NCBI GenBank assembly: GCA_003402345.1 | Contig: QFXH01000011.1 | Location: forward strand, 1 to 64,000 | Direction of reading: 5' to 3' | Length of the DNA stretch: 64,000 nucleotides | DNA from: Candidatus Nitrotoga sp. MKT | Lineage (GTDB): Bacteria; Pseudomonadota; Gammaproteobacteria; Burkholderiales; Gallionellaceae | In this document: positions 1-64,000 of the stretch, in pieces | How positions within the stretch are numbered: position 1 is the stretch's first letter | Layout: every line of letters begins with the position of its first letter | Notes under the pieces: generated by a model | Database searches by the model: none | Seen by the model: the letters and a program-made list of their open reading frames with translations, nothing else | Told to the model about the DNA's origin: nothing | Position numbers and translations under genes: made by a program

Positions 1-108
1 TCACTAGCGTTGCAGTTGGTACAGCATGGGATGGCTGCATTCCCGCCGCGTGAGTTTCGCGAAGCTCTTGAGTCCTTGCGGTATGATCATCCTGTGCTGC
101 AACTTTGA
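1..108 (+). CDS. 3' fragment of an unidentified gene (runs off the left edge)
   Basis: Frame 1 is open from the first base to a TGA at 106-108 and encodes 35 residues ending in RYDHPVLQL. The start lies outside the window. The composition (charged helix, REFREALESL) looks like a real protein C-terminus, but I do not recognise the family. It runs in the direction opposite to the next four genes. The 130 bases after it, to about 240, hold no gene that I can see. Confidence 0.35.
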   Translation, partial: SLALQLVQHGMAAFPPREFREALESLRYDHPVLQL

Positions 109-239
109 GGGGAGACCTCAGGTCTTGACCCCAATTTTTCACTCACTCCTATACCTATAGTCTTTACCATCACATGCTCTCATTTGAACACTTCCAAACT
201 AATTTCACGCGAGACATAACCTACTGTGCTTGACTACTC

Positions 240-914
240 CTATTTATTTTTTTCTGCGTTCTGCATTTTGGCGCGGTGTTCAAGAACTATTGCAATTAAT
301 CCTGGCTTGAAGCCTCTCTCGAACTCCTCGCTTTGAGTGTAACGCCCCGCCAATTCATTTAGACACACTCCATATACGGCAGTAGCTATAACATCAGCAG
401 GCGAAATTTGATCATCCAACCTACCAATAGTTTTCACAATACATGCTTTAAATTTTTCGGTCGACTCTCGTTCTTCCGCATTTATTGCAGCTTTTTCACT
501 AGCCATAGCTATGTAAGAACACTTTTCGTCATTAACAGCCCGAGATAAATCCTCACTCAGTCCCCTATTAAACAACCCTAAAAGTGACATCACTTCCCCA
601 CGTTTGCTATTAGATATCGTTATAAGATAATTGTTTAAAATTGCATCAAGAACATCGGTTGGAACTTTACATAAACTCTCGATTTGGTTCATCCGAAAAA
701 TTGTGTTGAATATATCCTGCGTCGTTTTGTCATCATTTCGGCACAACAATGCAATGTTTCCGGTTTTTTCTGGTGAGCATTTCAATATAGACTGAAATAT
801 TGCAACAGTTTTCTTCTTTCTTTGTGTCCAATTGTTATCCTTCGTGAAACAAAGCCGTTGAATCATCTGTCCTTCTAAGCTGGCAAATGCTGGAAAGGCT
901 ATCCGCTTACGCAT
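240..914 (-). CDS. Hypothetical protein; probable 3' part of an amber-interrupted gene
   Basis: 224 residues, AT-rich and lysine/isoleucine-rich compared with the core genes nearby. I recognise no domain. The annotated ATG at 914 is not necessarily the true N-terminus. The frame stays open for another 47 codons upstream (915-1055), encodes plausible protein (KKVYGTNEYVTDFVAKKV) and contains no ATG, GTG or TTG. It then meets a TAG at 1056-1058 that ends the upstream ORF in the same frame. Either this is the downstream half of one gene broken by a nonsense mutation, or it is a 5'-truncated remnant starting at 914. The AT-rich composition and the accessory neighbours suggest horizontal acquisition. 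Confidence 0.5.
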   Translation of the reverse strand: MRKRIAFPAFASLEGQMIQRLCFTKDNNWTQRKKKTVAIFQSILKCSPEKTGNIALLCRNDDKTTQDIFNTIFRMNQIESLCKVPTDVLDAILNNYLITISNSKRGEVMSLLGLFNRGLSEDLSRAVNDEKCSYIAMASEKAAINAEERESTEKFKACIVKTIGRLDDQISPADVIATAVYGVCLNELAGRYTQSEEFERGFKPGLIAIVLEHRAKMQNAEKNK

Positions 915-1055
915 TTCGTCTATAGAAATATCTCTTGGCCCATATTTTCCACCAATTACCTTTTTTGCGACAAAATCGGTAACGTATTCATTGGTTCCAT
1001 AAACTTTCTTTAATAATGCATTAGTTTCGACATATTGTTTTTTATTTAAAATGGT

Positions 1056-1433
1056 CTATATCAATTGACAATTAATGGATCCATGCTCCATAAAATATGG
1101 CATATTTAGATTTGTTCCTGTTCTCCAAGTTAGGTCAATTTGATTTGACCCATTTTGAATTAGCGAGTCGATGTCGTACTGAAGGAATCCATATTTTTCC
1201 TCTGTATTAATATCAATCCACGTCTCCGCCTGCACTAAATTGCTCACTAAATAAAAGTAAGAAAGTGCTAGCAATAAAATCTTCAACAGACCATTAAAAT
1301 GATTGATTTTAAATTGATTTTTACATTTGTGACAGGTAACCGAAGCCTCCATTTGTTTACTCAAGCAAGCCTCCTTAGTATTTTGTAGTAGATCCAATTT
1401 CATCCAAAAGCTACCCAATTCTTCGTTATGCAA
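1056..1433 (-). CDS. Hypothetical exported protein, truncated by an in-frame amber codon
   Basis: The open frame starts at a TTG (1433) and is 125 codons long. A CHKC motif is followed by a hydrophobic stretch (LLKILLLALSYFYLVSNL) ending in VQA-ETW, which reads like a signal peptide with its cleavage site. An alternative TTG at 1286 would place that signal at the N-terminus (MKILLLALSYFY...) and is at least as likely a start. The mature part (DIDSLIQNGSNQIDLTWRT, ending in INC) vaguely resembles surface-adhesin-E-like small exported proteins, but this is a weak impression. The terminating TAG lies in the same frame as the next ORF at 240-914, so the two may once have formed one protein of about 400 residues. 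Confidence 0.4.
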   Translation of the reverse strand: MHNEELGSFWMKLDLLQNTKEACLSKQMEASVTCHKCKNQFKINHFNGLLKILLLALSYFYLVSNLVQAETWIDINTEEKYGFLQYDIDSLIQNGSNQIDLTWRTGTNLNMPYFMEHGSINCQLI

Positions 1434-1512
1434 CCAACCTACCGCGCTTGTACAACAAATGGTTCAGATTGTGGTTCGCTTCGCGATCAAAATCTAACCA
1501 TACTCGTTAGGC
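1434..1512 (-). other. attC-like site after the DUF2971 gene
   Basis: On the minus strand the DUF2971 stop codon lies inside GCCTAAC (1512-1506), which fits the attC core consensus RYYYAAC. An imperfect inverted repeat follows, TGGTTAGATT then AATCTGAACCA, differing by one unpaired G. Such an extrahelical base is typical of attC L boxes. A short TCGC-GAA-GCGA hairpin lies between the arms. The distal core should be GTTRRRY and is only poorly matched (GTTGTAC), so this is a degenerate or partial site. Confidence 0.4.
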
Positions 1513-2391
1513 ATCAGGTTCTTCAAGGAAAATATTTTTGAAATCCAGGATTGCTGAAGAGCGAAGTCCTGTTGCCTCCACTTCTTCAGTATCGATGACG
1601 TGCTTCTTCAAATCAAAGGTGGTTTCTTGCGGATACATTCTGTAAAACGCAACTGGCCGTTGAGAATTGGCATATAGCTTGACGATTGTTGTCTCGACGG
1701 CAACGTCACACTTTAGTCCGAAGTACACTCCCGTAAGCCTTACAGGAGCAGGGCAGCTTCCTGCACCTTTATTTGTTAGTCGCCATTCCTTCTCGTAACG
1801 CCATTGAGGGGCCTTCGAATAGAAGTATGTGGATTCGACGACCTCATAAGCAGTCGATAAGCCTTTCATTTTCCAATCAATTAAGTCGCTGATCTTGATG
1901 CTTCTCGGGCCGTCGTATCGCACCGGGCGGATCGTTTCGTGCGCGCCGTCGCTTAGGTCATATTCGAGACAAAGTCCTCGATGTTGGTCCGCGTAGTGGC
2001 TCCACATTAGTGGGCAATTCCAGTGTTCTGCGAGTGAAAGAACACCTTTTCGACCTAACTCTGTCCCAAGGATATTCTGAATTCTCGACGCTAGTATCCG
2101 TTTGTAGTGGTCCTCGACTGTCGGATCAGTTTTGTAATCTCCGTATTGGGTTGAAGAATGCCTATATTCGCTGATAGCGACGCGTGCACGTTCTCTTCCA
2201 ATCATTCGAATGAAGAGCCGCTCTAATGCATGTCGGTCAACGTCGACGATGATGGTGGGGTTGCAGTCAAGTGGGTCATTGAACTGTTCTGGGTTTGCGA
2301 AATACACCTCCGCTTCGCTCAATAGACGCAATGAATTGACGTTAAATGCTCGATACTTGTATAGGCGCTTGGGAGCTTGAAGAGATTTCAT
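1507..2391 (-). CDS. DUF2971 domain protein
   Basis: 294 residues. The family pattern is clear: LYKYRAF near the N-terminus, FANPEQFNDPLDCNP at about residues 30-45, SLAEHWNCPLMWSHYADQHR at about 120-140 and APQWRYEKEWRL near residue 200. The biochemical role of DUF2971 proteins is unknown. They recur in gene cassettes, prophages and defence-rich islands. The gene is bracketed by GTTAGGC (minus strand, 2415-2409) just before its ATG and by GCCTAAC overlapping its stop, which is the layout of an integron gene cassette. It is not co-oriented with a partner that would define a function. Confidence 0.8.
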   Translation of the reverse strand: MKSLQAPKRLYKYRAFNVNSLRLLSEAEVYFANPEQFNDPLDCNPTIIVDVDRHALERLFIRMIGRERARVAISEYRHSSTQYGDYKTDPTVEDHYKRILASRIQNILGTELGRKGVLSLAEHWNCPLMWSHYADQHRGLCLEYDLSDGAHETIRPVRYDGPRSIKISDLIDWKMKGLSTAYEVVESTYFYSKAPQWRYEKEWRLTNKGAGSCPAPVRLTGVYFGLKCDVAVETTIVKLYANSQRPVAFYRMYPQETTFDLKKHVIDTEEVEATGLRSSAILDFKNIFLEEPDA

Positions 2392-2408
2392 AGGATGGCG
2401 ACCTGACC

Positions 2409-2518
2409 GCCTAACGTTTCAAGTTGAGCGACACCCCGAAGGGGCGTGAGCCGCGAGCGTAGAGTTCGTACGCTCGGACGAGGAGGAAAGCGCGGGGCCA
2501 GTTCAAACATTACAACGT
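2409..2518 (-). other. attC-like site before the DUF2971 gene
   Basis: On the minus strand this stretch ends in CAACTTGAAACGTTAGGC, with the GTTAGGC core (2415-2409) about 17 bases before the ATG of the DUF2971 gene. The right half closely resembles the site before the HEPN-motif gene at 24431 (CAACTCGAACCATGTTGGGC). The left half is less regular (GTTTGAACTGGCC) and I cannot identify a clean RYYYAAC core there. The core and the similarity are visible. The reading as an attC site is inference. Confidence 0.4.
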
Positions 2519-2522
2519 TTTT

Positions 2523-2679
2523 TTAGTCTTCTTCAAACTTCCGCACTGCGCGACTTACCGTCATGTAGTGTACCTCGAAATGGCACCCGATCTCTGCCAT
2601 CGTATAAGTACCGGATAGGTAAGTCTGTATGTACTGATTAAGCGGCTTGCCCCGTTTCTCGTTATTTTCTTTCAGTTAA
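2523..2679 (-). pseudogene. C-terminal HTH remnant of an IS200-like (Y1/REP-type) transposase
   Basis: The minus-strand frame ending in TAA at 2523-2525 encodes KPLNQYIQTYLSGTYTMAEI followed by GCHFEVHYMTVSRAVRKFEED. This is the helix-turn-helix tail found at the C-terminus of many Y1-type transposase proteins. The frame is closed upstream by a TAA near 2680 and no catalytic HUH or tyrosine region is present, so only the tail survives. It marks a past mobile-element insertion between the accessory strip and thiC. Confidence 0.6.
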
Positions 2680-2701
2680 TGATTTCAGCCGCGACATATG
2701 A

Positions 2702-4742
<2,041 letters not shown>

Positions 4743-4832
4743 AGCGAACAAATTACTGTAAATGAGGTGGGAAAGCAAGCATGCGCTATTTCCGATATAA
4801 AAAGGGCGGTAAGTGGGGATGCCGTTAATAGT

Positions 4833-5765
4833 TCATGCAATAAGCTGGGCGATCAGCGCCACGTCGGCGGCACCGGTCACTGGCAGGCCATGAGTAGACT
4901 GGTATTCTTTGATGAGTTGCCGTGAGGTTTGACCGAATATTCCATCCGCTTTAATGTCCACGCCGCGATCCGATAGCCCTAGCTGGAGAAGGCGCACATC
5001 CAGTCCGCGTTGCAAAGGCGATTGCAGAGCCAATGAACGCGTTCCAGGCTGCGGGCCATCGTAACAGCCGCGCGGAGTGGCTGACAGCGTTACGCTGGAA
5101 ATTTCTTGGCCGCGTACAACCAGCGGTAGCTCTAGCCCCCAGTAACCCTGATCAATCAAGCGCTGGAAGGTGTCCATACGATAGACGGTAGCACGTAAAT
5201 CAGCTCGGGTATTTTCGGCCAGCCAAGCACGGCGGATGGCTATGTAAGCGGTAATCCATTTCTGCTCGCTGGCGGTGGGGATATCGCCGACTTGTTGAGT
5301 GGTGCGGTTGCGTATTAATTTCCATGAGCCGTGTACGAAACTGTCGTATACCACCGCTACCCCAAGAGGACTAGTGATCTTTAAGCGCTCTGCAGTTTGA
5401 GCGGCAGGCTGCCAATAGGTCTCGTCGAAAAAGGTATCCTGTGTATCGCGCATAACGTTGTCGTCAGCGCTGGCACGTAACAGGTTATGCAGTTTGAATT
5501 CCGTATCCAGCTTAAGGTCGCGTGCCGCAAAGCGCGGCAAATATGATGTTAAACGGGTGCCAAAGCGGGCACCCGAGTTGGCGCAATAGCGTTGCATCAA
5601 CTCATTCAGGTTACCTGAACCCAGTGTGGTTTGCGACCGGCCGAAGGTGAGATGCCCCGTGTCACCCGCAATTAGTGTCACCTGGCCGTAATCACCCAGC
5701 ACTTCGCCGGTCTCGAAGATATTGATGAGAGCCTCGGCGGTTTTCTTTTGGGTTGCTGTCAACAT
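4833..5765 (-). CDS. GH46-like chitosanase with a C-terminal peptidoglycan-binding domain
   Basis: 310 residues. Residues 1-230 follow the chitosanase (glycoside hydrolase 46) pattern. IFETGEVLGDYG and LIAGDTGHLTFGRSQTTLGS supply the candidate catalytic Glu and Asp at the usual spacing of about 18 residues. Residues 240-310 (LQRGLDVRLLQLGLSDRG, DGIFGQTSRQLIKEYQ) form a PG_binding_1 repeat domain. No signal peptide is obvious: the N-terminus is MLTATQKKTAEALINIF. A GAGG about 10 bases before the ATG supports the start. The substrate is probably a glucosamine-rich polymer or peptidoglycan. The lack of an export signal leaves its site of action open. It stands alone between thiC and ttcA. Confidence 0.75.
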   Translation of the reverse strand: MLTATQKKTAEALINIFETGEVLGDYGQVTLIAGDTGHLTFGRSQTTLGSGNLNELMQRYCANSGARFGTRLTSYLPRFAARDLKLDTEFKLHNLLRASADDNVMRDTQDTFFDETYWQPAAQTAERLKITSPLGVAVVYDSFVHGSWKLIRNRTTQQVGDIPTASEQKWITAYIAIRRAWLAENTRADLRATVYRMDTFQRLIDQGYWGLELPLVVRGQEISSVTLSATPRGCYDGPQPGTRSLALQSPLQRGLDVRLLQLGLSDRGVDIKADGIFGQTSRQLIKEYQSTHGLPVTGAADVALIAQLIA

Positions 5766-5799
5766 AATCGTAATTCCTCAATTTTTGAGTTGATCTTTA

Positions 5800-5940
5800 G
5801 GGCGCCTCTAAAAATTCAAGTTTCTAGGCAAGACAAGGCATGAGTAAAAAATTTGAGCGTGGCATATAATTGATATGTAAGCGATAATTTTTTTCGAGTA
5901 ACGCCGTATTGTGACGAAAATTGGATTTTTAGAGGTGCCC
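5800..5940. mobile_element. 141-bp MITE-like element with a TTTA target duplication
   Basis: Terminal inverted repeats GGGCGCCTCTAAAAATTCAA (left) and the complement of GGGCACCTCTAAAAATCCAA (right) bound a 141-bp non-coding segment. The 4-bp direct repeats TTTA at 5796-5799 and 5941-5944 look like a target-site duplication. The segment has no coding capacity, so it would have been moved by a transposase in trans. A longer, diverged relative with similar ends lies at 21458-21663. Confidence 0.7.
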
Positions 5941-5991
5941 TTTAATATTTTTAGCCTGAAGTTCATATGTCATGGCTGTGTTGAACACTTA

Positions 5992-6849
5992 TTACCCATC
6001 AAATGCCACATCTCCTTCATCTACCATGTCGCCCACATTGATATTTTTGAAATCAAACAGCTTGCCGTCCATTAGATGGGAAGATTTAACGTTCTGCATG
6101 GCGGTGAAAATGGACTGGCTGCGGCCGGGGTATTGGCGCTCCCATGCCGTTAACATTTCCTTGATATTTTGGCGTTGTAGGTTTTCTTGTGCACCGCACA
6201 GATTGCACGGGATGATGGGGAATTTCAGGGTGCGGGCAAAACTGGCAATGTCTTTTTCGGCGCAATAAGCCAGTGGACGAATCACCACGTGATCGCCCTT
6301 ATCCGTAACCAGTTTCGGTGGCATAGCCTTGAGTTTTCCGCCAAAGAATATATTCAGGAACAACGTTTCTATCATGTCGTCACGGTGGTGGCCCAATGCG
6401 ATCTTGTTCGCACCCAGCTCTCCGGCCACGCGATAGATGATGCCGCGACGTAAACGCGAGCAGAGCGAGCAGGTGGTTTTGCCTTCTGGAATTTTCTCCT
6501 TGACGATGGAATAGGTATCCTGGGTTTCGATGTGATACTCGATGCCGATGGATTTGAAATAGTCCGGTAGGATATGCTCTGGAAAACCCGGCTGCTTCTG
6601 ATCCAAATTCATGGCGATCAGGCGAAAATTAATCGGTGCGCGTTTTTGCAAAGTACGCAAAATTTCCAGTAGGGTGTAAGAATCCTTGCCGCCGGACATG
6701 CACACCATTATGGTATCGCCTTCCTCGATCATGTTGAAGTCGCCGATAGCGCGGCCAACCTGCTGTTCCAGCCGTCCGCGCAGGCGGTTAAAATTGCTGG
6801 AGTGGTGCTCAAAATGGATGGGGTGTGTGATGGCGTTCATATTGCTCAT
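5992..6849 (-). CDS. ttcA: tRNA 2-thiocytidine(32) synthetase
   Basis: TtcA adds sulfur to cytidine 32 of certain tRNAs, using ATP and an iron-sulfur cluster. The 285 residues show the PP-loop [10 protein letters not shown] at about 54-63 and the two cysteine motifs CSLC (about 132) and CNLC (about 217) that hold the cluster, plus GHHRDD after the first motif. The ATG (6849) directly follows the TGA of the upstream SDR gene, so the two are probably translationally coupled. A second ATG three codons downstream (MNAITH) is possible. Confidence 0.95.
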
Positions 6850-7590
6850 TCAAAGGTTGATACTGCGTCCGCCATCCACCGCAATAATTTGTCCGGTAAT
6901 GTAGGGCGCATCGTTTAATAAAAATTTCACGGTACGGGCAATGTCGTCTGGCTCGCCTTCGCGTTTGAGCAAGGTATGCGCGATGATCTTCCTCCGACGC
7001 GTCTCATCGTCCCACTCCGCACTTTCAGGCCACACAATGACGCCAGGGGCAATTGCGTTGACGCGCACCTGTGGGGCCATTTCCTGCGCCAGCGCGCGCG
7101 TGAGCGCCGACAGTCCGCCCTTTGCTATGCTATACAACAAGTGCCCACGCATTGGCCGTTCGGCATGGATGTCCACGATGTTGACAATGGCGCCGTGGTT
7201 GTGGCGCAACTCCCTCGCTGCCGCTTGTGCGAGCAGCAGCGGGGCTTTCAGGTTGGTGCCAATGAGGTCGTTCCAGTTTTGATCGTTTACATCGCTTAGT
7301 GACGTTGCAAAAAAACTGGAAGCATTATTAACTAGCGCATCCAGCCGCCCAAAGTGGCTGATGGTTTCTTCTACCAGCCGGAACAGAGCTTGCGGGTCCA
7401 GCAGATCTGCCTGTATATGCAGCGCAGAGCCAGGACGCTCGGCATTTAACTCTGATTGCAAAGCCAATGCATCCTGCGCAGAAGAACGGTAGTGCAGCGC
7501 AATGTTCGCCCCCGCTGCGTGCAGCTTGCGGCAGATCGCCGCGCCCACGCGCTTTGCGCCACCCGTCACTAATATCACTTTACCTTGCAT
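6850..7590 (-). CDS. Pteridine-reductase-like short-chain dehydrogenase (FolM type)
   Basis: A 246-residue SDR. TGGAKRVG near the N-terminus binds NADP, NNASS follows beta-4, and the catalytic Tyr and Lys are in YSIAKGG. The C-terminus VDGGRSINL is typical of the PTR1/FolM subgroup, which reduces dihydropteridines or dihydrofolate. I chose the ATG at 7590 because GGGGAG lies 7 bases upstream. The longer ORF to 7647 would overlap the divergent promoter region. The stop abuts ttcA. The substrate is inferred from the TGGAKRVG variant and from FolM-like length, not proven. Confidence 0.8.
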   Translation of the reverse strand: MQGKVILVTGGAKRVGAAICRKLHAAGANIALHYRSSAQDALALQSELNAERPGSALHIQADLLDPQALFRLVEETISHFGRLDALVNNASSFFATSLSDVNDQNWNDLIGTNLKAPLLLAQAAARELRHNHGAIVNIVDIHAERPMRGHLLYSIAKGGLSALTRALAQEMAPQVRVNAIAPGVIVWPESAEWDDETRRRKIIAHTLLKREGEPDDIARTVKFLLNDAPYITGQIIAVDGGRSINL

Positions 7591-7645
7591 GGTGCTCTCC
7601 CCTAAACTTACGGCTTGTAATTTAACACATCCCCATCGCTCAATC

Positions 7646-8797
7646 ATGCCCTCACTGCCCTTGCCATCCCCCGAAGCCCAAGCGCACAGCGATCAACTGC
7701 GTGACCTGATTCATCATGACATTGCGCGGCAGGGAGGGTGGATCCCATTTTCGCGTTTCATGGAATTGGCGTTATATGCGCCGGGAATGGGTTATTACAG
7801 TGCCGGGGCACGCAAGTTCGGTGCAGCCGGGGATTTTGTCACCGCGCCGGAAATTTCTTCGTTATTTGGCCGAACGTTGGCGCGGCAATTAGTTGAAATT
7901 ATGGCGCAAAGTACCCCGCATATTCTCGAACTTGGCGCGGGTAGCGGTAAGCTGGCGGTTGATATATTGGGCGAGCTGGAACGGCAAAATAGTCTGCCAG
8001 AACGCTATGACATCCTGGAAGTCAGTGCCGACTTGCGCGAGCGGCAACGAGTTTTGCTGCAAGCGCGCTTGCCCCATTTAATTAACCGCGTGCATTGGCT
8101 GGATGCGCCCCCAGACAGCATTTCTGGAGTGCTTGTCGCTAACGAAGTGCTGGATGCACTGCCAGTGCATCTGGTACGTTGGATTGATGCAAATATTGTT
8201 GAACGTGGCGTGGCGAGCGAGGGAGAAAGCTTTGTGTGGCAGGAACGCCTGCCGGAAAGCCCAATGTTGCTGGAGATTGCACAACAGATCAAGGTGCCTG
8301 ATGACACGCTCAGTGACGTATCGCTTGCCGTACGTGGCTTGGTCAGCAGCCTGAGCGAGCGCTTACGTCAAGGTATGCTGCTATTTATTGACTATGGTTT
8401 TGGCGCGCGTGAGTATTACCACCCGCAGCGCACACAAGGCACGCTCATGTGCCACTACCGCCACCACGCACATGACGATCCCTTTTTTCTGCCCGGATTG
8501 CAGGACATTACCGCGCACGTAGATTTTACCGCCGTAGCGGAAGCGGCCATTGATGCAGGGTTGCACCTGTATGGTTATACAACGCAAGCCTATTTCCTGA
8601 TTAATGGCGGAATTACTGACTTATTGGCAGAGACCGATTCTGAAAATGTTCGCGACTACCTCCCTCTTTCTGCACAACTGCAAAAGCTGACTAGCCCTGC
8701 TGAGATGGGTGAGTTGTTTAAAATAATTGCTCTGGGCAAAGGAGTAAATATGCCCCTATGTGGCTTTGTGTCGGGTGATAAGTCGCGTTTGTTATAA
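7646..8797 (+). CDS. MidA/NDUFAF7-family SAM-dependent methyltransferase (DUF185)
   Basis: 383 residues. The family block FMELALYAPGMGYYSAGARK is followed by GDFVTAPEISSLFG and the SAM-binding loop ILELGAGSGKLAVDIL. ANEVLDALPVHLV and FIDYGFGAREYYHPQR are also conserved in MidA/NDUFAF7. The mitochondrial homologue methylates an arginine in a complex I subunit. The bacterial substrate is not established. I chose the ATG at 7646 (MPSLPLPSPEAQ) since the longer reading overlaps the SDR gene antisense. The 55 bases between the two divergent starts must hold both promoters. Confidence 0.9.
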   Translation: MPSLPLPSPEAQAHSDQLRDLIHHDIARQGGWIPFSRFMELALYAPGMGYYSAGARKFGAAGDFVTAPEISSLFGRTLARQLVEIMAQSTPHILELGAGSGKLAVDILGELERQNSLPERYDILEVSADLRERQRVLLQARLPHLINRVHWLDAPPDSISGVLVANEVLDALPVHLVRWIDANIVERGVASEGESFVWQERLPESPMLLEIAQQIKVPDDTLSDVSLAVRGLVSSLSERLRQGMLLFIDYGFGAREYYHPQRTQGTLMCHYRHHAHDDPFFLPGLQDITAHVDFTAVAEAAIDAGLHLYGYTTQAYFLINGGITDLLAETDSENVRDYLPLSAQLQKLTSPAEMGELFKIIALGKGVNMPLCGFVSGDKSRLL

Positions 8798-8950
8798 AAT
8801 ATTTTATAAGATTGATACGTCAGCAGTTGGATGTCTGGCTATTAGTCAAGGGGAGAAGGATCCGTCTTAAATTTTCGGAACCCGTATGTGTTATCAAACA
8901 CTCTGACTTTGGATTTATACTGCATCTAACATAATTCTTGTAAGACACGA

Positions 8951-9430
8951 ATGATGAAGCCACATTACCTATTAGTTTTTCTGTGTACTGGTTATGTCAG
9001 CTGGGCACAGGCGGAAATATATAAAAAAATCGATGCTGACGGGCATGTGACTTATTCCAGCACACCTATTAGAGGCTCCAAGAAGCTTGATTTGGAGCCA
9101 CTGACTATCGTGCCGTCGCCTGCGCATGTGCGCAATAACGCTACGCCCTCTGATTTCCTTAAGGTAGATTCGGATACACAGAAAAACCGCGATAACTTGC
9201 GTCGCAAGATACTTGAAGAAGAATTATCAACAGAACAAAAACTGGTCGAAGAGGCTCGTCAGAACTTGATGAATGGGAAAGAACACCCGGAAATTCTGAA
9301 GGACAAAGACGGCAAGGGCTATCGAAATGCGGCCAAATATGAAGAAAATATAAAAACTTTGCAGGGGCAGGTAACATTGCACCAGAAGAATGTCGAAGCG
9401 CTTAAGACTGAGCTGCTCAAACTCAAGTAA
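8951..9430 (+). CDS. DUF4124 exported coiled-coil protein
   Basis: 159 residues. The signal peptide ends near SWAQA-EIYKK. The DUF4124 motif IYKKIDADGHVTYSSTP follows, and then a long charged coiled coil from about residue 70 to the end (RRKILEEELSTEQKLVEEAR). It is likely periplasmic. The molecular role of DUF4124 proteins is unknown. It stands alone, with the convergent topA on its 3' side and about 150 non-coding bases before it that show no clear signal. Confidence 0.8.
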   Translation: MMKPHYLLVFLCTGYVSWAQAEIYKKIDADGHVTYSSTPIRGSKKLDLEPLTIVPSPAHVRNNATPSDFLKVDSDTQKNRDNLRRKILEEELSTEQKLVEEARQNLMNGKEHPEILKDKDGKGYRNAAKYEENIKTLQGQVTLHQKNVEALKTELLKLK

Positions 9431-9533
9431 TTATCGTGTGCTTTTTGGATAAATTTGCTGAAAAATTCATATTCTGGCGCTGATTGCAAGACCGATAGTA
9501 TTTTTGGGATGCTGGTTCAGCATAACGGACATC

Positions 9534-12113
9534 TTATTTCTTGGTCACGGATTTTTTCGGAGTAGCTGGCTTTTTCGGAGTAGCTGATTTTTTCGGAGCA
9601 GCTGGCTTTTTTGGGGTAGCTGGCTTTTTCGGCGCAGTGGGTTTTTTCTTGGCGGCGGTCTTTTTCAAAGATGGCCCTTTTGCCACACGTTCGGCCAGCA
9701 GCGCCAAACCTTCTTGTAATGTTATTTCTTCCGGGGATACGTCTTTAGGCAGCGTGGCGTTAACCTTCCCATGTCTTACGTAGGGTCCATAACGGCCATT
9801 GCAGACCTCCACCGGTTTTTGGTCATCAGGATGCGCGCCCAGTTCCCGTAATACAGTATTGGAAGTTCTTGCCTCTGCTAATAATGCTACTGCGCGTTCC
9901 AATTGTATGGTGAAAACACTGTCTCCCTTGGGAATGGATTTAAATTTTCCATCATGCCCGACATAAGGGCCGAAGCGTCCAATGTTGACGATAATTTTTT
10001 TTCCGCTTTCGGGGTGGAGTCCCAATTCCTTGGGAAGTTGCAGTAATTGTGTAGCGGCAGCAAGGTCTGCCTGTTCTGGGGATATTTCCTTCGGCCAGGA
10101 AATACGCTTTGGTTTTGTTTTGGAGCCTGCTTCTACTTCACCAAGCTGTACGTAATACCCATAAGGGCCGCGCAACAATAACACCGGCAGGCCACTGGCT
10201 GGATCGCTCCCCAGTTCTTTGCGCGCTTCCCCGGTATCGGCTTCACCAGCGAGGTTGCGTGTGTAGTCGCACTCTGGGTAGGCTGTGCAGCCAATGAAGT
10301 TCCCGCGTTTGCCCAAGCGGGTAGCTAAGGGCTTGCCGCACTTGGGGCATGCTTCGTCAATTAATTCTTGGGTTACATCTTTGCGCTCGATGTTCTTTTT
10401 ATCTTGTATAAGCGCAGTGAAGGGATGCCAGAAATCGTTTAATACTGGAATCCAGTCGCGCTTGCCATCGGAAATTTCATCCAGCTCATCCTCCATTTGC
10501 GCAGTAAATCCGTAATCGACATAGCGCGTAAAATGTTCCGTGAGGAAACGGATAACAACACGTCCAACATCAGTCGGCTTGAATCGTTTTTTGTCCAGCA
10601 TTGCATATTCACGAGCTTGTAGCGTGGAAATGATACTGGCATAAGTTGAGGGACGCCCGATGCCATGCTCTTCTAAAGTTTTTACTAAACTGGCTTCGGA
10701 AAATCGCGGGGGCGGCTGGGTAAAATGCTGCTCACCGTATAGTTTATCAAGAGGAATGGTCTCTCCTTCTTCTAAAGGCGGCAATTTTTTGTTTTCTTCT
10801 TCTTCGCTGTCATCCGTACTTTCTTGGTAGACCGCGATAAAGCCAGGAAATATAAGGGTTTGGCCGCTGGCGCGAAACAGGGTGTCATCCCCGCCGAGGC
10901 GGATATCAAGGCTGACTGTATCGAAACGCGCAGGAGCCATTTGGCAGGCGAGGGTACGCTTCCAGATCATTTCATAGAGCCGCGCTTGATCTATGGTGAG
11001 AAACTCCCGCATGTTCTCTGGCGTGCGTGCAATCGAGGTTGGCCGTATTGCTTCGTGAGCCTCCTGCGCATTTTTGGCTTTACTTTTATAGACCAGTGCC
11101 GCTTTAGGCAAATAGTCCGGTGCAAATTGTGCAGCGATATAACCACGTATTTCCTGCAAGGCTTCCTGTGCCAGCGTGACGGAATCGGTACGCATATAGC
11201 TGATCAGCCCTACAGCTTGACCGCCGATGTCGATCCCTTCATAAAGTTGTTGGGCGATACGCATAGTGCGGTCAGTGGGCATACCTAGTTTGCGTGCTGC
11301 CTCTTGTTGCAGTGTGGAGGTGGTGAATGGTGCAGCGGCATAGCGTTGCTTGGCTTTCTTTTCCACGCGCACTACGCGCGGCGGCAATTTGGCCGCACTG
11401 ATATTGTCAAAAATCTTCTGGTATTCCGCCTCGCTGGCTATACCCAGCTGCTCCAGTTTTTTTCCTTGATATTGAAACAGTTTGGCGGTAAATGGTTGGC
11501 TATTTTTCTGGCTGTCGAGATGCACAGTCCAATATTCCTGTGAGCGGAATGCCTCGATTTCTAATTCGCGTTCTACGATCAGGCGCAATGCCGGGCTTTG
11601 CACGCGTCCGGCAGAAAGCCCGGGGCGTATTTTGCGCCATAGTAGCGGCGACAGATTGAAACCTACCAAGTAATCCAGTGCACGCCGCGCTTGTTGCGCA
11701 TTCACCAAGGGAATGGAAATTTCACGCGGATGTGCCACCGCTTCGCGCACCGCAGACTGGGTAATTTCGTAGAACACTACGCGCTGCATGGATTTGTTTT
11801 TCAAATTGCGCTTGCCTTTGAGCAGCTCAGCGACATGCCAGGCAATGGCTTCCCCCTCACGATCCGGGTCAGGCGCCAGATAGATATTGTCTGCCTGAGC
11901 GGCGGCTTTGGCGATGGCGTCTACATGTTTGCTGTTTCGCGCAATAATTTCGTACTGCATGGCAAAATCATGTTCAGTATCGATCGCCCCTGATTTGGGT
12001 ATTAGGTCGCGCACATGTCCATAGGTCGCCAGTATCTCAAAATCTTTACCCAAATATTTTTTCAGGGTGACGGCTTTGGCCGGGGATTCAACGATTAATA
12101 GATTACTCGCCAT
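9534..12113 (-). CDS. topA: DNA topoisomerase I
   Basis: Type IA topoisomerase, 859 residues, which relaxes negative supercoils. The Toprim domain opens with LLIVESPAKAVTLKKYLG and contains DPDREGEAIAWH. The active-site tyrosine is in ISYMRTDS (about residue 305). LEEHGIGRPSTYASI is the conserved helix after it. A C4 zinc-ribbon CPKCGKPLATRLG...CTAYPECDY begins near residue 587, followed by further C-terminal DNA-binding repeats with FGPYV and YGPYV motifs. The last 45 residues form a Lys/Pro/Ala-rich basic tail. The gene starts 21 bases after smg, and dprA-smg-topA is a common betaproteobacterial order. Confidence 0.97.
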   Translation of the reverse strand: MASNLLIVESPAKAVTLKKYLGKDFEILATYGHVRDLIPKSGAIDTEHDFAMQYEIIARNSKHVDAIAKAAAQADNIYLAPDPDREGEAIAWHVAELLKGKRNLKNKSMQRVVFYEITQSAVREAVAHPREISIPLVNAQQARRALDYLVGFNLSPLLWRKIRPGLSAGRVQSPALRLIVERELEIEAFRSQEYWTVHLDSQKNSQPFTAKLFQYQGKKLEQLGIASEAEYQKIFDNISAAKLPPRVVRVEKKAKQRYAAAPFTTSTLQQEAARKLGMPTDRTMRIAQQLYEGIDIGGQAVGLISYMRTDSVTLAQEALQEIRGYIAAQFAPDYLPKAALVYKSKAKNAQEAHEAIRPTSIARTPENMREFLTIDQARLYEMIWKRTLACQMAPARFDTVSLDIRLGGDDTLFRASGQTLIFPGFIAVYQESTDDSEEEENKKLPPLEEGETIPLDKLYGEQHFTQPPPRFSEASLVKTLEEHGIGRPSTYASIISTLQAREYAMLDKKRFKPTDVGRVVIRFLTEHFTRYVDYGFTAQMEDELDEISDGKRDWIPVLNDFWHPFTALIQDKKNIERKDVTQELIDEACPKCGKPLATRLGKRGNFIGCTAYPECDYTRNLAGEADTGEARKELGSDPASGLPVLLLRGPYGYYVQLGEVEAGSKTKPKRISWPKEISPEQADLAAATQLLQLPKELGLHPESGKKIIVNIGRFGPYVGHDGKFKSIPKGDSVFTIQLERAVALLAEARTSNTVLRELGAHPDDQKPVEVCNGRYGPYVRHGKVNATLPKDVSPEEITLQEGLALLAERVAKGPSLKKTAAKKKPTAPKKPATPKKPAAPKKSATPKKPATPKKSVTKK
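9551..9654 (-). repeat. 18-bp tandem repeat encoding the PKKPAT tail of TopA
   Basis: About six copies of an 18-bp unit (plus strand ctttttcggagtagctgg and variants) encode consecutive PKKPAT or PKKSAT hexapeptides at the TopA C-terminus. The reading frame is preserved across copies because the unit is a multiple of three. Copy number is expected to vary among strains. Confidence 0.85.
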
Positions 12114-12134
12114 GGTGGTATTTAATTTTAATAT

Positions 12135-12590
12135 TTAATGTAAGCGACTGGAGTCAGCCGGAGTAAGCAGGTCTTCGATTATTAAAGGATCCAAGTCTTG
12201 ACGTTGATTCCACAACACCATGAGAACGATGAGCTTGATTTTGTCTAGCGGCAAATTTTCACGGTTCAATGCGACCGCGCGGTCGAGGATCATTTCCCGT
12301 TCCACCGGTGTAATTACTTTATTTTGTTCCCAAAATGTCAGAAAACGACGTACCTCAAAGCTAATGCGCTTGATTTCCAAATCGGCATAAAAACGCTCAC
12401 CGCTATCGTTAATGGTGGACGGGTAGTTTGCTTTGTTTAATTGCTCTAGGCCAGACAGCCAGGCCAGTGCCAGATGAATATCTTCATCTTCGAATCCGGC
12501 GGCGGATAACTTGCGGGATAGCTTGTCGGAATTGGGGTAGCGGCCAGCATGAAAATAACTTTCAAATAAAAACACTAAGATGTCAAACAT
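12135..12590 (-). CDS. smg: Smg protein (DUF494)
   Basis: 151 residues. MFDILVFLFESYFHAG at the N-terminus and LSAAGFEDEDIHLALAWLSG are diagnostic of the Smg/DUF494 family, whose function is not known. The gene lies between dprA and topA, its conserved neighbourhood in proteobacteria. About 260 AT-rich bases separate it from dprA (12591-12849). I see no gene or clear terminator there, so smg may have its own promoter. Confidence 0.9.
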   Translation of the reverse strand: MFDILVFLFESYFHAGRYPNSDKLSRKLSAAGFEDEDIHLALAWLSGLEQLNKANYPSTINDSGERFYADLEIKRISFEVRRFLTFWEQNKVITPVEREMILDRAVALNRENLPLDKIKLIVLMVLWNQRQDLDPLIIEDLLTPADSSRLH

Positions 12591-12849
12591 AATGCCCCGA
12601 TAAAAAAATTGATTAGTAGATGATTGTTAAACTTAGGCGTAATTAAACTAAGAGTAAGGGATTATGGATAATTATAGTTTTTTCTTCTCCTGTGACAGGT
12701 GTTGTTCACTAGGAATTTGTCGGATTTCTCTCGTAATTTATTGATTAAATTGATGCGACCGTTATTTAATATAATAAATTAAACACAATATGTTAATCCT
12801 GTAAAAAATTCAAAATTTGACAATCATGCTAGGCATGGGCATCACAAGT

Positions 12850-13917
12850 TTAATTGATACGCTGGTAAAACCCTCCTGGTAAAGTTGCGATATCGCCATC
12901 CAGTTCTAGTTGTAACAGGATGGCGGATAGCTCTCCAATCGTCAAGCCACTACGCTGGCTTAAGCTGTCCATATCTACCGGATCAAAACCTAAATGTGTT
13001 AATAAAGGGTGTTCTTTGGGTACGGAAGATTGCAGGGCTGTGTTGGTAGAGAAATGTCCCAGCTCCTCTAAAATGTCTTGCGCGCACTCTACCAGTTTAG
13101 CGCCCTGCTTGATCAAATGGTGGCATCCTTTTGTTTGTGGGGCGTGGATGGAGCCGGGAATGGCGAAAACGTCACGTCCTTGTTCCAATGCCATACGGGC
13201 GGTAATCAGTGAGCCGCTTTGCAGAGAGGCTTCGACTACTAAACACCCTAAACTAAGGCCGCTAATAATGCGATTGCGGCGCGGAAAATTTGCCGCTAGT
13301 GGTGGAGTGCCTAATGAAAACTCGGAAACCAATGCGCCTTCCTGCGCTAATAGGTGCGCCAGTTGGCGGTTGGCGGCAGGGTAAACTTTGTCCAGCCCTG
13401 TGCCAACGATACCTATGCTGGAACCGTACTCGCGCAACCCTCCGCGATGTGCTGCGGCGTCTATGCCATGCGCCATGCCACTGACAATGCACAACCCAGC
13501 AGCGCTCGCTGCTTGAGCAAAAGCCTCCGCATTGCCCAGCCCTTGTGGGGTGGCATTACGGCTGCCAACGACGGCGAGTGCCGGGTGGTTAAGCAATTCG
13601 AGCCGTCCTTTTACATACAGCAGTAGTGGTGGGTCGGAAATGTTAAGCAGAGCTTGGGGATAGTCAGGGTCTGCCAGCGTGACAATATGGTTATGTGGGT
13701 CAGCCAGCCAACTGGCAATGGGTGCTAATGTTGCTTCGTCCCAACCTTGAGTGATAGTTGCGGCAATGGCTGGCTGAACGACTTGCTGGAGAGTCTGCAA
13801 CGGTGTGGCGAAGATTTGGGCGGGAGTACCGAAAGCTTGTAACAGACGGTGCAAACCTCCATTGCCTAAACCAGGTATCTGGTTTAAGGCAAGCCATGAC
13901 GCAAGTTCAGCGTCCAT
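12850..13917 (-). CDS. dprA: DNA-processing protein DprA
   Basis: DprA binds incoming single-stranded DNA and loads RecA during natural transformation. The 355 residues show the Rossmann-like core: AVVGSRNATPQGLGNAEAFA, IVSGMAHGIDAAAHRG, GTGLDKVYPAANRQLA, FPRRNRIISGLSLG and SGSLITARMALEQGRDVFA. A winged-helix-like C-terminal domain ends at the stop (LGFDPVDMDSLSQRSGL). The gene begins 11 bases after the LysM gene, so the two are probably cotranscribed. Confidence 0.95.
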   Translation of the reverse strand: MDAELASWLALNQIPGLGNGGLHRLLQAFGTPAQIFATPLQTLQQVVQPAIAATITQGWDEATLAPIASWLADPHNHIVTLADPDYPQALLNISDPPLLLYVKGRLELLNHPALAVVGSRNATPQGLGNAEAFAQAASAAGLCIVSGMAHGIDAAAHRGGLREYGSSIGIVGTGLDKVYPAANRQLAHLLAQEGALVSEFSLGTPPLAANFPRRNRIISGLSLGCLVVEASLQSGSLITARMALEQGRDVFAIPGSIHAPQTKGCHHLIKQGAKLVECAQDILEELGHFSTNTALQSSVPKEHPLLTHLGFDPVDMDSLSQRSGLTIGELSAILLQLELDGDIATLPGGFYQRIN

Positions 13918-13928
13918 AGGTTGGGGAA

Positions 13929-14969
13929 TCAGGGTGTTAGCGCGCTATCCAACAATTGCACAGGCAGTTGGGTTCGCATCACTAGAGCGTAGGCTACTTT
14001 ATCAAAAGTACGGAATACAAATAACAGGCCATAACGTACATCCGGCAGGATGAAGGTTTCCCCTTTTTCCTTTACCACATCTCCCTTGCGATATAGCGCC
14101 AATACATGGCCATTTTCCAGGCCATCACGAAGCCCTTTGTTGAGGGTTACGATAGAATGTTGGCCCGCTTGGGAAACGCCCATGTAAATAGAAATCACGC
14201 GTGCCGCAATTTGGCCGTCTGGAACGCGGGGTATATAGCTTCCGGCAAACCCACTGGAAGCTTGGATAAGTCGATCCCCTTTGTTAATTTCCTTAAGTGC
14301 CTTGGTGATCTTAAGCGTACTGATATCGGCGAACTTTTCGACTTCTGCATCACCCAAATAAACCGCCTCGTATCCCAGCACTTCTTCGTTATCCGGGTCA
14401 AGCAATGCTTTGCCCGGGCGGTAAATTTGCCACAGTACCCCGTGGTCTTTGGACAGGCCGTTAGCGTATGCTATATCTCCGCTGCCCAAAAGGACGCGTT
14501 TTTCGTGGGTGCCAACGATGGCTGGTGCTTTAGCTAGCAAATCTTTCTCAATTATGAGTGGCCTGCTTAGGAAAGGCTCGATGGCACTCGCTGGAATACT
14601 GGAGATTGCGTTGTGTGCATTGTTTTGCACGTGTACCTGGGGGGAAATTTTTACACTGTCTGATTTGCCCGCTTCGGCTGTTTCTTCGACTTTTTTAATT
14701 TTACCGATGTGCAGTGTACCGTTTGCACGATCCAAATGAACCACGTCACCGGGATAAATCCAGTGTGGATTTTTAATGGTGTCTTTGTTCAAACCCCAGA
14801 TTTGTGGCCATTGCCATGGATCCTTGAAAAACTTGGCGGAGATGTCCCACAGCGTGTCTCCTTTCACCACAATATGGCTATCCGGTGCATTGTCATGGAT
14901 TTTAACCGTGTCAGCGAAGGCGAAGGTGGGTAATAAACAGCAAATCAGCGATATAATAATCTTATGCAT
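13929..14969 (-). CDS. Exported LysM peptidoglycan-binding protein
   Basis: 346 residues. The signal peptide MHKIIISLICCLLPTFAFA is followed by a LysM domain at about residues 33-80 (HIVVKGDTLWDISAKFFKDP, WGLNKDTIKNPHWIYPGD). The remainder is a conserved but uncharacterised C-terminal region found in proteins encoded next to dprA in betaproteobacteria. It is probably periplasmic and binds glycan. A GGAG about 6 bases before the ATG supports the start. It diverges from def across about 135 bases that must carry both promoters. Confidence 0.85.
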   Translation of the reverse strand: MHKIIISLICCLLPTFAFADTVKIHDNAPDSHIVVKGDTLWDISAKFFKDPWQWPQIWGLNKDTIKNPHWIYPGDVVHLDRANGTLHIGKIKKVEETAEAGKSDSVKISPQVHVQNNAHNAISSIPASAIEPFLSRPLIIEKDLLAKAPAIVGTHEKRVLLGSGDIAYANGLSKDHGVLWQIYRPGKALLDPDNEEVLGYEAVYLGDAEVEKFADISTLKITKALKEINKGDRLIQASSGFAGSYIPRVPDGQIAARVISIYMGVSQAGQHSIVTLNKGLRDGLENGHVLALYRKGDVVKEKGETFILPDVRYGLLFVFRTFDKVAYALVMRTQLPVQLLDSALTP

Positions 14970-15105
14970 GAAAACTCCATTTTGCGTGGAAACCCAGTTT
15001 TAGAAGCCAGACTGAGGACAACAAATATTGCAAGATATTCATGCAATAGGCTTTAAATTCTGCCCCTAGTTATTTAAATTAGCAAGCATTGATGGCAATT
15101 CTACT

Positions 15106-15609
15106 ATGGCAATTCTACAAATATTGCAATATCCGGATGAGCGGTTACATACCGTCGCAGTTCCAGTACCTGCGGTAACTGCGGCTACCCGCAAGCTGGC
15201 CTCTGATATGGCCGAAACAATGTATGCTGCACCGGGAGTGGGGCTGGCCGCGACTCAGGTGAATGTACATCAACAGATCGTTGTGATGGACATTTCTGAG
15301 ACCCAGGATCAGTTGTTAGTGTTCGTTAATCCGGAAATTATTGCCAGCAGTGGTGAGAGCATATGTGAGGAGGGCTGTTTGTCGGTTCCTGGAGTATATG
15401 AAAAAATACGCCGCGCCGAACATGTCGCCGTGCGCGCACTAAATATACAAGGTGAATCTTTTACGCTTGAAGCGGACGGGTTGCTGGCGATCTGTATTCA
15501 ACATGAGATGGACCATCTTAAGGGCAAGGTGTTTGTTGAGTATCTTTCGCCGCTCAAACAGTCCCGTCTTCGGACCAAGCTTAAGAAACATCGCCGTGAA
15601 ACGATGTAG
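15106..15609 (+). CDS. def: Peptide deformylase
   Basis: Removes the N-formyl group from nascent proteins. The 167 residues carry all three motifs: [10 protein letters not shown] (GxGxAAxQ), EEGCLSVPG (EGCLS) and the metal-binding HEMDH near residue 136. The ATG at 15106 is preceded by a near-perfect 14-bp tandem copy of itself (ATGGCAATTCTACT, 15092-15105), whose ATG is out of frame. No strong Shine-Dalgarno is visible. It is followed by fmt, as in most bacteria. Confidence 0.95.
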
Positions 15610-15691
15610 ATGTTTCAAGGATGTGTCTTGCTTAAGCTTTTGTGTAGAGTCTGCCTTGAATGAAAGTCGTCATTAATTTAAAGGTGTCCTG

Positions 15692-16642
15692 ATAATCAAC
15701 TCTTCCCTAAAGATCATTTTTGCGGGCACTCCAGACTTCGCCGCCACCGCACTGGAGGCGTTACTGGTACAGCAATTTGCTGTGGTTGCGGTGTTGACCC
15801 AGCCCGACAGGCCCGCTGGCCGGGGTATGCGGCTCACAGCCAGCCCAGTTAAGCAACTTGCCTTAGCGCGTAGCTTGCCTCTGTTACAGCCTGCTTCATT
15901 AAAATCTGTTGATGTGCAACAAGAGCTTGCCAATTATGCGGCGGATGTAATGGTAGTGGCGGCTTATGGGCTAATCCTGCCATCAGCGCTACTACAATTG
16001 CCACGCTACGGCTGCCTGAATATTCACGCTTCACTATTACCGCGCTGGCGCGGTGCGGCACCTATTCAGCGCGCTATTTTGGCGGGTGATGACAAAACCG
16101 GTGTCACCATTATGCAAATGGACGCTGGGCTCGATACGGGCGACATGTTGCTTAAAAAATCCTGTTCGATCACTGCGCGTGACACCACGCAAACATTGCA
16201 TGACAAATTGGCGAAGCTGGGTGCTGAAGCTATCGTCGAGACATTGTGCCTGCTAGAGCAAGGGCAATTAAAGCCAGTGCCGCAAAATGCGGCCGAAGCG
16301 ACGTATGCAGCAAAACTCAGTAAAACAGAAGCGCTCATTGACTGGTCAGAAGATGCCACGCAGATCATTCGTGCGGTACATGCTTATAACCCTTTTCCTA
16401 TCGCATATACCATTCTTAATGGAGTACCTGTCAAAATTTGGCAGGCTAGTGTGCGCGACGGGGCTGAAGGTGAAGCGGGAGCCGTGCTGGCTATAGAAAA
16501 AAACGGCATTATTGTGGCATGTGGCCAAGGGGCATTATGCCTTGAAGTATTGCAGCGCCAGAATGCCAAGGCATTGCCTGCGATGCAATTTATGCAAGGA
16601 TTTACAGTGCATCCTGGCGACCGTTGTACTTCACTCCCCTGA
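15692..16642 (+). CDS. fmt: Methionyl-tRNA formyltransferase, apparently with a non-canonical start codon
   Basis: Formylates initiator Met-tRNA. KIIFAGTPDFAATALEALL at the N-terminus, TQPDRPAGRGM, the LNIHASLLPRWRGAAPIQRA catalytic block and MDAGLDTGDMLL are diagnostic. The frame is open from a TAA near 15674, but no ATG, GTG or TTG occurs before KIIF. The first canonical start, GTG 15782, would delete the essential N-terminal strand. An AAGGTG at 15681-15686 places ATA (15692) or ATC (15695) at a workable distance. I give 15692 as the working start, yielding 316 residues, close to the family length of about 310. rsmB follows immediately. Confidence 0.9.
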   Translation: MINSSLKIIFAGTPDFAATALEALLVQQFAVVAVLTQPDRPAGRGMRLTASPVKQLALARSLPLLQPASLKSVDVQQELANYAADVMVVAAYGLILPSALLQLPRYGCLNIHASLLPRWRGAAPIQRAILAGDDKTGVTIMQMDAGLDTGDMLLKKSCSITARDTTQTLHDKLAKLGAEAIVETLCLLEQGQLKPVPQNAAEATYAAKLSKTEALIDWSEDATQIIRAVHAYNPFPIAYTILNGVPVKIWQASVRDGAEGEAGAVLAIEKNGIIVACGQGALCLEVLQRQNAKALPAMQFMQGFTVHPGDRCTSLP

Positions 16643-16643
16643 T

Positions 16644-17930
16644 ATGCATACCGCACAACGGGGTGCCAGCCAAGTTGTCTGCCAAGTGTTGGCTGGACGT
16701 AACTTAAGCCAAACATTGAGTGCTGCTTTGCAGGCTACACCTGGGCAAATTATGCCTGAATTGACACCACACCAACGTGGTGCGCTACAGGATTTGAGTT
16801 ATGGAACGCTGCGTTTTTACGGGCAGTTAGCGCGCGTGTTGGATCAACTGTTGTATAAACCGGTGCAGGATTCGCAATTACGTTGCTTATTATTAGTGGC
16901 TTTGTATCAACTGCTGTATACCAAAGCTGCGCCCCATGCGGTGGTAGATCATGCCGTACGCGCTGTGCGAAAGTGCAATGCAGCAGCTGGAGGATTGGCA
17001 AATGCGGTATTGCGCAATTTTTTGCGCAACCGCGAGGCCTTACTTGCAGCCGCGTCCACGAGCGAGGAGGGTCGCTATGCTTATCCGCAATGGTGGATAA
17101 GTGCAGTCCAGGCGCAGTATGGAATGCATTCGGGGGCTATTTTGCTAGCGGGTAACCAGCATCCGCCCATGACACTGCGTGTGAATTGTCGACGTATGAG
17201 CGCAGCGGATTATCTGGCATTGCTTGCGCAGCATGATATTCAGGCCCGCTTGATCGGGCCAGATGCTGTGCTGTTGAAAACGCCTCTCCCGGTAAATAAG
17301 TTACCAGGATTTTGCGATGGTTTAGTGTCAGTGCAGGACGCCGGTGCGCAATACGCAGCACGCTTGTTGGACGCGCAAGACGGTATGCGAGTGCTTGATG
17401 CGTGCGCTGCACCGGGCGGGAAAAGCACCCACCTACTGGAGCTAGCGCAATTGGATCTGCTCGCTTTAGACAATAATGCGCAACGCTTGGAACGGGTACG
17501 TGAAAACTTGCAACGTCTGCAATTACATGCACAGTTGCAAAATGGTGATGCGGCACAACCCGATAGCTGGTGGGATGGCAAACCATTCCATCGAATTTTG
17601 GCCGATGTACCTTGCTCCGCCTCTGGCGTGGTGCGGCGCCATCCCGATATAAAATGGCTGCGTCGTCCGGGCGATATCAATGGATTCGGGCAACAACAGT
17701 TGCATATTCTTTGCGCACTGTGGCGGTTACTGGAAAAAAACGGAAAGCTGCTATATGTAACCTGCTCCATTTTTGCGCGGGAAAACCAGCAAGTTATTAA
17801 TGAGTTTTTAAATCAGCATGATGATGGCAAGCAATTGCCACTGTCTATGCCCAATTTAAATGAAGGTCAAATTTTCCCGGATGACCAGCACGATGGTTTC
17901 TTTTATGCATTACTGCAAAAGCACGCATAG
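16644..17930 (+). CDS. rsmB: 16S rRNA (cytosine-967-C5) methyltransferase
   Basis: 428 residues. The N-terminal NusB-like RNA-binding domain (about 1-140) includes LSYGTLRFYGQLARVLDQLL and the block VDHAVRAVRKC...GLANAVLRNFLRN. The C-terminal methyltransferase domain has DACAAPGGKSTHLLELA, ADVPCSASGVVRRHPDIKW and the catalytic-cysteine motif VTCSIFARENQQV. I chose the ATG at 16644, one base after the fmt stop, over the longer frame that runs antisense-free through fmt. Its 3' end overlaps the start of the DUF4390 gene. Confidence 0.95.
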   Translation: MHTAQRGASQVVCQVLAGRNLSQTLSAALQATPGQIMPELTPHQRGALQDLSYGTLRFYGQLARVLDQLLYKPVQDSQLRCLLLVALYQLLYTKAAPHAVVDHAVRAVRKCNAAAGGLANAVLRNFLRNREALLAAASTSEEGRYAYPQWWISAVQAQYGMHSGAILLAGNQHPPMTLRVNCRRMSAADYLALLAQHDIQARLIGPDAVLLKTPLPVNKLPGFCDGLVSVQDAGAQYAARLLDAQDGMRVLDACAAPGGKSTHLLELAQLDLLALDNNAQRLERVRENLQRLQLHAQLQNGDAAQPDSWWDGKPFHRILADVPCSASGVVRRHPDIKWLRRPGDINGFGQQQLHILCALWRLLEKNGKLLYVTCSIFARENQQVINEFLNQHDDGKQLPLSMPNLNEGQIFPDDQHDGFFYALLQKHA

Positions 17931-18534
17931 CCTAGCGCGATCGCTGGCCGTGCTGCTGGCATTATGGTTAAGTATTTCGGTCGTCTGTGCCGAGGGCATC
18001 ACAGTGCGAAAAACGGAGGTGCGGTTTTCTGACGGCAGCTACCAGCTTTCGGCTGATTTCGACATTGGCTTAAATTTTGTTGTAGATCAAGCGCTAACGC
18101 GCGGTGTTCCGTTGTATTTTATTACCGAGTTTACCCTGACCCGTTCGCGTTGGTACTGGCTAGACGAAGTTATCGTAAAAAATGAACAAACTGCCAAATT
18201 ATCTTACAACAAACTGACGCGCCAATACCGCATTACGCGTGGCTCGTTGTTTCAAAATTTCACTAGTCTGGGCGATGCACTGCGTATTATCAGTCATCAG
18301 TCCGCTGCGCCTATTGATGCTACGCTGCTCCAGAATAACGACAATTATATGGCAGCGTTATTACTTCAAAAGGGGGATTACATTGCCGCTACGCGAATGC
18401 GCCTGGATGTAACGCAATTGCCCAAACCGCTGCAAGTCAATGCTTTGGCAACACAAGATTGGAACTTTGATTCCAATTGGTATCGCTGGATAGTGCGCCC
18501 CACCGTATCTGCTGCAGACCGCGAAAATGAGTAG
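17893..18534 (+). CDS. DUF4390 exported protein
   Basis: About 213 residues. A hydrophobic signal segment (LARSLAVLLALWLSISVVCA) is followed by the DUF4390 region: VRFSDGSYQLSADFDIGLN, VPLYFITEFTLTRSRWYWLD and YNKLTRQYRITRGSL. The function is unknown. The family is found almost always just upstream of the NtrY-like kinase, as here. The start overlaps the rsmB 3' end. ATGs at 17881, 17893 and 17905 all lie in frame, and 17893 has a GGATGA upstream. It ends three bases before the kinase start. Confidence 0.8.
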   Translation: MVSFMHYCKSTHSLARSLAVLLALWLSISVVCAEGITVRKTEVRFSDGSYQLSADFDIGLNFVVDQALTRGVPLYFITEFTLTRSRWYWLDEVIVKNEQTAKLSYNKLTRQYRITRGSLFQNFTSLGDALRIISHQSAAPIDATLLQNNDNYMAALLLQKGDYIAATRMRLDVTQLPKPLQVNALATQDWNFDSNWYRWIVRPTVSAADRENE

Positions 18535-18537
18535 GCA

Positions 18538-20661
18538 GTGAAGTATTTAATTTTAATCAGTGCACTGCTCGGCAGTTTTCTGCTTTATCTGCTGTCAAGC
18601 GCCAGCGCTAATACTGAGCTGTTTTCTCGCAACTACTATGTGCTGCTGGCTTTGGCCGGGGTTCTGGCATCGTACTTAACTGTGCTGGTTGGCTATCAAT
18701 TATGGCAGTTACGCGGCAAGCTTAAGGCACAAGTATTTGGCGCGAAACTTACCCTGCGCCTGACACTATTTTTCATATTGATTGCGATCTTGCCTGGTTT
18801 ACTGGTGTATGCTGTTTCGGTACAGTTCCTTGATAAGAGCATCGAATCGTGGTTCGACCTTCGGGTAGAAAAAGCGTTGGAAGGCGGTTTGAACTTGGGC
18901 CGAAATGCGCTGGAAACGGGTCTCAATGAACTGAGCAAAAAAGGCCAGTCCACCGCCCTGTTACTTGCCAAACAATCTCCGGGCCAATACAAAAAAACGT
19001 TGGCCCAGCTAATAGGCAAAGGTACGGCCCAGGATGCTGCATTGTTTAACAAAAGCGGAAAGCTACTTGCGTTTGCCAGTAGCAGCCGCAAGCCGCCTCC
19101 AGATGCGCCGGATGCCGAAATGTTGCGTGAGGCAGGCCAACAGGGGCTGCATAGCATTATTGATACGCTGCCGGATAACAGCCTGATATTACGTGCGCTG
19201 GTGCTGGTTAAGCCACAGCGATCGTTGGCCGGGGCGCGTATCCTGCAGCTGACACAACCCGTGCCCAAGCAGCTTGCCGCTGACGCAGAAATGGTACGGG
19301 CGGTTTATCGCGATTACCAGGAATTGTCACTGTCCCGTTTGGGATTGAAGCGCTTATATGGCATCACGCTGACGCTATCATTGTTGATTGTATTGTTGAG
19401 CGCGGTGTCAGCCGCTTTTTTTATCAGTGATCGCCTAAGCGCTCCGCTCGCAGCGCTGGCCGAAGGCACGCGGGCGGTAGCGCAGGGCGATTTTTCGCGT
19501 CAACATCCAATTAAAAGCAGTGATGAGCTGGGTGCCCTGACCGGGCTATTCAACCAGATGACATTACAGCTGGCCGATGCAAAAACCACGAGCGAGCAGC
19601 AACAACGCCAAGCCGAGGACGCTAAAGTTTATTTGGAAAGCATGCTGGCACATCTATCGTCTGGTGTTTTAGTAGTGGATGAGCAATTTAGGCTGCGTTC
19701 TGTCAATAGTAGTGCGGCGCAGATACTTGGGGCATCGCTCCCGGATATGCAGGGTGTACCTTTAGCGGAAATCGCCGTGCGGCACCCCCTGTTACGTTCC
19801 TTTTCCGATGCGGTCATGCAAGCCTTTAATGAAGTGACAAGCGGCGAATGGCAGCGCCAGATTGAGCGGCTCAGCAAAAATGGTGATCAAATATTATTAA
19901 TGCGTGGCACCCGGTTATCCACAGCGATGGACAATAGCTACGTAGTGGTGTTCGACGATATTACCCATTTGCTGCAAGCGGAACGTCAGGCCGCGTGGGG
20001 CGAAGTGGCACGCCGCTTGGCGCACGAAATCAAGAATCCGCTAACACCTATTCAATTGTCTGCGGAGCGCCTTCAACACAAATTGAGCGCTAAGCTCGAC
20101 GGTGGCGACGCACAACTGTTACAGCGGGCCACGCAGACTATCGTGAGTCAAGTGGCGGCCATGAAAAATATGGTAACGGAATTCGCCGATTATGCCCGGG
20201 CGCCCGCTCCTAAGTTGGTAGCGCTGGACATGCACCAGCTACTACGTGAAGTGCTCGGATTGTATGAAGCTAGCGGCAGTCCGATTATTTTGTGCTTGAA
20301 TGCGGCCCAAGCTTGGGTGAAAGGGGATGCGACACGCTTGCGCCAAGTGATCCATAATTTGTTGCAGAACTCGTATGACGCTTTACAAAATGTGGCCCAA
20401 CGGGAAATTATCGTAAGTACGGCAGAAGAAGGTGGCGCACTAAAATTATGCGTGCAAGACAATGGCTGTGGTTTTCCTGAACATTTGCTGGCGCGCGCTT
20501 TTGAACCTTACAGGACAACTAAACCCAAGGGTACCGGGCTAGGTTTGGCGATCGTGAAAAAAATTGTGGAAGAGCACGGTGGCAGTATTGTTATTGAAAA
20601 TGTAGCAGCCAGTGGAACGCGAGTAAGTGTTACCTTGCCCTTATTGATAGAGGTCGTGTAA
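18538..20661 (+). CDS. ntrY: NtrY-like membrane sensor histidine kinase
   Basis: 707 residues. Transmembrane helices lie near residues 3-22, 32-52 and 75-95. An extracytoplasmic segment follows to about 270, then a fourth helix (LYGITLTLSLLIVLLSAVSA), a HAMP domain, a PAS domain (about 370-470), the HisKA box EVARRLAHEIKNPLTPIQLS with the phosphorylated His, and a HATPase_c domain (HNLLQNSYDAL, DNGCGFPEHLL, GTGLGLAIV). The start codon is GTG, three bases after the DUF4390 stop. The architecture and pairing are those of NtrY, which is linked to nitrogen metabolism or redox and envelope stress in other proteobacteria. The signal here is unknown. Confidence 0.85.
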   Translation: MKYLILISALLGSFLLYLLSSASANTELFSRNYYVLLALAGVLASYLTVLVGYQLWQLRGKLKAQVFGAKLTLRLTLFFILIAILPGLLVYAVSVQFLDKSIESWFDLRVEKALEGGLNLGRNALETGLNELSKKGQSTALLLAKQSPGQYKKTLAQLIGKGTAQDAALFNKSGKLLAFASSSRKPPPDAPDAEMLREAGQQGLHSIIDTLPDNSLILRALVLVKPQRSLAGARILQLTQPVPKQLAADAEMVRAVYRDYQELSLSRLGLKRLYGITLTLSLLIVLLSAVSAAFFISDRLSAPLAALAEGTRAVAQGDFSRQHPIKSSDELGALTGLFNQMTLQLADAKTTSEQQQRQAEDAKVYLESMLAHLSSGVLVVDEQFRLRSVNSSAAQILGASLPDMQGVPLAEIAVRHPLLRSFSDAVMQAFNEVTSGEWQRQIERLSKNGDQILLMRGTRLSTAMDNSYVVVFDDITHLLQAERQAAWGEVARRLAHEIKNPLTPIQLSAERLQHKLSAKLDGGDAQLLQRATQTIVSQVAAMKNMVTEFADYARAPAPKLVALDMHQLLREVLGLYEASGSPIILCLNAAQAWVKGDATRLRQVIHNLLQNSYDALQNVAQREIIVSTAEEGGALKLCVQDNGCGFPEHLLARAFEPYRTTKPKGTGLGLAIVKKIVEEHGGSIVIENVAASGTRVSVTLPLLIEVV

Positions 20662-20663
20662 AA

Positions 20664-21323
20664 ATGGCAACTAAAGAAATTCTAGTAGTCGATGATGAAA
20701 TTGGAATACGCGAGTTGCTCTCGGAAATTTTGTTTGACGAAGGTTACCGTGTACATCTGGCTGAAAATGCTATCCAGGCCCGCGAGTTTCGCAACCGGCA
20801 AGTGCCGGACTTGGTTTTGCTCGATATTTGGATGCCGAATACCGATGGCATTAGTTTGCTTAAAGAATGGGTAGATCAGAATTTGTTGACTATGCCAGTG
20901 GTCATGATGTCAGGGCATGGCACCATAGAAACAGCGCTTGAGGCGACACGTATCGGTGCGGTGGATTTCCTTGAAAAACCTATTGCGTTACAGAAGTTGC
21001 TGGATACGGTTACCAAGGCAATCAGGTTGAGCGCAATTCCCCATCCCCATCCCCAGCAAGAAACTACATCAGCAGACTTAACTGACAAGGGAAGCGCAGC
21101 AACTATCTGGGAGGCTGCGGCGCAATTTCCATTGCCGCTTGATTTGCCGTTGCGCGAAGCGCGTGAACATTTTGATAGCCTTTACTTTAGCTATCATATG
21201 CAGAAAGAAAACGGCAATATGACCCGCGTGGCAAAAAACGTCGGATTGGAGCGTACCCATTTATACCGCAAATTAAAACAACTCGACGTCATGTTTACCA
21301 AGAAAGACTCGGATAAAAATTAA
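20664..21323 (+). CDS. NtrX-like response regulator lacking the AAA+ domain
   Basis: 219 residues. The receiver domain (about 1-120) has EILVVDDEIGIRELL, LVLLDIWMP with the phosphorylated Asp, and MMSGHGTIETA. After a linker comes a Fis-type helix-turn-helix (MTRVAKNVGLERTHLYRKLK). The sigma-54-activating AAA+ ATPase domain of classical NtrX (450 residues or more) is absent, with no GAFTGA or Walker motifs. It would therefore act as a DNA-binding regulator without directly opening sigma-54 complexes. It starts two bases after the kinase stop and forms a two-component pair with it. Confidence 0.85.
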   Translation: MATKEILVVDDEIGIRELLSEILFDEGYRVHLAENAIQAREFRNRQVPDLVLLDIWMPNTDGISLLKEWVDQNLLTMPVVMMSGHGTIETALEATRIGAVDFLEKPIALQKLLDTVTKAIRLSAIPHPHPQQETTSADLTDKGSAATIWEAAAQFPLPLDLPLREAREHFDSLYFSYHMQKENGNMTRVAKNVGLERTHLYRKLKQLDVMFTKKDSDKN

Positions 21324-21457
21324 CATCTATTGCCCTGTACTGCACTTTGAGGGGAATTGTAGTTTCGCTGGCTCGCTAACTCCAAGTTAGCCATCATGCC
21401 TGAGTCTCACATCATCACATTATGCGCGGGCTGCAAAGCTTCGATTAACATTGCTAC

Positions 21458-21663
21458 GGGCACATCTAAGAATAGCGTTGCTTACGTAATTGGTATTTCG
21501 AAAAAGTGACTGCTTATGCAAATGGCGAATTAGTCCATCATGACCACGAGCCGCTATCAGAGCACCATGGGCAGGATTCTGCCAAAAAACCATGATGGCC
21601 AATCATGGCACCTACCGGGCTTGTGCTTTGTTTTGTCTGGGAATTTGAATTTTTAGAGGCGTC
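21458..21663. mobile_element. Diverged relative of the 5800-5940 MITE-like element
   Basis: The right end (GAATTTTTAGAGGCGTC, 21647-21663) and the adjacent 40 bases match the left end of the 141-bp element in reverse orientation. The left end GGGCACATCTAAGAATA (21458-21474) matches the other terminus imperfectly. The 206-bp interior is not similar and contains a palindromic stretch around ccatgatggccaatcatgg. It ends just before the ppk2 stop codon. The remaining 135 bases to the response regulator hold only a hairpin (GCTAACT-CCA-AGTTAGC). Confidence 0.5.
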
Positions 21664-21669
21664 GTGAAT

Positions 21670-22557
21670 TCATTTGCCATCCGGTTTTTCTTCCATTAAT
21701 TGTTGGCGGATCGACAGCAAATCCTGCTGACGTTTGGCATCCGTTTTTGGATAGCTCATTTTGAGGGACTTAAACGTATCGAGAATAATATTTGAAACAA
21801 TGAGCCGTGCGTTTTCCTTGTCATCGGCTGGCACCACATACCATGGCGCTAATTTTGTGCTCGTTGCGCTCAGGCATGCCTCATAGGCCTGCATATATTG
21901 GTTCCAGAATTTTCTTTCAACGATGTCTGCCTGATCGAATTTCCAGTTTTTTTCGGGATCGTCGATACGTTCGAGAAAGCGCTTGCGCTGCTCATCTTTC
22001 GAAAGGTGCAGGAAAAATTTGATGACCCGTGTGCCGTTGCGGTGGAGATGATTCTCCAGGTTTACGATGGAGAGATAACGTTCCTGCCAGATTGTTTTCT
22101 CGTCAATCAGTCCGTCCGGTAATCCCTGTCCGTGGAGAATTTCAGGATGCACACGGACGATTAATACCTCTTCATAATAGGATCGGTTAAAGATGCCGAT
22201 GCGGCCGCGTTCCGGCAGGCACTGGGTGGTGCGCCACAGAAAATCATGATCCAATTCCGTAGCGCTGGGATGCTTGAAACTGAACACCTGGCAGCCTTGT
22301 GGATTAATACCGGACATCACATGCCGGATGGCCCCGTCCTTTCCTGCCGCGTCCATGGCTTGAAAAATTAGCAGTAAAGAATGGCGGTTGGACGCATACA
22401 GCAGTTGTTGCAAATCGCTTAATTCCGACACTTGCTTTGAAAGAAGCTTGTTGTAACTTTCCTTTGATTTGTAAACCGGCTTCACCAATGTCGGCCACTT
22501 TTTGAGATTGACCTGTTCACCTTCTTGAACCTGGAAATCTTTTGAATTTACTTTCAT
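21670..22557 (-). CDS. ppk2: Polyphosphate kinase 2 family protein
   Basis: PPK2 enzymes phosphorylate nucleotides with polyphosphate. The 295 residues show Walker [18 protein letters not shown], the lid [17 protein letters not shown], Walker [19 protein letters not shown] and [19 protein letters not shown]. It is the single-domain type. Whether it prefers AMP or ADP cannot be read with confidence from sequence alone. I chose the ATG at 22557 (MKVNSKDF) because AGGG precedes it at normal spacing; the longer frame to 22599 adds an unconserved leader. It is monocistronic and flanked by a MITE relative downstream. Confidence 0.9.
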
Positions 22558-22705
22558 TTTCACCCTTTCGGTAAGCATCAAGTCCGCGCTATTGCGCATT
22601 ATTTTTTGCTATTCTGAATTTCCTTTAATCCTCTTGCTCTGCCATGCCTCTGTAATGCTCCGCCATTTTACTGGCATATCCGACTATATTTTACGGTACC
22701 GTGCA

Positions 22706-22758
22706 TTTCAGCCCGGCAGGTTGTAGGCTGAAAAATGAAGCCCAACATCACAGGGAGA
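22706..22758 (+). repeat. REP-like palindrome upstream of the RAYT gene
   Basis: TTTCAGCCCGGCAGG, then TAGGCTGAAAAATGAAG and CCCAACATCACAGGGAG immediately precede the RAYT ATG. The last block is identical to the segment at 24699-24715. Short palindromic GC-rich REP units flanking the transposase are the signature of RAYT/TnpA-REP loci. Confidence 0.65.
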
Positions 22759-22762
22759 ACAC

Positions 22763-23293
22763 ATGCGTTACCAGCGTGACGATGCAGCGGGAGGTACATA
22801 CTTCTTCACTGTGAATCTGGCTGAACGACGCTCCGATGTATTGGTGCGGCATATCGATGACTTACGTGCGACCATGAAAACGGTGAAAGACGCACATCCG
22901 TTTGTCATCCTGGCGATGGTGGTGTTACCCGAACACCTGCATGCGATATGGCTTTTGTCCCCGGATGATGCCGGCTATCCGCTGCGTTGGTCGCTCATCA
23001 AGGCCGGGTTCTCGCGGCGGCTGGCAAAAGGCGAGCACATTCGAGCCAGCCGCCAAGCCAAGCGTGAGCGAGGCATCTGGCAGCGACGGTATTGGGAACA
23101 TCAAATTCGGGATGAGATTGATCTTGCGCGGCACGTCGATTACATTCATTACAATCCCGTAAAACATGGCTGGGTCACTCACCCTGTTGATTGGCCGCAT
23201 TCAACATTGCATGGCTACCTTGAACGGGGGACGGCAGCATCCGATTGGGTGGGGGAAATGGGTGATGGAGTAGACGGTTATAGTGGGCGGTGA
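22763..23293 (+). CDS. REP-associated tyrosine transposase (RAYT)
   Basis: 176 residues of the Y1/IS200-like superfamily. YFFTVNLAERRSDVLVRHID at the N-terminus, the HUH-type metal motif in VVLPEHLHAIWLL (H-x-H), WQRRYWEHQIRDEIDLARHV and YIHYNPVKHGWV with the nucleophilic Tyr region are all present. RAYTs are thought to mobilise REP palindromes rather than themselves. A GGGAG lies about 7 bases before the ATG. REP-like palindromes occur on both sides, and a decayed second copy of the gene start lies at 24727. Confidence 0.9.
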   Translation: MRYQRDDAAGGTYFFTVNLAERRSDVLVRHIDDLRATMKTVKDAHPFVILAMVVLPEHLHAIWLLSPDDAGYPLRWSLIKAGFSRRLAKGEHIRASRQAKRERGIWQRRYWEHQIRDEIDLARHVDYIHYNPVKHGWVTHPVDWPHSTLHGYLERGTAASDWVGEMGDGVDGYSGR

Positions 23294-23326
23294 GATGTTT
23301 GGCTTCATTTCATTCAGCCCAACCTT
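23294..23326. repeat. REP-like palindrome downstream of the RAYT gene
   Basis: The segment gatgtttggcttcatttc followed by attcagcccaacc is homologous, in reverse orientation, to the REP unit at 24672-24704. It lies within the 15 bases after the RAYT stop and just before the lipoprotein gene's stop. Together with the 5' unit it brackets the transposase. Confidence 0.6.
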
Positions 23327-23332
23327 GCTTTA

Positions 23333-23785
23333 TCAATCGAGCCCGACCCCATTGATTGCTCTACAGTCATTGCCTTGCCAATTCCACTTTGTGATTATTC
23401 CTTGCGCATTAACTGTAAACCGAGTGATGCACTGCATTGCAATATTCTGAACTGGGGTAGTTTGCTGTATGTATGTAGTTGAGGTTCCAGAGTACGTGCC
23501 GTATGCCGAGCCGCCAGTTCCATAAACATTGGCCGTTCCTGAGTTATAGGTTGTTTGTGGAACAGTGGTTGTATAGCCGCCGATTTGAACGTTACGCTGA
23601 TTTGAAAATTCCAGGATTCGACCGCCATCCGACAATGGGTAGGAGCTGCGAGGCGGCCCCCAACTCAACACTAGACTATCGACCTTCCAGCCGACCCATG
23701 AGTTAAGCATTTTCTCGTAGTTTGCTGTTGTGGCACACGCGGTCAGCAATATGGAAACGACGGCAAGGACTCTTTTGATCATCAT
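23333..23785 (-). CDS. Hypothetical lipoprotein
   Basis: 150 residues. The lipoprotein signal MMIKRVLAVVSILLTAC has a lipobox (LTAC). The mature part starts with a conserved-looking WVGWKVDSLVLSWGPP block and contains a Gly/Ser/Thr/Tyr-rich low-complexity middle (about residues 70-112). The end has two Cys residues (MQCITRF, GNDCRAI). It resembles a family of small SmpA/BamE-like bacterial lipoproteins, but I cannot name it. The position between RAYT REPs and the HEPN-motif gene suggests accessory origin. Confidence 0.7.
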   Translation of the reverse strand: MMIKRVLAVVSILLTACATTANYEKMLNSWVGWKVDSLVLSWGPPRSSYPLSDGGRILEFSNQRNVQIGGYTTTVPQTTYNSGTANVYGTGGSAYGTYSGTSTTYIQQTTPVQNIAMQCITRFTVNAQGIITKWNWQGNDCRAINGVGLD

Positions 23786-23821
23786 CTATGGCTCCTTGGT
23801 TGAAGGGGGCTAATGTAAAAA

Positions 23822-23876
23822 TAACCGGCGCTGCGCTGTCTTATTGCGCAGCGTACGGTTGACTGCCGGGTTGGGC
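23822..23876 (-). other. attC-like stem after the HEPN-motif gene
   Basis: On the minus strand the gene stop is followed within 5 bases by GCCCAAC (23876-23870), matching RYYYAAC. An inverted repeat AACCG-tac-GCTGCGC / GCGCAGC-gc-CGGTT (23860-23823) follows. The distal GTTRRRY core is not clean (GTTATTT). With the upstream site at 24431 it brackets the gene as in an integron cassette. Confidence 0.4.
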
Positions 23877-23881
23877 GGCGT

Positions 23882-24421
23882 TTACGGGACGTGTATTGCA
23901 TATAGCTCCTTCTTTACGAGACTCACTATAAGTTCAAACACGTAGCGGTCTACTCTCAAAGTCGCCCCTTTGGAAACAGGAGGCAAGAGCTTCAGCTTCT
24001 CAGTTTTCGACGTGCCAATAGCGAGGTTGTGGATGATGGCGTGACGATACGTCCCCAACTCTCTGAAAAGTTCGTTTCGGACGTCGTTCTTTTCAATCCC
24101 GCGCTGTTTCGCAAGGGCGAGTCTGTAATTGTCCTCCCAAAGAGAGTAGACAAAACTGATGCAAATGTTACCAACAAGCACCTCGTCGATTCCACCATCC
24201 TCAAGCGAAAGAAGCTGATCTTGGATTGTGGCAGTGTGAATGTCGTCAACGCCGTTTAGAGTAAAAGACGATGAACGCAATGGCGTGCCAAGGGGCACAC
24301 CAGCTTCCGATGCCAACTTGCGGAGGTTGTTTCGTTGCCCTGGTAATGAAAAGCAGACTCGAACCATAGTGCCGCAGATGGCATCAATTCTCGATTCGTA
24401 CTCACACAAAATTGGATGCAT
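23882..24421 (-). CDS. HEPN-motif protein of unknown function
   Basis: 179 residues, mostly helical by composition. Near residue 130 it carries ELGTYRHAIIHNLAI. RHAIIH fits the R[NDH]xxxH signature of HEPN RNases, which often act as toxins or defence effectors. No MNT antitoxin or other partner gene is adjacent. I chose the ATG at 24421 (MHPILCEYES) over 24439 because the latter falls in the GTTGGGC core. Predicted role: an RNA-cleaving or RNA-binding effector, inferred from the single motif only. Confidence 0.55.
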   Translation of the reverse strand: MHPILCEYESRIDAICGTMVRVCFSLPGQRNNLRKLASEAGVPLGTPLRSSSFTLNGVDDIHTATIQDQLLSLEDGGIDEVLVGNICISFVYSLWEDNYRLALAKQRGIEKNDVRNELFRELGTYRHAIIHNLAIGTSKTEKLKLLPPVSKGATLRVDRYVFELIVSLVKKELYAIHVP

Positions 24422-24430
24422 GTTCAAGCC

Positions 24431-24522
24431 GCCCAACATGGTTCGAGTTGAACGGCACCCCCGCCAGACGGCTTGCCTTCCTGGTTCTGCTGCTGCGAAC
24501 AGGCTCTAACGAGGCGTTAGGC
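24431..24522 (-). other. attC-like site before the HEPN-motif gene
   Basis: On the minus strand the 92-bp segment begins with GCCTAAC (24522-24516) and ends with GTTGGGC (24437-24431), both matching the attC core consensus. Its right half CAACTCGAACCATGTTGGGC parallels the site before the DUF2971 gene. Internal L-box pairing is weak. No integron integrase is visible in the window, so it would be an isolated or relict attC. Confidence 0.45.
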
Positions 24523-24671
24523 GCAGATGGACATGCTCCGCTACTCTGGATTTGTGCTACGTAGTGCCCGCCCATTTTTGTTTCCCCTGTGTGTGATGGC
24601 TGAAAAAATGAACCCTTAAAAACCATTATATGCCGCGAAGCGTAGCTTGTCGTCGTCAGCATTAACGACTT

Positions 24672-24765
24672 CAGCCCGGTTGGGCTAAATGAAAGAAGCC
24701 CAACATCACAGGGAGTGGATGAACAGATGTATTACCGACGTGCCAATACAGCGGAAGGCGCATGA
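24672..24765 (+). pseudogene. REP unit plus decayed 5' end of a second RAYT gene
   Basis: AGCCCGGTTGGGCT and the pair GTTGGGCT/AGCCCAAC (24679-24704) form REP-type hairpins. The same CCCAACATCACAGGGAG leader as the intact RAYT follows. The next ATG (24727) opens MYYRRANTAEGA and stops at TGA 24765, aligning with MRYQRDDAAGGT of the intact protein. The rest of the gene is gone. Up to hrpA (24867) nothing else is recognisable. Between 24530 and 24660 I see no gene. Confidence 0.6.
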
Positions 24766-24866
24766 AACCAGACAGGAACTAGTCTAATAAACCTTCCTCC
24801 AACCATGCTGCTTCCTGATCTCCCCAGTTTTTCTGCACCTACTGATTTCGGGTACAATTCTGAGCA

Positions 24867-27800
24867 ATGACTGACCGCCCATTCCACCCCATCCCCGCTG
24901 GATCTCTTCACGTTCGTCGTGCCGCACGTATTGAATTGCTTGCTCCAATCGAGTTTCCGCTTGACCTGCCGGTAGTATTGCGGCGTGAAGAATTAGCGCA
25001 AGCCATCGCTGCTAATCAGGTGATCATCGTTTGTGGTGAGACCGGTTCTGGTAAAACCACGCAGCTACCTAAAATCTGTTTGAGCCTGGGCCGTGGTGTG
25101 CAAGGCGTCATTGCCCACACCCAGCCTCGCCGTGTCGCGGCGCGCTCTGTGGCAACGCGCATCGCGGTTGAACTGAAAACCGAGTTGGGTGGCCTAGTGG
25201 GCTATAAGATTCGCTTTAATGACAAGGTATCGCCGGATACTTGCATCAAGCTGATGACTGATGGCATTTTGCTGGCGGAAATCCAGAGCGATCGGCTGCT
25301 GAAAAAATATGACACCATCATCATCGACGAGGCGCATGAGCGCAGCCTGAATATCGATTTTCTGTTGGGTTATTTCAAGCAGCTGTTGCCACGCCGCCGT
25401 GATCTCAAGCTCATCATTACTTCGGCTACGCTGGATGCGGAGCGCTTCGCTAAACATTTCAGCGGTGCGCCTATCATGCAGGTCAGTGGCCGCAGTTATC
25501 CGGTGGAGGTGCGTTACCGTCCGTTGCAGGAGAATGCCGAAGGCGAGATGCAGGATATTCCGCAGGCGGTGTGTGCCGCGCTGGATGAACTGGCAGTGGA
25601 GGGCTTGCGCGGCGACATTTTGGTTTTTCTGCCGGGAGAACGCGAAATCCGCGACACTGCGGAAGCTTTGCGCAAGCATCATCCCGTTGGTGTGGAAATC
25701 TTGCCGCTGTTCTCGCGCCTGTCGGCGGCTGAGCAGGATCGCGTATTCAAAACTTCCGGCATGCGCCGTGTCGTGCTAGCAACCAATGTCGCGGAGACTT
25801 CCTTAACCGTACCGAATATCGGATATGTGATCGACAGCGGGCTGGCTCGCATCAATCGTTACAGCATACGGCAAAAAGTCGAGCAATTGCGCGTAGAGAA
25901 AATTGCGCGTGCCGCCGCCAACCAGCGTGCCGGGCGTTGTGGGCGGGTGATGAGCGGGATATGCGTGCGTCTGTATGACGAGCCGGATTTCCTGGCGCGC
26001 ACAGAATATTCCGATGCGGAAATTTTCCGTGTGTCATTGGCAACAGTAATATTGCGTATGAGTGCGCTGGGCTTGGGCGAAGTTGAACAATTTCCATTTA
26101 TAGAGCCGCCCGGATCGCGTTCAATTGCCGATGGCTACCAGTTGTTGGCGCAATTGAATGCAATAAACGAAGAGCGGCAGCTGACGCCGCTGGGACGCGA
26201 GCTGGCAAAGCTGCCGCTTGACCCGAAAATCGCACGCCTGCTGCTGGCTGGAAGGCAATATCACTGTCTACAGGAAATTCTCATCATCGCCAGCGCGTTA
26301 TCGTTGCAGGACCCGCGTGACCGTCCGTCGGAGTGGCGTAAAGCGGCGGATGATGCACATCAGCGTTTTAATGATGAGCGCTCGGATTTCCTGGCCTATG
26401 TGAATTTGTGGGCATGGTTTCAAGAGGCGGTGAAGCATAAGAAATCCAAGCGCCTGTGGGCAAATGAATGCCGCGAGAAATTCTTGTCGCCACTGCGTTT
26501 GCGCGAATGGCATGAGCTGTATCAGCAGTTGCACGTGCAGGTTGCCGAGATGGGCATGCGGCTGAATGAAATTCCTGCCAGCTATGATGAAATCCACAAG
26601 GCGCTGTTAACGGGCCTGCTGGGTAATGTCGGCTGCAAGAGCGTGGACCGCGAGGCGCATTATCAGGGCGCGCGCGAAATAAAATTTTTTATCGTGCCGA
26701 ATTCGGCGTTGGCGAAAAAAAGCCCAAAATGGGTCGTGGCAGCTGAATTAACCGAGACGACGAAACTGTATGCCCGTTGTGTGGCGCGCATCGAACCGGA
26801 ATGGCTGGAAGAAGTGGGGGCGCATCTGATCAAGCGCCACTATTTTGATCCGCACTGGGAGAAGAAGGCGGCGCAGGTTGTGGCATTCGAACGCAGCACC
26901 TTGTATGGCCTGGTTATCAATCCGAAAAAACGCGTGCATTACGGCCCGATGAACGTGCCGGAATCGCGCGCGGTGTTTATTCGCCAAGCGTTAGTGGCGG
27001 GCGAATTTCATACATTCGCGCCTTTCTTCTCGCACAACCAGAAATTAATCCAGGACATTGAGGCGCTGGAGCATAAGGCGCGCCGACCGGATGTGTTGGT
27101 AGACGACGAATTGATCTTTGCCTTTTACGATAGCATCATCCCGCCGCACATCTACAATGGCGCGGCATTCGAGGCATGGCGCAAGGAGGCGGAACGCGCC
27201 AATCCGCGCCTGCTGTATCTGCAACGTGACGACCTGATGCGCCATGAGGCAGCGGGCATTACCACCGACCAGTTCCCCCCGCAATTGGTGATGAACAACA
27301 TCAGCTATGCACTGGCTTATCATTTTGTGCCGGGCAAGAGCGACGATGGCGTGAATCTCACCGTGCCACTGGCCCTGATTAATCAGGTATCCGCTGCGCG
27401 TTGCGAGTATTTGGTGCCCGGCCTGCTGGCAGAAAAAGTGGCGCAATTGATAAAGACTTTGCCGCAGAAGCTGCGCCGCCATATGGTGCCGGTGCCGGAA
27501 TTCGCCGCCTTGTTTTGTCGTGATGTGCCGCCCTCGGATACGCCATTGTTGCAGGCTTTGGCACGCTATATCCGCGAACAAAAACAATTGGAAGTTTTAC
27601 TGGATGCATTTCGGTTAGAGCAATTGCCGGCCCACCTGCTCATGAATTTTTATGTCGTAGACGAGCATGGCAGACAGTTGGGGGTTTCGCGCAATTTCCT
27701 TCAGTTGCGTGCCGAGCTTGCGCCCAAGCTTGCGCCAGCCGCTGCAAAGGGTGCCGCCGCAGAACAAAAATCTGTGCGTTTTACCGATTGGAGTATGGGC

Positions 27801-28625
27801 GAAAATGGTTTGGGTGAATTCAAGGAAACTTCAGAAATACACCGCGCCGGGCAAGTTGTAACGCTATTCAACGCCTTGGTGGATGAAGACGATGCGGTAT
27901 CTTTACGGACATTCGATACCCGCGATGAGGCGCTGAGCGCCCATCGTATCGGATTACGGCGCTTATTTATGCTGGCGCTCAAGGAGCAGGTTAAATTCCT
28001 GGAAAAGAATCTTGGCTTGCAAGCAATGGCAATGCAGTTTTTGTCTTTCGGTAGCATCCAGGATTTGCGCCGCCAGATTTTGGCGGTCACCTTTGATCGC
28101 TGCTGCATGAATGAACCCTGGCCAACAAATGAAACCGAATTCGTTGCGCGTTGCAAGGAAGCCAAGAGCCGTTTGACGTTGGTGGCGCAGGAAATCGCGC
28201 GGTTGGTCGGCGTGATCCTGACCGAATATCAACTCGTGCACAAAAAAATACAAGCTGTTAAATCAAACGGGCAGGCCGTCCAGGATATGCGTATGCAGTG
28301 CGAATGGCTGCTGCATAAGGAGTTTATTGCGCGCATCCCTTACGAGCGCTTACAGCACCTGCCACGCTATCTTAAGGCGATCAATGCGCGGTTGGAAAAG
28401 TTGCGCGCCGACGCGGCACGTGATGCGCGTCAATACGCGCAAATGCAATCCTTGCAGCAGGCTTGGCAACGTAAAGTAACTGCGCAACAAGGCAACATCG
28501 ATGCGCGGATGGAAGAGTTTGGTTGGCTATTGCAAGAATTGCGCGTGTCGTTGTTTGCGCAGGAATTGAAGACGCCGGTGATTGTGTCGGTGAAGCGGCT
28601 GGAAAAGTTGTGGGAGACGATGTAA
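24867..28625 (+). CDS. hrpA: ATP-dependent RNA helicase HrpA (DEAH box)
   Basis: 1252 residues, close to the roughly 1300 of E. coli HrpA. CGETGSGKTTQLPK is Walker A, IIDEAHERSLNIDFLL the DEAH motif, ITSATLDAERFAKHF motif III, and RCGRVMSGICVRLYDE lies in motif VI with preceding NQRAG. The helicase core is followed by the HA2 and OB regions and the long HrpA-specific C-terminal domain (DUF3418). HrpA resolves stalled or colliding ribosomes on mRNA in E. coli. It is monocistronic, and the start fits the N-terminal conservation. Confidence 0.95.
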   Translation: MTDRPFHPIPAGSLHVRRAARIELLAPIEFPLDLPVVLRREELAQAIAANQVIIVCGETGSGKTTQLPKICLSLGRGVQGVIAHTQPRRVAARSVATRIAVELKTELGGLVGYKIRFNDKVSPDTCIKLMTDGILLAEIQSDRLLKKYDTIIIDEAHERSLNIDFLLGYFKQLLPRRRDLKLIITSATLDAERFAKHFSGAPIMQVSGRSYPVEVRYRPLQENAEGEMQDIPQAVCAALDELAVEGLRGDILVFLPGEREIRDTAEALRKHHPVGVEILPLFSRLSAAEQDRVFKTSGMRRVVLATNVAETSLTVPNIGYVIDSGLARINRYSIRQKVEQLRVEKIARAAANQRAGRCGRVMSGICVRLYDEPDFLARTEYSDAEIFRVSLATVILRMSALGLGEVEQFPFIEPPGSRSIADGYQLLAQLNAINEERQLTPLGRELAKLPLDPKIARLLLAGRQYHCLQEILIIASALSLQDPRDRPSEWRKAADDAHQRFNDERSDFLAYVNLWAWFQEAVKHKKSKRLWANECREKFLSPLRLREWHELYQQLHVQVAEMGMRLNEIPASYDEIHKALLTGLLGNVGCKSVDREAHYQGAREIKFFIVPNSALAKKSPKWVVAAELTETTKLYARCVARIEPEWLEEVGAHLIKRHYFDPHWEKKAAQVVAFERSTLYGLVINPKKRVHYGPMNVPESRAVFIRQALVAGEFHTFAPFFSHNQKLIQDIEALEHKARRPDVLVDDELIFAFYDSIIPPHIYNGAAFEAWRKEAERANPRLLYLQRDDLMRHEAAGITTDQFPPQLVMNNISYALAYHFVPGKSDDGVNLTVPLALINQVSAARCEYLVPGLLAEKVAQLIKTLPQKLRRHMVPVPEFAALFCRDVPPSDTPLLQALARYIREQKQLEVLLDAFRLEQLPAHLLMNFYVVDEHGRQLGVSRNFLQLRAELAPKLAPAAAKGAAAEQKSVRFTDWSMGENGLGEFKETSEIHRAGQVVTLFNALVDEDDAVSLRTFDTRDEALSAHRIGLRRLFMLALKEQVKFLEKNLGLQAMAMQFLSFGSIQDLRRQILAVTFDRCCMNEPWPTNETEFVARCKEAKSRLTLVAQEIARLVGVILTEYQLVHKKIQAVKSNGQAVQDMRMQCEWLLHKEFIARIPYERLQHLPRYLKAINARLEKLRADAARDARQYAQMQSLQQAWQRKVTAQQGNIDARMEEFGWLLQELRVSLFAQELKTPVIVSVKRLEKLWETM

Positions 28626-28784
28626 CTCTGCCAATTTTTTCCTTGATTCCCGGCTTGTCAATGGGGGGCTGGAGAGGATTCGCTGTCAGGTATAATCCGC
28701 GCAACCTCACCGTGTGTGCGTCGTATCGTGAATGTAAGTGCGCTGGCGGTAACGGGGATTCAAACTCATTGTAAGGGAGGCTAT

Positions 28785-29042
28785 ATGCCAGACAAATTAA
28801 ATGCCCAAGAAGTTGCCATGCTGCGCGAGGAGCTGGAAATATTGATGTATGAGCGCACCGGTTTACTGAAAGTGGTGGGAGCCGCCGCTGTGCTGGTGGC
28901 CAATACCGATGGCCGCAACCTGCCGCCGGAGGCTGCGGAAGCGGCTGAGATGCTATCGAAGTGCGTCAATGATCTGTCGGAAGAAACGCTGAAAGATGCG
29001 CTGGAAACTGTGCATGCTGAGGTTGGCCCCGGCGATTTGTAA
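28785..29042 (+). CDS. Small conserved-looking hypothetical protein
   Basis: 85 residues. A perfect AAGGGAGG lies 6 bases before the ATG at 28785, which decides the start over the longer open frame to 28716. The sequence is a helical, acidic protein (AMLREELEILMYERTGLLKV, AAEAAEMLSKCVNDLSEETL) without signal or membrane segment. I do not recognise the family. It ends 21 bases before the patatin gene and is probably cotranscribed with it. A TATAAT at about 28692 may be part of the promoter. Confidence 0.75.
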   Translation: MPDKLNAQEVAMLREELEILMYERTGLLKVVGAAAVLVANTDGRNLPPEAAEAAEMLSKCVNDLSEETLKDALETVHAEVGPGDL

Positions 29043-29063
29043 ATCCTTGATGGGGGGAGTCAG

Positions 29064-30233
29064 ATGAGTGTGCCAGAAAAGCTTGGCTTGATTCTGACCG
29101 GAGGGGGCGCGCGCGTCGCTTATCAGGTGGGCGTGCTAAAGGCCATCGCTGAATTTTTGCCGCGTCATGCACACAACCCCTTCCCTATCATCTGTGGAAC
29201 CTCGTCAGGTTCGCTTAATGCAGTGACGCTTGCGGTGAATGCCCGATCTTTTCGCAAGGGGGTTAAATATCTTCTTAATATCTGGAAAAATTCCCGCGTT
29301 GACCATATTTATCGCACCGACCCGGTTGGCGTCTTAAAGAACAGTACGCGCTGGTTTGCGGGGCTGGTCTTGAGCAGCATGGGTATTAATAAGTTGAACC
29401 AGGTATCGCTGCTTGATAATGCGCCGATGGTAACGATGCTGGAAGCAACGCTGCCATATGAAAAAATCCAGGAGAATATTGATGCAGGCCACCTTGACGC
29501 ACTGAGTATCACTGCCTCGGGCTATGGTTCGGGGTGCTCCGTGACTTTTTACCAGGGAGTGGAGGACATTTCGCCCTGGAATCGGGCGCATCGCCTAGGC
29601 ATTCCAACCAAGATCGAACCCAAACATTTATTGGCCTCTTCAGCCATCCCGTTTATCTTTCCAGCGGTACTCCTCAACCGTGAATATTTTGGCGATGGCT
29701 CGATGCGCCAGATTGCGCCTATCAGCTCTGCGCTACATCTGGGCGCTACCCGCGTGCTAGTTATCGGCTTAGGCCATAACGGGGAGGAACAACCTAACTG
29801 TAGCGATCAATGTGATTATCCTTCGCTAGCGCAGATTGGCGGCCATCTTATGGATAGCATTTTCCTTGATACTCTGGAGGTGGATTTGGAGCGGGTGCGG
29901 CGCATCAATCATTCGATTGGAATGTTGTCGGAAGATGTTCAGGAGCAAATAAATTGGCGTCATGTCGATGTCCTGGTGATTAAGCCTAGCCAGGCTATTG
30001 AGCAAATTGCTGAGCGTTATGCCATGAATTTGCCGTGGACTATCCGTTTTTTGTTGCGCGGGATAGGCGCGATGCGCCGTAGCGGGGCAAATTTGATGAG
30101 TTACCTGTTGTTTGAAAAGAATTTTTGCCGTGCGATGATCGAGCTGGGATACCAGGACGCATTGAAACAGAAGCAGGAAATTCTGGCTTTTATAAACCAG
30201 CGCGAAAAAACGGTGGAAGGCTTGCCGCAATGA
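29064..30233 (+). CDS. Patatin-like phospholipase
   Basis: 389 residues. The Ser-Asp dyad is visible: oxyanion-hole GGGARVAYQVGVLKAI, nucleophile elbow GTSSGS (residues 47-52) and GDGSMRQIAPIS for the catalytic Asp. The C-terminal third is helical and basic. Patatin-like enzymes hydrolyse acyl groups of phospholipids, and its bacterial substrate here is unknown. GGGGGGAG precedes the ATG. Its TGA overlaps the likely ATG of birA (ATGA), indicating coupling. Confidence 0.9.
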   Translation: MSVPEKLGLILTGGGARVAYQVGVLKAIAEFLPRHAHNPFPIICGTSSGSLNAVTLAVNARSFRKGVKYLLNIWKNSRVDHIYRTDPVGVLKNSTRWFAGLVLSSMGINKLNQVSLLDNAPMVTMLEATLPYEKIQENIDAGHLDALSITASGYGSGCSVTFYQGVEDISPWNRAHRLGIPTKIEPKHLLASSAIPFIFPAVLLNREYFGDGSMRQIAPISSALHLGATRVLVIGLGHNGEEQPNCSDQCDYPSLAQIGGHLMDSIFLDTLEVDLERVRRINHSIGMLSEDVQEQINWRHVDVLVIKPSQAIEQIAERYAMNLPWTIRFLLRGIGAMRRSGANLMSYLLFEKNFCRAMIELGYQDALKQKQEILAFINQREKTVEGLPQ

Positions 30234-31264
30234 AAGCTGCCAGCATGGGCGTTTCCCGCCCATGCACCACAATGAAACCGCTTACTTTCACCCTGCTACG
30301 TTTGTTGGTGGACGGAAATTTCCATTCCGGGGAAATGTTGGCGCAATGTTTGGGCATATCGCGCGCTAGCGTGAGCAATGCCTTGTATGGGGTAGACGGC
30401 TATGGTTTGGCTTTATACAGCGTGCCCGGTCGTGGTTATTGCCTGAGCAATCCGCCGCAATGGCTGGATGCCGCACTTATCGCCCGCCACTTAGGTGGGC
30501 AGGCGGGACAATTTCAGATTGAAATTTTTGACAGCTTGCCCTCCAGCAATACGCTGTTGTTGCAGCGCGCAGCGCAGGACGCACCCAGCGGCAGCGTGCT
30601 GGCGGTGGAACTGCAAACCGGCGGGCGCGGGCGATTGGGACGATCATGGCATTCTGGCTTGGGCAACGCGCTTACGTTTTCGCTGCTGTGGCGTTTTGAA
30701 CTTGATTTGTCGGCATTGTCTGGTTTGAGTTTGGCAGTCGGGGTGGCGTTGATTCGTGCGTTGCATGCGCTTGGAATAGCAAATGCACGGCTTAAATGGC
30801 CGAATGATCTGCTGGGTGGGGATGGCGGTAAACTAGCCGGCATACTGCTGGAGGCGCAGGGTGACATGTTGGGGCCGAGTGCTGTAGTGATCGGCATTGG
30901 CCTCAACTTGTTCACGCCTAAGCACCTGTTGCCGCAGATCGACCAGCCGGTGTCGAGCTTGGAAGACATGGTAGCGGACATGCCGGGAGTGAACGTGCCG
31001 GAACGCAACTACTTATTCGCGGTAATTTTACGGGAGTTGCAGGCAGTACTTTATGAATTTGCCAGTAATGGTTTTGCGGTACTGCGTGCGGAATGGGAAA
31101 GCCATCACGCTTTGCAAAACCAGACGGTACGGTTACTGTTACCCGATGGCAGAGCTGAAATGGGCATCGCGCGGGGCGTAACCGAGAATGGCGCGCTTAT
31201 TCTGGAAACGGTGGGCGGAACGCAAATATTTAATGCGGGAGAAATTGGTTTGCGCGCATCATGA
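30230..31264 (+). CDS. birA: Biotin protein ligase / biotin operon repressor
   Basis: BirA attaches biotin to carboxyl carrier protein and may repress biotin genes. 344 residues from the ATG at 30230, which overlaps the patatin stop and has GGAAGG 9 bases upstream. The ATG at 30272 gives an N-terminus nearer to E. coli BirA (MKPLTFTLLRLLVDGNFHSG) but lacks an SD. An HTH (ISRASVSNAL) is followed by the ligase motif GGRGRLGRSWHS, KWPNDLL and KLAGILLEAQG. A perfect hairpin (CATGGGCG-TTTCC-CGCCCATG, 30244-30264) lies between the two candidate starts. The stop overlaps coaX. Confidence 0.92.
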   Translation: MKAASMGVSRPCTTMKPLTFTLLRLLVDGNFHSGEMLAQCLGISRASVSNALYGVDGYGLALYSVPGRGYCLSNPPQWLDAALIARHLGGQAGQFQIEIFDSLPSSNTLLLQRAAQDAPSGSVLAVELQTGGRGRLGRSWHSGLGNALTFSLLWRFELDLSALSGLSLAVGVALIRALHALGIANARLKWPNDLLGGDGGKLAGILLEAQGDMLGPSAVVIGIGLNLFTPKHLLPQIDQPVSSLEDMVADMPGVNVPERNYLFAVILRELQAVLYEFASNGFAVLRAEWESHHALQNQTVRLLLPDGRAEMGIARGVTENGALILETVGGTQIFNAGEIGLRAS

Positions 31265-31989
31265 AAATGTTACTTATTGATGCCGGCAATAGCCGTGTTA
31301 AGTGGGCCACGGTAGAAGGCGGCAAGTGGTTGCAGCAAAACGTACTTGAAAATACACATGCGACTGGATTGGGCATGGCATTTTCGGAATTGCCGCCACC
31401 GGACAGAATCCTCATCTCTAATGTTGCTGGTGAGAACATGGCGCAATTGCTATCCGCAGCCTGTGCCGCATGGCAGTGCCCTATCGAATTTATCGTGGCC
31501 AAAGTAACGCAATGTGGCGTGCGTAACGCGTATGAACACCCGGCGCAGCTTGGCAGCGACCGTTGGGCGGCGCTCATCGCAGCCTGGCATCAAGAGCGCG
31601 CATCCTGCCTGGTGGTAAATTGCGGCACAGCGACGACTGTGGACGCACTGTCTGCCGAAGGCGAATTTTTGGGTGGGCTAATTCTGCCGGGTGTGGACAT
31701 GATGCGAAGCAGTCTGGCCGCAGGCACTGCCCAATTAACGCAGACAAAGGGCATCTGGCGCGAATTTCCGCGCAATACCGCTGATGCCACGTTCAGTGGC
31801 TCAATTCAGGCGACCGTAGGCGCTATCCGTTTGCAGTTTGAGGCGTTAGCCATGTGTGGGGACGTGCGCTGCCTGTTAAGCGGGGGCGCGGCGGATAAGG
31901 TACAGCCGCATCTCAAATTACTGTCGGTGCGGGTGGATAATCTGGTATTGCGAGGCTTGCAAATTATGGGACAGGATAATTTATCCTAA
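31261..31989 (+). CDS. coaX: Type III pantothenate kinase
   Basis: First step of coenzyme A synthesis in organisms lacking CoaA. 242 residues with the ASKHA-fold motifs LLIDAGNSRVKWATVEG, QLGSDRWAALIAAW, VVNCGTATTVDAL, GGLILPGVDMMRSSLA and LSGGAADK. The ATG overlaps the birA TGA (ATGA). birA-coaX pairing is common in betaproteobacteria, where the longer protein is also known as Baf. Confidence 0.95.
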   Translation: MKMLLIDAGNSRVKWATVEGGKWLQQNVLENTHATGLGMAFSELPPPDRILISNVAGENMAQLLSAACAAWQCPIEFIVAKVTQCGVRNAYEHPAQLGSDRWAALIAAWHQERASCLVVNCGTATTVDALSAEGEFLGGLILPGVDMMRSSLAAGTAQLTQTKGIWREFPRNTADATFSGSIQATVGAIRLQFEALAMCGDVRCLLSGGAADKVQPHLKLLSVRVDNLVLRGLQIMGQDNLS

Positions 31990-32073
31990 ACGTGTTTTGT
32001 AGTTTTTAAATAAACTGCCTGCCTTTCTGATAAATATATTTTCAGGTTTAAAAATCAAATAAAAAATGGGGTA

Positions 32074-32763
32074 ATGATGAAGTGGCTATTCTGGTTATTG
32101 CTGCTGGCAAATTTGATATTTTTTTCATTTATTCAATGGGGTGAATTATTGACAGGTGAAAATCAAAATTTGAAGCATCAACCGTTGTTGAATGCGGAAA
32201 AGATCAAGTTACTGGATACGCCAAATGTAGCGCCAGCAACTTCGCTGCCTTCTTCCGCTGTATTGGCAACATCGCAGGATCAGCGGGCATTTACGGATGT
32301 TTGCCTGGAGTGGGGAGAGTTTTCCGGTACCGATAGCGCACGTGCCACGGCGGCTTTGACCACATTGAAACTGGCGGACAAGCTAGCGCAGCGGCAGACT
32401 GAATATGCGATTGGTTATTGGGTCTACATGCCGCCCGCACACACCCGTGTGGAAATGGATAAAAATATCGCCGAACTCAAGGCGCATAATGTTAAGGACT
32501 ACTTCACCGTGCAGGAAGCCGGTCCCTGGAAGAACGCTATTTCGCTGGGCGTATTCAAAACAGAAAAGGCCGCGCGTAAAACTTTCGATAGCCTCCGGGC
32601 AAAAGGCGTAAAAACTGCCATGATGGGAGAGCTTATGAGTAAATTTAAACTTACGGTATTTGTGCTGAAATCCCCGGATGTAGTGACAATTGAAAAAATG
32701 GTAACCCTGCAAAAGGAGTTTGCCGGTAGCGCGGTGCATTTAGTGGCCTGTGACCAGACTTAA
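32074..32763 (+). CDS. SPOR-domain protein with an N-terminal membrane anchor
   Basis: 229 residues. One transmembrane helix (LFWLLLLANLIFFSFI) is followed by a linker and, near residues 120-200, a region resembling a SPOR repeat (YWVYMPPAHTRVEMDKNIAE, SLGVFKTEKAARKTFDSLRA). SPOR domains bind denuded septal peptidoglycan, so it is probably an inner-membrane protein of the division or cell-wall system. Two consecutive ATGs begin the gene, and the second has better GGGG spacing. It follows coaX, a common arrangement. The 110 bases to the tRNA hold no gene. Confidence 0.75.
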   Translation: MMKWLFWLLLLANLIFFSFIQWGELLTGENQNLKHQPLLNAEKIKLLDTPNVAPATSLPSSAVLATSQDQRAFTDVCLEWGEFSGTDSARATAALTTLKLADKLAQRQTEYAIGYWVYMPPAHTRVEMDKNIAELKAHNVKDYFTVQEAGPWKNAISLGVFKTEKAARKTFDSLRAKGVKTAMMGELMSKFKLTVFVLKSPDVVTIEKMVTLQKEFAGSAVHLVACDQT

Positions 32764-32873
32764 GCGCTTGGCGCAAGTACCAGCGCAATTGACAAGTAGC
32801 GGTTAAATCTGGAAAATGCCGCGCTTCCCGTGGCAATTTAGGGCGGCTTGACTAAAGCGACGGCATGATTTCA

Positions 32874-32950
32874 GGTGATATAGCTCAGATGGTTAGAGCG
32901 CAGCACTCATAACGCTGAGGTCGGTGGTTCAACTCCACCTATCACCACCA
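32874..32950 (+). tRNA. tRNA-Met(CAT), probably elongator
   Basis: A full cloverleaf: acceptor GGTGATA/TATCACC, D-arm with AGCTCAGATGGTTAGAGC, anticodon stem CAGCA-CTCATAA-CGCTG with CAT, T-arm GGTGG-TTCAACT-CCACC, and an encoded CCA. The sequence resembles elongator tRNA-Met, lacking the GGG/CCC anticodon stem of the initiator. A CAT anticodon could also belong to lysidine-modified tRNA-Ile2. Its 3' end is the attachment site of the integrated element. Confidence 0.93.
32926..32950 (+). other. attL-like site (3' end of tRNA-Met)
   Basis: The 25 bases GGTTCAACTCCACCTATC plus ACCACCA of the T-arm and acceptor end are imperfectly repeated at 38826-38849, the other side of the integrase-bearing element. 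Tyrosine integrases of the P4 type typically insert at tRNA 3' ends and regenerate the tRNA. Confidence 0.6.
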
Positions 32951-32984
32951 AAATACTGTTTTAAGCATTCCTGAAACGTCTCAT

Positions 32985-33019
32985 AAACCCGCATTGCATA
33001 TAGCTCTGGCGGGTTTTTC
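32985..33019 (+). terminator. Rho-independent terminator after tRNA-Met
   Basis: AAACCCGC (32985-32992) pairs with GCGGGTTT (33009-33016), followed by a T run. A homologous terminator lies at 38882-38917 beyond the other att site, as if the tRNA-flanking DNA were duplicated at both element ends. Confidence 0.85.
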
Positions 33020-33063
33020 TTTGCCTGTACGTTCCTATCCGTACCATTGCAATCCTGTGTTAT

Positions 33064-33085
33064 TTGACAGTATATTGTCAGTATA
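33064..33085. repeat. Paired TTGACAGTATA repeats at the left end of the element
   Basis: TTGACAGTATA is followed directly by TTGTCAGTATA; the palindrome TGACA-N6-TGTCA is contained within. Similar tandem units occur at 38753-38780 near the right end. They lie 41 bases before the integrase ATG and could be integrase/excisionase arm sites or an autoregulatory operator. Confidence 0.5.
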
Positions 33086-33126
33086 AATCGCACTCATGAA
33101 ATCATGTACTGACAAAAGGGGAGGTC

Positions 33127-34362
33127 ATGGCACTAACCGAGATTGAAGTGAAGAAGACGAAAGCGACCGACAAGCCCCAAAGGTTAACGGACGGGCGCGG
33201 CATGTTTTTGCTGATTCACAACAATGGCGGCAAATACTGGCGCATGGATTACAGATTCAACGGTACTCGCAAAACATTGTCATTGGGTACTTACCCGGAC
33301 GTCAGCCTTGTTAAAGCCCGTGAAGACCGGGAGGATGCGCGGAAGTTGCTCAAAAACGGTATAGACCCCGGTGCGGTAAAGCAAGCGCAGAAAGCTTCCA
33401 AAATAAATCTTGCTGGTGACAGCTTTGAGGTTATCGCCCGAGAGTGGTTTGTCCTCCACGCCCCCAATTGGAAAGAAAATCATTCGAGTAAGATTATCGC
33501 GAGACTGGAGAAAGATATTTTTCCGTGGATTGGTGCGCGGCCTATTGCTGAGATTGCCGCGCCTGCATTACTGGCAACGATACGTCGAATAGAAGCCCGT
33601 GGCGCATTGGAAACGGCACACCGCGCCCTTGCCTGCTGTGGGCAGGTGTTTCGCTATGCCGTTGCAACAGGACGCGCGGAGCGTGATCCTACAGGCGACC
33701 TGCGCGGCTCACTTCCCTCCGTAAAAAGAAATAAGCACTTTGCCGCGATAACCGACCCCAAAAAAGTGGGTGAACTGATGCGCGATATTGAAGGCTATCA
33801 AGGCTCTTACGTTGTGAAGAGTGCATTCAAATTATCGCCCTTGTTGTTTGTACGCCCCGGCGAGCTTCGCAAGATGGAATGGACTGAGCTTGATTTGGAT
33901 AAAGCGGAATGGATTATTCCTGCTAACAAAATGAAAATGGGGATTACGCACATAGTCCCCTTGGCAAAACAGGCTGTGGAAGTATTGCGCGAAATACAAC
34001 CACTAACCGGACGCGGCAAGTATGTATTCCCCGGCGAACGTGATTATGACCGGCCAATGAGTGATAACGCGATCCGTTCCGCATTGCGGCGCATGGGTTG
34101 GGCGAATGATGAAATGACTCCGCACGGCTTCAGGGCAATGGCTTCCACGATCCTAGACAATATGGGATATAAGCAGGAATGGTTGGAACGTCAGCTGGCG
34201 CATGAAGAGCCAAACAAGATCAAGGCGGCATATAAACGCGAAGCGTGGAGGATGTATCTACCTGAACGCATCGCCATGATGCAGGCATGGGCGGACTATC
34301 TGGGTGGCTTGGCAGCGGGTGCAGACGTGATACCGCTACGGGCAAATACCACTGCATGGTAA
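33127..34362 (+). CDS. P4-type tyrosine site-specific integrase
   Basis: 411 residues. An N-terminal arm-binding domain (DUF4102-like: LTDGRGMFLLIHNNGGKYWR, GTRKTLSLGTYPDVSLVKAR) is followed by a SAM-like core-binding domain and the catalytic domain. The catalytic domain has the first Arg in RPGELRKMEW, the HxxR box in TPHGFRAMA, LAHEEPNKIKAAY and the C-terminal nucleophile Tyr. GGGGAGG precedes the ATG. It lies directly downstream of tRNA-Met in the same orientation, consistent with catalysing insertion there. Its stop lies in a 17-bp tandem repeat shared with the next gene's start. Confidence 0.95.
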   Translation: MALTEIEVKKTKATDKPQRLTDGRGMFLLIHNNGGKYWRMDYRFNGTRKTLSLGTYPDVSLVKAREDREDARKLLKNGIDPGAVKQAQKASKINLAGDSFEVIAREWFVLHAPNWKENHSSKIIARLEKDIFPWIGARPIAEIAAPALLATIRRIEARGALETAHRALACCGQVFRYAVATGRAERDPTGDLRGSLPSVKRNKHFAAITDPKKVGELMRDIEGYQGSYVVKSAFKLSPLLFVRPGELRKMEWTELDLDKAEWIIPANKMKMGITHIVPLAKQAVEVLREIQPLTGRGKYVFPGERDYDRPMSDNAIRSALRRMGWANDEMTPHGFRAMASTILDNMGYKQEWLERQLAHEEPNKIKAAYKREAWRMYLPERIAMMQAWADYLGGLAAGADVIPLRANTTAW

Positions 34363-34372
34363 ATACCACTGC

Positions 34373-34894
34373 ATGGTAAATACCAATTGGACACTTCAAG
34401 AAGCATATACCGCGAACGAAGCGGCCTTGGTGGAAAGCCCTGAGCGATCTTTTGCCGATCCAACATTGCCGCTTTACCAGTGGGCGGCCTTGCATGAATT
34501 AGAGCATCTACGCACTCGGCATGAGCAAGGCGAAAAGTTTGCCCTGATGTTGGCGATAAGAAAATGCGCTAATCACGACCTGATAATGCCACCCTGGGTT
34601 GTGGCTGGATACATTGCTGCATTTGACACCATCCTGAATTATCGCAGTAAAGATTGGAACGAAGTTTTTGGCAGCCCCATCCCAAAAGGTGCTCACCTTG
34701 CTGCATTGAGAAAACAGAGGAAATTAGAGTTTGCAGTGTTCAATGAAATTGTGCGCATTCGCAAGTGTAGTTTAGATCAAGCTATTGACGCTGGGTTATT
34801 TGAGAGCGTGGGTAAGCAGTTCAACATAGGCAAAACATTAGCTGAAGAATACTACTACGGGGCGGTAGCAAAAATTGGCTGGAAGCCTTCATAA
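34373..34894 (+). CDS. Hypothetical protein in the integrated element
   Basis: 173 residues with no signal or membrane segment. The helix-rich sequence includes LHELEHLRTRHEQGEKFALM, PPWVVAGYIAAFDTILNYRS, DWNEVFGSPIPKGAHLAALR and a C-terminal IRKCSLDQAIDAGLFESVGK. The last part resembles a helix-turn-helix-like pairing, but I do not recognise a family. It follows the integrase by 10 bases, so the two are probably cotranscribed, and comparable proteins often sit between int and alpA in small islands. Its ATG is the second copy of a 17-bp repeat at the junction. Confidence 0.7.
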   Translation: MVNTNWTLQEAYTANEAALVESPERSFADPTLPLYQWAALHELEHLRTRHEQGEKFALMLAIRKCANHDLIMPPWVVAGYIAAFDTILNYRSKDWNEVFGSPIPKGAHLAALRKQRKLEFAVFNEIVRIRKCSLDQAIDAGLFESVGKQFNIGKTLAEEYYYGAVAKIGWKPS

Positions 34895-35001
34895 TCAACG
34901 CTCCCGCTAATTTATAAAATATTGCGGGAATACATAGAAACAGAAAAATTGCACAGTTCGCATCGCCAGCGTTTCCGGCATAACTAGGAAAGGTAAAGAC
35001 G

Positions 35002-35238
35002 ATGCAACCTGTTACACCACAAAGCGCACCCGCGCACGTTCAACAACTCCAGACCGCATTGATACGCCGAAAAGAAGTCGAGCGGCTGACAGCGTTATCA
35101 CGATCCAGAATTTACGACCTGATGAAACAGGGCACATTCCCGAAGCCAGTGGCATTGGGTGCAATGTCCGTTGCATGGCTGGAAATTGAAATCAGGGAGT
35201 GGATAGCTTCACGCATTGCTGACAGGGCAGGTGTGTGA
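35002..35238 (+). CDS. AlpA-family transcriptional regulator
   Basis: 78 residues of the AlpA/MerR-like winged-helix type: LIRRKEVERLTALSRSRIYD, KQGTFPKPVALG and AWLEIEIREWIASRIADR. AlpA-like proteins activate excision genes of P4-like elements and switch phage satellites. A GGAAAGG about 9 bases before the ATG supports the start. It ends 3 bases before the CHC2 gene, in one operon with the replication genes. Confidence 0.9.
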   Translation: MQPVTPQSAPAHVQQLQTALIRRKEVERLTALSRSRIYDLMKQGTFPKPVALGAMSVAWLEIEIREWIASRIADRAGV

Positions 35239-35241
35239 ATC

Positions 35242-35625
35242 ATGCAAAAACAAACCACGAACACAAAAGAACTGGGGGCGGTTGCTGCCACGCAACGCAC
35301 CCCCACAAACCACGCTGCCCACTCTATCAAAAAAAGGTGGAATTACAAGGGTGGTTTTGACCGTGCGAAATTGCCGCACCCTGCTGATTACTTCGCACAG
35401 CAAGGGCTAAAGCTGTCAGGCGGCGGCGAGTGGAAAAACGCAATTTGTCCTTTTCACGATGACCGCACACCAAGCCTGAGAGTACGCCTTGATACAGGCG
35501 GTTTTCGCTGCATGGTATGTGGCGCGCATGGAGGCGATGTTCTGGCATTCCACCAGCAACGCCATGACCTGAGTTTCAAACAAGCCGCGCAACAATTAGG
35601 CGCATGGGTAGGGGGTGCGCGATGA
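35242..35625 (+). CDS. CHC2 zinc-finger protein (primase N-terminal module)
   Basis: 127 residues. A DnaG-type CHC2 zinc-binding motif CPFHDDRTPSLRV...FRCMVCGAHGGDVLAF follows a basic N-terminal 60 residues. In most primases this module is fused to Toprim; here it is a separate polypeptide whose TGA overlaps the ATG of the Toprim-helicase gene (ATGA). It probably assembles with that protein to start element replication. Confidence 0.88.
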   Translation: MQKQTTNTKELGAVAATQRTPTNHAAHSIKKRWNYKGGFDRAKLPHPADYFAQQGLKLSGGGEWKNAICPFHDDRTPSLRVRLDTGGFRCMVCGAHGGDVLAFHQQRHDLSFKQAAQQLGAWVGGAR

Positions 35626-37823
35626 ATACTCCGACCATTGAAGCTATCCAAAAAGCGGCGCATACCATGACCGCATCGGCACGCAAACAAGGCTATTCGC
35701 TTGACCCACGGCACGGCGGGGCGATTCACTACTACACCGCACCGGATGGTTCAATTATGTTTGCGCGGCTTCGCTTGAAACATCCTGATACCGGGGAAAA
35801 ATGGATAAGGCCATTACGCCGTGATGTTTCAGGCGTTTGGTGTGAGTTGAAAGCCCCTGAGTTTGAAGGCGGCGCGCCGCTCTACAATCTGCACCAGCTA
35901 TGCAATCCGGCGCGGCAATCTGAGCGCGTGATCCTAGTCGAAGGTGAATACAAGGTAGATATGTTGGCACTTCGCAGCATTATCGCCACCACCAGCGGCG
36001 GGGCGCAATCGGTAGATGCGGCAGACTGGCAACCATTAGCAGGACGTAACGTGCTGATATGGCCAGACAACGACAAGGCAGGGTTTGAATACGCACAACA
36101 CGCGGCGGACAAGCTGCGTGCGTTAGGTTGTGAGGTTGCCTTTATTGACGTGGCGGCTTTGAATTTGCCACCGAAGGGTGATTGCGTGGACTGGCTTAAA
36201 GCCTTTCATCAACAGCACGGGCACAAGGCAATGGCGGCGGATATATGGGTATTGCCAGTTATTGAGCGTGCACCGGAAGAAATCGAAGCCGTAGGAAACG
36301 TTTTAAGCCCTTTAATTAATGCGGGGGAGGCTATCCCCTACCCGGAAACCGCTGCACAGCCTGATATACCACCGGCACAGACAGACGATGAAAAAATCCA
36401 GTGGTTAGCGTCACTCAAACCGCTGGAATATGACCGCGTGAGAAAAGAGCAAGCAACAGCGTTAGGGGTACGACCTGGCACGCTTGATGGAATGGTGAAA
36501 GCTGCGCGATCCGATGAAAGCGAAGCTGACAGGTTGCCATTCGCTGAAGTCGAGCCGCACCCCGAGCCGATAGACCCGGCGCAATTGCTGAATGAGGTAT
36601 CAGATACCATCCAACGGTTTATCGTGCTGGACATTGAGCAAGCACACGCGGCTTGTTTGTGGGTTGCACTCACTTGGTTTATTGACGTGGTGGAAGTTGC
36701 CCCGCTGGCGATCATTAACGCACCGGAAAAATCTTGCGGAAAAACTCAATTGCTGACAGTGCTGGGGCGCATGGCATACCGGCCATTACCAGCATCTAAC
36801 GCTTCAGCATCGGCACTATTCAGAGCCGTGGAATCGTGGAAGCCCACGATTCTGATAGATGAAGCTGATACCTTTTTCCGCGATAACACAGAGCTTCACG
36901 GCATGGTTAACGCCGGGTATCTGCGCGATGGCTTTGTATTGCGCAGTGAGGCCGTGGGTGACAGCTTCGAGCCACGCATGTTTTCGGTATTCAGTGCCAA
37001 GGCATTGGCAGGCATTGCACTTGAAAAACACTTACCTGATGCGACCATGAGCCGTGGGGTGGTGTTTAATCTGCGCCGGAAACTATCCCATGAATCGGTT
37101 AGCAGATTGCGCCATGCCGACAGAGGGTTATTCACTGGCATTGCTGAAAAGTTGGCACGCTTCGCGGCTGATTACTCGCAACAGGTTAGACAGGCGCGCC
37201 CGTCATTGCCGGATGCGCTTTCAGACCGCGACCAAGACAATTGGGACGGCTTGCTTGCGGTTGCATCATGCGCGGGTGATGAGTGGTTAGACTGGGCAAT
37301 GAAGGCGGCTTTGAAGCTATCCGGTGCGGGTGAAAAAACGGTAAGCACGGGCAATGAATTGCTGGCTGACATTCAGCACGTTTTCGAGATCAAGCGCATA
37401 ACCAAGATCAGCACGGCTGATTTAATAGCGGCACTTTGTGATGATGATGAAAGCGCATGGGCAACTTACAACAGGGGCAAACCGATAACCCCGCGACAGG
37501 TTGCCAAGCAATTGGCGGCGTATGGGATAGCATCAAAAAATATCCGGCTGGGTGCGTATGAAACGCCAAAAGGTTTCGAGTTGTCGCAGTTTTTGGATGC
37601 TTTCGTGCGTTATCTTGTTACCCCCCTGAATTTGCCGCCACACCGCCACAAATCGCTAGAAGCCAATAAGCACGGGGTTTTAGACGTGGCGGACAATCCG
37701 CCACAGAAAACAACCCGCCACAATCCCGCCACACCGGAAGCCCCGCCGTTATTGGGTTGTGGCGGTGTGGCGGATAAAACACCGATTTTAGGGATGGGTG
37801 AAGAATGTGAGATTGAAATATGA
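35622..37823 (+). CDS. Toprim/P-loop replication protein (DUF3631-type primase-helicase)
   Basis: 733 residues from the ATG at 35622 that overlaps the CHC2 stop. Domains in order: Toprim region (RVILVEGEYKVDMLALR, NVLIWPDNDKAGFEYAQ), a linker, an ATPase with Walker A in NAPEKSCGKTQLLTVLG and Walker B in PTILIDEADTFF, and a DUF3631-like C-terminal region (ISTADLIAALCDDDESAWAT, GKPITPRQVAKQLAAYG). It should prime and unwind DNA for autonomous element replication. The last 65 residues are His/Pro/Thr-rich because the DNA carries iterons there, so the coding end may double as the origin. Confidence 0.88.
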   Translation: MNTPTIEAIQKAAHTMTASARKQGYSLDPRHGGAIHYYTAPDGSIMFARLRLKHPDTGEKWIRPLRRDVSGVWCELKAPEFEGGAPLYNLHQLCNPARQSERVILVEGEYKVDMLALRSIIATTSGGAQSVDAADWQPLAGRNVLIWPDNDKAGFEYAQHAADKLRALGCEVAFIDVAALNLPPKGDCVDWLKAFHQQHGHKAMAADIWVLPVIERAPEEIEAVGNVLSPLINAGEAIPYPETAAQPDIPPAQTDDEKIQWLASLKPLEYDRVRKEQATALGVRPGTLDGMVKAARSDESEADRLPFAEVEPHPEPIDPAQLLNEVSDTIQRFIVLDIEQAHAACLWVALTWFIDVVEVAPLAIINAPEKSCGKTQLLTVLGRMAYRPLPASNASASALFRAVESWKPTILIDEADTFFRDNTELHGMVNAGYLRDGFVLRSEAVGDSFEPRMFSVFSAKALAGIALEKHLPDATMSRGVVFNLRRKLSHESVSRLRHADRGLFTGIAEKLARFAADYSQQVRQARPSLPDALSDRDQDNWDGLLAVASCAGDEWLDWAMKAALKLSGAGEKTVSTGNELLADIQHVFEIKRITKISTADLIAALCDDDESAWATYNRGKPITPRQVAKQLAAYGIASKNIRLGAYETPKGFELSQFLDAFVRYLVTPLNLPPHRHKSLEANKHGVLDVADNPPQKTTRHNPATPEAPPLLGCGGVADKTPILGMGEECEIEI
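37635..37773. repeat. CCGCCACA iteron cluster; candidate replication origin
   Basis: Five direct CCGCCACA octamers (37635, 37643, 37698, 37715, 37726) and two inverted ones (37758, 37766) lie in 139 bases. One degenerate inverted copy is at 37686. The abutting pair 37635-37650 and the abutting inverted pair 37758-37773 make a perfect 16-bp inverted repeat. The cluster sits within the 3' end of the replication gene, where phage-inducible islands keep their origins. Confidence 0.65.
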
Positions 37824-38281
37824 TGTACGCCCAACAAGTGATTGACAATGCCGCTGGGGAATTTAACTCCCCGGCGCTGGCGATACTGGCACGTTGCGAA
37901 CAGTCAGGCGTATATCTTCGGGTGGAAGGCGAACACTTAAAGGTTAGAGGCAACCGCGAAACAATCGCGGCATGGCAAGCGATGATTGGGCGACACAAGC
38001 CGGAAATAATCGCGGCACTGACCGGGCAACCATATCCCACGAAAACCGCTGCAAACGATAGCGCGACACTGGCAGCGGACTATCAAGAGTTGACCGCCTG
38101 CATAATTGAACTTTGCCAGCTTGCCGGGTATGCGGATAAGGCACGGGAACGGATGTTTGCGGCACGGCGCAATCTATACCCTTTCCAGTATGCAACAGAG
38201 TGCGCTTATTTTCGTTGGCAGGTAGTCCGCGCAAGGGCTGGTGCGTATTGGCATAACGATGTACTGAGGGCTGGAATATGA
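37820..38281 (+). CDS. Hypothetical protein with a TubC-N-like N-terminus
   Basis: 153 residues. SGVYLRVEGEHLKVRGNRET and WQAMIGRHKPEIIAALTG resemble the TubC-N docking fold (helix-turn-beta-hairpin) found at the start of many small proteins in mobile elements. The C-terminal half (ARERMFAARRNLYPFQYATE, FRWQVVRARAGAYWH) is unfamiliar. The ATG overlaps the TGA of the replication gene. It probably belongs to the replication/regulation operon. Confidence 0.7.
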   Translation: MMYAQQVIDNAAGEFNSPALAILARCEQSGVYLRVEGEHLKVRGNRETIAAWQAMIGRHKPEIIAALTGQPYPTKTAANDSATLAADYQELTACIIELCQLAGYADKARERMFAARRNLYPFQYATECAYFRWQVVRARAGAYWHNDVLRAGI

Positions 38282-38383
38282 GCTGCACTGCGGCAAGGGG
38301 GGAGTTAAGCTCTACAGCTTCCTTATCCCTAGACCGTATGCTTTCCCACGCGCAGATTTTTTCCCTTTTTAAATGGAATTCAA

Positions 38384-38704
38384 ATGGCAGGTGTTAAAGG
38401 TAAGAGCGGAGGCGCACGACCCGGAGCCGGTAGACCAAAGAACAAACCCGCAAAACTCAACATGCCAGCGACAAAAGACCCGCTTGTTTTTCTGCTATCG
38501 GTTATGAATGATCCTGCCTTAGATGCAAGGCTGAGGATTGTCGCTGCAACGGCTGCATTGCCATACGTTCATGAACGAGCTGGCAACGTACAAGGCGGCA
38601 AAAAAGATAGGCGGGCAGAAGCGGCACAAGAAGCCGGAAAAGGAAAGTTCGCCCCGTCAAAGCCGCCGAAGCTCAAACTTATAAACATAGCTGGGACTGA
38701 CTGA
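38384..38704 (+). CDS. Terminase-small-subunit-like protein
   Basis: 106 residues. KGKSGGARPGAGRPKNKPAK, then DPLVFLLSVMNDPALDARLR and IVAATAALPYVHE, then a charged Lys/Arg/Pro-rich tail. This pattern is seen in phage terminase small subunits, which recognise DNA for packaging. No large terminase, portal or structural gene is nearby. In a phage satellite such a gene would redirect the helper's packaging machine. The function is inferred from sequence pattern and context. The SD is weak (GGA). About 100 bases before it have no gene. Confidence 0.6.
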   Translation: MAGVKGKSGGARPGAGRPKNKPAKLNMPATKDPLVFLLSVMNDPALDARLRIVAATAALPYVHERAGNVQGGKKDRRAEAAQEAGKGKFAPSKPPKLKLINIAGTD

Positions 38705-38752
38705 AGAATACCCTCTCGCTGAATCCTTTATCTAACCCCTAGTCGCTAATAA

Positions 38753-38780
38753 TTGACAGTATATTTGACGGTATATTTGA
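38753..38780. repeat. Tandem TTGACRGTATAT repeats at the right end of the element
   Basis: TTGACAGTATAT and TTGACGGTATAT are adjacent, followed by TTGA. They match the paired units at 33064-33085 on the other side. They lie about 45 bases inside the right att-like repeat, a position suitable for integrase or excisionase arm sites. Confidence 0.5.
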
Positions 38781-38825
38781 AATATGAAAAACACAGAATA
38801 AATAACAGCGTGGCTTCCAAGGCAT

Positions 38826-38849
38826 GATTCAATTGCACCTATCCCACCA
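38826..38849 (+). other. attR-like imperfect copy of the tRNA-Met 3' end
   Basis: GATTCAATTGCACCTATC plus CCACCA matches the tRNA-Met 3' end with three substitutions and one deleted base. It lies 5.9 kb from the tRNA, after the last element gene, and is followed by a terminator like the one downstream of the tRNA. The divergence suggests an old insertion or a non-identical attachment site. Confidence 0.55.
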
Positions 38850-38881
38850 ATAAAATATTAAAGAAGCTCAAAGAAATACAT

Positions 38882-38917
38882 AAACCCGCGTTCTCCTGAT
38901 GAGTGCGCGGGTTTTTT
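38882..38917 (+). terminator. Rho-independent terminator beyond the element
   Basis: AAACCCGCG (38882-38890) pairs with CGCGGGTTT (38906-38914), followed by six T residues. It mirrors the tRNA-Met terminator at 32985 and may be the original chromosomal one displaced by the insertion. Confidence 0.85.
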
Positions 38918-39038
38918 GTTTTATGCACGTTTGCAACATCCATCCATATCCAAGGTTTTTGTCCAACAATATTGATACCGGTTATATTAGCGCCTTCGGC
39001 CTCGTACAGCCCATCACCCCGGAATAGCGCCTACCCCC

Positions 39039-40496
39039 ATGTTCGAACAAGCTTTTAAAAATATCGACGACGTCCTTTGGAAAGAGGCAGGTTGTGCCAG
39101 CGAGCTGGACTACACCGAGCAGACCTCCTGGCTGCTGTTCCTGAAATTTCTGGACAGCCTTGAGCAGGACAAGGCCATGGAGGCGGGGCTGGAGGACAAA
39201 AAGTACACCTTCATCCTCGACGCGCCCTACCGCTGGGAAAGCTGGGCCGCGCCCAAAGGAGCCGATGGCAAGCTCGACCACAACAAAGCGCTGACCGGTG
39301 ACGACCTGCGTGACTTCGTCGACCGCAAACTCTTTCCCTACCTGCACGGCTTCAAGCAGAAGGCCAGCGGGCCGAATACCCTCGAATACAAGATCGGCGA
39401 AATTTTCGGCGAGATCAAGAACAAGATCCACAGCGGCTACAACCTGCGCGAGATCATCGACCACATCGACGAACTGCGATTCCGCTCGCAAACCGAAAAG
39501 CACGAACTGTCGCACCTGTACGAAGCCAAGATCAAGAACATGGGCAACGCGGGTAGGAACGGCGGCGAATACTATACCCCGCGCCCGCTGATTCGCGCCA
39601 TGGTGCAAGTGGTGCAGCCAACAATCGGCGAGCGCATCTATGATGGTGCCTGTGGCTCGGCGGGCTTTCTGTGCGAGGCATTCGACTACCTCAAGGCCAA
39701 GCCCGGGCTTACCACCAGCAACATCAAGACGCTGCAAGAGCGCACCTTCTACGGCAAGGAAAAGAAGTCACTGGCCTATGTCATCGCGATCATGAACATG
39801 ATCCTGCACGGTATCGAAGCGCCCAACATCGCCCACACCAACACACTGGCCGAGAACCTTGCCGACATTCAGGACAAAGACCGCATGGACGTGATCCTGG
39901 CCAATCCGCCCTTCGGCGGCAAGGAGCGCAAGGAAGTCCAGCAGAACTTCCCCATTCGCACCGGCGAAACGGCTTTTCTCTTCCTCCAGCACTTCATCAA
40001 AATGCTCAAGGCCGGCGGCCGCGCCGCTGTGGTCATTAAGAACACCTTTCTGTCCAACACCGACAATGCTTCGGTGAGCCTGCGCAAACTGCTGCTGGAA
40101 AGTTGCAACCTGCATACCATCCTCGATTGCCCCGGCGGCACCTTCCAGGGCGCGGGCGTGAAAACCGTTGTGCTGTTCTTCGAGAAAGGCGCACCAACCA
40201 GAAAGGTTTGGTACTACCAGCTCGACCCCGGCCGCAATATGGGCAAGACCAACCCGCTCAACGACGCCGACCTCGCCGAGTTCATCGCACTGCAAAAGAC
40301 CTTCGCCGACTCGCCCAAGAGCTGGTCTGTTGATACCCATGCCCTGAGCGCAGCCGAAGGGTACGATCTGTCGGTGAAGAACCCGAACGGTGGCGAGGAA
40401 ATCGCGCATCGCAGCCCGCAGGACATCATGGACGAAATCGCCGCATTGGATGCCGAGAGCGCGGAAGTGCTGGCAAACATTAGGTTGCTGCTATGA
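39039..40496 (+). CDS. hsdM: Type I restriction-modification methyltransferase subunit
   Basis: HsdM methylates adenine within the site recognised by HsdS. 485 residues: N-terminal helical domain (FKNIDDVLWKEAGCASELDY, TSWLLFLKFLDSLEQ), SAM-binding motif I YDGACGSAGFLCEAF, and catalytic NPPF in VILANPPFGGKER near residue 290. GGEYYTPRPLIRAMV precedes motif I. The TGA overlaps the hsdS ATG. The gene is more GC-rich than the neighbouring element, which suggests a separate acquisition. About 330 bases before it hold only the att and terminator signals already listed and a promoter region. Confidence 0.96.
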   Translation: MFEQAFKNIDDVLWKEAGCASELDYTEQTSWLLFLKFLDSLEQDKAMEAGLEDKKYTFILDAPYRWESWAAPKGADGKLDHNKALTGDDLRDFVDRKLFPYLHGFKQKASGPNTLEYKIGEIFGEIKNKIHSGYNLREIIDHIDELRFRSQTEKHELSHLYEAKIKNMGNAGRNGGEYYTPRPLIRAMVQVVQPTIGERIYDGACGSAGFLCEAFDYLKAKPGLTTSNIKTLQERTFYGKEKKSLAYVIAIMNMILHGIEAPNIAHTNTLAENLADIQDKDRMDVILANPPFGGKERKEVQQNFPIRTGETAFLFLQHFIKMLKAGGRAAVVIKNTFLSNTDNASVSLRKLLLESCNLHTILDCPGGTFQGAGVKTVVLFFEKGAPTRKVWYYQLDPGRNMGKTNPLNDADLAEFIALQKTFADSPKSWSVDTHALSAAEGYDLSVKNPNGGEEIAHRSPQDIMDEIAALDAESAEVLANIRLLL

Positions 40497-41695
40497 AGTC
40501 GGGGTGGCAAACCAAAAAGCTCGGCGACCTCTTGGAAGTTCAGAACGGCTATGCCTTTAGCAGCAAGGATTACTCGGAGTCTGGGCATTTTGTGATGCGC
40601 ATTGGCAACGTACAGAATAGCTTCATTACCCTAACTGACCCGAAATTCATTAGCCTTCCTGCTAATAGTGCTCTACAAAGATTCGTGTTGTCGGAAGGCG
40701 ACATCTTGGTTTCGCTCACTGGAGATGTCGGACGGGTCGGCGTGATTCAGAAGAAACACCTTCCGGCAGCCCTAAACCAGCGCGTAGCCAGAATCACAAT
40801 CCGCAATAGCTCACCGGCCTCCAGAGAGTTTCTATTATTCTTCCTTTACTCAGATTTGTTTCGAGAAGTACTCACAGGTGCTGGTCATGGCGCTGCACAG
40901 CAAAATGTCTCAACAAAGGATCTCATTGAAATTCAGTTACCCGTCCCTCCGCTTGCCGAACAGCAGCGCATCGTCGGCATACTCGACGAAGCGTTCGACG
41001 GCATCGCCGCCGCCAAAGCCAACGCCGAAAAAAACCTTCAAAACGTCCGCTCCCTGTTCGAAAGTCATCTGCAATCCGTTTTCACCCAGCGTGGCGAAGG
41101 GTGGAGAGAGAAGCGATTGGATGAAGTTTGCACTTTTAGCAGTGGCGGTACCCCGTCTAAAAGCAATAGCGGCTATTGGAGCGGCGAAATACCTTGGATT
41201 TCTGGACGTGATATGAAATCAACACAACTGTTCGATTCGCTGTTGCATATTTCTCGATCAGCAGTTGACGAGTCTTCAACGCGTATGGCGCCAGCAGGAA
41301 CGCTCCTAATTCTTGTACGCGGTATGGGCTTGGCACATGGTGCTCAAATCGCCGAGCTAATGGTTCCCTGTGCATTCAACCAAGACATCAGAGCAATCCA
41401 CCCTGAACCAGGCCTGATCCCTCGGTATCTCCTTTTCGCACTACGAGACCGAATTAATTCAAGCAACAACGTCTTGAGTAGTGCTGCTCATGGAACACTC
41501 AAGATAGACTCAGACGAACTAAAGAGGGTGATGATTCCTGTCTCTTCGCGCGGTCATCAACAGAGAGTTGTGGCTACGATTGACTCCCTTTCAGAAGAAA
41601 CCCAACGCCTCGAATCCATTTACCAGCGCAAGCTCGCCGCCCTCGACAACCTGAAAAAATCTCTGCTGCACCAGGCATTTTCCGGCGAGTTATGA
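40493..41695 (+). CDS. hsdS: Type I restriction-modification specificity subunit
   Basis: 400 residues with the two-domain repeat of HsdS. Target-recognition domain 1 opens with WQTKKLGDLLEVQNGYAFSS and ends in QQRIVGILDEAFDGIAAAKA. Domain 2 opens with WREKRLDEVCTFSSGGTPSK and ends in QQRVVATIDSLSEETQRLES. The conserved spacer helices follow each domain. The last 30 residues (YQRKLAALDNLKKSLLHQAF) recur as a broken copy at 42895-43005. The DNA target cannot be predicted from sequence by eye. ATGA overlap with hsdM indicates coupling. Confidence 0.95.
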   Translation: MKSGWQTKKLGDLLEVQNGYAFSSKDYSESGHFVMRIGNVQNSFITLTDPKFISLPANSALQRFVLSEGDILVSLTGDVGRVGVIQKKHLPAALNQRVARITIRNSSPASREFLLFFLYSDLFREVLTGAGHGAAQQNVSTKDLIEIQLPVPPLAEQQRIVGILDEAFDGIAAAKANAEKNLQNVRSLFESHLQSVFTQRGEGWREKRLDEVCTFSSGGTPSKSNSGYWSGEIPWISGRDMKSTQLFDSLLHISRSAVDESSTRMAPAGTLLILVRGMGLAHGAQIAELMVPCAFNQDIRAIHPEPGLIPRYLLFALRDRINSSNNVLSSAAHGTLKIDSDELKRVMIPVSSRGHQQRVVATIDSLSEETQRLESIYQRKLAALDNLKKSLLHQAFSGEL

Positions 41696-41783
41696 ATGAT
41701 GATGTGTATAGAAAACCTAGTTTTTTAACCATATCCATCATGACGTGATAAGAAAATGCAATTTTTTATACATGTTATCTCTG

Positions 41784-41816
41784 ACATGATAAGATAATTG
41801 AAATTTCTTATCATGT
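41784..41816. promoter_or_regulatory. Inverted repeat upstream of fic; candidate operator
   Basis: ACATGATAAGA (41784-41794) and TCTTATCATGT (41806-41816) are perfect 11-bp arms separated by 11 bases. A partial copy, ATGACGTGATAAGAAAA, lies about 45 bases upstream. The repeat ends 18 bases before the fic GTG, where a bound repressor would block transcription or initiation. The C-terminal winged-helix-like region of the Fic protein makes autoregulation plausible. Confidence 0.55.
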
Positions 41817-41834
41817 TTTTATAGGGCAAGCGGT

Positions 41835-42908
41835 GTGATTGCTTTACAGATACCTTCAAATGCCAGCCTGGAAGTTAAGGCAATCTGGCAAAGCCTGGCC
41901 GAGGCGCATCGCTATTTGGCCGAGTTGAAGGGCTTGTGTGAATCCTTGCCCAACAGCGCGATTCTGTTGGATACGCTCTCCATCCAGGAGGCGAAAGATA
42001 GCTCTGAAATAGAGAACATCATCACCACGCATGACGAGCTCTATGCCTACGACCAAAGCAGTTCGGCCTCACCTGCTGCCAAGGAAGTACAAAACTACAT
42101 CGCCGCCTTAAGGGTGGGGTATCAGGACGTGCGTGACTCCGGCTTGATTCGATTGAGAACGATTTTGCGCGTGCAGGAAGAAGTCGAACAAAGCAATGCT
42201 GGCTTGAGGAAACTGCCGGGCACGGTACTTAAAAACCAGACTACGGGCGCAATTGTGTATGAGCCGCCACAAGATGCTGTGGTGATTGAGAAGCTGATGG
42301 CGGATTTGGTTGATTTCATTCATGCCAATGATGAGCTGGACCCCATATTACGCATGGCGATTGTGCATCACCAGTTTGAAAGCATCCATCCGTTTTACGA
42401 TGGCAATGGGCGCACCGGGCGTATTCTCAATTTGCTGATCTTGCAGCGCGAAGGCTTGCTGGATTTGCCTGTGCTGTATTTAAGCCGTTATATCACCTCT
42501 ACTAAAAGCCAGTATTACCAGCTGCTCCAATTAACAAGGAAAACCAATAACTGGGTAGATTGGTGCGTGTATATCGTGAAGGGTATCGCTGTTACTGCCA
42601 AAAGTGAAATCAAGCTGATTAAGAATTTGCGGGAGTTGATGCAAACAACCAAGCATCGCTTACGCGCTGAACTGCCTAAAATCTATAGCCAGGATTTGCT
42701 GAATAATCTATTTCGCCATCCTTACACCAAGATCGAGTTTGTGGAAAAAGGTTTAGGTGTTTCGCGCATTACCGCGGCAAAGCATTTGGATACGCTTGCT
42801 AAAAATGGCTTTGTGGAAAAGAAAAAAATTGGCCGCAAAAACTTTTATATCAATCGGCCATTATTTGAACTCTTGACGCAGATTACTTTAGACGATGAAC
42901 GAAGCTGA
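41835..42908 (+). CDS. Fic-domain protein (class II, with inhibitory motif) and C-terminal wHTH
   Basis: 357 residues. The Fic motif HPFYDGNGRTGR lies near residue 192, with the catalytic His. The N-terminal helix DSSEIENIITTHDEL carries the (S/T)xxxE(G/N) inhibitory element typical of self-inhibited Fic AMP-transferases. The C-terminal 80 residues (KIEFVEKGLGVSRITAAKHL, LAKNGFVEKKKIGRKNFYIN) form a winged helix. The start is GTG with AGGG upstream. The gene sits inside the hsd operon between hsdS and hsdR. It could act as a conditional toxin or regulator; the target is unknown. Confidence 0.93.
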   Translation: MIALQIPSNASLEVKAIWQSLAEAHRYLAELKGLCESLPNSAILLDTLSIQEAKDSSEIENIITTHDELYAYDQSSSASPAAKEVQNYIAALRVGYQDVRDSGLIRLRTILRVQEEVEQSNAGLRKLPGTVLKNQTTGAIVYEPPQDAVVIEKLMADLVDFIHANDELDPILRMAIVHHQFESIHPFYDGNGRTGRILNLLILQREGLLDLPVLYLSRYITSTKSQYYQLLQLTRKTNNWVDWCVYIVKGIAVTAKSEIKLIKNLRELMQTTKHRLRAELPKIYSQDLLNNLFRHPYTKIEFVEKGLGVSRITAAKHLDTLAKNGFVEKKKIGRKNFYINRPLFELLTQITLDDERS

Positions 42909-43005
42909 AATCCAACGCCTCGAAATCATTTGCCAGCACAAGCTTGCCGCGCTTGATGCGTTGAAAAAGTCGCCGCTGCATCAGGCTTTCAGTGGTCATA
43001 TATAA
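42895..43005 (+). pseudogene. Detached hsdS 3'-end copy
   Basis: A 36-codon frame from ATG 42895 (overlapping the fic 3' end) reads IQRLEIICQHKLAALDALKK and SPLHQAFSGHI. It parallels the end of hsdS (QRLESIYQRKLAALDNLKKS, LLHQAFSGEL). The first 19 bases also resemble the first bases of hsdR (ATGAACGAAGC). It is too short to be a working specificity subunit and is best read as a scar of recombination. Confidence 0.7.
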
Positions 43006-43016
43006 GGAGTCAATTC

Positions 43017-43877
43017 ATGCCGATTCAGCCAGCCCTTTTCGAGACCCACGAAATCCGCCGCGTGTACGACGAAGCCAGCGAAATCTGGTGGTTCTCGGTG
43101 GTTGACATCATTCAGGTGCTGATCCAACAGCCCGACTACCAGAGGGCTAGGAAATACTGGAAAGTGTTGAAGGGCCGCTTGGCCAAAGAGGGCAGTGAAC
43201 TGGTAATAAACTGTTACCAGTTGAAAATGACGGCCAGTGACGGCAAACAACGTCTGACCGACGTGGCCACCGCCGAAACCCTGCTGCGCCTAGTGCAGTC
43301 CGTGCCCAGCCCGAAGGCGGAGCCGATCAAACTGTGGCTGGCCAAGGTCGGTTACGAGCGTATGCAGGAAATGGCCGACCCGGCGTTGTCGTTGGATCGC
43401 GCCCGCGAGACCTGGCAGAAGCACGGGCGCAGCGAGAAATGGATTCAGCAGCGCATGACCGGGCAGGAAACGCGCAACAAGCTGACCGATTACTGGACAA
43501 ACCACGACATCCAGAAAGGCAAGGAATTCGCCATTCTCACCAACATAATCCATCAGGAATGGTCGGGCGTGAGCGTGAAGGCGCACAAGACGATAAAGGG
43601 TTTGCAAGATCACAATCTGCGCGACCATATGAGCGAGGCGGAACTGATTTTCACCGCGCTGGCGGAGTTGTCAACGCGTCAGATTGCTGAAACGGATGAG
43701 GCAACCGGAATGGCCGAAAACAAAGTGGCCGCCACGAAGGGTGGGGCGATTGCCAAGCAGGCACGCCAAGCACTGGAAGCCAAGACCAACAGGCCGGTGG
43801 TGTCCGCCGACAATTTTCTGCCGCCCGGCAAGGCATTGCGTCCCAAGGCTATGAAGAAGGATGGGGAGAAGAAATGA
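43017..43877 (+). CDS. Bro-N domain protein in the hsd operon
   Basis: 286 residues. The N-terminal 110 residues resemble a Bro-N (BRO family, antirepressor-like) domain: IRRVYDEASEIWWFSVVDII, QPDYQRARKYWKVLKGRL and LTDVATAETLLRLVQSVPSP. The remainder is helical and ends in a basic tail. AAGGAG lies 7 bases before the ATG, and its TGA overlaps the hsdR ATG. BRO-type genes are common beside type I hsd loci. A role in transcriptional or stress control is inference. It could instead be a phage-derived antirepressor captured by the island. Confidence 0.75.
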   Translation: MPIQPALFETHEIRRVYDEASEIWWFSVVDIIQVLIQQPDYQRARKYWKVLKGRLAKEGSELVINCYQLKMTASDGKQRLTDVATAETLLRLVQSVPSPKAEPIKLWLAKVGYERMQEMADPALSLDRARETWQKHGRSEKWIQQRMTGQETRNKLTDYWTNHDIQKGKEFAILTNIIHQEWSGVSVKAHKTIKGLQDHNLRDHMSEAELIFTALAELSTRQIAETDEATGMAENKVAATKGGAIAKQARQALEAKTNRPVVSADNFLPPGKALRPKAMKKDGEKK

Positions 43878-46228
43878 ACGAAGCCGAAACCCGCGCCGAA
43901 CACATTGACCCCGCCCTTGCGGCGGCGGGCTGGGGCGTGGTCGAAGGCAGCCGCATCCGCCGCGAGTATCCGATCACGCTCGGTCGTATTGAGGGCCACG
44001 GCAAGCGCGGCAAAGGGCTCACCGCCGATTATGTGCTGGAGTATCGCAACACCAAGCTGGGAGTGGTTGAGGCCAAAGCGTGGGGCAAGGCGCTGACGGA
44101 GGGCGTGGGACAGGCCAAGGATTACGCGGGCAAGCTGGCCGTTCGTTTCACCTATTCCACCAATGGTCAAAACATATACGGCATCGACATGCACACCGGC
44201 ATTGAGGCCGAATTGGCGCGCTACCCGACGCCGGAGGAATTGTGGAACCGCACTTTTGCCGCTCATAACGTTTGGCGCGAGCGCTTTGCGGCCGTGCCGT
44301 TCGAGGATCGGGGCGGCTACTTTCAGGGGCGCTATTACCAGGACATCGCCATCGAGCGTGTGCTTGAGGCCATCGCCGACCAGAAGCAGCGCATTCTGCT
44401 GACGCTGGCGACCGGCACTGGCAAGACCTTCATCGCCTTCCAGATCGCGTGGAAACTATTCCACAGCCGCTGGAACCTGAGCGACCGGAAGACGGAGAGC
44501 GAACCGACGCGGCGGCCGCGCATCCTGTTCCTGGCCGACCGCAACATTCTGGCCGATCAGGCGTTCAATGCCTTTTCCGCCTTTCCCGAAGACGCGCTGG
44601 TTCGCATCGCCCCGGAGGACATCCGCAAGAAGGGCAAAGTACCGAAGAACGGCAGCATTTTCTTCACCATCTTCCAGACCTTTATGGCTTCGGCAGGCAC
44701 AGTTACCGGGCCTTCAGCGGTCCCCGAGCCTGTCGAGGGGTATTTCGGCGAGTATCCGCCGGATTTCTTCGACTTTATAGTCATCGACGAGTGCCATCGG
44801 GGCGGGGCGAATGACGAAAGCAACTGGCGCGGCATTCTCGACTACTTTGCTCCCGCCGTGCAGCTTGGCCTGACTGCCACGCCCAAGCGCCGCGACAACG
44901 TGGATACCTACGCCTACTTCGGCGAGCCGGTGTTCGTCTACTCGCTCAAGGACGGCATCAATGACGGTTTTTTGACGCCGTTCCGGGTGAAGCAGATTTC
45001 CACGACGCTCGATGAGTATGTCTATACGCCCGATGACACGCTGGTCGAGGGCGAGATCGAGGCCGGCAGGCGCTACGAGGAAGCCGATTTCAATAAGATC
45101 ATCGAGATTAGGGAGCGGGAGAAGAGGCGGGTCGAGATATTCATGTCGCAGATCGACCAGCGGGAGAAAACGTTGGTCTTTTGCGCGAACCAGGCGCATG
45201 CGCTGGTGATACGGGATCTGATCAATCAGACGAAGAGCAGCATTGATCCGAATTATTGTCAGCGGGTGACTGCCGATGATGGCGCGTTGGGAGAACAAAA
45301 CCTGCGTGATTTTCAGGATAACGAGAAGACGATACCCACTATCCTGACCACTTCGCAGAAGCTCTCGACCGGTGTGGATGCCCGCAACGTGCGCAACATC
45401 GTGCTGTTGCGGCCTATCAATTCGATGATCGAGTTCAAACAGATCGTCGGGCGCGGTACGCGACTCTATGACGGCAAGGACTACTTCACGATCTACGATT
45501 TCGTGAGGGCGCACCATTATTTCAACGATTTGGAATGGGACGGCGAGCCGCTTGAGCCGGAACCAAGAGAAGCCGTGCCGGTTCTCGCGCCACGAGCGCC
45601 CATTGAGGCGCAAGAACCGGCGGTGGAATACCAGGCACGACAGAAAATCAAGATTAAACTCGCCGACGGCAAGACGCGCACCATTCAGCACATGATGGTA
45701 ACCAGCTTCTGGCACCCGGACGGCACACCGATGTCGGCGCAACAGTTCATGGAAGCGCTGTTCGGCAAGCTGCCTGAATTTTTCAAGGACGAAGAAGAGC
45801 TGCGCGCTTTGTGGGGCGCGCCGGATACGCGCAGAAAGCTGCTGGAGGGGCTGGCCGAAAAAGGCTTCGGCAAGGATCACTTGGCCGAAATGCAGAGGAT
45901 CATCGACGCGGAGAAGAGCGACCTATTCGACGTGCTGGCCCATGTGGCCTATGCCCTGGCCCCGCTCACTCGCGAAGAGCGCGCGGCCCAGGCGATGGCA
46001 TTCATCAGTACCCACTTCAACAGCAAACAACAGGTCTTTCTCGATTTCGTGCTCTCGCACTACGTCAGCGTCGGCGTGGAGGAGCTCGATTCGGCAAAGC
46101 TGAAGCCGCTGCTGTGCCTGAAGTGTCACGATTCAATTGTGGATGCTGTGGCTGATCTTGGCAAGCCGGAAGAGATCGGCAAGGTGTTCAGCGGCTTTCA
46201 GAAATACCTTTACCAGGAAGCGGCTTGA
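43874..46228 (+). CDS. hsdR: Type I restriction endonuclease R subunit
   Basis: The motor and nuclease subunit. 784 residues, the short EcoEI-like class. The N-terminal PD-(D/E)xK nuclease has TADYVLEYRNTKLGVVEAKA. The translocase has Walker A in LATGTGKTFIAFQIAW, the DECH box in FIVIDECHRGGA, LGLTATPKRRD and the helicase C motif IEFKQIVGRGTRLYDGKDY. The last 200 residues match the EcoEI R C-terminal region. A VPEPVEG stretch near residue 282 reflects a REP-like palindrome in the coding DNA. With hsdM and hsdS it should form an active type I system. Confidence 0.95.
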   Translation: MNEAETRAEHIDPALAAAGWGVVEGSRIRREYPITLGRIEGHGKRGKGLTADYVLEYRNTKLGVVEAKAWGKALTEGVGQAKDYAGKLAVRFTYSTNGQNIYGIDMHTGIEAELARYPTPEELWNRTFAAHNVWRERFAAVPFEDRGGYFQGRYYQDIAIERVLEAIADQKQRILLTLATGTGKTFIAFQIAWKLFHSRWNLSDRKTESEPTRRPRILFLADRNILADQAFNAFSAFPEDALVRIAPEDIRKKGKVPKNGSIFFTIFQTFMASAGTVTGPSAVPEPVEGYFGEYPPDFFDFIVIDECHRGGANDESNWRGILDYFAPAVQLGLTATPKRRDNVDTYAYFGEPVFVYSLKDGINDGFLTPFRVKQISTTLDEYVYTPDDTLVEGEIEAGRRYEEADFNKIIEIREREKRRVEIFMSQIDQREKTLVFCANQAHALVIRDLINQTKSSIDPNYCQRVTADDGALGEQNLRDFQDNEKTIPTILTTSQKLSTGVDARNVRNIVLLRPINSMIEFKQIVGRGTRLYDGKDYFTIYDFVRAHHYFNDLEWDGEPLEPEPREAVPVLAPRAPIEAQEPAVEYQARQKIKIKLADGKTRTIQHMMVTSFWHPDGTPMSAQQFMEALFGKLPEFFKDEEELRALWGAPDTRRKLLEGLAEKGFGKDHLAEMQRIIDAEKSDLFDVLAHVAYALAPLTREERAAQAMAFISTHFNSKQQVFLDFVLSHYVSVGVEELDSAKLKPLLCLKCHDSIVDAVADLGKPEEIGKVFSGFQKYLYQEAA
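44722..44740. repeat. REP-like palindromic insertion inside hsdR
   Basis: CCCCGAGCCTGTCGAGGGG forms an imperfect hairpin. It is translated in frame as PEPVEG within the linker before the DECH box, the peptide signature of REP sequences that have entered genes in many proteobacteria. Confidence 0.55.
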
Positions 46229-46495
46229 AATTGTTTTTTCAGGTTGAACGGCATGCGGTTGATTTCAAGCAGGCTGAAAATTACTCGATTTTAAAGGCGT
46301 CCTATTGCAATTAACTATATAGAAACGCATATCTATATTGTTGAATGATATTATTGGGCGCATGGTCGCTTATGGATATTTGCCACACTGGCAATGCGCA
46401 ACGCCATGATTCGAAAGTTGAAGGGCGCAGTATAAAAATTATATGTATCACAAACAATTCAACCTACAGCACAACACGAACAGGAGAACAAAACT
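46229..46495. other. Intergenic region without a recognised gene
   Basis: 267 AT-rich bases between hsdR and the next gene. I see an AT-rich imperfect palindrome around 46317-46343 and no terminator, RNA or convincing ORF. An AACAGGAGAA at its right end is the ribosome binding site of the next gene. Confidence 0.5.
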
Positions 46496-46906
46496 ATGGC
46501 ATTTGTGAATGAATACGTCCCGGAGGAGGACATTAAGAAATACGGATTAGAAGAAATTAATCAGTGTTATGGCAAAGCGAATGTGCGGCCTGATTGGACT
46601 ATTGATCGTGAGAATGACATCTACCTTCGATGGATCGTGTCAGGTGAAGACGAATTCAAGAATCAACACGACTTTACTTTTTATTGGAAAGGAACATTGA
46701 TATTTGTCCGGCTTAGGATTAGCAATGGAAAAGTGTTGGGTTCCAGAGGGTGGGCAAACTGGAGGCTGGTTATAATGAACCTGCCAGATGAATTAGAGGA
46801 AAAAAAACCGGAAATTATTGCTGATTTGAAAGCAGCTTTGGCGGTTTATAAAGATTTTGGAGTGTATTCGACCCTGGTTGAACATACGGCCACTTTTGAG
46901 TTTTAA
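46496..46906 (+). CDS. Hypothetical protein
   Basis: 136 residues, acidic and aromatic (YLRWIVSGEDEFKNQHDFTF, LIFVRLRISNGKVLGSRGWA). No signal or membrane segment is visible. AGGAG about 9 bases before the ATG is a good RBS. The C-terminal LKAALAVYKDFGVYSTLVEH is helical. I do not recognise a family. It precedes the GldC-like genes in the same orientation. Its AT content fits the rest of this accessory strip. Confidence 0.7.
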   Translation: MAFVNEYVPEEDIKKYGLEEINQCYGKANVRPDWTIDRENDIYLRWIVSGEDEFKNQHDFTFYWKGTLIFVRLRISNGKVLGSRGWANWRLVIMNLPDELEEKKPEIIADLKAALAVYKDFGVYSTLVEHTATFEF

Positions 46907-46955
46907 AAAGCCGATGTTGATGAGTGTGAATATTTAAGCCGAATAAACAAGAGGA

Positions 46956-47126
46956 GTGTTTCGATTTTTAGACGGATATCCGCTTTGGGAAGCAAGGGGC
47001 GCTTCCGCCAAGCGTAAATACCCCTCTTTGAAACCCCCCAAGCCCGGCTCGTTAACGGCACTGGAATATATTGTCAGTTTGGCCAATAAACAGTTAGCGC
47101 TCCAAAATATTTTAAATCAACACTAA
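46956..47126 (+). CDS. Small ORF immediately upstream of the first GldC-like gene
   Basis: A 56-codon frame from GTG 46956 reads FRFLDGYPLWEARGASAKRK, then YPSLKPPKPGSLTALEYIVS and a helical end. The stop lies one base before the ATG of the GldC-like gene, suggesting a real coupled gene or the tail of a lost one. The RBS (GAGGAG) overlaps the candidate GTG too closely, so the true start is uncertain. I know no homologue. Confidence 0.35.
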   Translation: MFRFLDGYPLWEARGASAKRKYPSLKPPKPGSLTALEYIVSLANKQLALQNILNQH

Positions 47127-47127
47127 A

Positions 47128-47481
47128 ATGAAAAAAATCGAAATTAAATTCACCATAACGCTTGATGGTAAAAAAGTACCTGAGAAAATCGATTGGAGCT
47201 CATCTGATATTCAGGAACAAACTACAGCCAACGCAATAATGATTGCCCTGTGGGATGCCGATGCGGTAAATACGCTACGCATTGATTTATGGACCAAAAA
47301 TATGATGAAAGAGGAGATGAAAAAGTTTTATCATCAAAGCCTTTTATTCATGGCAGATAATTTTGAGCGTGCTACCGGAGATGTGGAAACCTCGCGAGCG
47401 ATGCGAAATTTCGCCCAAATGCTGGGCGAAAAAATGAATCTGGTTATGGAAAATAAATTTGTTGCCTTAAAAAATAATTGA
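47128..47481 (+). CDS. GldC-like protein, copy 1
   Basis: 117 residues. EIKFTITLDGKKVPEKIDWS, IMIALWDADAVNTLRIDLWT and KNMMKEEMKKFYHQSLLFMA follow the pattern of gliding-motility protein GldC, a small cytoplasmic protein best known in Bacteroidetes. No other gld gene is in the window. A paralog follows at 47765, about 50% identical by eye. The function outside Bacteroidetes is unknown. Acquisition from that phylum is possible but unproven. Confidence 0.7.
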   Translation: MKKIEIKFTITLDGKKVPEKIDWSSSDIQEQTTANAIMIALWDADAVNTLRIDLWTKNMMKEEMKKFYHQSLLFMADNFERATGDVETSRAMRNFAQMLGEKMNLVMENKFVALKNN

Positions 47482-47572
47482 ACCAATCTAAACTTACTGC
47501 CCTATCCCCGGCACAACAATAATCAGGCGCCATTACTTCAGGATTGCTACATGTTGCAGCCTGAATTCTCCT

Positions 47573-47725
47573 ATGCATAATATTTTTTCTTTATTTCATT
47601 TTAAGTTAAGCTTACAAACTTTTTTCGCTACATCAATACTCGCAATTTCAACAGCCTGTACTGTGTATAACGTGCTGGTGCAGGCTTTCAAAGAGGATAA
47701 GAATGCCGCATCAAGACCGCTTTAA
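47573..47725 (+). CDS. Putative small exported/lipoprotein-like ORF between the GldC-like genes
   Basis: A 50-codon frame (ATG 47573, TAA 47723-47725) begins MHNIFSLFHFKLSLQTFFAT and has the hydrophobic segment SILAISTAC, followed by the short tail TVYNVLVQAFKEDKNAASRP. It resembles a signal peptide with a Cys at the cleavage point, but the lipobox is non-standard (STAC). No clear SD precedes it. It may be a real small lipoprotein or chance. Confidence 0.35.
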   Translation: MHNIFSLFHFKLSLQTFFATSILAISTACTVYNVLVQAFKEDKNAASRPL

Positions 47726-47764
47726 AGCCTTTCAATCAACATTTATTTAAGGGATTAATTACAA

Positions 47765-48106
47765 ATGACGAAATCTGAAATTAAATTTACGGTCACTCTT
47801 GATGACAACATGGTGGCAGAAAAAATAGACTGGAGCGCTTCTGACGCAAAAGAGCACAACACAAGTAAAGGAGTCATGATTTCAGTTTGGGACGCTAAGG
47901 AAAGCAATACAATGCGGATTGATTTCTGGACCAAGGACATGATGGTTGATGAAATGTGTCAGTTTTATCACCAGACTTTTTTATCAATGGCTGATACTTT
48001 CGAACGTGCTACCGGCGAAATGGAAGCGGCGAAATCAATGCGAAATTTTGCCCAGCAGTTTGGCGAAAAAGTGAATCTGTTTTCGAAACAAAAATTTGAT
48101 GCTTAA
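47765..48106 (+). CDS. GldC-like protein, copy 2
   Basis: 113 residues. EIKFTVTLDDNMVAEKIDWS, VMISVWDAKESNTMRIDFWT, KDMMVDEMCQFYHQTFLSMA and FERATGEMEAAKSMRNFAQQ parallel copy 1 over the whole length, so the pair arose by duplication. An AAGGGATT precedes the ATG at about 8 bases. The two copies differ mostly at surface-type residues. Their neighbourhood gives no pathway hint. Confidence 0.7.
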   Translation: MTKSEIKFTVTLDDNMVAEKIDWSASDAKEHNTSKGVMISVWDAKESNTMRIDFWTKDMMVDEMCQFYHQTFLSMADTFERATGEMEAAKSMRNFAQQFGEKVNLFSKQKFDA

Positions 48107-48179
48107 CTTCAACATACGAAAGTTGCAGTGGTACGTTCTTTCACCGTTAAGTTAAATTATTACAATAAAGAGGAAAGTT

Positions 48180-48401
48180 ATGAAAACAATCGGTGAATTA
48201 AGACAGGCTCTTGAAGGCGTGCCGGATGATCGTGTGTTGAAGGCGCGGGTAATAGCCATAGATGGGGGCTCGTGGACACTGAATGTCGATTTTTGCGCGT
48301 TGGTACCGGCTGGCCCAAGTGTGCCAGGGGGCTCTATGGCGGTGCTGAAACTAACCCATCCTGAATTGGAAACCATGCCAGAGTGGCCAGCGCCTAAGTG
48401 A
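48180..48401 (+). CDS. Small hypothetical protein
   Basis: 73 residues. KTIGELRQALEGVPDDRVLK and ARVIAIDGGSWTLNVDFCAL suggest a compact alpha/beta protein. The GGSMAVLKLTHPELETMPEW end is unusual. GAGGAAAG precedes the ATG at good spacing. The first part recalls the short ELREALEGLPDD motif seen in several small bacterial proteins, but no function is known. uppP starts 18 bases later. Confidence 0.65.
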   Translation: MKTIGELRQALEGVPDDRVLKARVIAIDGGSWTLNVDFCALVPAGPSVPGGSMAVLKLTHPELETMPEWPAPK

Positions 48402-48418
48402 TACGTACCTAAATTATT

Positions 48419-49237
48419 ATGGATGTCACTCCGCTTATCCTGGCCTTTATTCTCGGTATTATTGAAGGCCTGACCGAATTCCTGCCCATTTCCAGTACTG
48501 GCCATCTGATTATTGCTGGCGACTTGCTCAACTTTAATGATGAGAGGGGCAAAGTATTTATGATCGTAATTCAGTTGGGTGCGATTTTGGCAGTGGTATG
48601 GGAATTCCGCGCCAAGCTATTGGCAGTAACGCGTGGCTTAGCGGCGCGTGAACCTGTTGCTTGGCGTTTTGCCAGTAACGTGTTGGTGGCATTTTTGCCA
48701 GCAGTTGTGCTTGGGCTAATATTTCATCATTGGATCAAGACTTACCTGTTTAATCCTTACACGGTGGCGATGGCGTTAATCGGGGGTGGGTTGGTGATTC
48801 TGTGGGTGGAGAAACGAGCGTTCCACCCGCACATCAAAAGTGTTGAAGATATGCGCTGGCAGGATGCAATCAAGGTGGGATTGGCCCAGTCGGTGGCCAT
48901 GTTTCCTGGCGTTTCCCGTTCCGGCGCAACCATCATGGGCGGGATGATTTTTGGACTTGACCGACGGGTTGCAACAGAGTTTTCTTTCTTCCTTGCTATC
49001 CCTACCATGTGCGGGGCAACTGTCCTCGACCTTTACAAAAACTGGCATCTGTTATCAGCCGCAGATTTGCCAGTATTCGCAGTAGGCTTTATTGCCGCGT
49101 TCGTCAGCGCCTATCTGGCAGTGGCGGCCTTACTTAAATTTATTTCCAATCATACTTTTGTGGGGTTTGCCTGGTATCGCATTGTATTTGGCTTGCTGGT
49201 GCTGGTTACTGCCTATAGCGGTGTGGTTAAATGGTAA
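48419..49237 (+). CDS. uppP: Undecaprenyl-diphosphatase
   Basis: Recycles the lipid carrier of cell-wall synthesis; the older name is bacA. 272 residues with about eight membrane helices. The two conserved motifs are visible: [17 protein letters not shown] near the N-terminus and [14 protein letters not shown] at about residue 160. It is an integral inner-membrane protein. The upstream small gene ends 17 bases before, and the 3' side converges with the rhodanese gene. Confidence 0.96.
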
Positions 49238-49273
49238 TTTCCAAGTAATTAGCCACGGATAGCCCTTTACCGC

Positions 49274-49726
49274 TTAACTTTGTTCCCATGGCAATTCACG
49301 TGCGCGCCAGCCGCCGAGCACATTGCGGTGCTTGTTGGCGTCTTTGTCGCCTTCAAAGCCTTCCAACACATTGTAGGATTCGGTATAACCGGCTTCGGTT
49401 GCGGTTATGGCGGCAGTATGGGATCGGGCACCGCTGCGGCATATGAATAATACCAATGCCTCCTTGTCCACCTGTTGTTCAAGTTCTGCTATGAAATATG
49501 GATTGGGTTTCATGCCGGGATAGGTAGCCCATTCAATTTCCACTGCATTGGGGATATGCCCCACCCAGTCCAGTTCAGCGCGGGTGCGCACATCGACCAG
49601 CTTGGAGTCGGGCGCAGCTTGCAGTATTTCGTAAGCCTCGTTCGGCAGCAGGGCACCCTCATAGGGTACGTTCATTTCTTTGGCGCGTTTCTGTGCGGCG
49701 TTTAAAATTTCTGTGATTTTCCCCAT
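49274..49726 (-). CDS. Rhodanese-like sulfurtransferase
   Basis: 150 residues, one rhodanese domain. SKLVDVRTRAELDWVGHIPN and VLFICRSGARSHTAA contain the CH2 motif and the active-site loop CRSGAR with its catalytic Cys. It is a cytoplasmic protein that could carry sulfane sulfur. A GGAG precedes the ATG by about 6 bases. Convergent with uppP and divergent from glnA. Confidence 0.9.
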   Translation of the reverse strand: MGKITEILNAAQKRAKEMNVPYEGALLPNEAYEILQAAPDSKLVDVRTRAELDWVGHIPNAVEIEWATYPGMKPNPYFIAELEQQVDKEALVLFICRSGARSHTAAITATEAGYTESYNVLEGFEGDKDANKHRNVLGGWRARELPWEQS

Positions 49727-49923
49727 GACATTTCTCCGCTATTGTTCGATATATAACCCGCAAGCACTGCTTGGGGGCGACCCATACTATACTCAACGTA
49801 GCAAGAATCCTACCCGCTTGGATTGTGCAAACGACCAGAATCGGGACTTTATCATGCAAGTTCAGCGAGATTATAACGTTTGATATGCTCATTTCAGCTT
49901 CTTGCGCCCATCTTAAATGGCCA

Positions 49924-49940
49924 TGCACAAAAATGGTGCG
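49924..49940. promoter_or_regulatory. NtrC-type enhancer site upstream of glnA
   Basis: TGCACAAAAATGGTGCG matches the NtrC consensus TGCACCA-N3-TGGTGCA at most positions. It is centred about 130 bases before the inferred glnA transcription start, a normal enhancer distance. Confidence 0.6.
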
Positions 49941-50035
49941 CGATTACGGCGTGTGCCCCGAAAAAGAGCGCATATTTAAATCCATTTATCCTTATGGATA
50001 TGGCAAAATGCTCATTTTAGGCTTGGAATGTGGGG

Positions 50036-50051
50036 TGGAACACTTCGTGCT
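50036..50051 (+). promoter_or_regulatory. Sigma-54 (-24/-12) promoter of glnA
   Basis: TGGAACACTTCGTGCT has GG and GC separated by the required 10 bases and matches TGGCACRNNNNTTGCW at all but two fixed positions. It lies 77 bases upstream of the glnA ATG. With the NtrC site it indicates nitrogen-controlled transcription. Confidence 0.65.
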
Positions 50052-50127
50052 TTATTTCAAGTTCAAGTTTGTTTAATTTCCAGTTTATTTTTCAGTTGAG
50101 TCGTTAACGTTTATGGAGAGGTTTATT

Positions 50128-51549
50128 ATGTCGAAGTCGGTTGCTGATGTTCTTAAGTTACTTAAAGACAACGAAGTTAAATTTGTTGACCTACGCTTCA
50201 CTGATACCCGTGGCAAAGAACAGCACGTTTCGATTCCGGCACATGTGGTGTCAGATAGTGACGACTGGTTTGAATCCGGCCATGCCTTCGACGGTTCTTC
50301 CATCGCTGGCTGGAAAGGCATACAAGCATCTGACATGATGCTGATAGCCGATCCTGCATCCGCTTTTCTCGATCCTTTTATGGACGAAACAACATTGGTG
50401 ATGACCTGTGACGTCGTGGAGCCTTCCGATGGCAAAGGTTACGATCGCGATCCACGCTCTATCGCCAAGCGCGCTGAAGCCTATTTGAAATCCACCGGGC
50501 TAGGCGATATTTGTTACTTTGGTCCTGAACCTGAGTTTTTTATTTTTGATTCAGTAAATTGGCAAGTAGATATGTCTGGTTGTTTCTGCAAGGTTAATTC
50601 TGAAGAAGCAGCCTGGTCCTCAGCAGAAAAATATGATAGTGGCAATACTGGCCATCGGCCCACTGTTAAGGGCGGTTACTTCCCTGTCCCCCCTGTCGAT
50701 TCGCTACAAGACATGCGCTCTGCAATGTGCTTAATATTGGAAGAAATCGGCGTTCCTGTCGAAGTGCATCACCATGAAGTGGCGACCGCCGGACAATGTG
50801 AAATTGGTACCCGCTTTGACAGTTTGGTGCGTCGTGCCGATCAAACCCAGAAGCTTAAATATGTAGTGCATAACGTTGCACATCAATATGGCAAAACTGC
50901 AACCTTCATGCCCAAGCCGATTGTCGGTGATAACGGCTCAGGCATGCATGTCCATCAATCCATCTGGAAGGACGGCAAAAACCTGTTTGCAGGCAATGGC
51001 TATGCCGGGTTGTCCGAATTCGCCCTGTATTATATTGGCGGTATTATCAAACATGCCCGTGCGCTTAATGCTATCACCAACCCCGGCACCAATTCCTACA
51101 AACGTTTGGTTCCCGGCTTCGAAGCTCCTGTAAAACTGGCTTATTCAGCGCGGAACCGTTCTGCCTCGATTCGTATCCCCTTCGTGCAGAGTGATAAGGC
51201 ACGCCGTATTGAAGTGCGTTTCCCCGACCCTACTGCCAACTCTTATCTGGCTTTTACCGCTTTGATGATGGCTGGCCTGGATGGCGTACAAAATAAAATT
51301 CATCCGGGCGATCCTGCGGACAAAAATTTGTATGACTTGCCGCCAGAAGAGGATGCAAAAATCCCAACCGTATGTTCCAGCCTCGAACAAGCTTTGGAAG
51401 CCTTGGATAAGGATCGCGAGTTCCTGACCCGTGGCGGTGTATTCTCCAATGACTTCATCGATGCTTATATTGAGTTAAAGATGGAAGAGGTGACCCGTTA
51501 TCGCATGACAACGCATCCCGTTGAATTCGATATGTATTACAGCCTATAA
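50128..51549 (+). CDS. glnA: Type I glutamine synthetase
   Basis: 473 residues. Visible motifs are [32 protein letters not shown], the catalytic [29 protein letters not shown], the ATP-binding [16 protein letters not shown] and NLYDLPPEE with the downstream adenylylation region. It incorporates ammonia into glutamate. I chose the ATG at 50128 (MSKSVADV) because GGAGAGG lies 8 bases before it. Regulation fits nitrogen control by sigma-54 and NtrC. A hairpin lacking a T run follows the gene. Confidence 0.97.
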
Positions 51550-51566
51550 CCGGTTAATACATTTGC

Positions 51567-51591
51567 AACGGGCTTTCTAGGAAAGCCCGTT
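51567..51591 (+). terminator. Terminator-like hairpin after glnA
   Basis: AACGGGCTTTC and GAAAGCCCGTT are perfect 11-bp arms around TAG. No T-run follows, so it may be an mRNA-stabilising or factor-dependent structure instead. Confidence 0.55.
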
Positions 51592-51676
51592 CGCCCGGAT
51601 GCGGACCGTTTATACGTTTGCTATAGAGCAGAGCGCAAATATTGCGTAAGTAAACAAAAGCCGTTATATTCCAGCT

Positions 51677-51757
51677 ATGCACTTCTCTCGCCACATCTTG
51701 CAATTACACTCTACATCCAGCCTCTTGGCAGCGCTGCTGCTGCGCGTCGCGCGCTAA
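51677..51757 (+). promoter_or_regulatory. Candidate leucine-rich leader peptide upstream of leuA
   Basis: A 26-residue frame reads MHFSRHILQLHSTSSLLAAL then LLRVAR, with seven Leu codons including three CTG in a row, and ends 93 bases before leuA. Leucine-rich leaders that control leuA by attenuation are known in several bacteria. I do not see a clear terminator/antiterminator pair downstream, and the SD is weak. Confidence 0.5.
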
Positions 51758-51850
51758 ATATACCTCCCCATAGTTTTGAAGCAAATGACATCCGGCCGAA
51801 TTTTATTCGACATGGATCATGCAAATTAGATAATTGCGATGGAGTTCAGC

Positions 51851-53386
51851 ATGAAAGAAAAATTAATAATATTTGATACTACCTTGCGCGATGGCGAACA
51901 AAGTCCAGGCGCATCCATGACTAAGGAAGAAAAGCTCCGCATCGCGCGGCAATTGGAAAAACTGGGCGTTGATGTTATCGAGGCAGGGTTTGCGGCTGCC
52001 AGTCCGGGTGACGCAAATGCAGTCCGCAGTGTTGCGCAAATCATCGAGAGTTCTACGGTTTGCTCGTTGGCGCGCGCCACTGAAAACGATGTCCGCGCTG
52101 CTGGCGAAGCGATCAAGCCGGCGAAGTCTGGCCGCATTCACATTTTTATCGCTGCTTCACCCATCCACATGAAAATGAAATTGCGTATGCAGCCCGACCA
52201 AGTGGTGGAAGCGGCGGTGAAGGCGGTGAAACTCGCATCGGAATATACCGACGATATCGAATTTTCTGCCGAGGATGCGGTGCGCTCGGAAATGGATTTC
52301 CTCGTCCGCATTTTTGATGCAGTGATTCAAGCTGGAGCGAAGACCCTGAACGTGCCGGATACGGTTGGTTACAGCATTCCTGTTTTGTGGGGCGAGCGCA
52401 TCAAACAGCTGATCGAACGCGTGCCGAATTCTGGAAAAGTAGTCTGGTCCACCCATTGCCATAATGATCTCGGCATGGCGGTAGCCAATTCTCTTGCTGC
52501 CGTAATGAATGGTGCGCGCCAGGTGGAATGCACCATCAATGGTTTGGGTGAGCGTGCCGGGAACGCCAGTCTGGAAGAAATCGTGATGGCAGTAAAGACG
52601 CGCCGCGATGTGTTTAGTTGTGATTCGCGTATAGACACCACGCAGATCGTGCCGACTTCTAAACTTGTGTCCAGTATCACCGGTTATCCGGTGCAGCCTA
52701 ACAAGGCGATTGTAGGCGCGAATGCTTTTGCCCATGAATCGGGCATTCATCAGGACGGTGTGCTCAAGCACCGCGAGACTTATGAAATTATGCGTGCCGA
52801 AGATGTTGGCTGGAGCATGAACAAATTAACCTTGGGAAAACTTTCCGGCCGCAACGCGTTCCGCACACGGTTGCAGGAACTTGGTATCGTGCTGGAAAAC
52901 GAGGAGGTGGTAAACGATGCCTTTGCCCGTTTCAAAGAATTGGCCGACCGAAAGCGTGAAATTTTTGATGAAGACTTGCAAGCCTTAATCAGTGAAAGCG
53001 TGGTAGCGCAAGTTAGCGAGCATTATCGCTTGGTATCTTTGCGCGCGCATTCGGAAACTGGCCTTCTGCCTGTGGCGCAGGTGAGATTGAATGTGGGCGG
53101 AAAGGAATTAGTCGCCGAGGGTCAGGGAGGTGGGCCGGTCGATGCGACGTTCAAAGCCATTGAACAGATCGTGCAAAGTGGTACCGAATTGCAACTTTAT
53201 TCGGTAAACAACATCACTAGCGGCACGGATGCACAGGGCGAAGTGACCGTGCGGCTATCTAAGGGTGGCCGTATAGTCAATGGACAAGGTGCAGACACTG
53301 ATATCGTGGTGGCTTCCGCCAAGGCCTATTTGCATGCGCTGAATAAATTGGACAATGAAGCGGAGCGTACGCATCCGCAGGTGTGA
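51851..53386 (+). CDS. leuA: 2-isopropylmalate synthase
   Basis: First committed step of leucine synthesis. 511 residues. [19 protein letters not shown] is the HMGL-like signature; the metal-binding histidines are in [19 protein letters not shown] and [19 protein letters not shown]-terminal allosteric LeuA dimer domain begins near residue 385. I chose the ATG at 51851 (MKEKLII) with GGAG upstream. It is preceded by a leucine-rich candidate leader and followed by a strong terminator, so it is monocistronic. Confidence 0.96.
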
Positions 53387-53410
53387 TTTACTGATTGATT
53401 TTAGGCATTG

Positions 53411-53439
53411 ACGGCACGCCAGAAGGCGTGCCGTTTTTT
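53411..53439 (+). terminator. Rho-independent terminator after leuA
   Basis: ACGGCACGCC (53411-53420), loop AGAA, GGCGTGCCGT (53425-53434), then a run of T. A perfect 10-bp stem and textbook terminator. Confidence 0.95.
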
Positions 53440-53668
53440 CTGTCCTTACACATGCAACGGCTTAATGCTAAATCCTCACGGATATGGTGTAAGACCATAT
53501 TGATATGGCCAGATTATGTTTGAAGTCCGTTCGCCTTAAGTATGTATTCGCCCGCAGGCCGAAAGGCGTTGGCAAGAAACTGATTTCCCAGATAATTGGG
53601 CGCTGTTTGGCTATACTTCATCTACGCCAGAGATGAGTTTTTAAGTGAACTGAGGTTTTTCTACAGCC
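53440..53668. other. Intergenic region without a recognised gene
   Basis: 229 bases between leuA and the convergent acyltransferase gene. It contains a small hairpin (ATATGGT-GTAAG-ACCATAT) and a basic 43-codon frame from ATG 53503 with no supporting SD, which I judge more likely chance than a gene. Confidence 0.5.
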
Positions 53669-54805
53669 TCAACGTCGCATATGGATAAATGGCCGTTCAA
53701 TAAATGCATAGGATACTGAAGCTATGGCAATCGTCCCCACCGTAGTAGCCAGTAGTAGCAAGGGTAACCTGTTATCCTGAAGCGCGCTGAATAGTCCGGT
53801 TTCCGAAAGCCACCTGAGCAGGGGAGCATGCCATAAATAAATGCTATAGCTCACAATGCCGGCAAAAACGATAACTGAATTCCCAAATAACCAGCCTATC
53901 AGCCGATTGCCATTCATGCCCGCGATTGCCACCAACATTACCGCGAAGCTATATACCGTTGTCCAAGTATAAAAAATCAGGCTGTGGTTCCAATAGTCCA
54001 TCCATTTATATTGCATCCAACACAGACATAGGAGCAAGATGGCCAAGCCAGCCATTGCTACCAAGTTATGGTGTTTCGACAGCCATGTGGATATGCTATT
54101 TTTATTGACATGTAGCATTGCCCCGAGCATTCCCATGCCAAATGAATCCATGGAACCAGGCAATTGAGATGACATCAAAAAATTACCCGGGCCGGTGTAT
54201 ATGACTGTTCCAGCGCGCCACAACCACATACTGGTCAACATAAGAATCAGCAATAACAGCCAGCGTCTTGGATTGATCAGCCCTGCCAGAAATGGCAGCG
54301 CCAGATAAAACATGAATTCAATGGGCAATGTCCACCACACGGTATTGATTGGATCGATGCCTATGGGAGGCGGCACAAACAACATGAACAAGTGCCGCAA
54401 AAACGATTCCACATTGGCAATCGGACTGGCTTGGCCCAGTAAATAAGCCCCCCCAAGCAAGATAGCCAACTGGACGTAATAAGCCGGAAATACCCTGGCG
54501 GCCCGTCGGAACAAATAACGTTCCAGGTTAGGCTTTTCGCGTGTTCCTGCCTGCCATTGAGCGAACGGTAGGCTAAGCAAAAATCCGGAAAGCACAAAAA
54601 AAATTTGCACCCCCGACCAACCTAGCGAGAAGAAAGGCGTTAGGTCAATATTCCATTTGCCAATGGGGAAAGCAACAAGACCATGTTGTGATGCCTCATA
54701 AACGTGAAAGATCAGCACCCATAAAGCCGCCCATCCACGAAGCCCGGTTAATACACGCAAATGCGATTTATCTTCTGTGAAGATATGATTTTCCGGCGAA
54801 GTCAT
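53669..54805 (-). CDS. Membrane acyltransferase (acyltransferase 3 family)
   Basis: 378 residues with about ten membrane helices. LRGWAALWVLIFHVYEASQH gives the conserved R and catalytic His of the family; FFSLGWSGVQIFFVLSGFLL and ISYSIYLWHAPLLRWL are also typical. Such proteins O-acylate surface sugars or other envelope glycans; the substrate is unknown. It has no obvious polysaccharide genes beside it. The ATG lacks a strong SD, and the sequence convincingly starts close to it. Confidence 0.9.
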   Translation of the reverse strand: MTSPENHIFTEDKSHLRVLTGLRGWAALWVLIFHVYEASQHGLVAFPIGKWNIDLTPFFSLGWSGVQIFFVLSGFLLSLPFAQWQAGTREKPNLERYLFRRAARVFPAYYVQLAILLGGAYLLGQASPIANVESFLRHLFMLFVPPPIGIDPINTVWWTLPIEFMFYLALPFLAGLINPRRWLLLLILMLTSMWLWRAGTVIYTGPGNFLMSSQLPGSMDSFGMGMLGAMLHVNKNSISTWLSKHHNLVAMAGLAILLLCLCWMQYKWMDYWNHSLIFYTWTTVYSFAVMLVAIAGMNGNRLIGWLFGNSVIVFAGIVSYSIYLWHAPLLRWLSETGLFSALQDNRLPLLLLATTVGTIAIASVSYAFIERPFIHMRR

Positions 54806-54965
54806 AGTTGGGATTTTTAGTTTTTTTCAACGGGAGGGTTGCATGTTACTTTGTTACGGTCAAAGAAAACTGCGCCAGATCATAAAAAAACGAGGTTCAA
54901 ATTTTCAGCAAAATACTGGGAACGGGAGGGCGAAGGCGCAAGGGTTGCCAAGAAGAATTTATAGT

Positions 54966-55733
54966 CTAAATAATTTCTCGCCAAGAAAATCCTTCGTCTT
55001 GCGTGGCTACCGCAACCCATGCTGGGTTGCAATTGAGCGCTGTACTTAATGCGTGTACCGCTAGTTCAGGCGTATTGTTTTTACGGCTTAGGTGTGCAGC
55101 CACGATGTGCTGCAAACGGCTATAGTCTAACCGTGCCAGCAGCGCTGCCGCGTCTGCATTATTCAGGTGGCCGAATCGGCCACCTACACGTCGCTTAAGG
55201 CTTAACGGATAATCACTATTGGCCAATAGTGCAGCATCATGGTTACATTCCAGAACCAACGCATCACAGCCACTTAGCGTTGTTTCAATATGGGGAGTAG
55301 AGCAGCCAATATCGGTCAAGACCCCCAGCCGTTTTGCGCCATCGCTGAACATGTACTGTACTGGCTCAGCAGCATCATGCGGCACGAGAAAAGGATGCAC
55401 CAACAGTCCATCGATGGCAAAAGGAAGGTGCGGGTCAATTTTGGTCAGCTGGGGCAAGTTACCCAGCAATTTGAATTGTGCCCGAAGTGTGCCGTGGGTT
55501 AGCCATACTGGGATTGAATGTTTTCTTGCCAACCGTGCTACCCCGGCAATGTGGTCGCCATGTTCATGCGTTACCACGATGCCATTAAGAGAGTCAGGAG
55601 CCAAGCCAAGCCGCGCCAGGCGCGCACAGGTGTCAGTTAGGGGAAAGCCGCAGTCCATTAATACGCAGGTACTACCCGCTTGCACTACCAGTGCGTTACC
55701 TTCGCTGCCGCTACCAAGTGAAGCAAAGCGCAT
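54966..55733 (-). CDS. Metallo-beta-lactamase-fold hydrolase (YycJ/VicX-like)
   Basis: 255 residues. RFASLGSGSEGNALVVQAGS starts the fold, and the metal motif is THEHGDHIAGVARLA (HxHxDH). Further metal ligands are expected in TDIGCSTPHI, LECNHDAALL and AAHLSRKNNTPE. It resembles the YycJ/WalJ-like group, some members of which are 5'-exonucleases. It starts 16 bases after the bamC stop and may be cotranscribed. The acyltransferase upstream region shows no gene. Confidence 0.88.
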   Translation of the reverse strand: MRFASLGSGSEGNALVVQAGSTCVLMDCGFPLTDTCARLARLGLAPDSLNGIVVTHEHGDHIAGVARLARKHSIPVWLTHGTLRAQFKLLGNLPQLTKIDPHLPFAIDGLLVHPFLVPHDAAEPVQYMFSDGAKRLGVLTDIGCSTPHIETTLSGCDALVLECNHDAALLANSDYPLSLKRRVGGRFGHLNNADAAALLARLDYSRLQHIVAAHLSRKNNTPELAVHALSTALNCNPAWVAVATQDEGFSWREII

Positions 55734-55749
55734 AAATTAAGGACGAACG

Positions 55750-56883
55750 CTATTTGGTCAACTGTTTGTACAATAGTTCTGTAATACGCTGTGTGGCTTC
55801 GTCCTTGCCAGCATCTCCATTAAGCGCACGGACTTCAGTGACAGCCTTATTTTCACGCACGGTCACCCTATAGCGAGTTCCATCAACCGAATTTTTAGTG
55901 GACTTTTGGTCGCTATCATTACGCCAGAACATCAAATTATTGGCCCAGCTTTTTTTCTTCGCCATATCCTTGTCCGCGCTCACAAAGTATATGCCGCTTG
56001 CCCTGTCCTTGTCCTGCACCTCGATGCCCGCCTGATCTAACGCCAATCCAATCTGGCGCCAGCTTTTGTCAAATGGCTCGTTCAATATTATGGTTTTATG
56101 GCCGTTAATTTCTTGCAGTTTTGGCATGGTGGCCGCTGCCAATGACGAGCCGGCGACACTCTCTTGCGATTTAGGTGTTTGCTCGCCGCCCAATTTGGCC
56201 ATCAACAACTGCAACATGCTGGCTTCCAGCCCAGGATCATTCGGGCGCGGCCTCCATTTATAGCCGTTCTTATCCACGTCCAGCACTTCTTCCATGCCGC
56301 GATGGCTAATATAAATTTCCGCACTGCCGCCATCCTTGCTACGTTCCAAGCGAGTGCGATACATATCCTGTTCGCCAGATGAACTAAGCTGATCGAATAC
56401 TTTGCTAAGTATTTTACTTAAACCACTTTTTTGGACTTTGGCTTGTCTCTCGGTCCAGTCTGTTTCGATGATGCCAGCCGTAGGATTGTCTAATTTGATG
56501 AGAAAACCTTGTTCCTGCCAGAATTCTTTAACCAGCGGCCATACATTTTCTACCTTGCCTCCTACGACTAGCCAACGTTGGGTACCGCTACGTTCTATAT
56601 GCGCATTTTTCACTTCCGGCAGTACAGTGGCGCCCATACCCGCTTGCGTTACTTGACCTCCCTTAACAAAATCTGAGAAGTTTGCCGCGACCTCGCCGTC
56701 ACTACCTGGGATGATATGTTGGTTTTTAGTGACAGGGGTGGTTAGGTCAGGTGGGACTTCTAGGGTCGGCATTTTGTTTGCGGCAGATTTATAATCAACG
56801 CGCTTATTTTCAATGCCAACGGCACTGCATCCAGCCAAAATCAATAATGAAATAAATAATGCAGTTAAATGTAGTGTTCTCAT
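55750..56883 (-). CDS. bamC: Outer-membrane protein assembly factor BamC
   Basis: 377 residues. The lipoprotein signal RTLHLTALFISLLILAGC ends in a lipobox (LAGC). The N-terminal signature VDYKSAANKMPTLEVPPDLT is followed by the two helix-grip domains (WLVVGGKVENVWPLVKEFWQ, DKSWRQIGLALDQAGIEVQD). It is the BamC (NlpB/DapX) subunit of the BAM complex. I chose the ATG at 56883, with AGGGA upstream, rather than the longer frame to 57000. The downstream position after dapA is conserved in many proteobacteria. Confidence 0.92.
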   Translation of the reverse strand: MRTLHLTALFISLLILAGCSAVGIENKRVDYKSAANKMPTLEVPPDLTTPVTKNQHIIPGSDGEVAANFSDFVKGGQVTQAGMGATVLPEVKNAHIERSGTQRWLVVGGKVENVWPLVKEFWQEQGFLIKLDNPTAGIIETDWTERQAKVQKSGLSKILSKVFDQLSSSGEQDMYRTRLERSKDGGSAEIYISHRGMEEVLDVDKNGYKWRPRPNDPGLEASMLQLLMAKLGGEQTPKSQESVAGSSLAAATMPKLQEINGHKTIILNEPFDKSWRQIGLALDQAGIEVQDKDRASGIYFVSADKDMAKKKSWANNLMFWRNDSDQKSTKNSVDGTRYRVTVRENKAVTEVRALNGDAGKDEATQRITELLYKQLTK

Positions 56884-57039
56884 GCCATCCCTGAAATTGA
56901 TTATTACCGTAAGTTCAATTAGTTGAGCATTGCATAATTTAAAAATGCCCTGACATTTAGGATGCGCAGTAATAGGCGAAAGTTCCGTCACTTCTCCCAC
57001 TATGCTAAGGAACTTTACTGGTATTTGGTCTGAAGTAAG

Positions 57040-57918
57040 CTAATTGATCACTCCTGCCTGGCGCATCGCATTCTCTACCATATTTTGGGAGGCTGCGGAC
57101 AGTGGCGTAAGCGGTAGGCGCAGCACATTCTTCATTTTTCCCATAGACGACACAGCCCATTTTACCGGGATGGGGTTGGCTTCAATAAATAAGTAACGGT
57201 GTAATCCAAGCAAGCGGAAATTGATCTCGCGCGCCTTGGCCACTTCACCGTTCAAGGCCGCTAAACACATTTCATGCATTAATCTGGGTGCCACGTTGGC
57301 GGTAACGGAAATCGTGCCATGTGCGCCCAACAGTATCAGTGCCAACGCGCTTGCATCATCACCACTGTATACCGCGAAATCTTTTGGTGCCCGCTGCAAC
57401 AGGTCACTTCCGCGCTCGATATTACCGCTCGCGTCTTTGATGCCAACGATATTGGGAATCTGTGCCAAACGCAGCACAGTATCGTTATTCATGTCTGCAC
57501 AGGTGCGTCCAGGCACGTTATATAGGATATGCGGCATATCCACAGCCTCGGCAATGGCTTTGAAGTGCAAGTACAAACCCTCTTGCGTCGGCTTGTTATA
57601 GTATGGCACTACTGTCAATGAAGCGTCTGCGCCTGCCTTTTTTGAGAAGGCCGCCAATTCGATAGCTTCTTTGGTTGAATTCGCGCCTGTTCCGGCAATC
57701 ACTGGAATGCGCCCGGCCACATGCTCCACTGCCACCTGAATTAACAATTCATGCTCGGTTAAATCCACTGTAGGCGACTCACCCGTGGTGCCAACCACTA
57801 CAATGCTATCCGTGCCTTGCATAATATGAAAATCAATCAATGCGCGGAAGGCAGCCAAATCCAGGCTGCCGTCCTCGTCCATTGGGGTCACGATTGCAAC
57901 AATGCTGCCCTTAATCAT
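57040..57918 (-). CDS. dapA: 4-hydroxy-tetrahydrodipicolinate synthase
   Basis: DapA condenses pyruvate and aspartate semialdehyde in lysine and peptidoglycan synthesis. 292 residues. The GTTGESPT phosphate motif, [11 protein letters not shown] with the catalytic Tyr, [11 protein letters not shown] and [13 protein letters not shown] with the Schiff-base Lys are visible. I chose the ATG at 57918 ([13 protein letters not shown]) over the TTG at 57930. The gene precedes bamC in the same direction, a classical pair. Confidence 0.97.
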
Positions 57919-58091
57919 GGTGTCCAACAATACAGAAATTGGATCGATTATCTGGCGAACTGTCTACTTTTGAATTTTGTATACGCATAGGATATTATTT
58001 TTTATAGAAAAATATTTTGTCTAGGTAGAAAAAACAGATAGTTATCATTTGTTACGGTAAAACCCCGGCAAACGCCTAGATCATTTATGTT

Positions 58092-58541
58092 TTAGCGGAC
58101 ACCGAACAATTCAACATCAAAAATCAATGCTGCATTTGGTGGAATGGCGCTTCCTGCGCCTCTTGCGCCATAACCCAAGTCAGCTGGAATAATCAGTGTG
58201 CGTTGACCGCCGACTTTCATACCAGCAACGCCTTGATCCCAGCCTTTAATTACGCGCCCTTCGCCTAATGGAAAGGAAAAATGCGCACCACGATCAAGAG
58301 AGCTATCAAACTTTGCCCCTTTGTTGCTTGGAGCGGTCGCACTATAAAGCCAGCCTGTGTAATGTACGTCAACCGTTTTACCTGCTACGGCTTCTTTGCC
58401 ATCGCCAACTTTGATATCTTTTTTAATAAGTTTTGTAACGGCAGTTGCCGCATTATCAGTGGCAGAGAATGCGCTTTGGGTTAGCGACATCATAGGCAGA
58501 AGAAATATGCCAGAAAAAAATAATGCTTTAAATTTATGCAT
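58092..58541 (-). CDS. Exported FKBP-type peptidyl-prolyl isomerase
   Basis: 149 residues. The signal peptide ends at QSAFS-ATD. The FKBP domain contains VDVHYTGWLYSATAPSNKGA, KFDSSLDRGAHFSFPLGEGR, VIKGWDQGVAGMKVGGQRTL and PADLGYGARGAGSAIPPNAA, all conserved active-site blocks. It should work in the periplasm as a folding helper. The gene stands alone; about 300 AT-rich bases to xth upstream (58542-58858) show no other gene. Confidence 0.93.
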   Translation of the reverse strand: MHKFKALFFSGIFLLPMMSLTQSAFSATDNAATAVTKLIKKDIKVGDGKEAVAGKTVDVHYTGWLYSATAPSNKGAKFDSSLDRGAHFSFPLGEGRVIKGWDQGVAGMKVGGQRTLIIPADLGYGARGAGSAIPPNAALIFDVELFGVR

Positions 58542-58858
58542 GATTAAACCCCGGAAAAAATTTAAGTTTGCAATAATATCATTATTAGGCTGTATCTAGC
58601 AGCCCTAGCCTCGTCATCAAGGTGAGATGAGTCTAAAGATAGGCTGTAAAAACAGGTTCCAACGTTTCGGTAACAAACCGAAAACGAATGACCCAGAGTA
58701 TTTGGTTTAGTCAGCGCCATGAATTTTAAGACAGACAAGCAAGGGTATGATGCGGTATATTCAATTTATTTCAATGCACATGGCCATCCCCCAAAAAATA
58801 CCCCTCACAATATACGTGTGAAAATTAATTTCAATTTAATCAAACTAGTTGAAGCTGT

Positions 58859-59629
58859 ATGAAAATTGCGACTTGGAATGTGAATTCGCTTAAAGTGCGC
58901 TTGCCGCATACATTGGACTGGCTGGCGGTTAATCAGCCGGATGCCCTGTGTTTGCAGGAAACCAAGCAAGAGGACAGTAAATTCCCCTTGGCAGAGTTAC
59001 AACAGGCTGGTTACCAAGCTGTGTTCAGCGGGCAGAAGACCTATAACGGTGTTGCCATTATCAGCAAGGCTGTGCCTGAAGACGTAATGCACGGCATACC
59101 GAATTTCCCGGATGAACAAAAACGAGTAATTGCTGCCACGCTCAACGGCATACGTGTGATATGCATTTATGTGCCAAACGGTCAAAGCGTAGACTCAGAC
59201 AAATATCAATACAAATTAGCGTGGCTGACTGCTTTGCAGCAATGGTTAAAGGACGAGCTGGTTCGTTACCCTAAACTGGTGCTGCTTGGCGATTACAACA
59301 TTGCGCCTGAAGACCGTGACGTGCACGATCCACAGGCATGGGTAGGCAATGTGCTGGTAAGCGAGCCTGAGCGCGCGGCGTTCCGAGCGCTCGAACAGCT
59401 TGGGTTGCGCGATAGTTTCCGCCTATTCGAGCAACCGGAGAAATCCTATACCTGGTGGGATTACCGCATGATGGCCTTCCGCCGCAATATGGGATTGCGC
59501 ATTGACCACATTTTGGTGAGTGAGGCGTTGGTACCAAATTGCACTGCCTGTTCGATAGACCGCACATTACGAAAGCTGGAGCGTCCATCAGATCATGTGC
59601 CAGTGGTGGCGGATATCACACAATGTTAG
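58859..59629 (+). CDS. xth: Exodeoxyribonuclease III family protein
   Basis: AP endonuclease and 3'-5' exonuclease of base-excision repair. 256 residues: IATWNVNSLKVRLPHTLDWL, LQETKQEDSKFPLAELQQAG, VLLGDYNIAPEDRDVHDPQA, YTWWDYRMMAFRRNMGLRID and RPSDHVPVVADI hold the metal-binding Glu and catalytic Asp/His. It is of the ExoIII/XthA2 type. Its ATG has a GAAG near it. The following GFA gene starts 26 bases later and may be cotranscribed. Confidence 0.95.
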   Translation: MKIATWNVNSLKVRLPHTLDWLAVNQPDALCLQETKQEDSKFPLAELQQAGYQAVFSGQKTYNGVAIISKAVPEDVMHGIPNFPDEQKRVIAATLNGIRVICIYVPNGQSVDSDKYQYKLAWLTALQQWLKDELVRYPKLVLLGDYNIAPEDRDVHDPQAWVGNVLVSEPERAAFRALEQLGLRDSFRLFEQPEKSYTWWDYRMMAFRRNMGLRIDHILVSEALVPNCTACSIDRTLRKLERPSDHVPVVADITQC

Positions 59630-59654
59630 GCTGTTGTAGAAAAGAGATTGCTGA

Positions 59655-60065
59655 ATGACTTTATTCCGTGGTGGCTGCCTATGTGGTGCCGTGCGTTATG
59701 AAACGACCTCTGATCCTTTGAACCAGAGGGTATGTCACTGTAGGGTTTGTCAAAAAGTTATCGGCGCTGCTTTCAATGCTCGCGTACTCATGCGCGTCGA
59801 GCATGTTGCTATCTCTGGCCCAATCAACACATTCCACTCTTCAGAAACTCTTGAGCGCGGTTTTTGTTCGCATTGCGGTTCTAGCGTTTTTTCGCGGCGT
59901 GTTTCTGCTGGAGTCATCGGCTTAACAGCCGGCAGCCTCGACGAGCCGTTACTGTTCAAACCTGACATGCACTTTTGGGTATCTTCAAAGCAACCATGGC
60001 TAGTAATCGCAGATAACCTGCCTCAATATCCAGAAGGTCCGCCATCGTTAGGTTATAAACTATAG
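59655..60065 (+). CDS. GFA family (DUF636) zinc-binding protein
   Basis: 136 residues. GGCLCGAVRYETTSDPLNQR, VCHCRVCQKVIGAAFNARVL and FCSHCGSSVFSRR supply the Cys ligands of the GFA (glutathione-dependent formaldehyde-activating) fold. The family's enzymatic role is mostly unproven. It lies between xth and the convergent trpE. Confidence 0.9.
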   Translation: MTLFRGGCLCGAVRYETTSDPLNQRVCHCRVCQKVIGAAFNARVLMRVEHVAISGPINTFHSSETLERGFCSHCGSSVFSRRVSAGVIGLTAGSLDEPLLFKPDMHFWVSSKQPWLVIADNLPQYPEGPPSLGYKL

Positions 60066-60195
60066 TAGTTACGGCACTTGGCCTAACATTACATTCAACC
60101 CTGACGTGCTAACGCGCGCCGGTTAGTTTAAGTTTAGACGCCTGCCACAGAAGTTCAATCTTGTTATTGAAAAACGTAAGTTTCTGCCGCGCAAG

Positions 60196-61695
60196 TTATA
60201 GGGCAATTCCTGTTTCGTCAGCATTATCCAGTCCAGCCAGCACCATCTCGGCGGCTCGTAGCACGGCACGTGCTTTATTCTGTGTTTCTGTCCATTCGCT
60301 AGCCGGTACTGAATCGGCTACCAAGCCCCCCCCGGATTGGACATAAAGAGTGTCTGCTTTGATCACCGCAGTGCGGATGGCGATGGCAAGATCCATGTCG
60401 CCGTTGAAGCCAAGATAGCCGACTGCGCCCGCATAGATGCCACGCTTGGAAGGCTCCAGTTCGTCGATGATTTCCATCGCACGAACTTTGGGTGCGCCGC
60501 TTACCGTGCCAGCCGGGAAGGTGGCTTTCAAAACCGCAATTGCATCCAGTCCCGGTTTGAGCGTGCCTTCGACATTGGACACAATGTGCATCACGTGCGA
60601 ATACCGTTCAATCACCATTTTCTCGGTGAGCTTCACTGTGCCCTGCTGCGCGACGCGGCCAACGTCATTACGTCCGAGGTCTATGAGCATCAGGTGTTCC
60701 GCCAGCTCCTTTGGATCGGCTAGCAGCTCTTGCGCCAGCGTGGCATCCTGTTGCGGTGTCTTACCGCGCGGACGTGTGCCAGCAATGGGGCGCACGGTTA
60801 CGTTGTCACCTTCCAGCCGCACCAGAATTTCCGGTGAAGCGCCGACCACGTGATGGTCGTCCATGTCGTAATAGAACATGTAGGGTGAGGGGTTGATGGA
60901 GCGCAGCACCCGGTAAAGATTGAGCGGTGCCGCAGGGAATGGCTGGCTCATGCGCTGCGAAGGCACAACCTGCATGATGTCGCCATCGAAAATGTAGCGC
61001 TTGGCCTTTTCTACGGCCTGTTTGTAGGCTTCTTCACCGAACTCAGATATGGCCTTTTGGGGGGGGAATTGCGGGGCACGGGGTATTTCAACCGGTTGGC
61101 GCAGCAATTGTGACAGTTCTTGCAGGCGCTGCCGTGCCAATGCATAAGCATTTGGCAGTTCCGGATTGGCATATACGATGAAGATGAGCTTGCCGGATAG
61201 GTTGTCCACTACCGCCAGCTGCTCGGTGAGCATTAGCAGTATATCCGGCGTACCGAGCACGTCCTGCTTTTGCGTTTTGGCCAGACGTGGCTCGATATAG
61301 CGTACGGTGTCATACCCGAAATAACCAGCTAGCCCACCAGTAAAGCGCGGCAGGCCGGGCAGCGGCGCAACCTTGAAACGCGACTGGTAGTCTTTGATGA
61401 AATCCAGCGGGTTGTCCGCATTTTGGACGGTTTCGCCAGTCGCAGTGGTGAGCGTAATGTGCTTGCCGCGCACCGTAATGCGTGTATCGGCGGGCAGTCC
61501 GATAAAGGAATAGCGGCCGAAGCGTTCACCACCCTGCACTGATTCCAGTAGATAGGAATAAGGTTTGTTGGCGAGCTTAAGATACAGCGACAATGGCGTA
61601 TCCAGATCAGCGAAGGTCTCTGCCACCAGCGGGATACGGTTATATCCTTGCTCGGCAAGTTGATCGAAAGCTTGTTCAGAAATGGGGTTCAACAC
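60196..61695 (-). CDS. trpE: Anthranilate synthase component I
   Basis: 499 residues, chorismate to anthranilate. An N-terminal tryptophan-binding region with [18 protein letters not shown] is followed by the chorismate-binding domain: [42 protein letters not shown] and [18 protein letters not shown]. The start is GTG, with AGGAG 7 bases upstream. It lies in the gene order rpe-gph-trpE. trpG, trpD and trpC, often next, are not downstream: instead the convergent GFA gene follows. Confidence 0.96.
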
Positions 61696-61808
61696 GAATG
61701 GCTCCTAACTCAAAAAATGGGAAGACGGCAGCACTAAAACGGGGCGGTGATCACCATCGCCATGCGGTAGTTTTTCTCCAGGTTTTGAAATTATCGTGTG
61801 TCATCAGG

Positions 61809-62495
61809 TCATGCTTTTTGAATCAGCTTGATCACATCGGGCAGCGTGTCAATAACAGCATCCAGATCTAGTTTATCCACCGGCTCGCCGTGATTGTAAC
61901 CGTAGGGTACGCAGACTATTGGACAACCGGCGGCGCGTGCCGCAACCGAGTCATTGAGTGAATCGCCGATTAGCAGCACTTGCTCCACCGGAACGCCAAA
62001 AAATTTCGCAGCGTGCAGTAACGGCAGCGGATGTGGCTTTTTTTCAGGCAGGCTGTCGCCGGACAGCACGATCTCGAAATAACGCGCGAGTCCTAAACCC
62101 TCAAGCAGGGGCTCAGTGTAGCGTTTTACCTTATTGGTAATGCAGCCTAGGCGGAAACCTGCCGCTTGCATGGCATCCAGCCCGGCGATCACTCCATCAA
62201 ACGGTTTACTCTGTAATAGCAGTTCCTTGTAATGCTGTTCGAAAATCGGCAGCGCCTGCTCATATAGATTTGCATCCGGCTCGGCATGCATGTCACCGGT
62301 CAGCGCGCGTTTTACTAGCCAACTGACCCCGTTGCCGATGTAGCTTGTCAGCAAATCTTGCGACACGGCAGGACGGCCCAAGTCACGCAACATGCGATTA
62401 GCGGAGGCCACCAGTTCAGGTGCAGTATGAAGTAACGTACCATCCAGATCGATGAGGATAGCGGAGATGCTCAGTGGGAAATGTGCTCGCACCAT
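61809..62495 (-). CDS. gph: Phosphoglycolate phosphatase
   Basis: HAD-superfamily enzyme that removes phosphate from 2-phosphoglycolate. 228 residues: motif I ILIDLDGTLLHTAPE with the nucleophilic Asp, motif II GCITNKVKRYTEPLLEG, motif III LLIGDSLNDSVAARAAGCPI. Its ATG overlaps the rpe stop (TAATG), consistent with coupling. Rpe and Gph operate in Calvin-cycle and DNA-repair glycolate salvage, respectively, and often travel together. Confidence 0.95.
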   Translation of the reverse strand: MVRAHFPLSISAILIDLDGTLLHTAPELVASANRMLRDLGRPAVSQDLLTSYIGNGVSWLVKRALTGDMHAEPDANLYEQALPIFEQHYKELLLQSKPFDGVIAGLDAMQAAGFRLGCITNKVKRYTEPLLEGLGLARYFEIVLSGDSLPEKKPHPLPLLHAAKFFGVPVEQVLLIGDSLNDSVAARAAGCPIVCVPYGYNHGEPVDKLDLDAVIDTLPDVIKLIQKA

Positions 62496-63178
62496 TATTT
62501 GCTTACTTTGGCTAGTTCGGCGCGCAAAGCGGCGATGATGGAATCATAGCGGTGCGGATCTGTGTCCTTGCCTGCACCATACACAGCGGAGCCAGCTACG
62601 AAGGTATCGCAACCCGCAGCGGCAATTTCCGCAATATTGCTGGTGTTCACACCGCCGTCGATTTCCAGCATGATGTCGCGTCCGCTTTCATTAATTTTTT
62701 GGCGCGCGGTGCGCAGTTTGTTTAGCGCGTCGGGGATAAATTTCTGGCCGCCGAAACCGGGGTTCACTGACATTATCAGGATCAGGTCAATTTTGTCCAT
62801 GACATGGTCGAGATAGTTCAAAGGTGTGCCAGGATTGAATACCAGCCCGGCCTTGCAGCCGTTTTCTTTGATCAAGCTCAGAGTGCGGTCGATGTGCTCG
62901 GACGCTTCCGGGTGAAAAGAAATAATATTGGCACCAGCTTTGGCGAAATCCGGGATGATACGATCCACTGGCTTGACCATCAGGTGCACATCGATGTCTG
63001 CTTGGGTAACTGGACGAATGGCGGAACATACTAGTGGCCCAATGGTCAGGTTGGGTACGTAGTGGTTGTCCATCACGTCGAAGTGGATAATGTCCGCGCC
63101 AGAGGCGATTACATTGGTAACTTCTTCACCGAGCTTGGCGAAATTGGCGGAGAGAATGCTAGGTGCAATTTTGTACAT
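62495..63178 (-). CDS. rpe: Ribulose-phosphate 3-epimerase
   Basis: Interconverts ribulose-5-phosphate and xylulose-5-phosphate. 227 residues, TIM barrel: [79 protein letters not shown] and [18 protein letters not shown]. The AAGG upstream of the ATG is a reasonable RBS. It is followed by gph with a one-base overlap and preceded by pabB. Confidence 0.97.
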
Positions 63179-63290
63179 GGCGACGCCTTTAACAAGTTTG
63201 AATTCGAAACGCGCATTCTACCCGAAACTTTCCCGATGAATAAATCCAACCGGTGCAGCTCACTGCTTTTCCAAAGTAAATGGCTAAGCG

Positions 63291-64000
63291 TTATGCTTCT
63301 CGCTCATGTTCACCGCCATACTGTTGCAAGAGCTTCAGCATTGCCGCCGCTTTATCTAACGTCTCTTGATATTCCGCATCTGCGTCGGAATCCGCTACGA
63401 TCCCGCCGCCCGCCCAAAAACGGATTTCGCCATCGGCAAATACCAAAGTACGGATAGTGATGTTGCTATCCATGTTGCCATCGAAGCCGATATAACCAAT
63501 CGCACCGCAATATACCCCGCGTTGATGTGGCTCCAATTGTTCGATGATCTGCATGGCGCGTTGTTTAGGCGCGCCCGTTACAGAGCCACCGGGGAAACAA
63601 TCGCGTAACAATGCCAACGCATCGTGCCCCGCCGCAAGCTGACCCGTGACGGTACTTACCAGATGGTGTACTTGGGCAAAGCTTTCCAGTGTAAACAGCT
63701 TGGGTACTTGCACTGAACCAGGTGTACAACTCTTGCCCAGGTCGTTACGCAGTAAATCAACAATCATTAAGTTCTCTGCGCGGTCTTTGTCGCTATGGCC
63801 CAGCTCTTGCGCCATCTTCGTATCCTCGTGCGGATTGTTGTGACGCGGGCGCGTGCCTTTGATCGGATTGGTTTCGACGCGCCCCTGCTGAACTTGCAGA
63901 AACCGTTCGGGCGAGGCGCATAGAATTTGCGCCTGTGGAAAATTAAGAAAAGCGGAATAAGGTGCCGGGCTCAAGCGGCGCAATTCGAGATATGCTTGGA
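63291..64000 (-). CDS. pabB: Aminodeoxychorismate synthase component I, 5' end outside the window
   Basis: The open frame runs off the right edge. Residues visible include AFLNFPQAQILCASPERFLQ, NPIKGTRPRHNNPHEDTKMA, MIVDLLRNDLGKSCTPGSVQ, FPGGSVTGAPKQRAMQIIEQ and FWAGGGIVADSDADAEYQET. All belong to the chorismate-binding domain. The PIKGTRPR variant, with Lys in place of the Ala of TrpE (PIAGTRPR), identifies it as PabB-type, making 4-amino-4-deoxychorismate for folate. It lies upstream of rpe in the same direction. Confidence 0.92.
   Translation of the reverse strand, partial: QAYLELRRLSPAPYSAFLNFPQAQILCASPERFLQVQQGRVETNPIKGTRPRHNNPHEDTKMAQELGHSDKDRAENLMIVDLLRNDLGKSCTPGSVQVPKLFTLESFAQVHHLVSTVTGQLAAGHDALALLRDCFPGGSVTGAPKQRAMQIIEQLEPHQRGVYCGAIGYIGFDGNMDSNITIRTLVFADGEIRFWAGGGIVADSDADAEYQETLDKAAAMLKLLQQYGGEHEREA

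What the first reader, a model, noticed from the sequence alone, without database searches (positions are those of the whole stretch)
32926..38849. Compact tRNA-Met element with the gene plan of a phage satellite (PICI-like)
Seen: integrase, unknown ORF, AlpA-like regulator, split CHC2 and Toprim-helicase replication genes, a small TubC-N-like protein and a terminase-small-subunit-like protein in one orientation, with no capsid, tail, lysis or conjugation genes, bounded by tRNA 3'-end-like repeats. Known: phage-inducible chromosomal islands carry int, a regulator, primase/rep with an iteron origin and often TerS to hijack a helper's packaging. Inference: this is a small satellite of about 5.9 kb in a betaproteobacterium. 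Satellites of this kind are little described there.
Basis: partly seen in the sequence, partly recalled or inferred. Interest (0 to 1): 0.75.

Follow-up and report, generated by a model that had tools for sequence, protein, structure and literature searches.

The report
Tiny phage-parasite element in nitrite oxidizer
A 5.9-kb piece of DNA inserted at a tRNA gene of a Nitrotoga-type nitrite-oxidizing bacterium looks like a parasite of bacterial viruses: it carries genes to jump and copy itself plus a borrowed virus "packaging address" and the protein that reads it, but no virus shell genes of its own.

Summary
A 5,900-bp unit (32936-38835) sits at the 3' end of tRNA-Met in a Candidatus Nitrotoga-type genome. 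In three congeners tRNA-Met runs directly into the type I R-M genes that flank the element here, so it ends at the right att repeat. It encodes integrase, orf173, AlpA, a CHC2 protein, a Toprim-DUF3631 primase-helicase, a TubC_N-like protein and a terminase small subunit (phrog_641, E 8.5e-20), with no recognised TerL, portal or capsid gene.

(1) The 98 bp before terS are an HK97-type cos region: a profile trained on phages and one prophage finds it as the sole hit in 64 kb. (2) Seven iterons CCGCCACA lie inside the 3' end of the primase gene; several relatives have other iterons at that place.

Surveys gave 38 such cos sites: 6 with TerL or portal beside them, 15 with Int+AlpA and no TerL. 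None of 17 Nitrotoga sites shows TerL (one lies at a contig end). I read it as a cos-type phage satellite with its own TerS, resembling PICIs and PICMIs but not a PICMI. Induction, packaging and helper are untested.

The parts
32874..32950 (+). tRNA-Met (cat), integration target; its 3' end is attL
   Evidence: ARAGORN; same tRNA in empty-site genomes
32936..32943 (+). left att core CACCTATC (element unit 32936-38835, 5900 bp)
33061..33076 (+). 16-bp repeat, inferred integrase arm or Xis site, left end
   Evidence: 3 copies in 64 kb, 0.03 expected
33127..34362 (+). tyrosine integrase, 411 aa
   Evidence: PF13356, PF22022, PF00589, phrog_1
34373..34894 (+). orf173, no family; occupies the int-AlpA gap, filled by other genes in relatives (a HigBA-like pair plus orf191 in L066, DUF6387 in L067)
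   Evidence: the name HigBA is recalled from sequence, not from a call
35002..35238 (+). AlpA regulator/excisionase
   Evidence: PF05930 1.1e-21, phrog_2790 5.5e-14
35242..35625 (+). CHC2 zinc-finger primase protein
   Evidence: PF01807 1.5e-14
35604..37823 (+). Toprim + DUF3631 primase-helicase
   Evidence: PF12307 2.7e-42; Toprim_2 3.6e-4, just below cut-off
37635..37773 (+). iteron array, 7 x CCGCCACA/TGTGGCGG inside the primase gene; inferred replication origin
37820..38281 (+). TubC_N-like protein, 153 aa, function unknown
   Evidence: below cut-off; similar protein next to DUF3631 in several relatives
38286..38383 (+). HK97-type cos region
   Evidence: nhmmer profile without the window 5.4e-11; genome search 6.0e-11
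38335..38344 (+). predicted 10-nt cos overhang CGTATGCTTT
   Evidence: by alignment with Bcep176 record ends; inferred
38384..38704 (+). terminase small subunit, 106 aa
   Evidence: phrog_641 8.5e-20; tblastn to annotated TerS
38750..38777 (+). two overlapping 16-bp repeats, inferred arm sites, right end
38836..38843 (+). right att core in a displaced tRNA-Met 3' fragment (one-base deletion in the acceptor-stem part)
   Evidence: alignment with empty site

Best explanation
It is a cos-type phage satellite of 5.9 kb. Shown by sequence: it is a discrete insertion at tRNA-Met with integrase, AlpA, a primase-helicase carrying an in-gene repeat array, a phage cos region and the TerS that follows it, without recognised TerL, portal or capsid genes. 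Inferred: an HK97-like cos phage infects the cell, AlpA and Int excise the element, the primase-helicase starts replication at the iterons and makes concatemers, and the satellite's TerS binds its own cos and brings the helper's TerL (and HNH nuclease) to it, so satellite DNA fills helper heads, probably as multimers because 5.9 kb is far below an HK97-like genome. It then reintegrates at tRNA-Met of a new host.
For: Empty sites in congeners. TerS identity. In viral contigs 76 of 84 TerS ORFs have an ORF of 350 aa or more within 3 kb downstream; three such ORFs checked are TerL and one following ORF is portal; here TerS is the last gene. cos: a profile without the window or L063 hits 38286-38383 as the only hit in the window at E up to 10; reversed sequence of 990,736 bases gives nothing better than E 3.7; Bcep176's record ends repeat CGCACGTTCC exactly at this place. 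Of 38 distinct cos places from 41 relatives and 399 order genomes (overlapping sets), 6 have TerL or portal 3' of cos, 15 have Int+AlpA 5' and no TerL, 1 Int only, 16 neither. Iterons: 7 copies; 0 of 500 synonymous-codon shuffles reach 7, maximum 4. The slot after DUF3631/TubC carries unrelated TerS families in L267, L271 and L078. 0 of 31 DUF3631 loci had a TerL or portal profile hit in the fetched flanks.
Against: No excision, replication, packaging or transfer was observed. No helper is known: phrog_9 TerL is absent from this genome and from 14 of 15 congeners searched. attR is degenerate, so excision could be impaired. Only the window copy among the 31 DUF3631 loci has this TerS family; the second relative in the same genome (L013) has neither TerS nor cos hit. 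16 of the 38 cos places show no recognised Int+AlpA and could be remnants. HK97's own TerS is not detectably related and HK97's cos scores only E 0.19. In 9 of 31 DUF3631 loci no 8-mer is repeated more than twice near the gene's end.
Confidence: 0.83

Rival explanations
1. A remnant of an HK97-like prophage that lost everything but integration, replication and the cos-terS end.
For: cos-terS is adjacent as in phages; a remnant with cos only sits at the same tRNA-Met in G003 (L049); 16 of 38 cos places have no recognised Int+AlpA.
Against: In the six prophage-type loci an HNH gene precedes cos; here the DUF3631-TubC module does, as in other elements without TerL or portal. All genes are open and the element's ends are clean. 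15 Int+AlpA+cos elements without TerL would have to be independent remnants. No phage record covers 80% of the primase.
Confidence: 0.07
2. A satellite by origin that is now dead, kept as a chromosomal relic (a special case of the main reading, so the odds overlap).
For: attR carries mismatches and a one-base deletion relative to the empty site; no helper TerL of the phrog_9 kind in the genome.
Against: Every gene is open, and cos and iterons look intact. attR mismatches 5' of the core can come from attP (inference), and tRNA-fragment deletions at attR are reported for PICIs and not prophages (PMC10111431, passages).
Confidence: 0.2
3. An integrated plasmid-like element; TerS and cos are passengers without a packaging role.
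For: Primase and iterons are plasmid-like; most DUF3631 relatives show no recognised TerS or this cos.
Against: TerS families of different descent occupy the same slot in L267, L271 and L078, and this cos recurs near the same end in L268, L017 and L015, which a passenger model does not predict.
Confidence: 0.05

Closest known systems
Gram-negative PICIs (EcCICFT073 type)
   Same: Compact, int + AlpA + primase + origin, no structural genes in the classical kind, tRNA sites common, cos packaging in EcCICFT073, terS in some members (PMC6092414, PMC10111431, passages read).
   Different: EcCICFT073 has lambda-like cos, no TerS, and uses Rpp to retarget the helper's TerS (PMC6092414, PMC6739421, passages). 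Here HK97-type cos with its own TerS, and a CHC2 + Toprim-DUF3631 replicase with iterons inside the gene.
PICMI (Vibrionaceae)
   Same: About 6 kb (6,110 bp in PICMI115), int-extra gene-alpA-primase, no capsid remodelling genes (PMC10803314, passages).
   Different: The PICMI model uses DUF3987/DUF5906 primases and fis; no terS homologue or cos was identified and particle DNA had random ends (passages). This one has DUF3631, tRNA-Met, TerS and cos.
pac SaPIs / cos SaPIs
   Same: pac SaPIs encode TerS; cos SaPIs carry the helper's cos (PMC5052747, passages).
   Different: In the passages I read these are alternative solutions; here both are on one element. No SaPI sequence was compared.
HK97-like cos phages with phrog_641 TerS (Bcep176 and relatives)
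   Same: cos region and TerS.
   Different: No HNH, TerL, portal, head or tail genes.
cfPICI
   Same: Satellite with packaging genes, TerS included.
   Different: cfPICIs also encode capsid, portal, protease, TerL and HNH (PMC10690885, passages); none here.
Pseudomonas tmRNA islands (I55)
   Same: int + AlpA element moved by a phage as a satellite (PMC12595487, passages).
   Different: Much larger, other core genes, jumbo-phage helper. Not compared by sequence.

Membership tests
Phage satellite (general) | Discrete integrated element with integrase | tested here: met
Phage satellite (general) | No own TerL, portal, capsid, tail | tested here: met
   no such family among the 7 proteins; own TerL, portal, MCP profiles miss
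Phage satellite (general) | Packaging signal or gene shared with a phage | tested here: met
Phage satellite (general) | Mobilised by a helper phage | not testable with these tools
   needs infection or virion sequencing
Gram-negative PICI | int, alpA and primase in one orientation | tested here: met
Gram-negative PICI | Replication origin next to pri/rep | tested here: inconclusive
   repeat array inside the 3' end of the primase gene; origin activity untested
Gram-negative PICI | Primase of the families grouped as such in PMC10111431 (Pox_D5, D5_N, DUF927, Prim-Pol, Prim_Zn_Ribbon); their clustering label, not a formal definition | tested here: not met
   CHC2 + Toprim + DUF3631 instead
Gram-negative PICI | AlpA-dependent induction by helper | not testable with these tools
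   needs infection experiments
PICMI | DUF3987/DUF5906 primase | tested here: not met
PICMI | Site next to fis | tested here: not met
   tRNA-Met site
P4-like | Sid/Psu/delta proteins (recalled list) | tested here: not met
   no such name among Pfam, PHROG or NCBIfam hits of the 7 proteins
cfPICI | Own capsid and TerL genes | tested here: not met
HK97-type cos | 10-nt overhang site after GACC, G-run and AAGTCT-like box 5', TerS-side box 3' | tested here: met
   by sequence only; cleavage untested

The most novel reading that the evidence does not exclude
This is one member of an undescribed, widespread group of betaproteobacterial cos satellites of HK97-like phages, in which a terminal packaging slot is swapped between unrelated devices: own TerS of several families, a ~200-aa protein of unknown family that can take the terS position, or a capsid protein plus HNH. 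A second axis is an origin inside the DUF3631 primase gene whose iterons shift between relatives, so that two relatives living in one genome (window CCGCCACA, contig 10 CCGCTACA) may keep their replication apart.
Probability: 0.55. Interest if true: 0.78.

Novelty: new variant of a known kind. Interest (0 to 1): 0.66.

Why it matters
In the papers I read, Gram-negative satellites come from enterics, pasteurellae, vibrios and Pseudomonas. Here the packaging site can be read from sequence, which makes satellites findable by cos rather than by annotated genes. It suggests that Nitrotoga, a nitrite oxidizer, is met repeatedly by an HK97-like phage that is not resident in the genomes searched. It also gives a test of how satellites choose between bringing their own TerS and retargeting the helper's.

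Tried and rejected
Considered that the type I R-M and Fic genes (39039-46228) were cargo: rejected, because R-M follows tRNA-Met directly in element-free congeners. Considered that TerS was a misnamed basic protein: rejected, although Pfam and NCBIfam have no hit. Looked for cos at the ends of the CF127a and BUCT603 records: uninformative, a partial record and ends not at cos. Tried to equate the right cos box with the mapped HK97 TerS site (+15 to +29): dropped, because the spacing differs and the TerS proteins are not detectably related. PDB searches with TerS: none with the single sequence, best 0.11 (a condensin chain) with the two-row profile. PADLOC on orf173, the window TubC_N-like and Toprim-DUF3631 proteins and six genes of the int-AlpA gap of other loci: best NsnC 0.024 for the TubC_N-like protein and a DRT DnaG-like model 2.6e-4 for the primase; the window Fic flank gene, scanned in the same call, matched SoFic at 3.5e-110. 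The viral-contig scan with the primase kept the best 80 of 208 relatives; those listed match only within residues 4-254 (best E 4e-21, 38%). Structure prediction and fold search were not used.

Limits of the counts. TerL, portal and MCP absence rests on my own profiles built from viral contigs; other TerL families could be missed. The 31 DUF3631 loci leave out L068 (gene cut by a contig end) and count L014/L065 and L015/L073 once; several lie on short contigs. For the cos profile I dropped WIN, L063, L177 and L178 and dereplicated 44 rows to 38; one row (L283) is a prophage later listed as a hit, by construction. For the genome model I gave 29 of 37 listed rows. Viral TerS ORFs entered the cos table only with a recognised start and 130 nt upstream: 45 of them plus four references make 49 rows; a strict motif matched 23 of 49. 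The genome searches with the cos model scored at most 94 (relatives) or 9 (order) candidates a genome under strict filters, and the order set is a sample, so counts are lower bounds. Three of the 38 places (L345, L346, L347) were not found again by the nhmmer profile at 1e-3; L346 ends 24 bp beyond cos. TerS matched 3 of 41 relatives and 15 of 399 order genomes; of the latter I fetched the surroundings of six besides the window's own: four with TerL and portal (L280-L283), L284 without, and L064, a remnant. Within-locus iteron agreement (0.396 v. 0.166 permuted mean, 0 of 5000, 12 loci) does not correct for relatedness, and L014 and L066 have mixed iterons.
Full report
WHERE IT IS. The window is contig 11 of a 2.7-Mb genome (G000). 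A congener in the tool's kinship (G005) has an 11,507-base contig with the same match as NZ_CAJNBL010000031.1, Candidatus Nitrotoga fabula ZN8; NCBI places that in Gallionellaceae, Betaproteobacteria. The host is therefore a Nitrotoga-type nitrite oxidizer; G000 itself is unnamed.

BOUNDARIES. tRNA-Met is intact at 32874-32950. The 3' tRNA repeat returns at 38825-38843 with 84% identity and a spacing of 5900. The shared core CACCTATC is 8 nt. In G009 the same tRNA-Met runs straight into sequence aligned to the window's right flank. In G007, G008 and G009 the next gene is HsdM (94-99% identity, in two pieces in G009). So the R-M block is old flank and the element is a clean insertion. The displaced tRNA fragment has lost one base; PMC10111431 (passages) reports deletions in attR tRNA fragments for PICIs and not prophages, but one case here proves nothing. 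A 16-bp repeat stands once at the left end and twice at the right end (3 found, 0.03 expected); I infer integrase arm or excisionase sites.

GENES. Int, orf173, AlpA, CHC2, Toprim-DUF3631, TubC_N-like, TerS. The region between int and AlpA holds different genes in relatives, as does the matching place in PICMIs (iolg/icg, PMC10803314, passages). orf173 has no family in Pfam, PHROGs, NCBIfam or PADLOC.

TERS AND COS. TerS matches phrog_641 at 8.5e-20; tblastn finds 32 phage records, several annotated terminase small subunit. Of 84 homologous viral-contig ORFs, 76 have a large ORF within 3 kb downstream; three such ORFs are TerL and one following ORF is portal. Bcep176 shows TerS-TerL-portal-protease-capsid. 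In the window TerS is last, 120 bp from the att repeat. The 98 bp upstream share the layout of the phages' pre-terS region. In Bcep176 the two record ends both read CGCACGTTCC and lie exactly in this layout, which marks a 10-nt overhang. HK97 has a 10-nt 3' overhang (PMC11331095, passages) and by eye its ends show the same left half, though the profile scores them only E 0.19. A profile trained on 38 phage and prophage regions, without the window or L063, finds 38286-38383 as the only hit in 64 kb (E 3e-12 on the window alone, 5.4e-11 in the larger set). Reversed sequence gives nothing better than E 3.7 in 990,736 bases. The predicted overhang here is 38335-38344.

HOW COMMON. With a 29-row sequence model, 17 places in 9 of 41 relatives (all of the window's genus) and 25 places in 21 of 399 order genomes were found; four places are shared, so 38 are distinct. 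Around them: 6 prophage-type with TerL or portal 3' of cos, each with HNH 5'; 15 with Int and AlpA 5' and no TerL; 1 with Int only; 16 with neither seen. Of the 32 without TerL, 30 have at least 2.5 kb of sequence 3' of cos. Three of the 38 (L345-L347) were not found again by the other profile at 1e-3. None of the 17 Nitrotoga places shows TerL, one of them lying 24 bp from a contig end. phrog_9 TerL was absent from G000 and from 14 of the 15 congeners searched; G008 has two fragments. The helper therefore does not appear as a resident prophage of that kind. TerS itself was found in 3 of 41 relatives.

THE PRIMASE FAMILY. DUF3631 relatives: 16 of 399 order genomes at E 1e-60 or better, G000 included, and 14 loci in named genomes, among them Methylotenera, Nitrosomonas, Paraburkholderia, Pusillimonas, Ferriphaselus and Nitrospinaceae. 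No TerL or portal profile hit lies in the fetched flanks of the 31 loci. One of 75 slot-region ORFs matched a tape-measure family; from its sequence I take it to be L274 11617-13299. The slot after DUF3631/TubC carries Terminase_2 TerS in L267 (PF03592 1e-20, phrog_51 3e-31), an HTH-type TerS in L271 (phrog_7344 4.7e-13), an Sf6-type TerS in L078 (PF20901 3.7e-29), a weak one in L076 (phrog_309 1.7e-4), and an HK97 capsid protein plus HNH in L017 (PF05065 2.7e-35). Three DUF3631 elements without a TerS hit carry the cos profile: L268, L017 and L015. Against a simple rule: most DUF3631 loci have neither a recognised TerS nor this cos.

ITERONS. CCGCCACA/TGTGGCGG occurs seven times at 37635-37773 inside the primase gene, the highest 8-mer repetition among 220-bp stretches of the window taken every 50 bp. 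None of 500 synonymous-codon shuffles reached seven (maximum four). At the same place L013, on contig 10 of the same genome, has GTAGCGGA five times, L014 CCGCAACA four times, L274 GTAGCGGA six times, L015 CCGTAACA five times. In all, 11 of 31 loci have an 8-mer four times or more there and 9 of 31 have none above two. Over 31 loci CCGNNACA is 8.5 per kb in the 3' region against 0.49 per kb in the rest of the gene, and copies within a locus agree more than permuted ones (0.396 v. 0.166; 0 of 5000; 12 loci), without correction for relatedness and with mixed iterons in some loci. I infer an origin.

MECHANISM AND NOVELTY. The steps helper entry, AlpA/Int excision, iteron replication, TerS-cos capture of helper TerL and concatemer packaging are inferred from the parts and from PICI and PICMI work. 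Satellites with TerS and satellites with cos are both known, and cfPICIs encode both terminase subunits; in the passages read I did not meet a satellite without TerL that has both its own TerS and a cos. A full-text search for DUF3631 with satellite returned no paper; searches pairing satellite terms with Betaproteobacteria, Burkholderiales or Nitrosomonadales listed no paper on such elements among the rows shown, and Nitrotoga with prophage gave six papers of which I saw only the listing. Every paper cited was seen as passages or listing, none in full. The library holds open-licence papers only, so absence is weak evidence.

Noticed in passing
L337 9143-9748, L338 11736-12338, L339 12216-12815, L340 8238-8837, L052 5252-5854, L015 5597-6370, L360 2019-2672, L362 9932-10609: A ~200-aa protein family (of the two members scanned, L015 and L052 had no Pfam hit, and L015 only 0.083 in PHROGs) sits beside cos in 8 loci without a TerS hit, twice in the terS position 3' of cos. 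Sister elements L063 (TerS) and L337 (this protein), both at tRNA-Thr, share stretches of 76-86% nucleotide identity: a candidate substitute for TerS.
   Followed up: partly
L017 (G007:C31) 4386-13822: A Nitrotoga DUF3631 element with Int, AlpA, TubC, an HK97 major capsid protein, HNH and cos just before a tRNA-Met; recalls Ccm of cos SaPIs (PMC8569155, abstract start in a listing only).
   Followed up: partly
L013 (G000:C10:52000-71000) 6452-12537: A second relative in the window's own genome: AlpA 94%, CHC2 89%, primase 67%, but a different integrase (25%), different iterons, no TerS and no cos hit.
   Followed up: partly
L049 (G003:C52) 870-2697: Remnant at the same tRNA-Met: left end like the element's, then a cos region, then HsdM.
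   Followed up: partly
L052 (G006:C1) 884-10140: Different satellite-like island at the same tRNA-Met with an 80%-identical integrase, KilA-N protein and cos but no TerS or DUF3631 hit.
   Followed up: partly
window 39039-46228: Type I R-M locus with HsdM/HsdR 89-99% conserved in the congeners that have it, but HsdS only 34-66% and Fic either 97% or about 30%: specificity-gene swapping; a SoFic-like Fic and a Bro-N protein lie inside the locus.
   Followed up: no
window 47128-47481 and 47765-48106: Two neighbouring paralogues of unknown function (59% identical), kept as a pair in G003 and G009.
   Followed up: no
L287 (PV029746.1, Pseudomonas phage Phipami28): This 'phage' record holds ABC-transporter and other chromosome-like genes near a DUF3631 homologue; it may be a chromosomal or satellite contig rather than a phage genome.
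   Followed up: no
L063 (G016:C6) 3753-10470: Another small Nitrotoga-genus element with Int, AlpA-like protein, DUF5681 protein, cos and a 55%-identical TerS, no DUF3631 hit, ending near tRNA-Thr.
   Followed up: partly
L284 (G147:C11) 9400-9729: TerS of the same family with no TerL or cos hit nearby, in a region with an integrase on the other strand.
   Followed up: no
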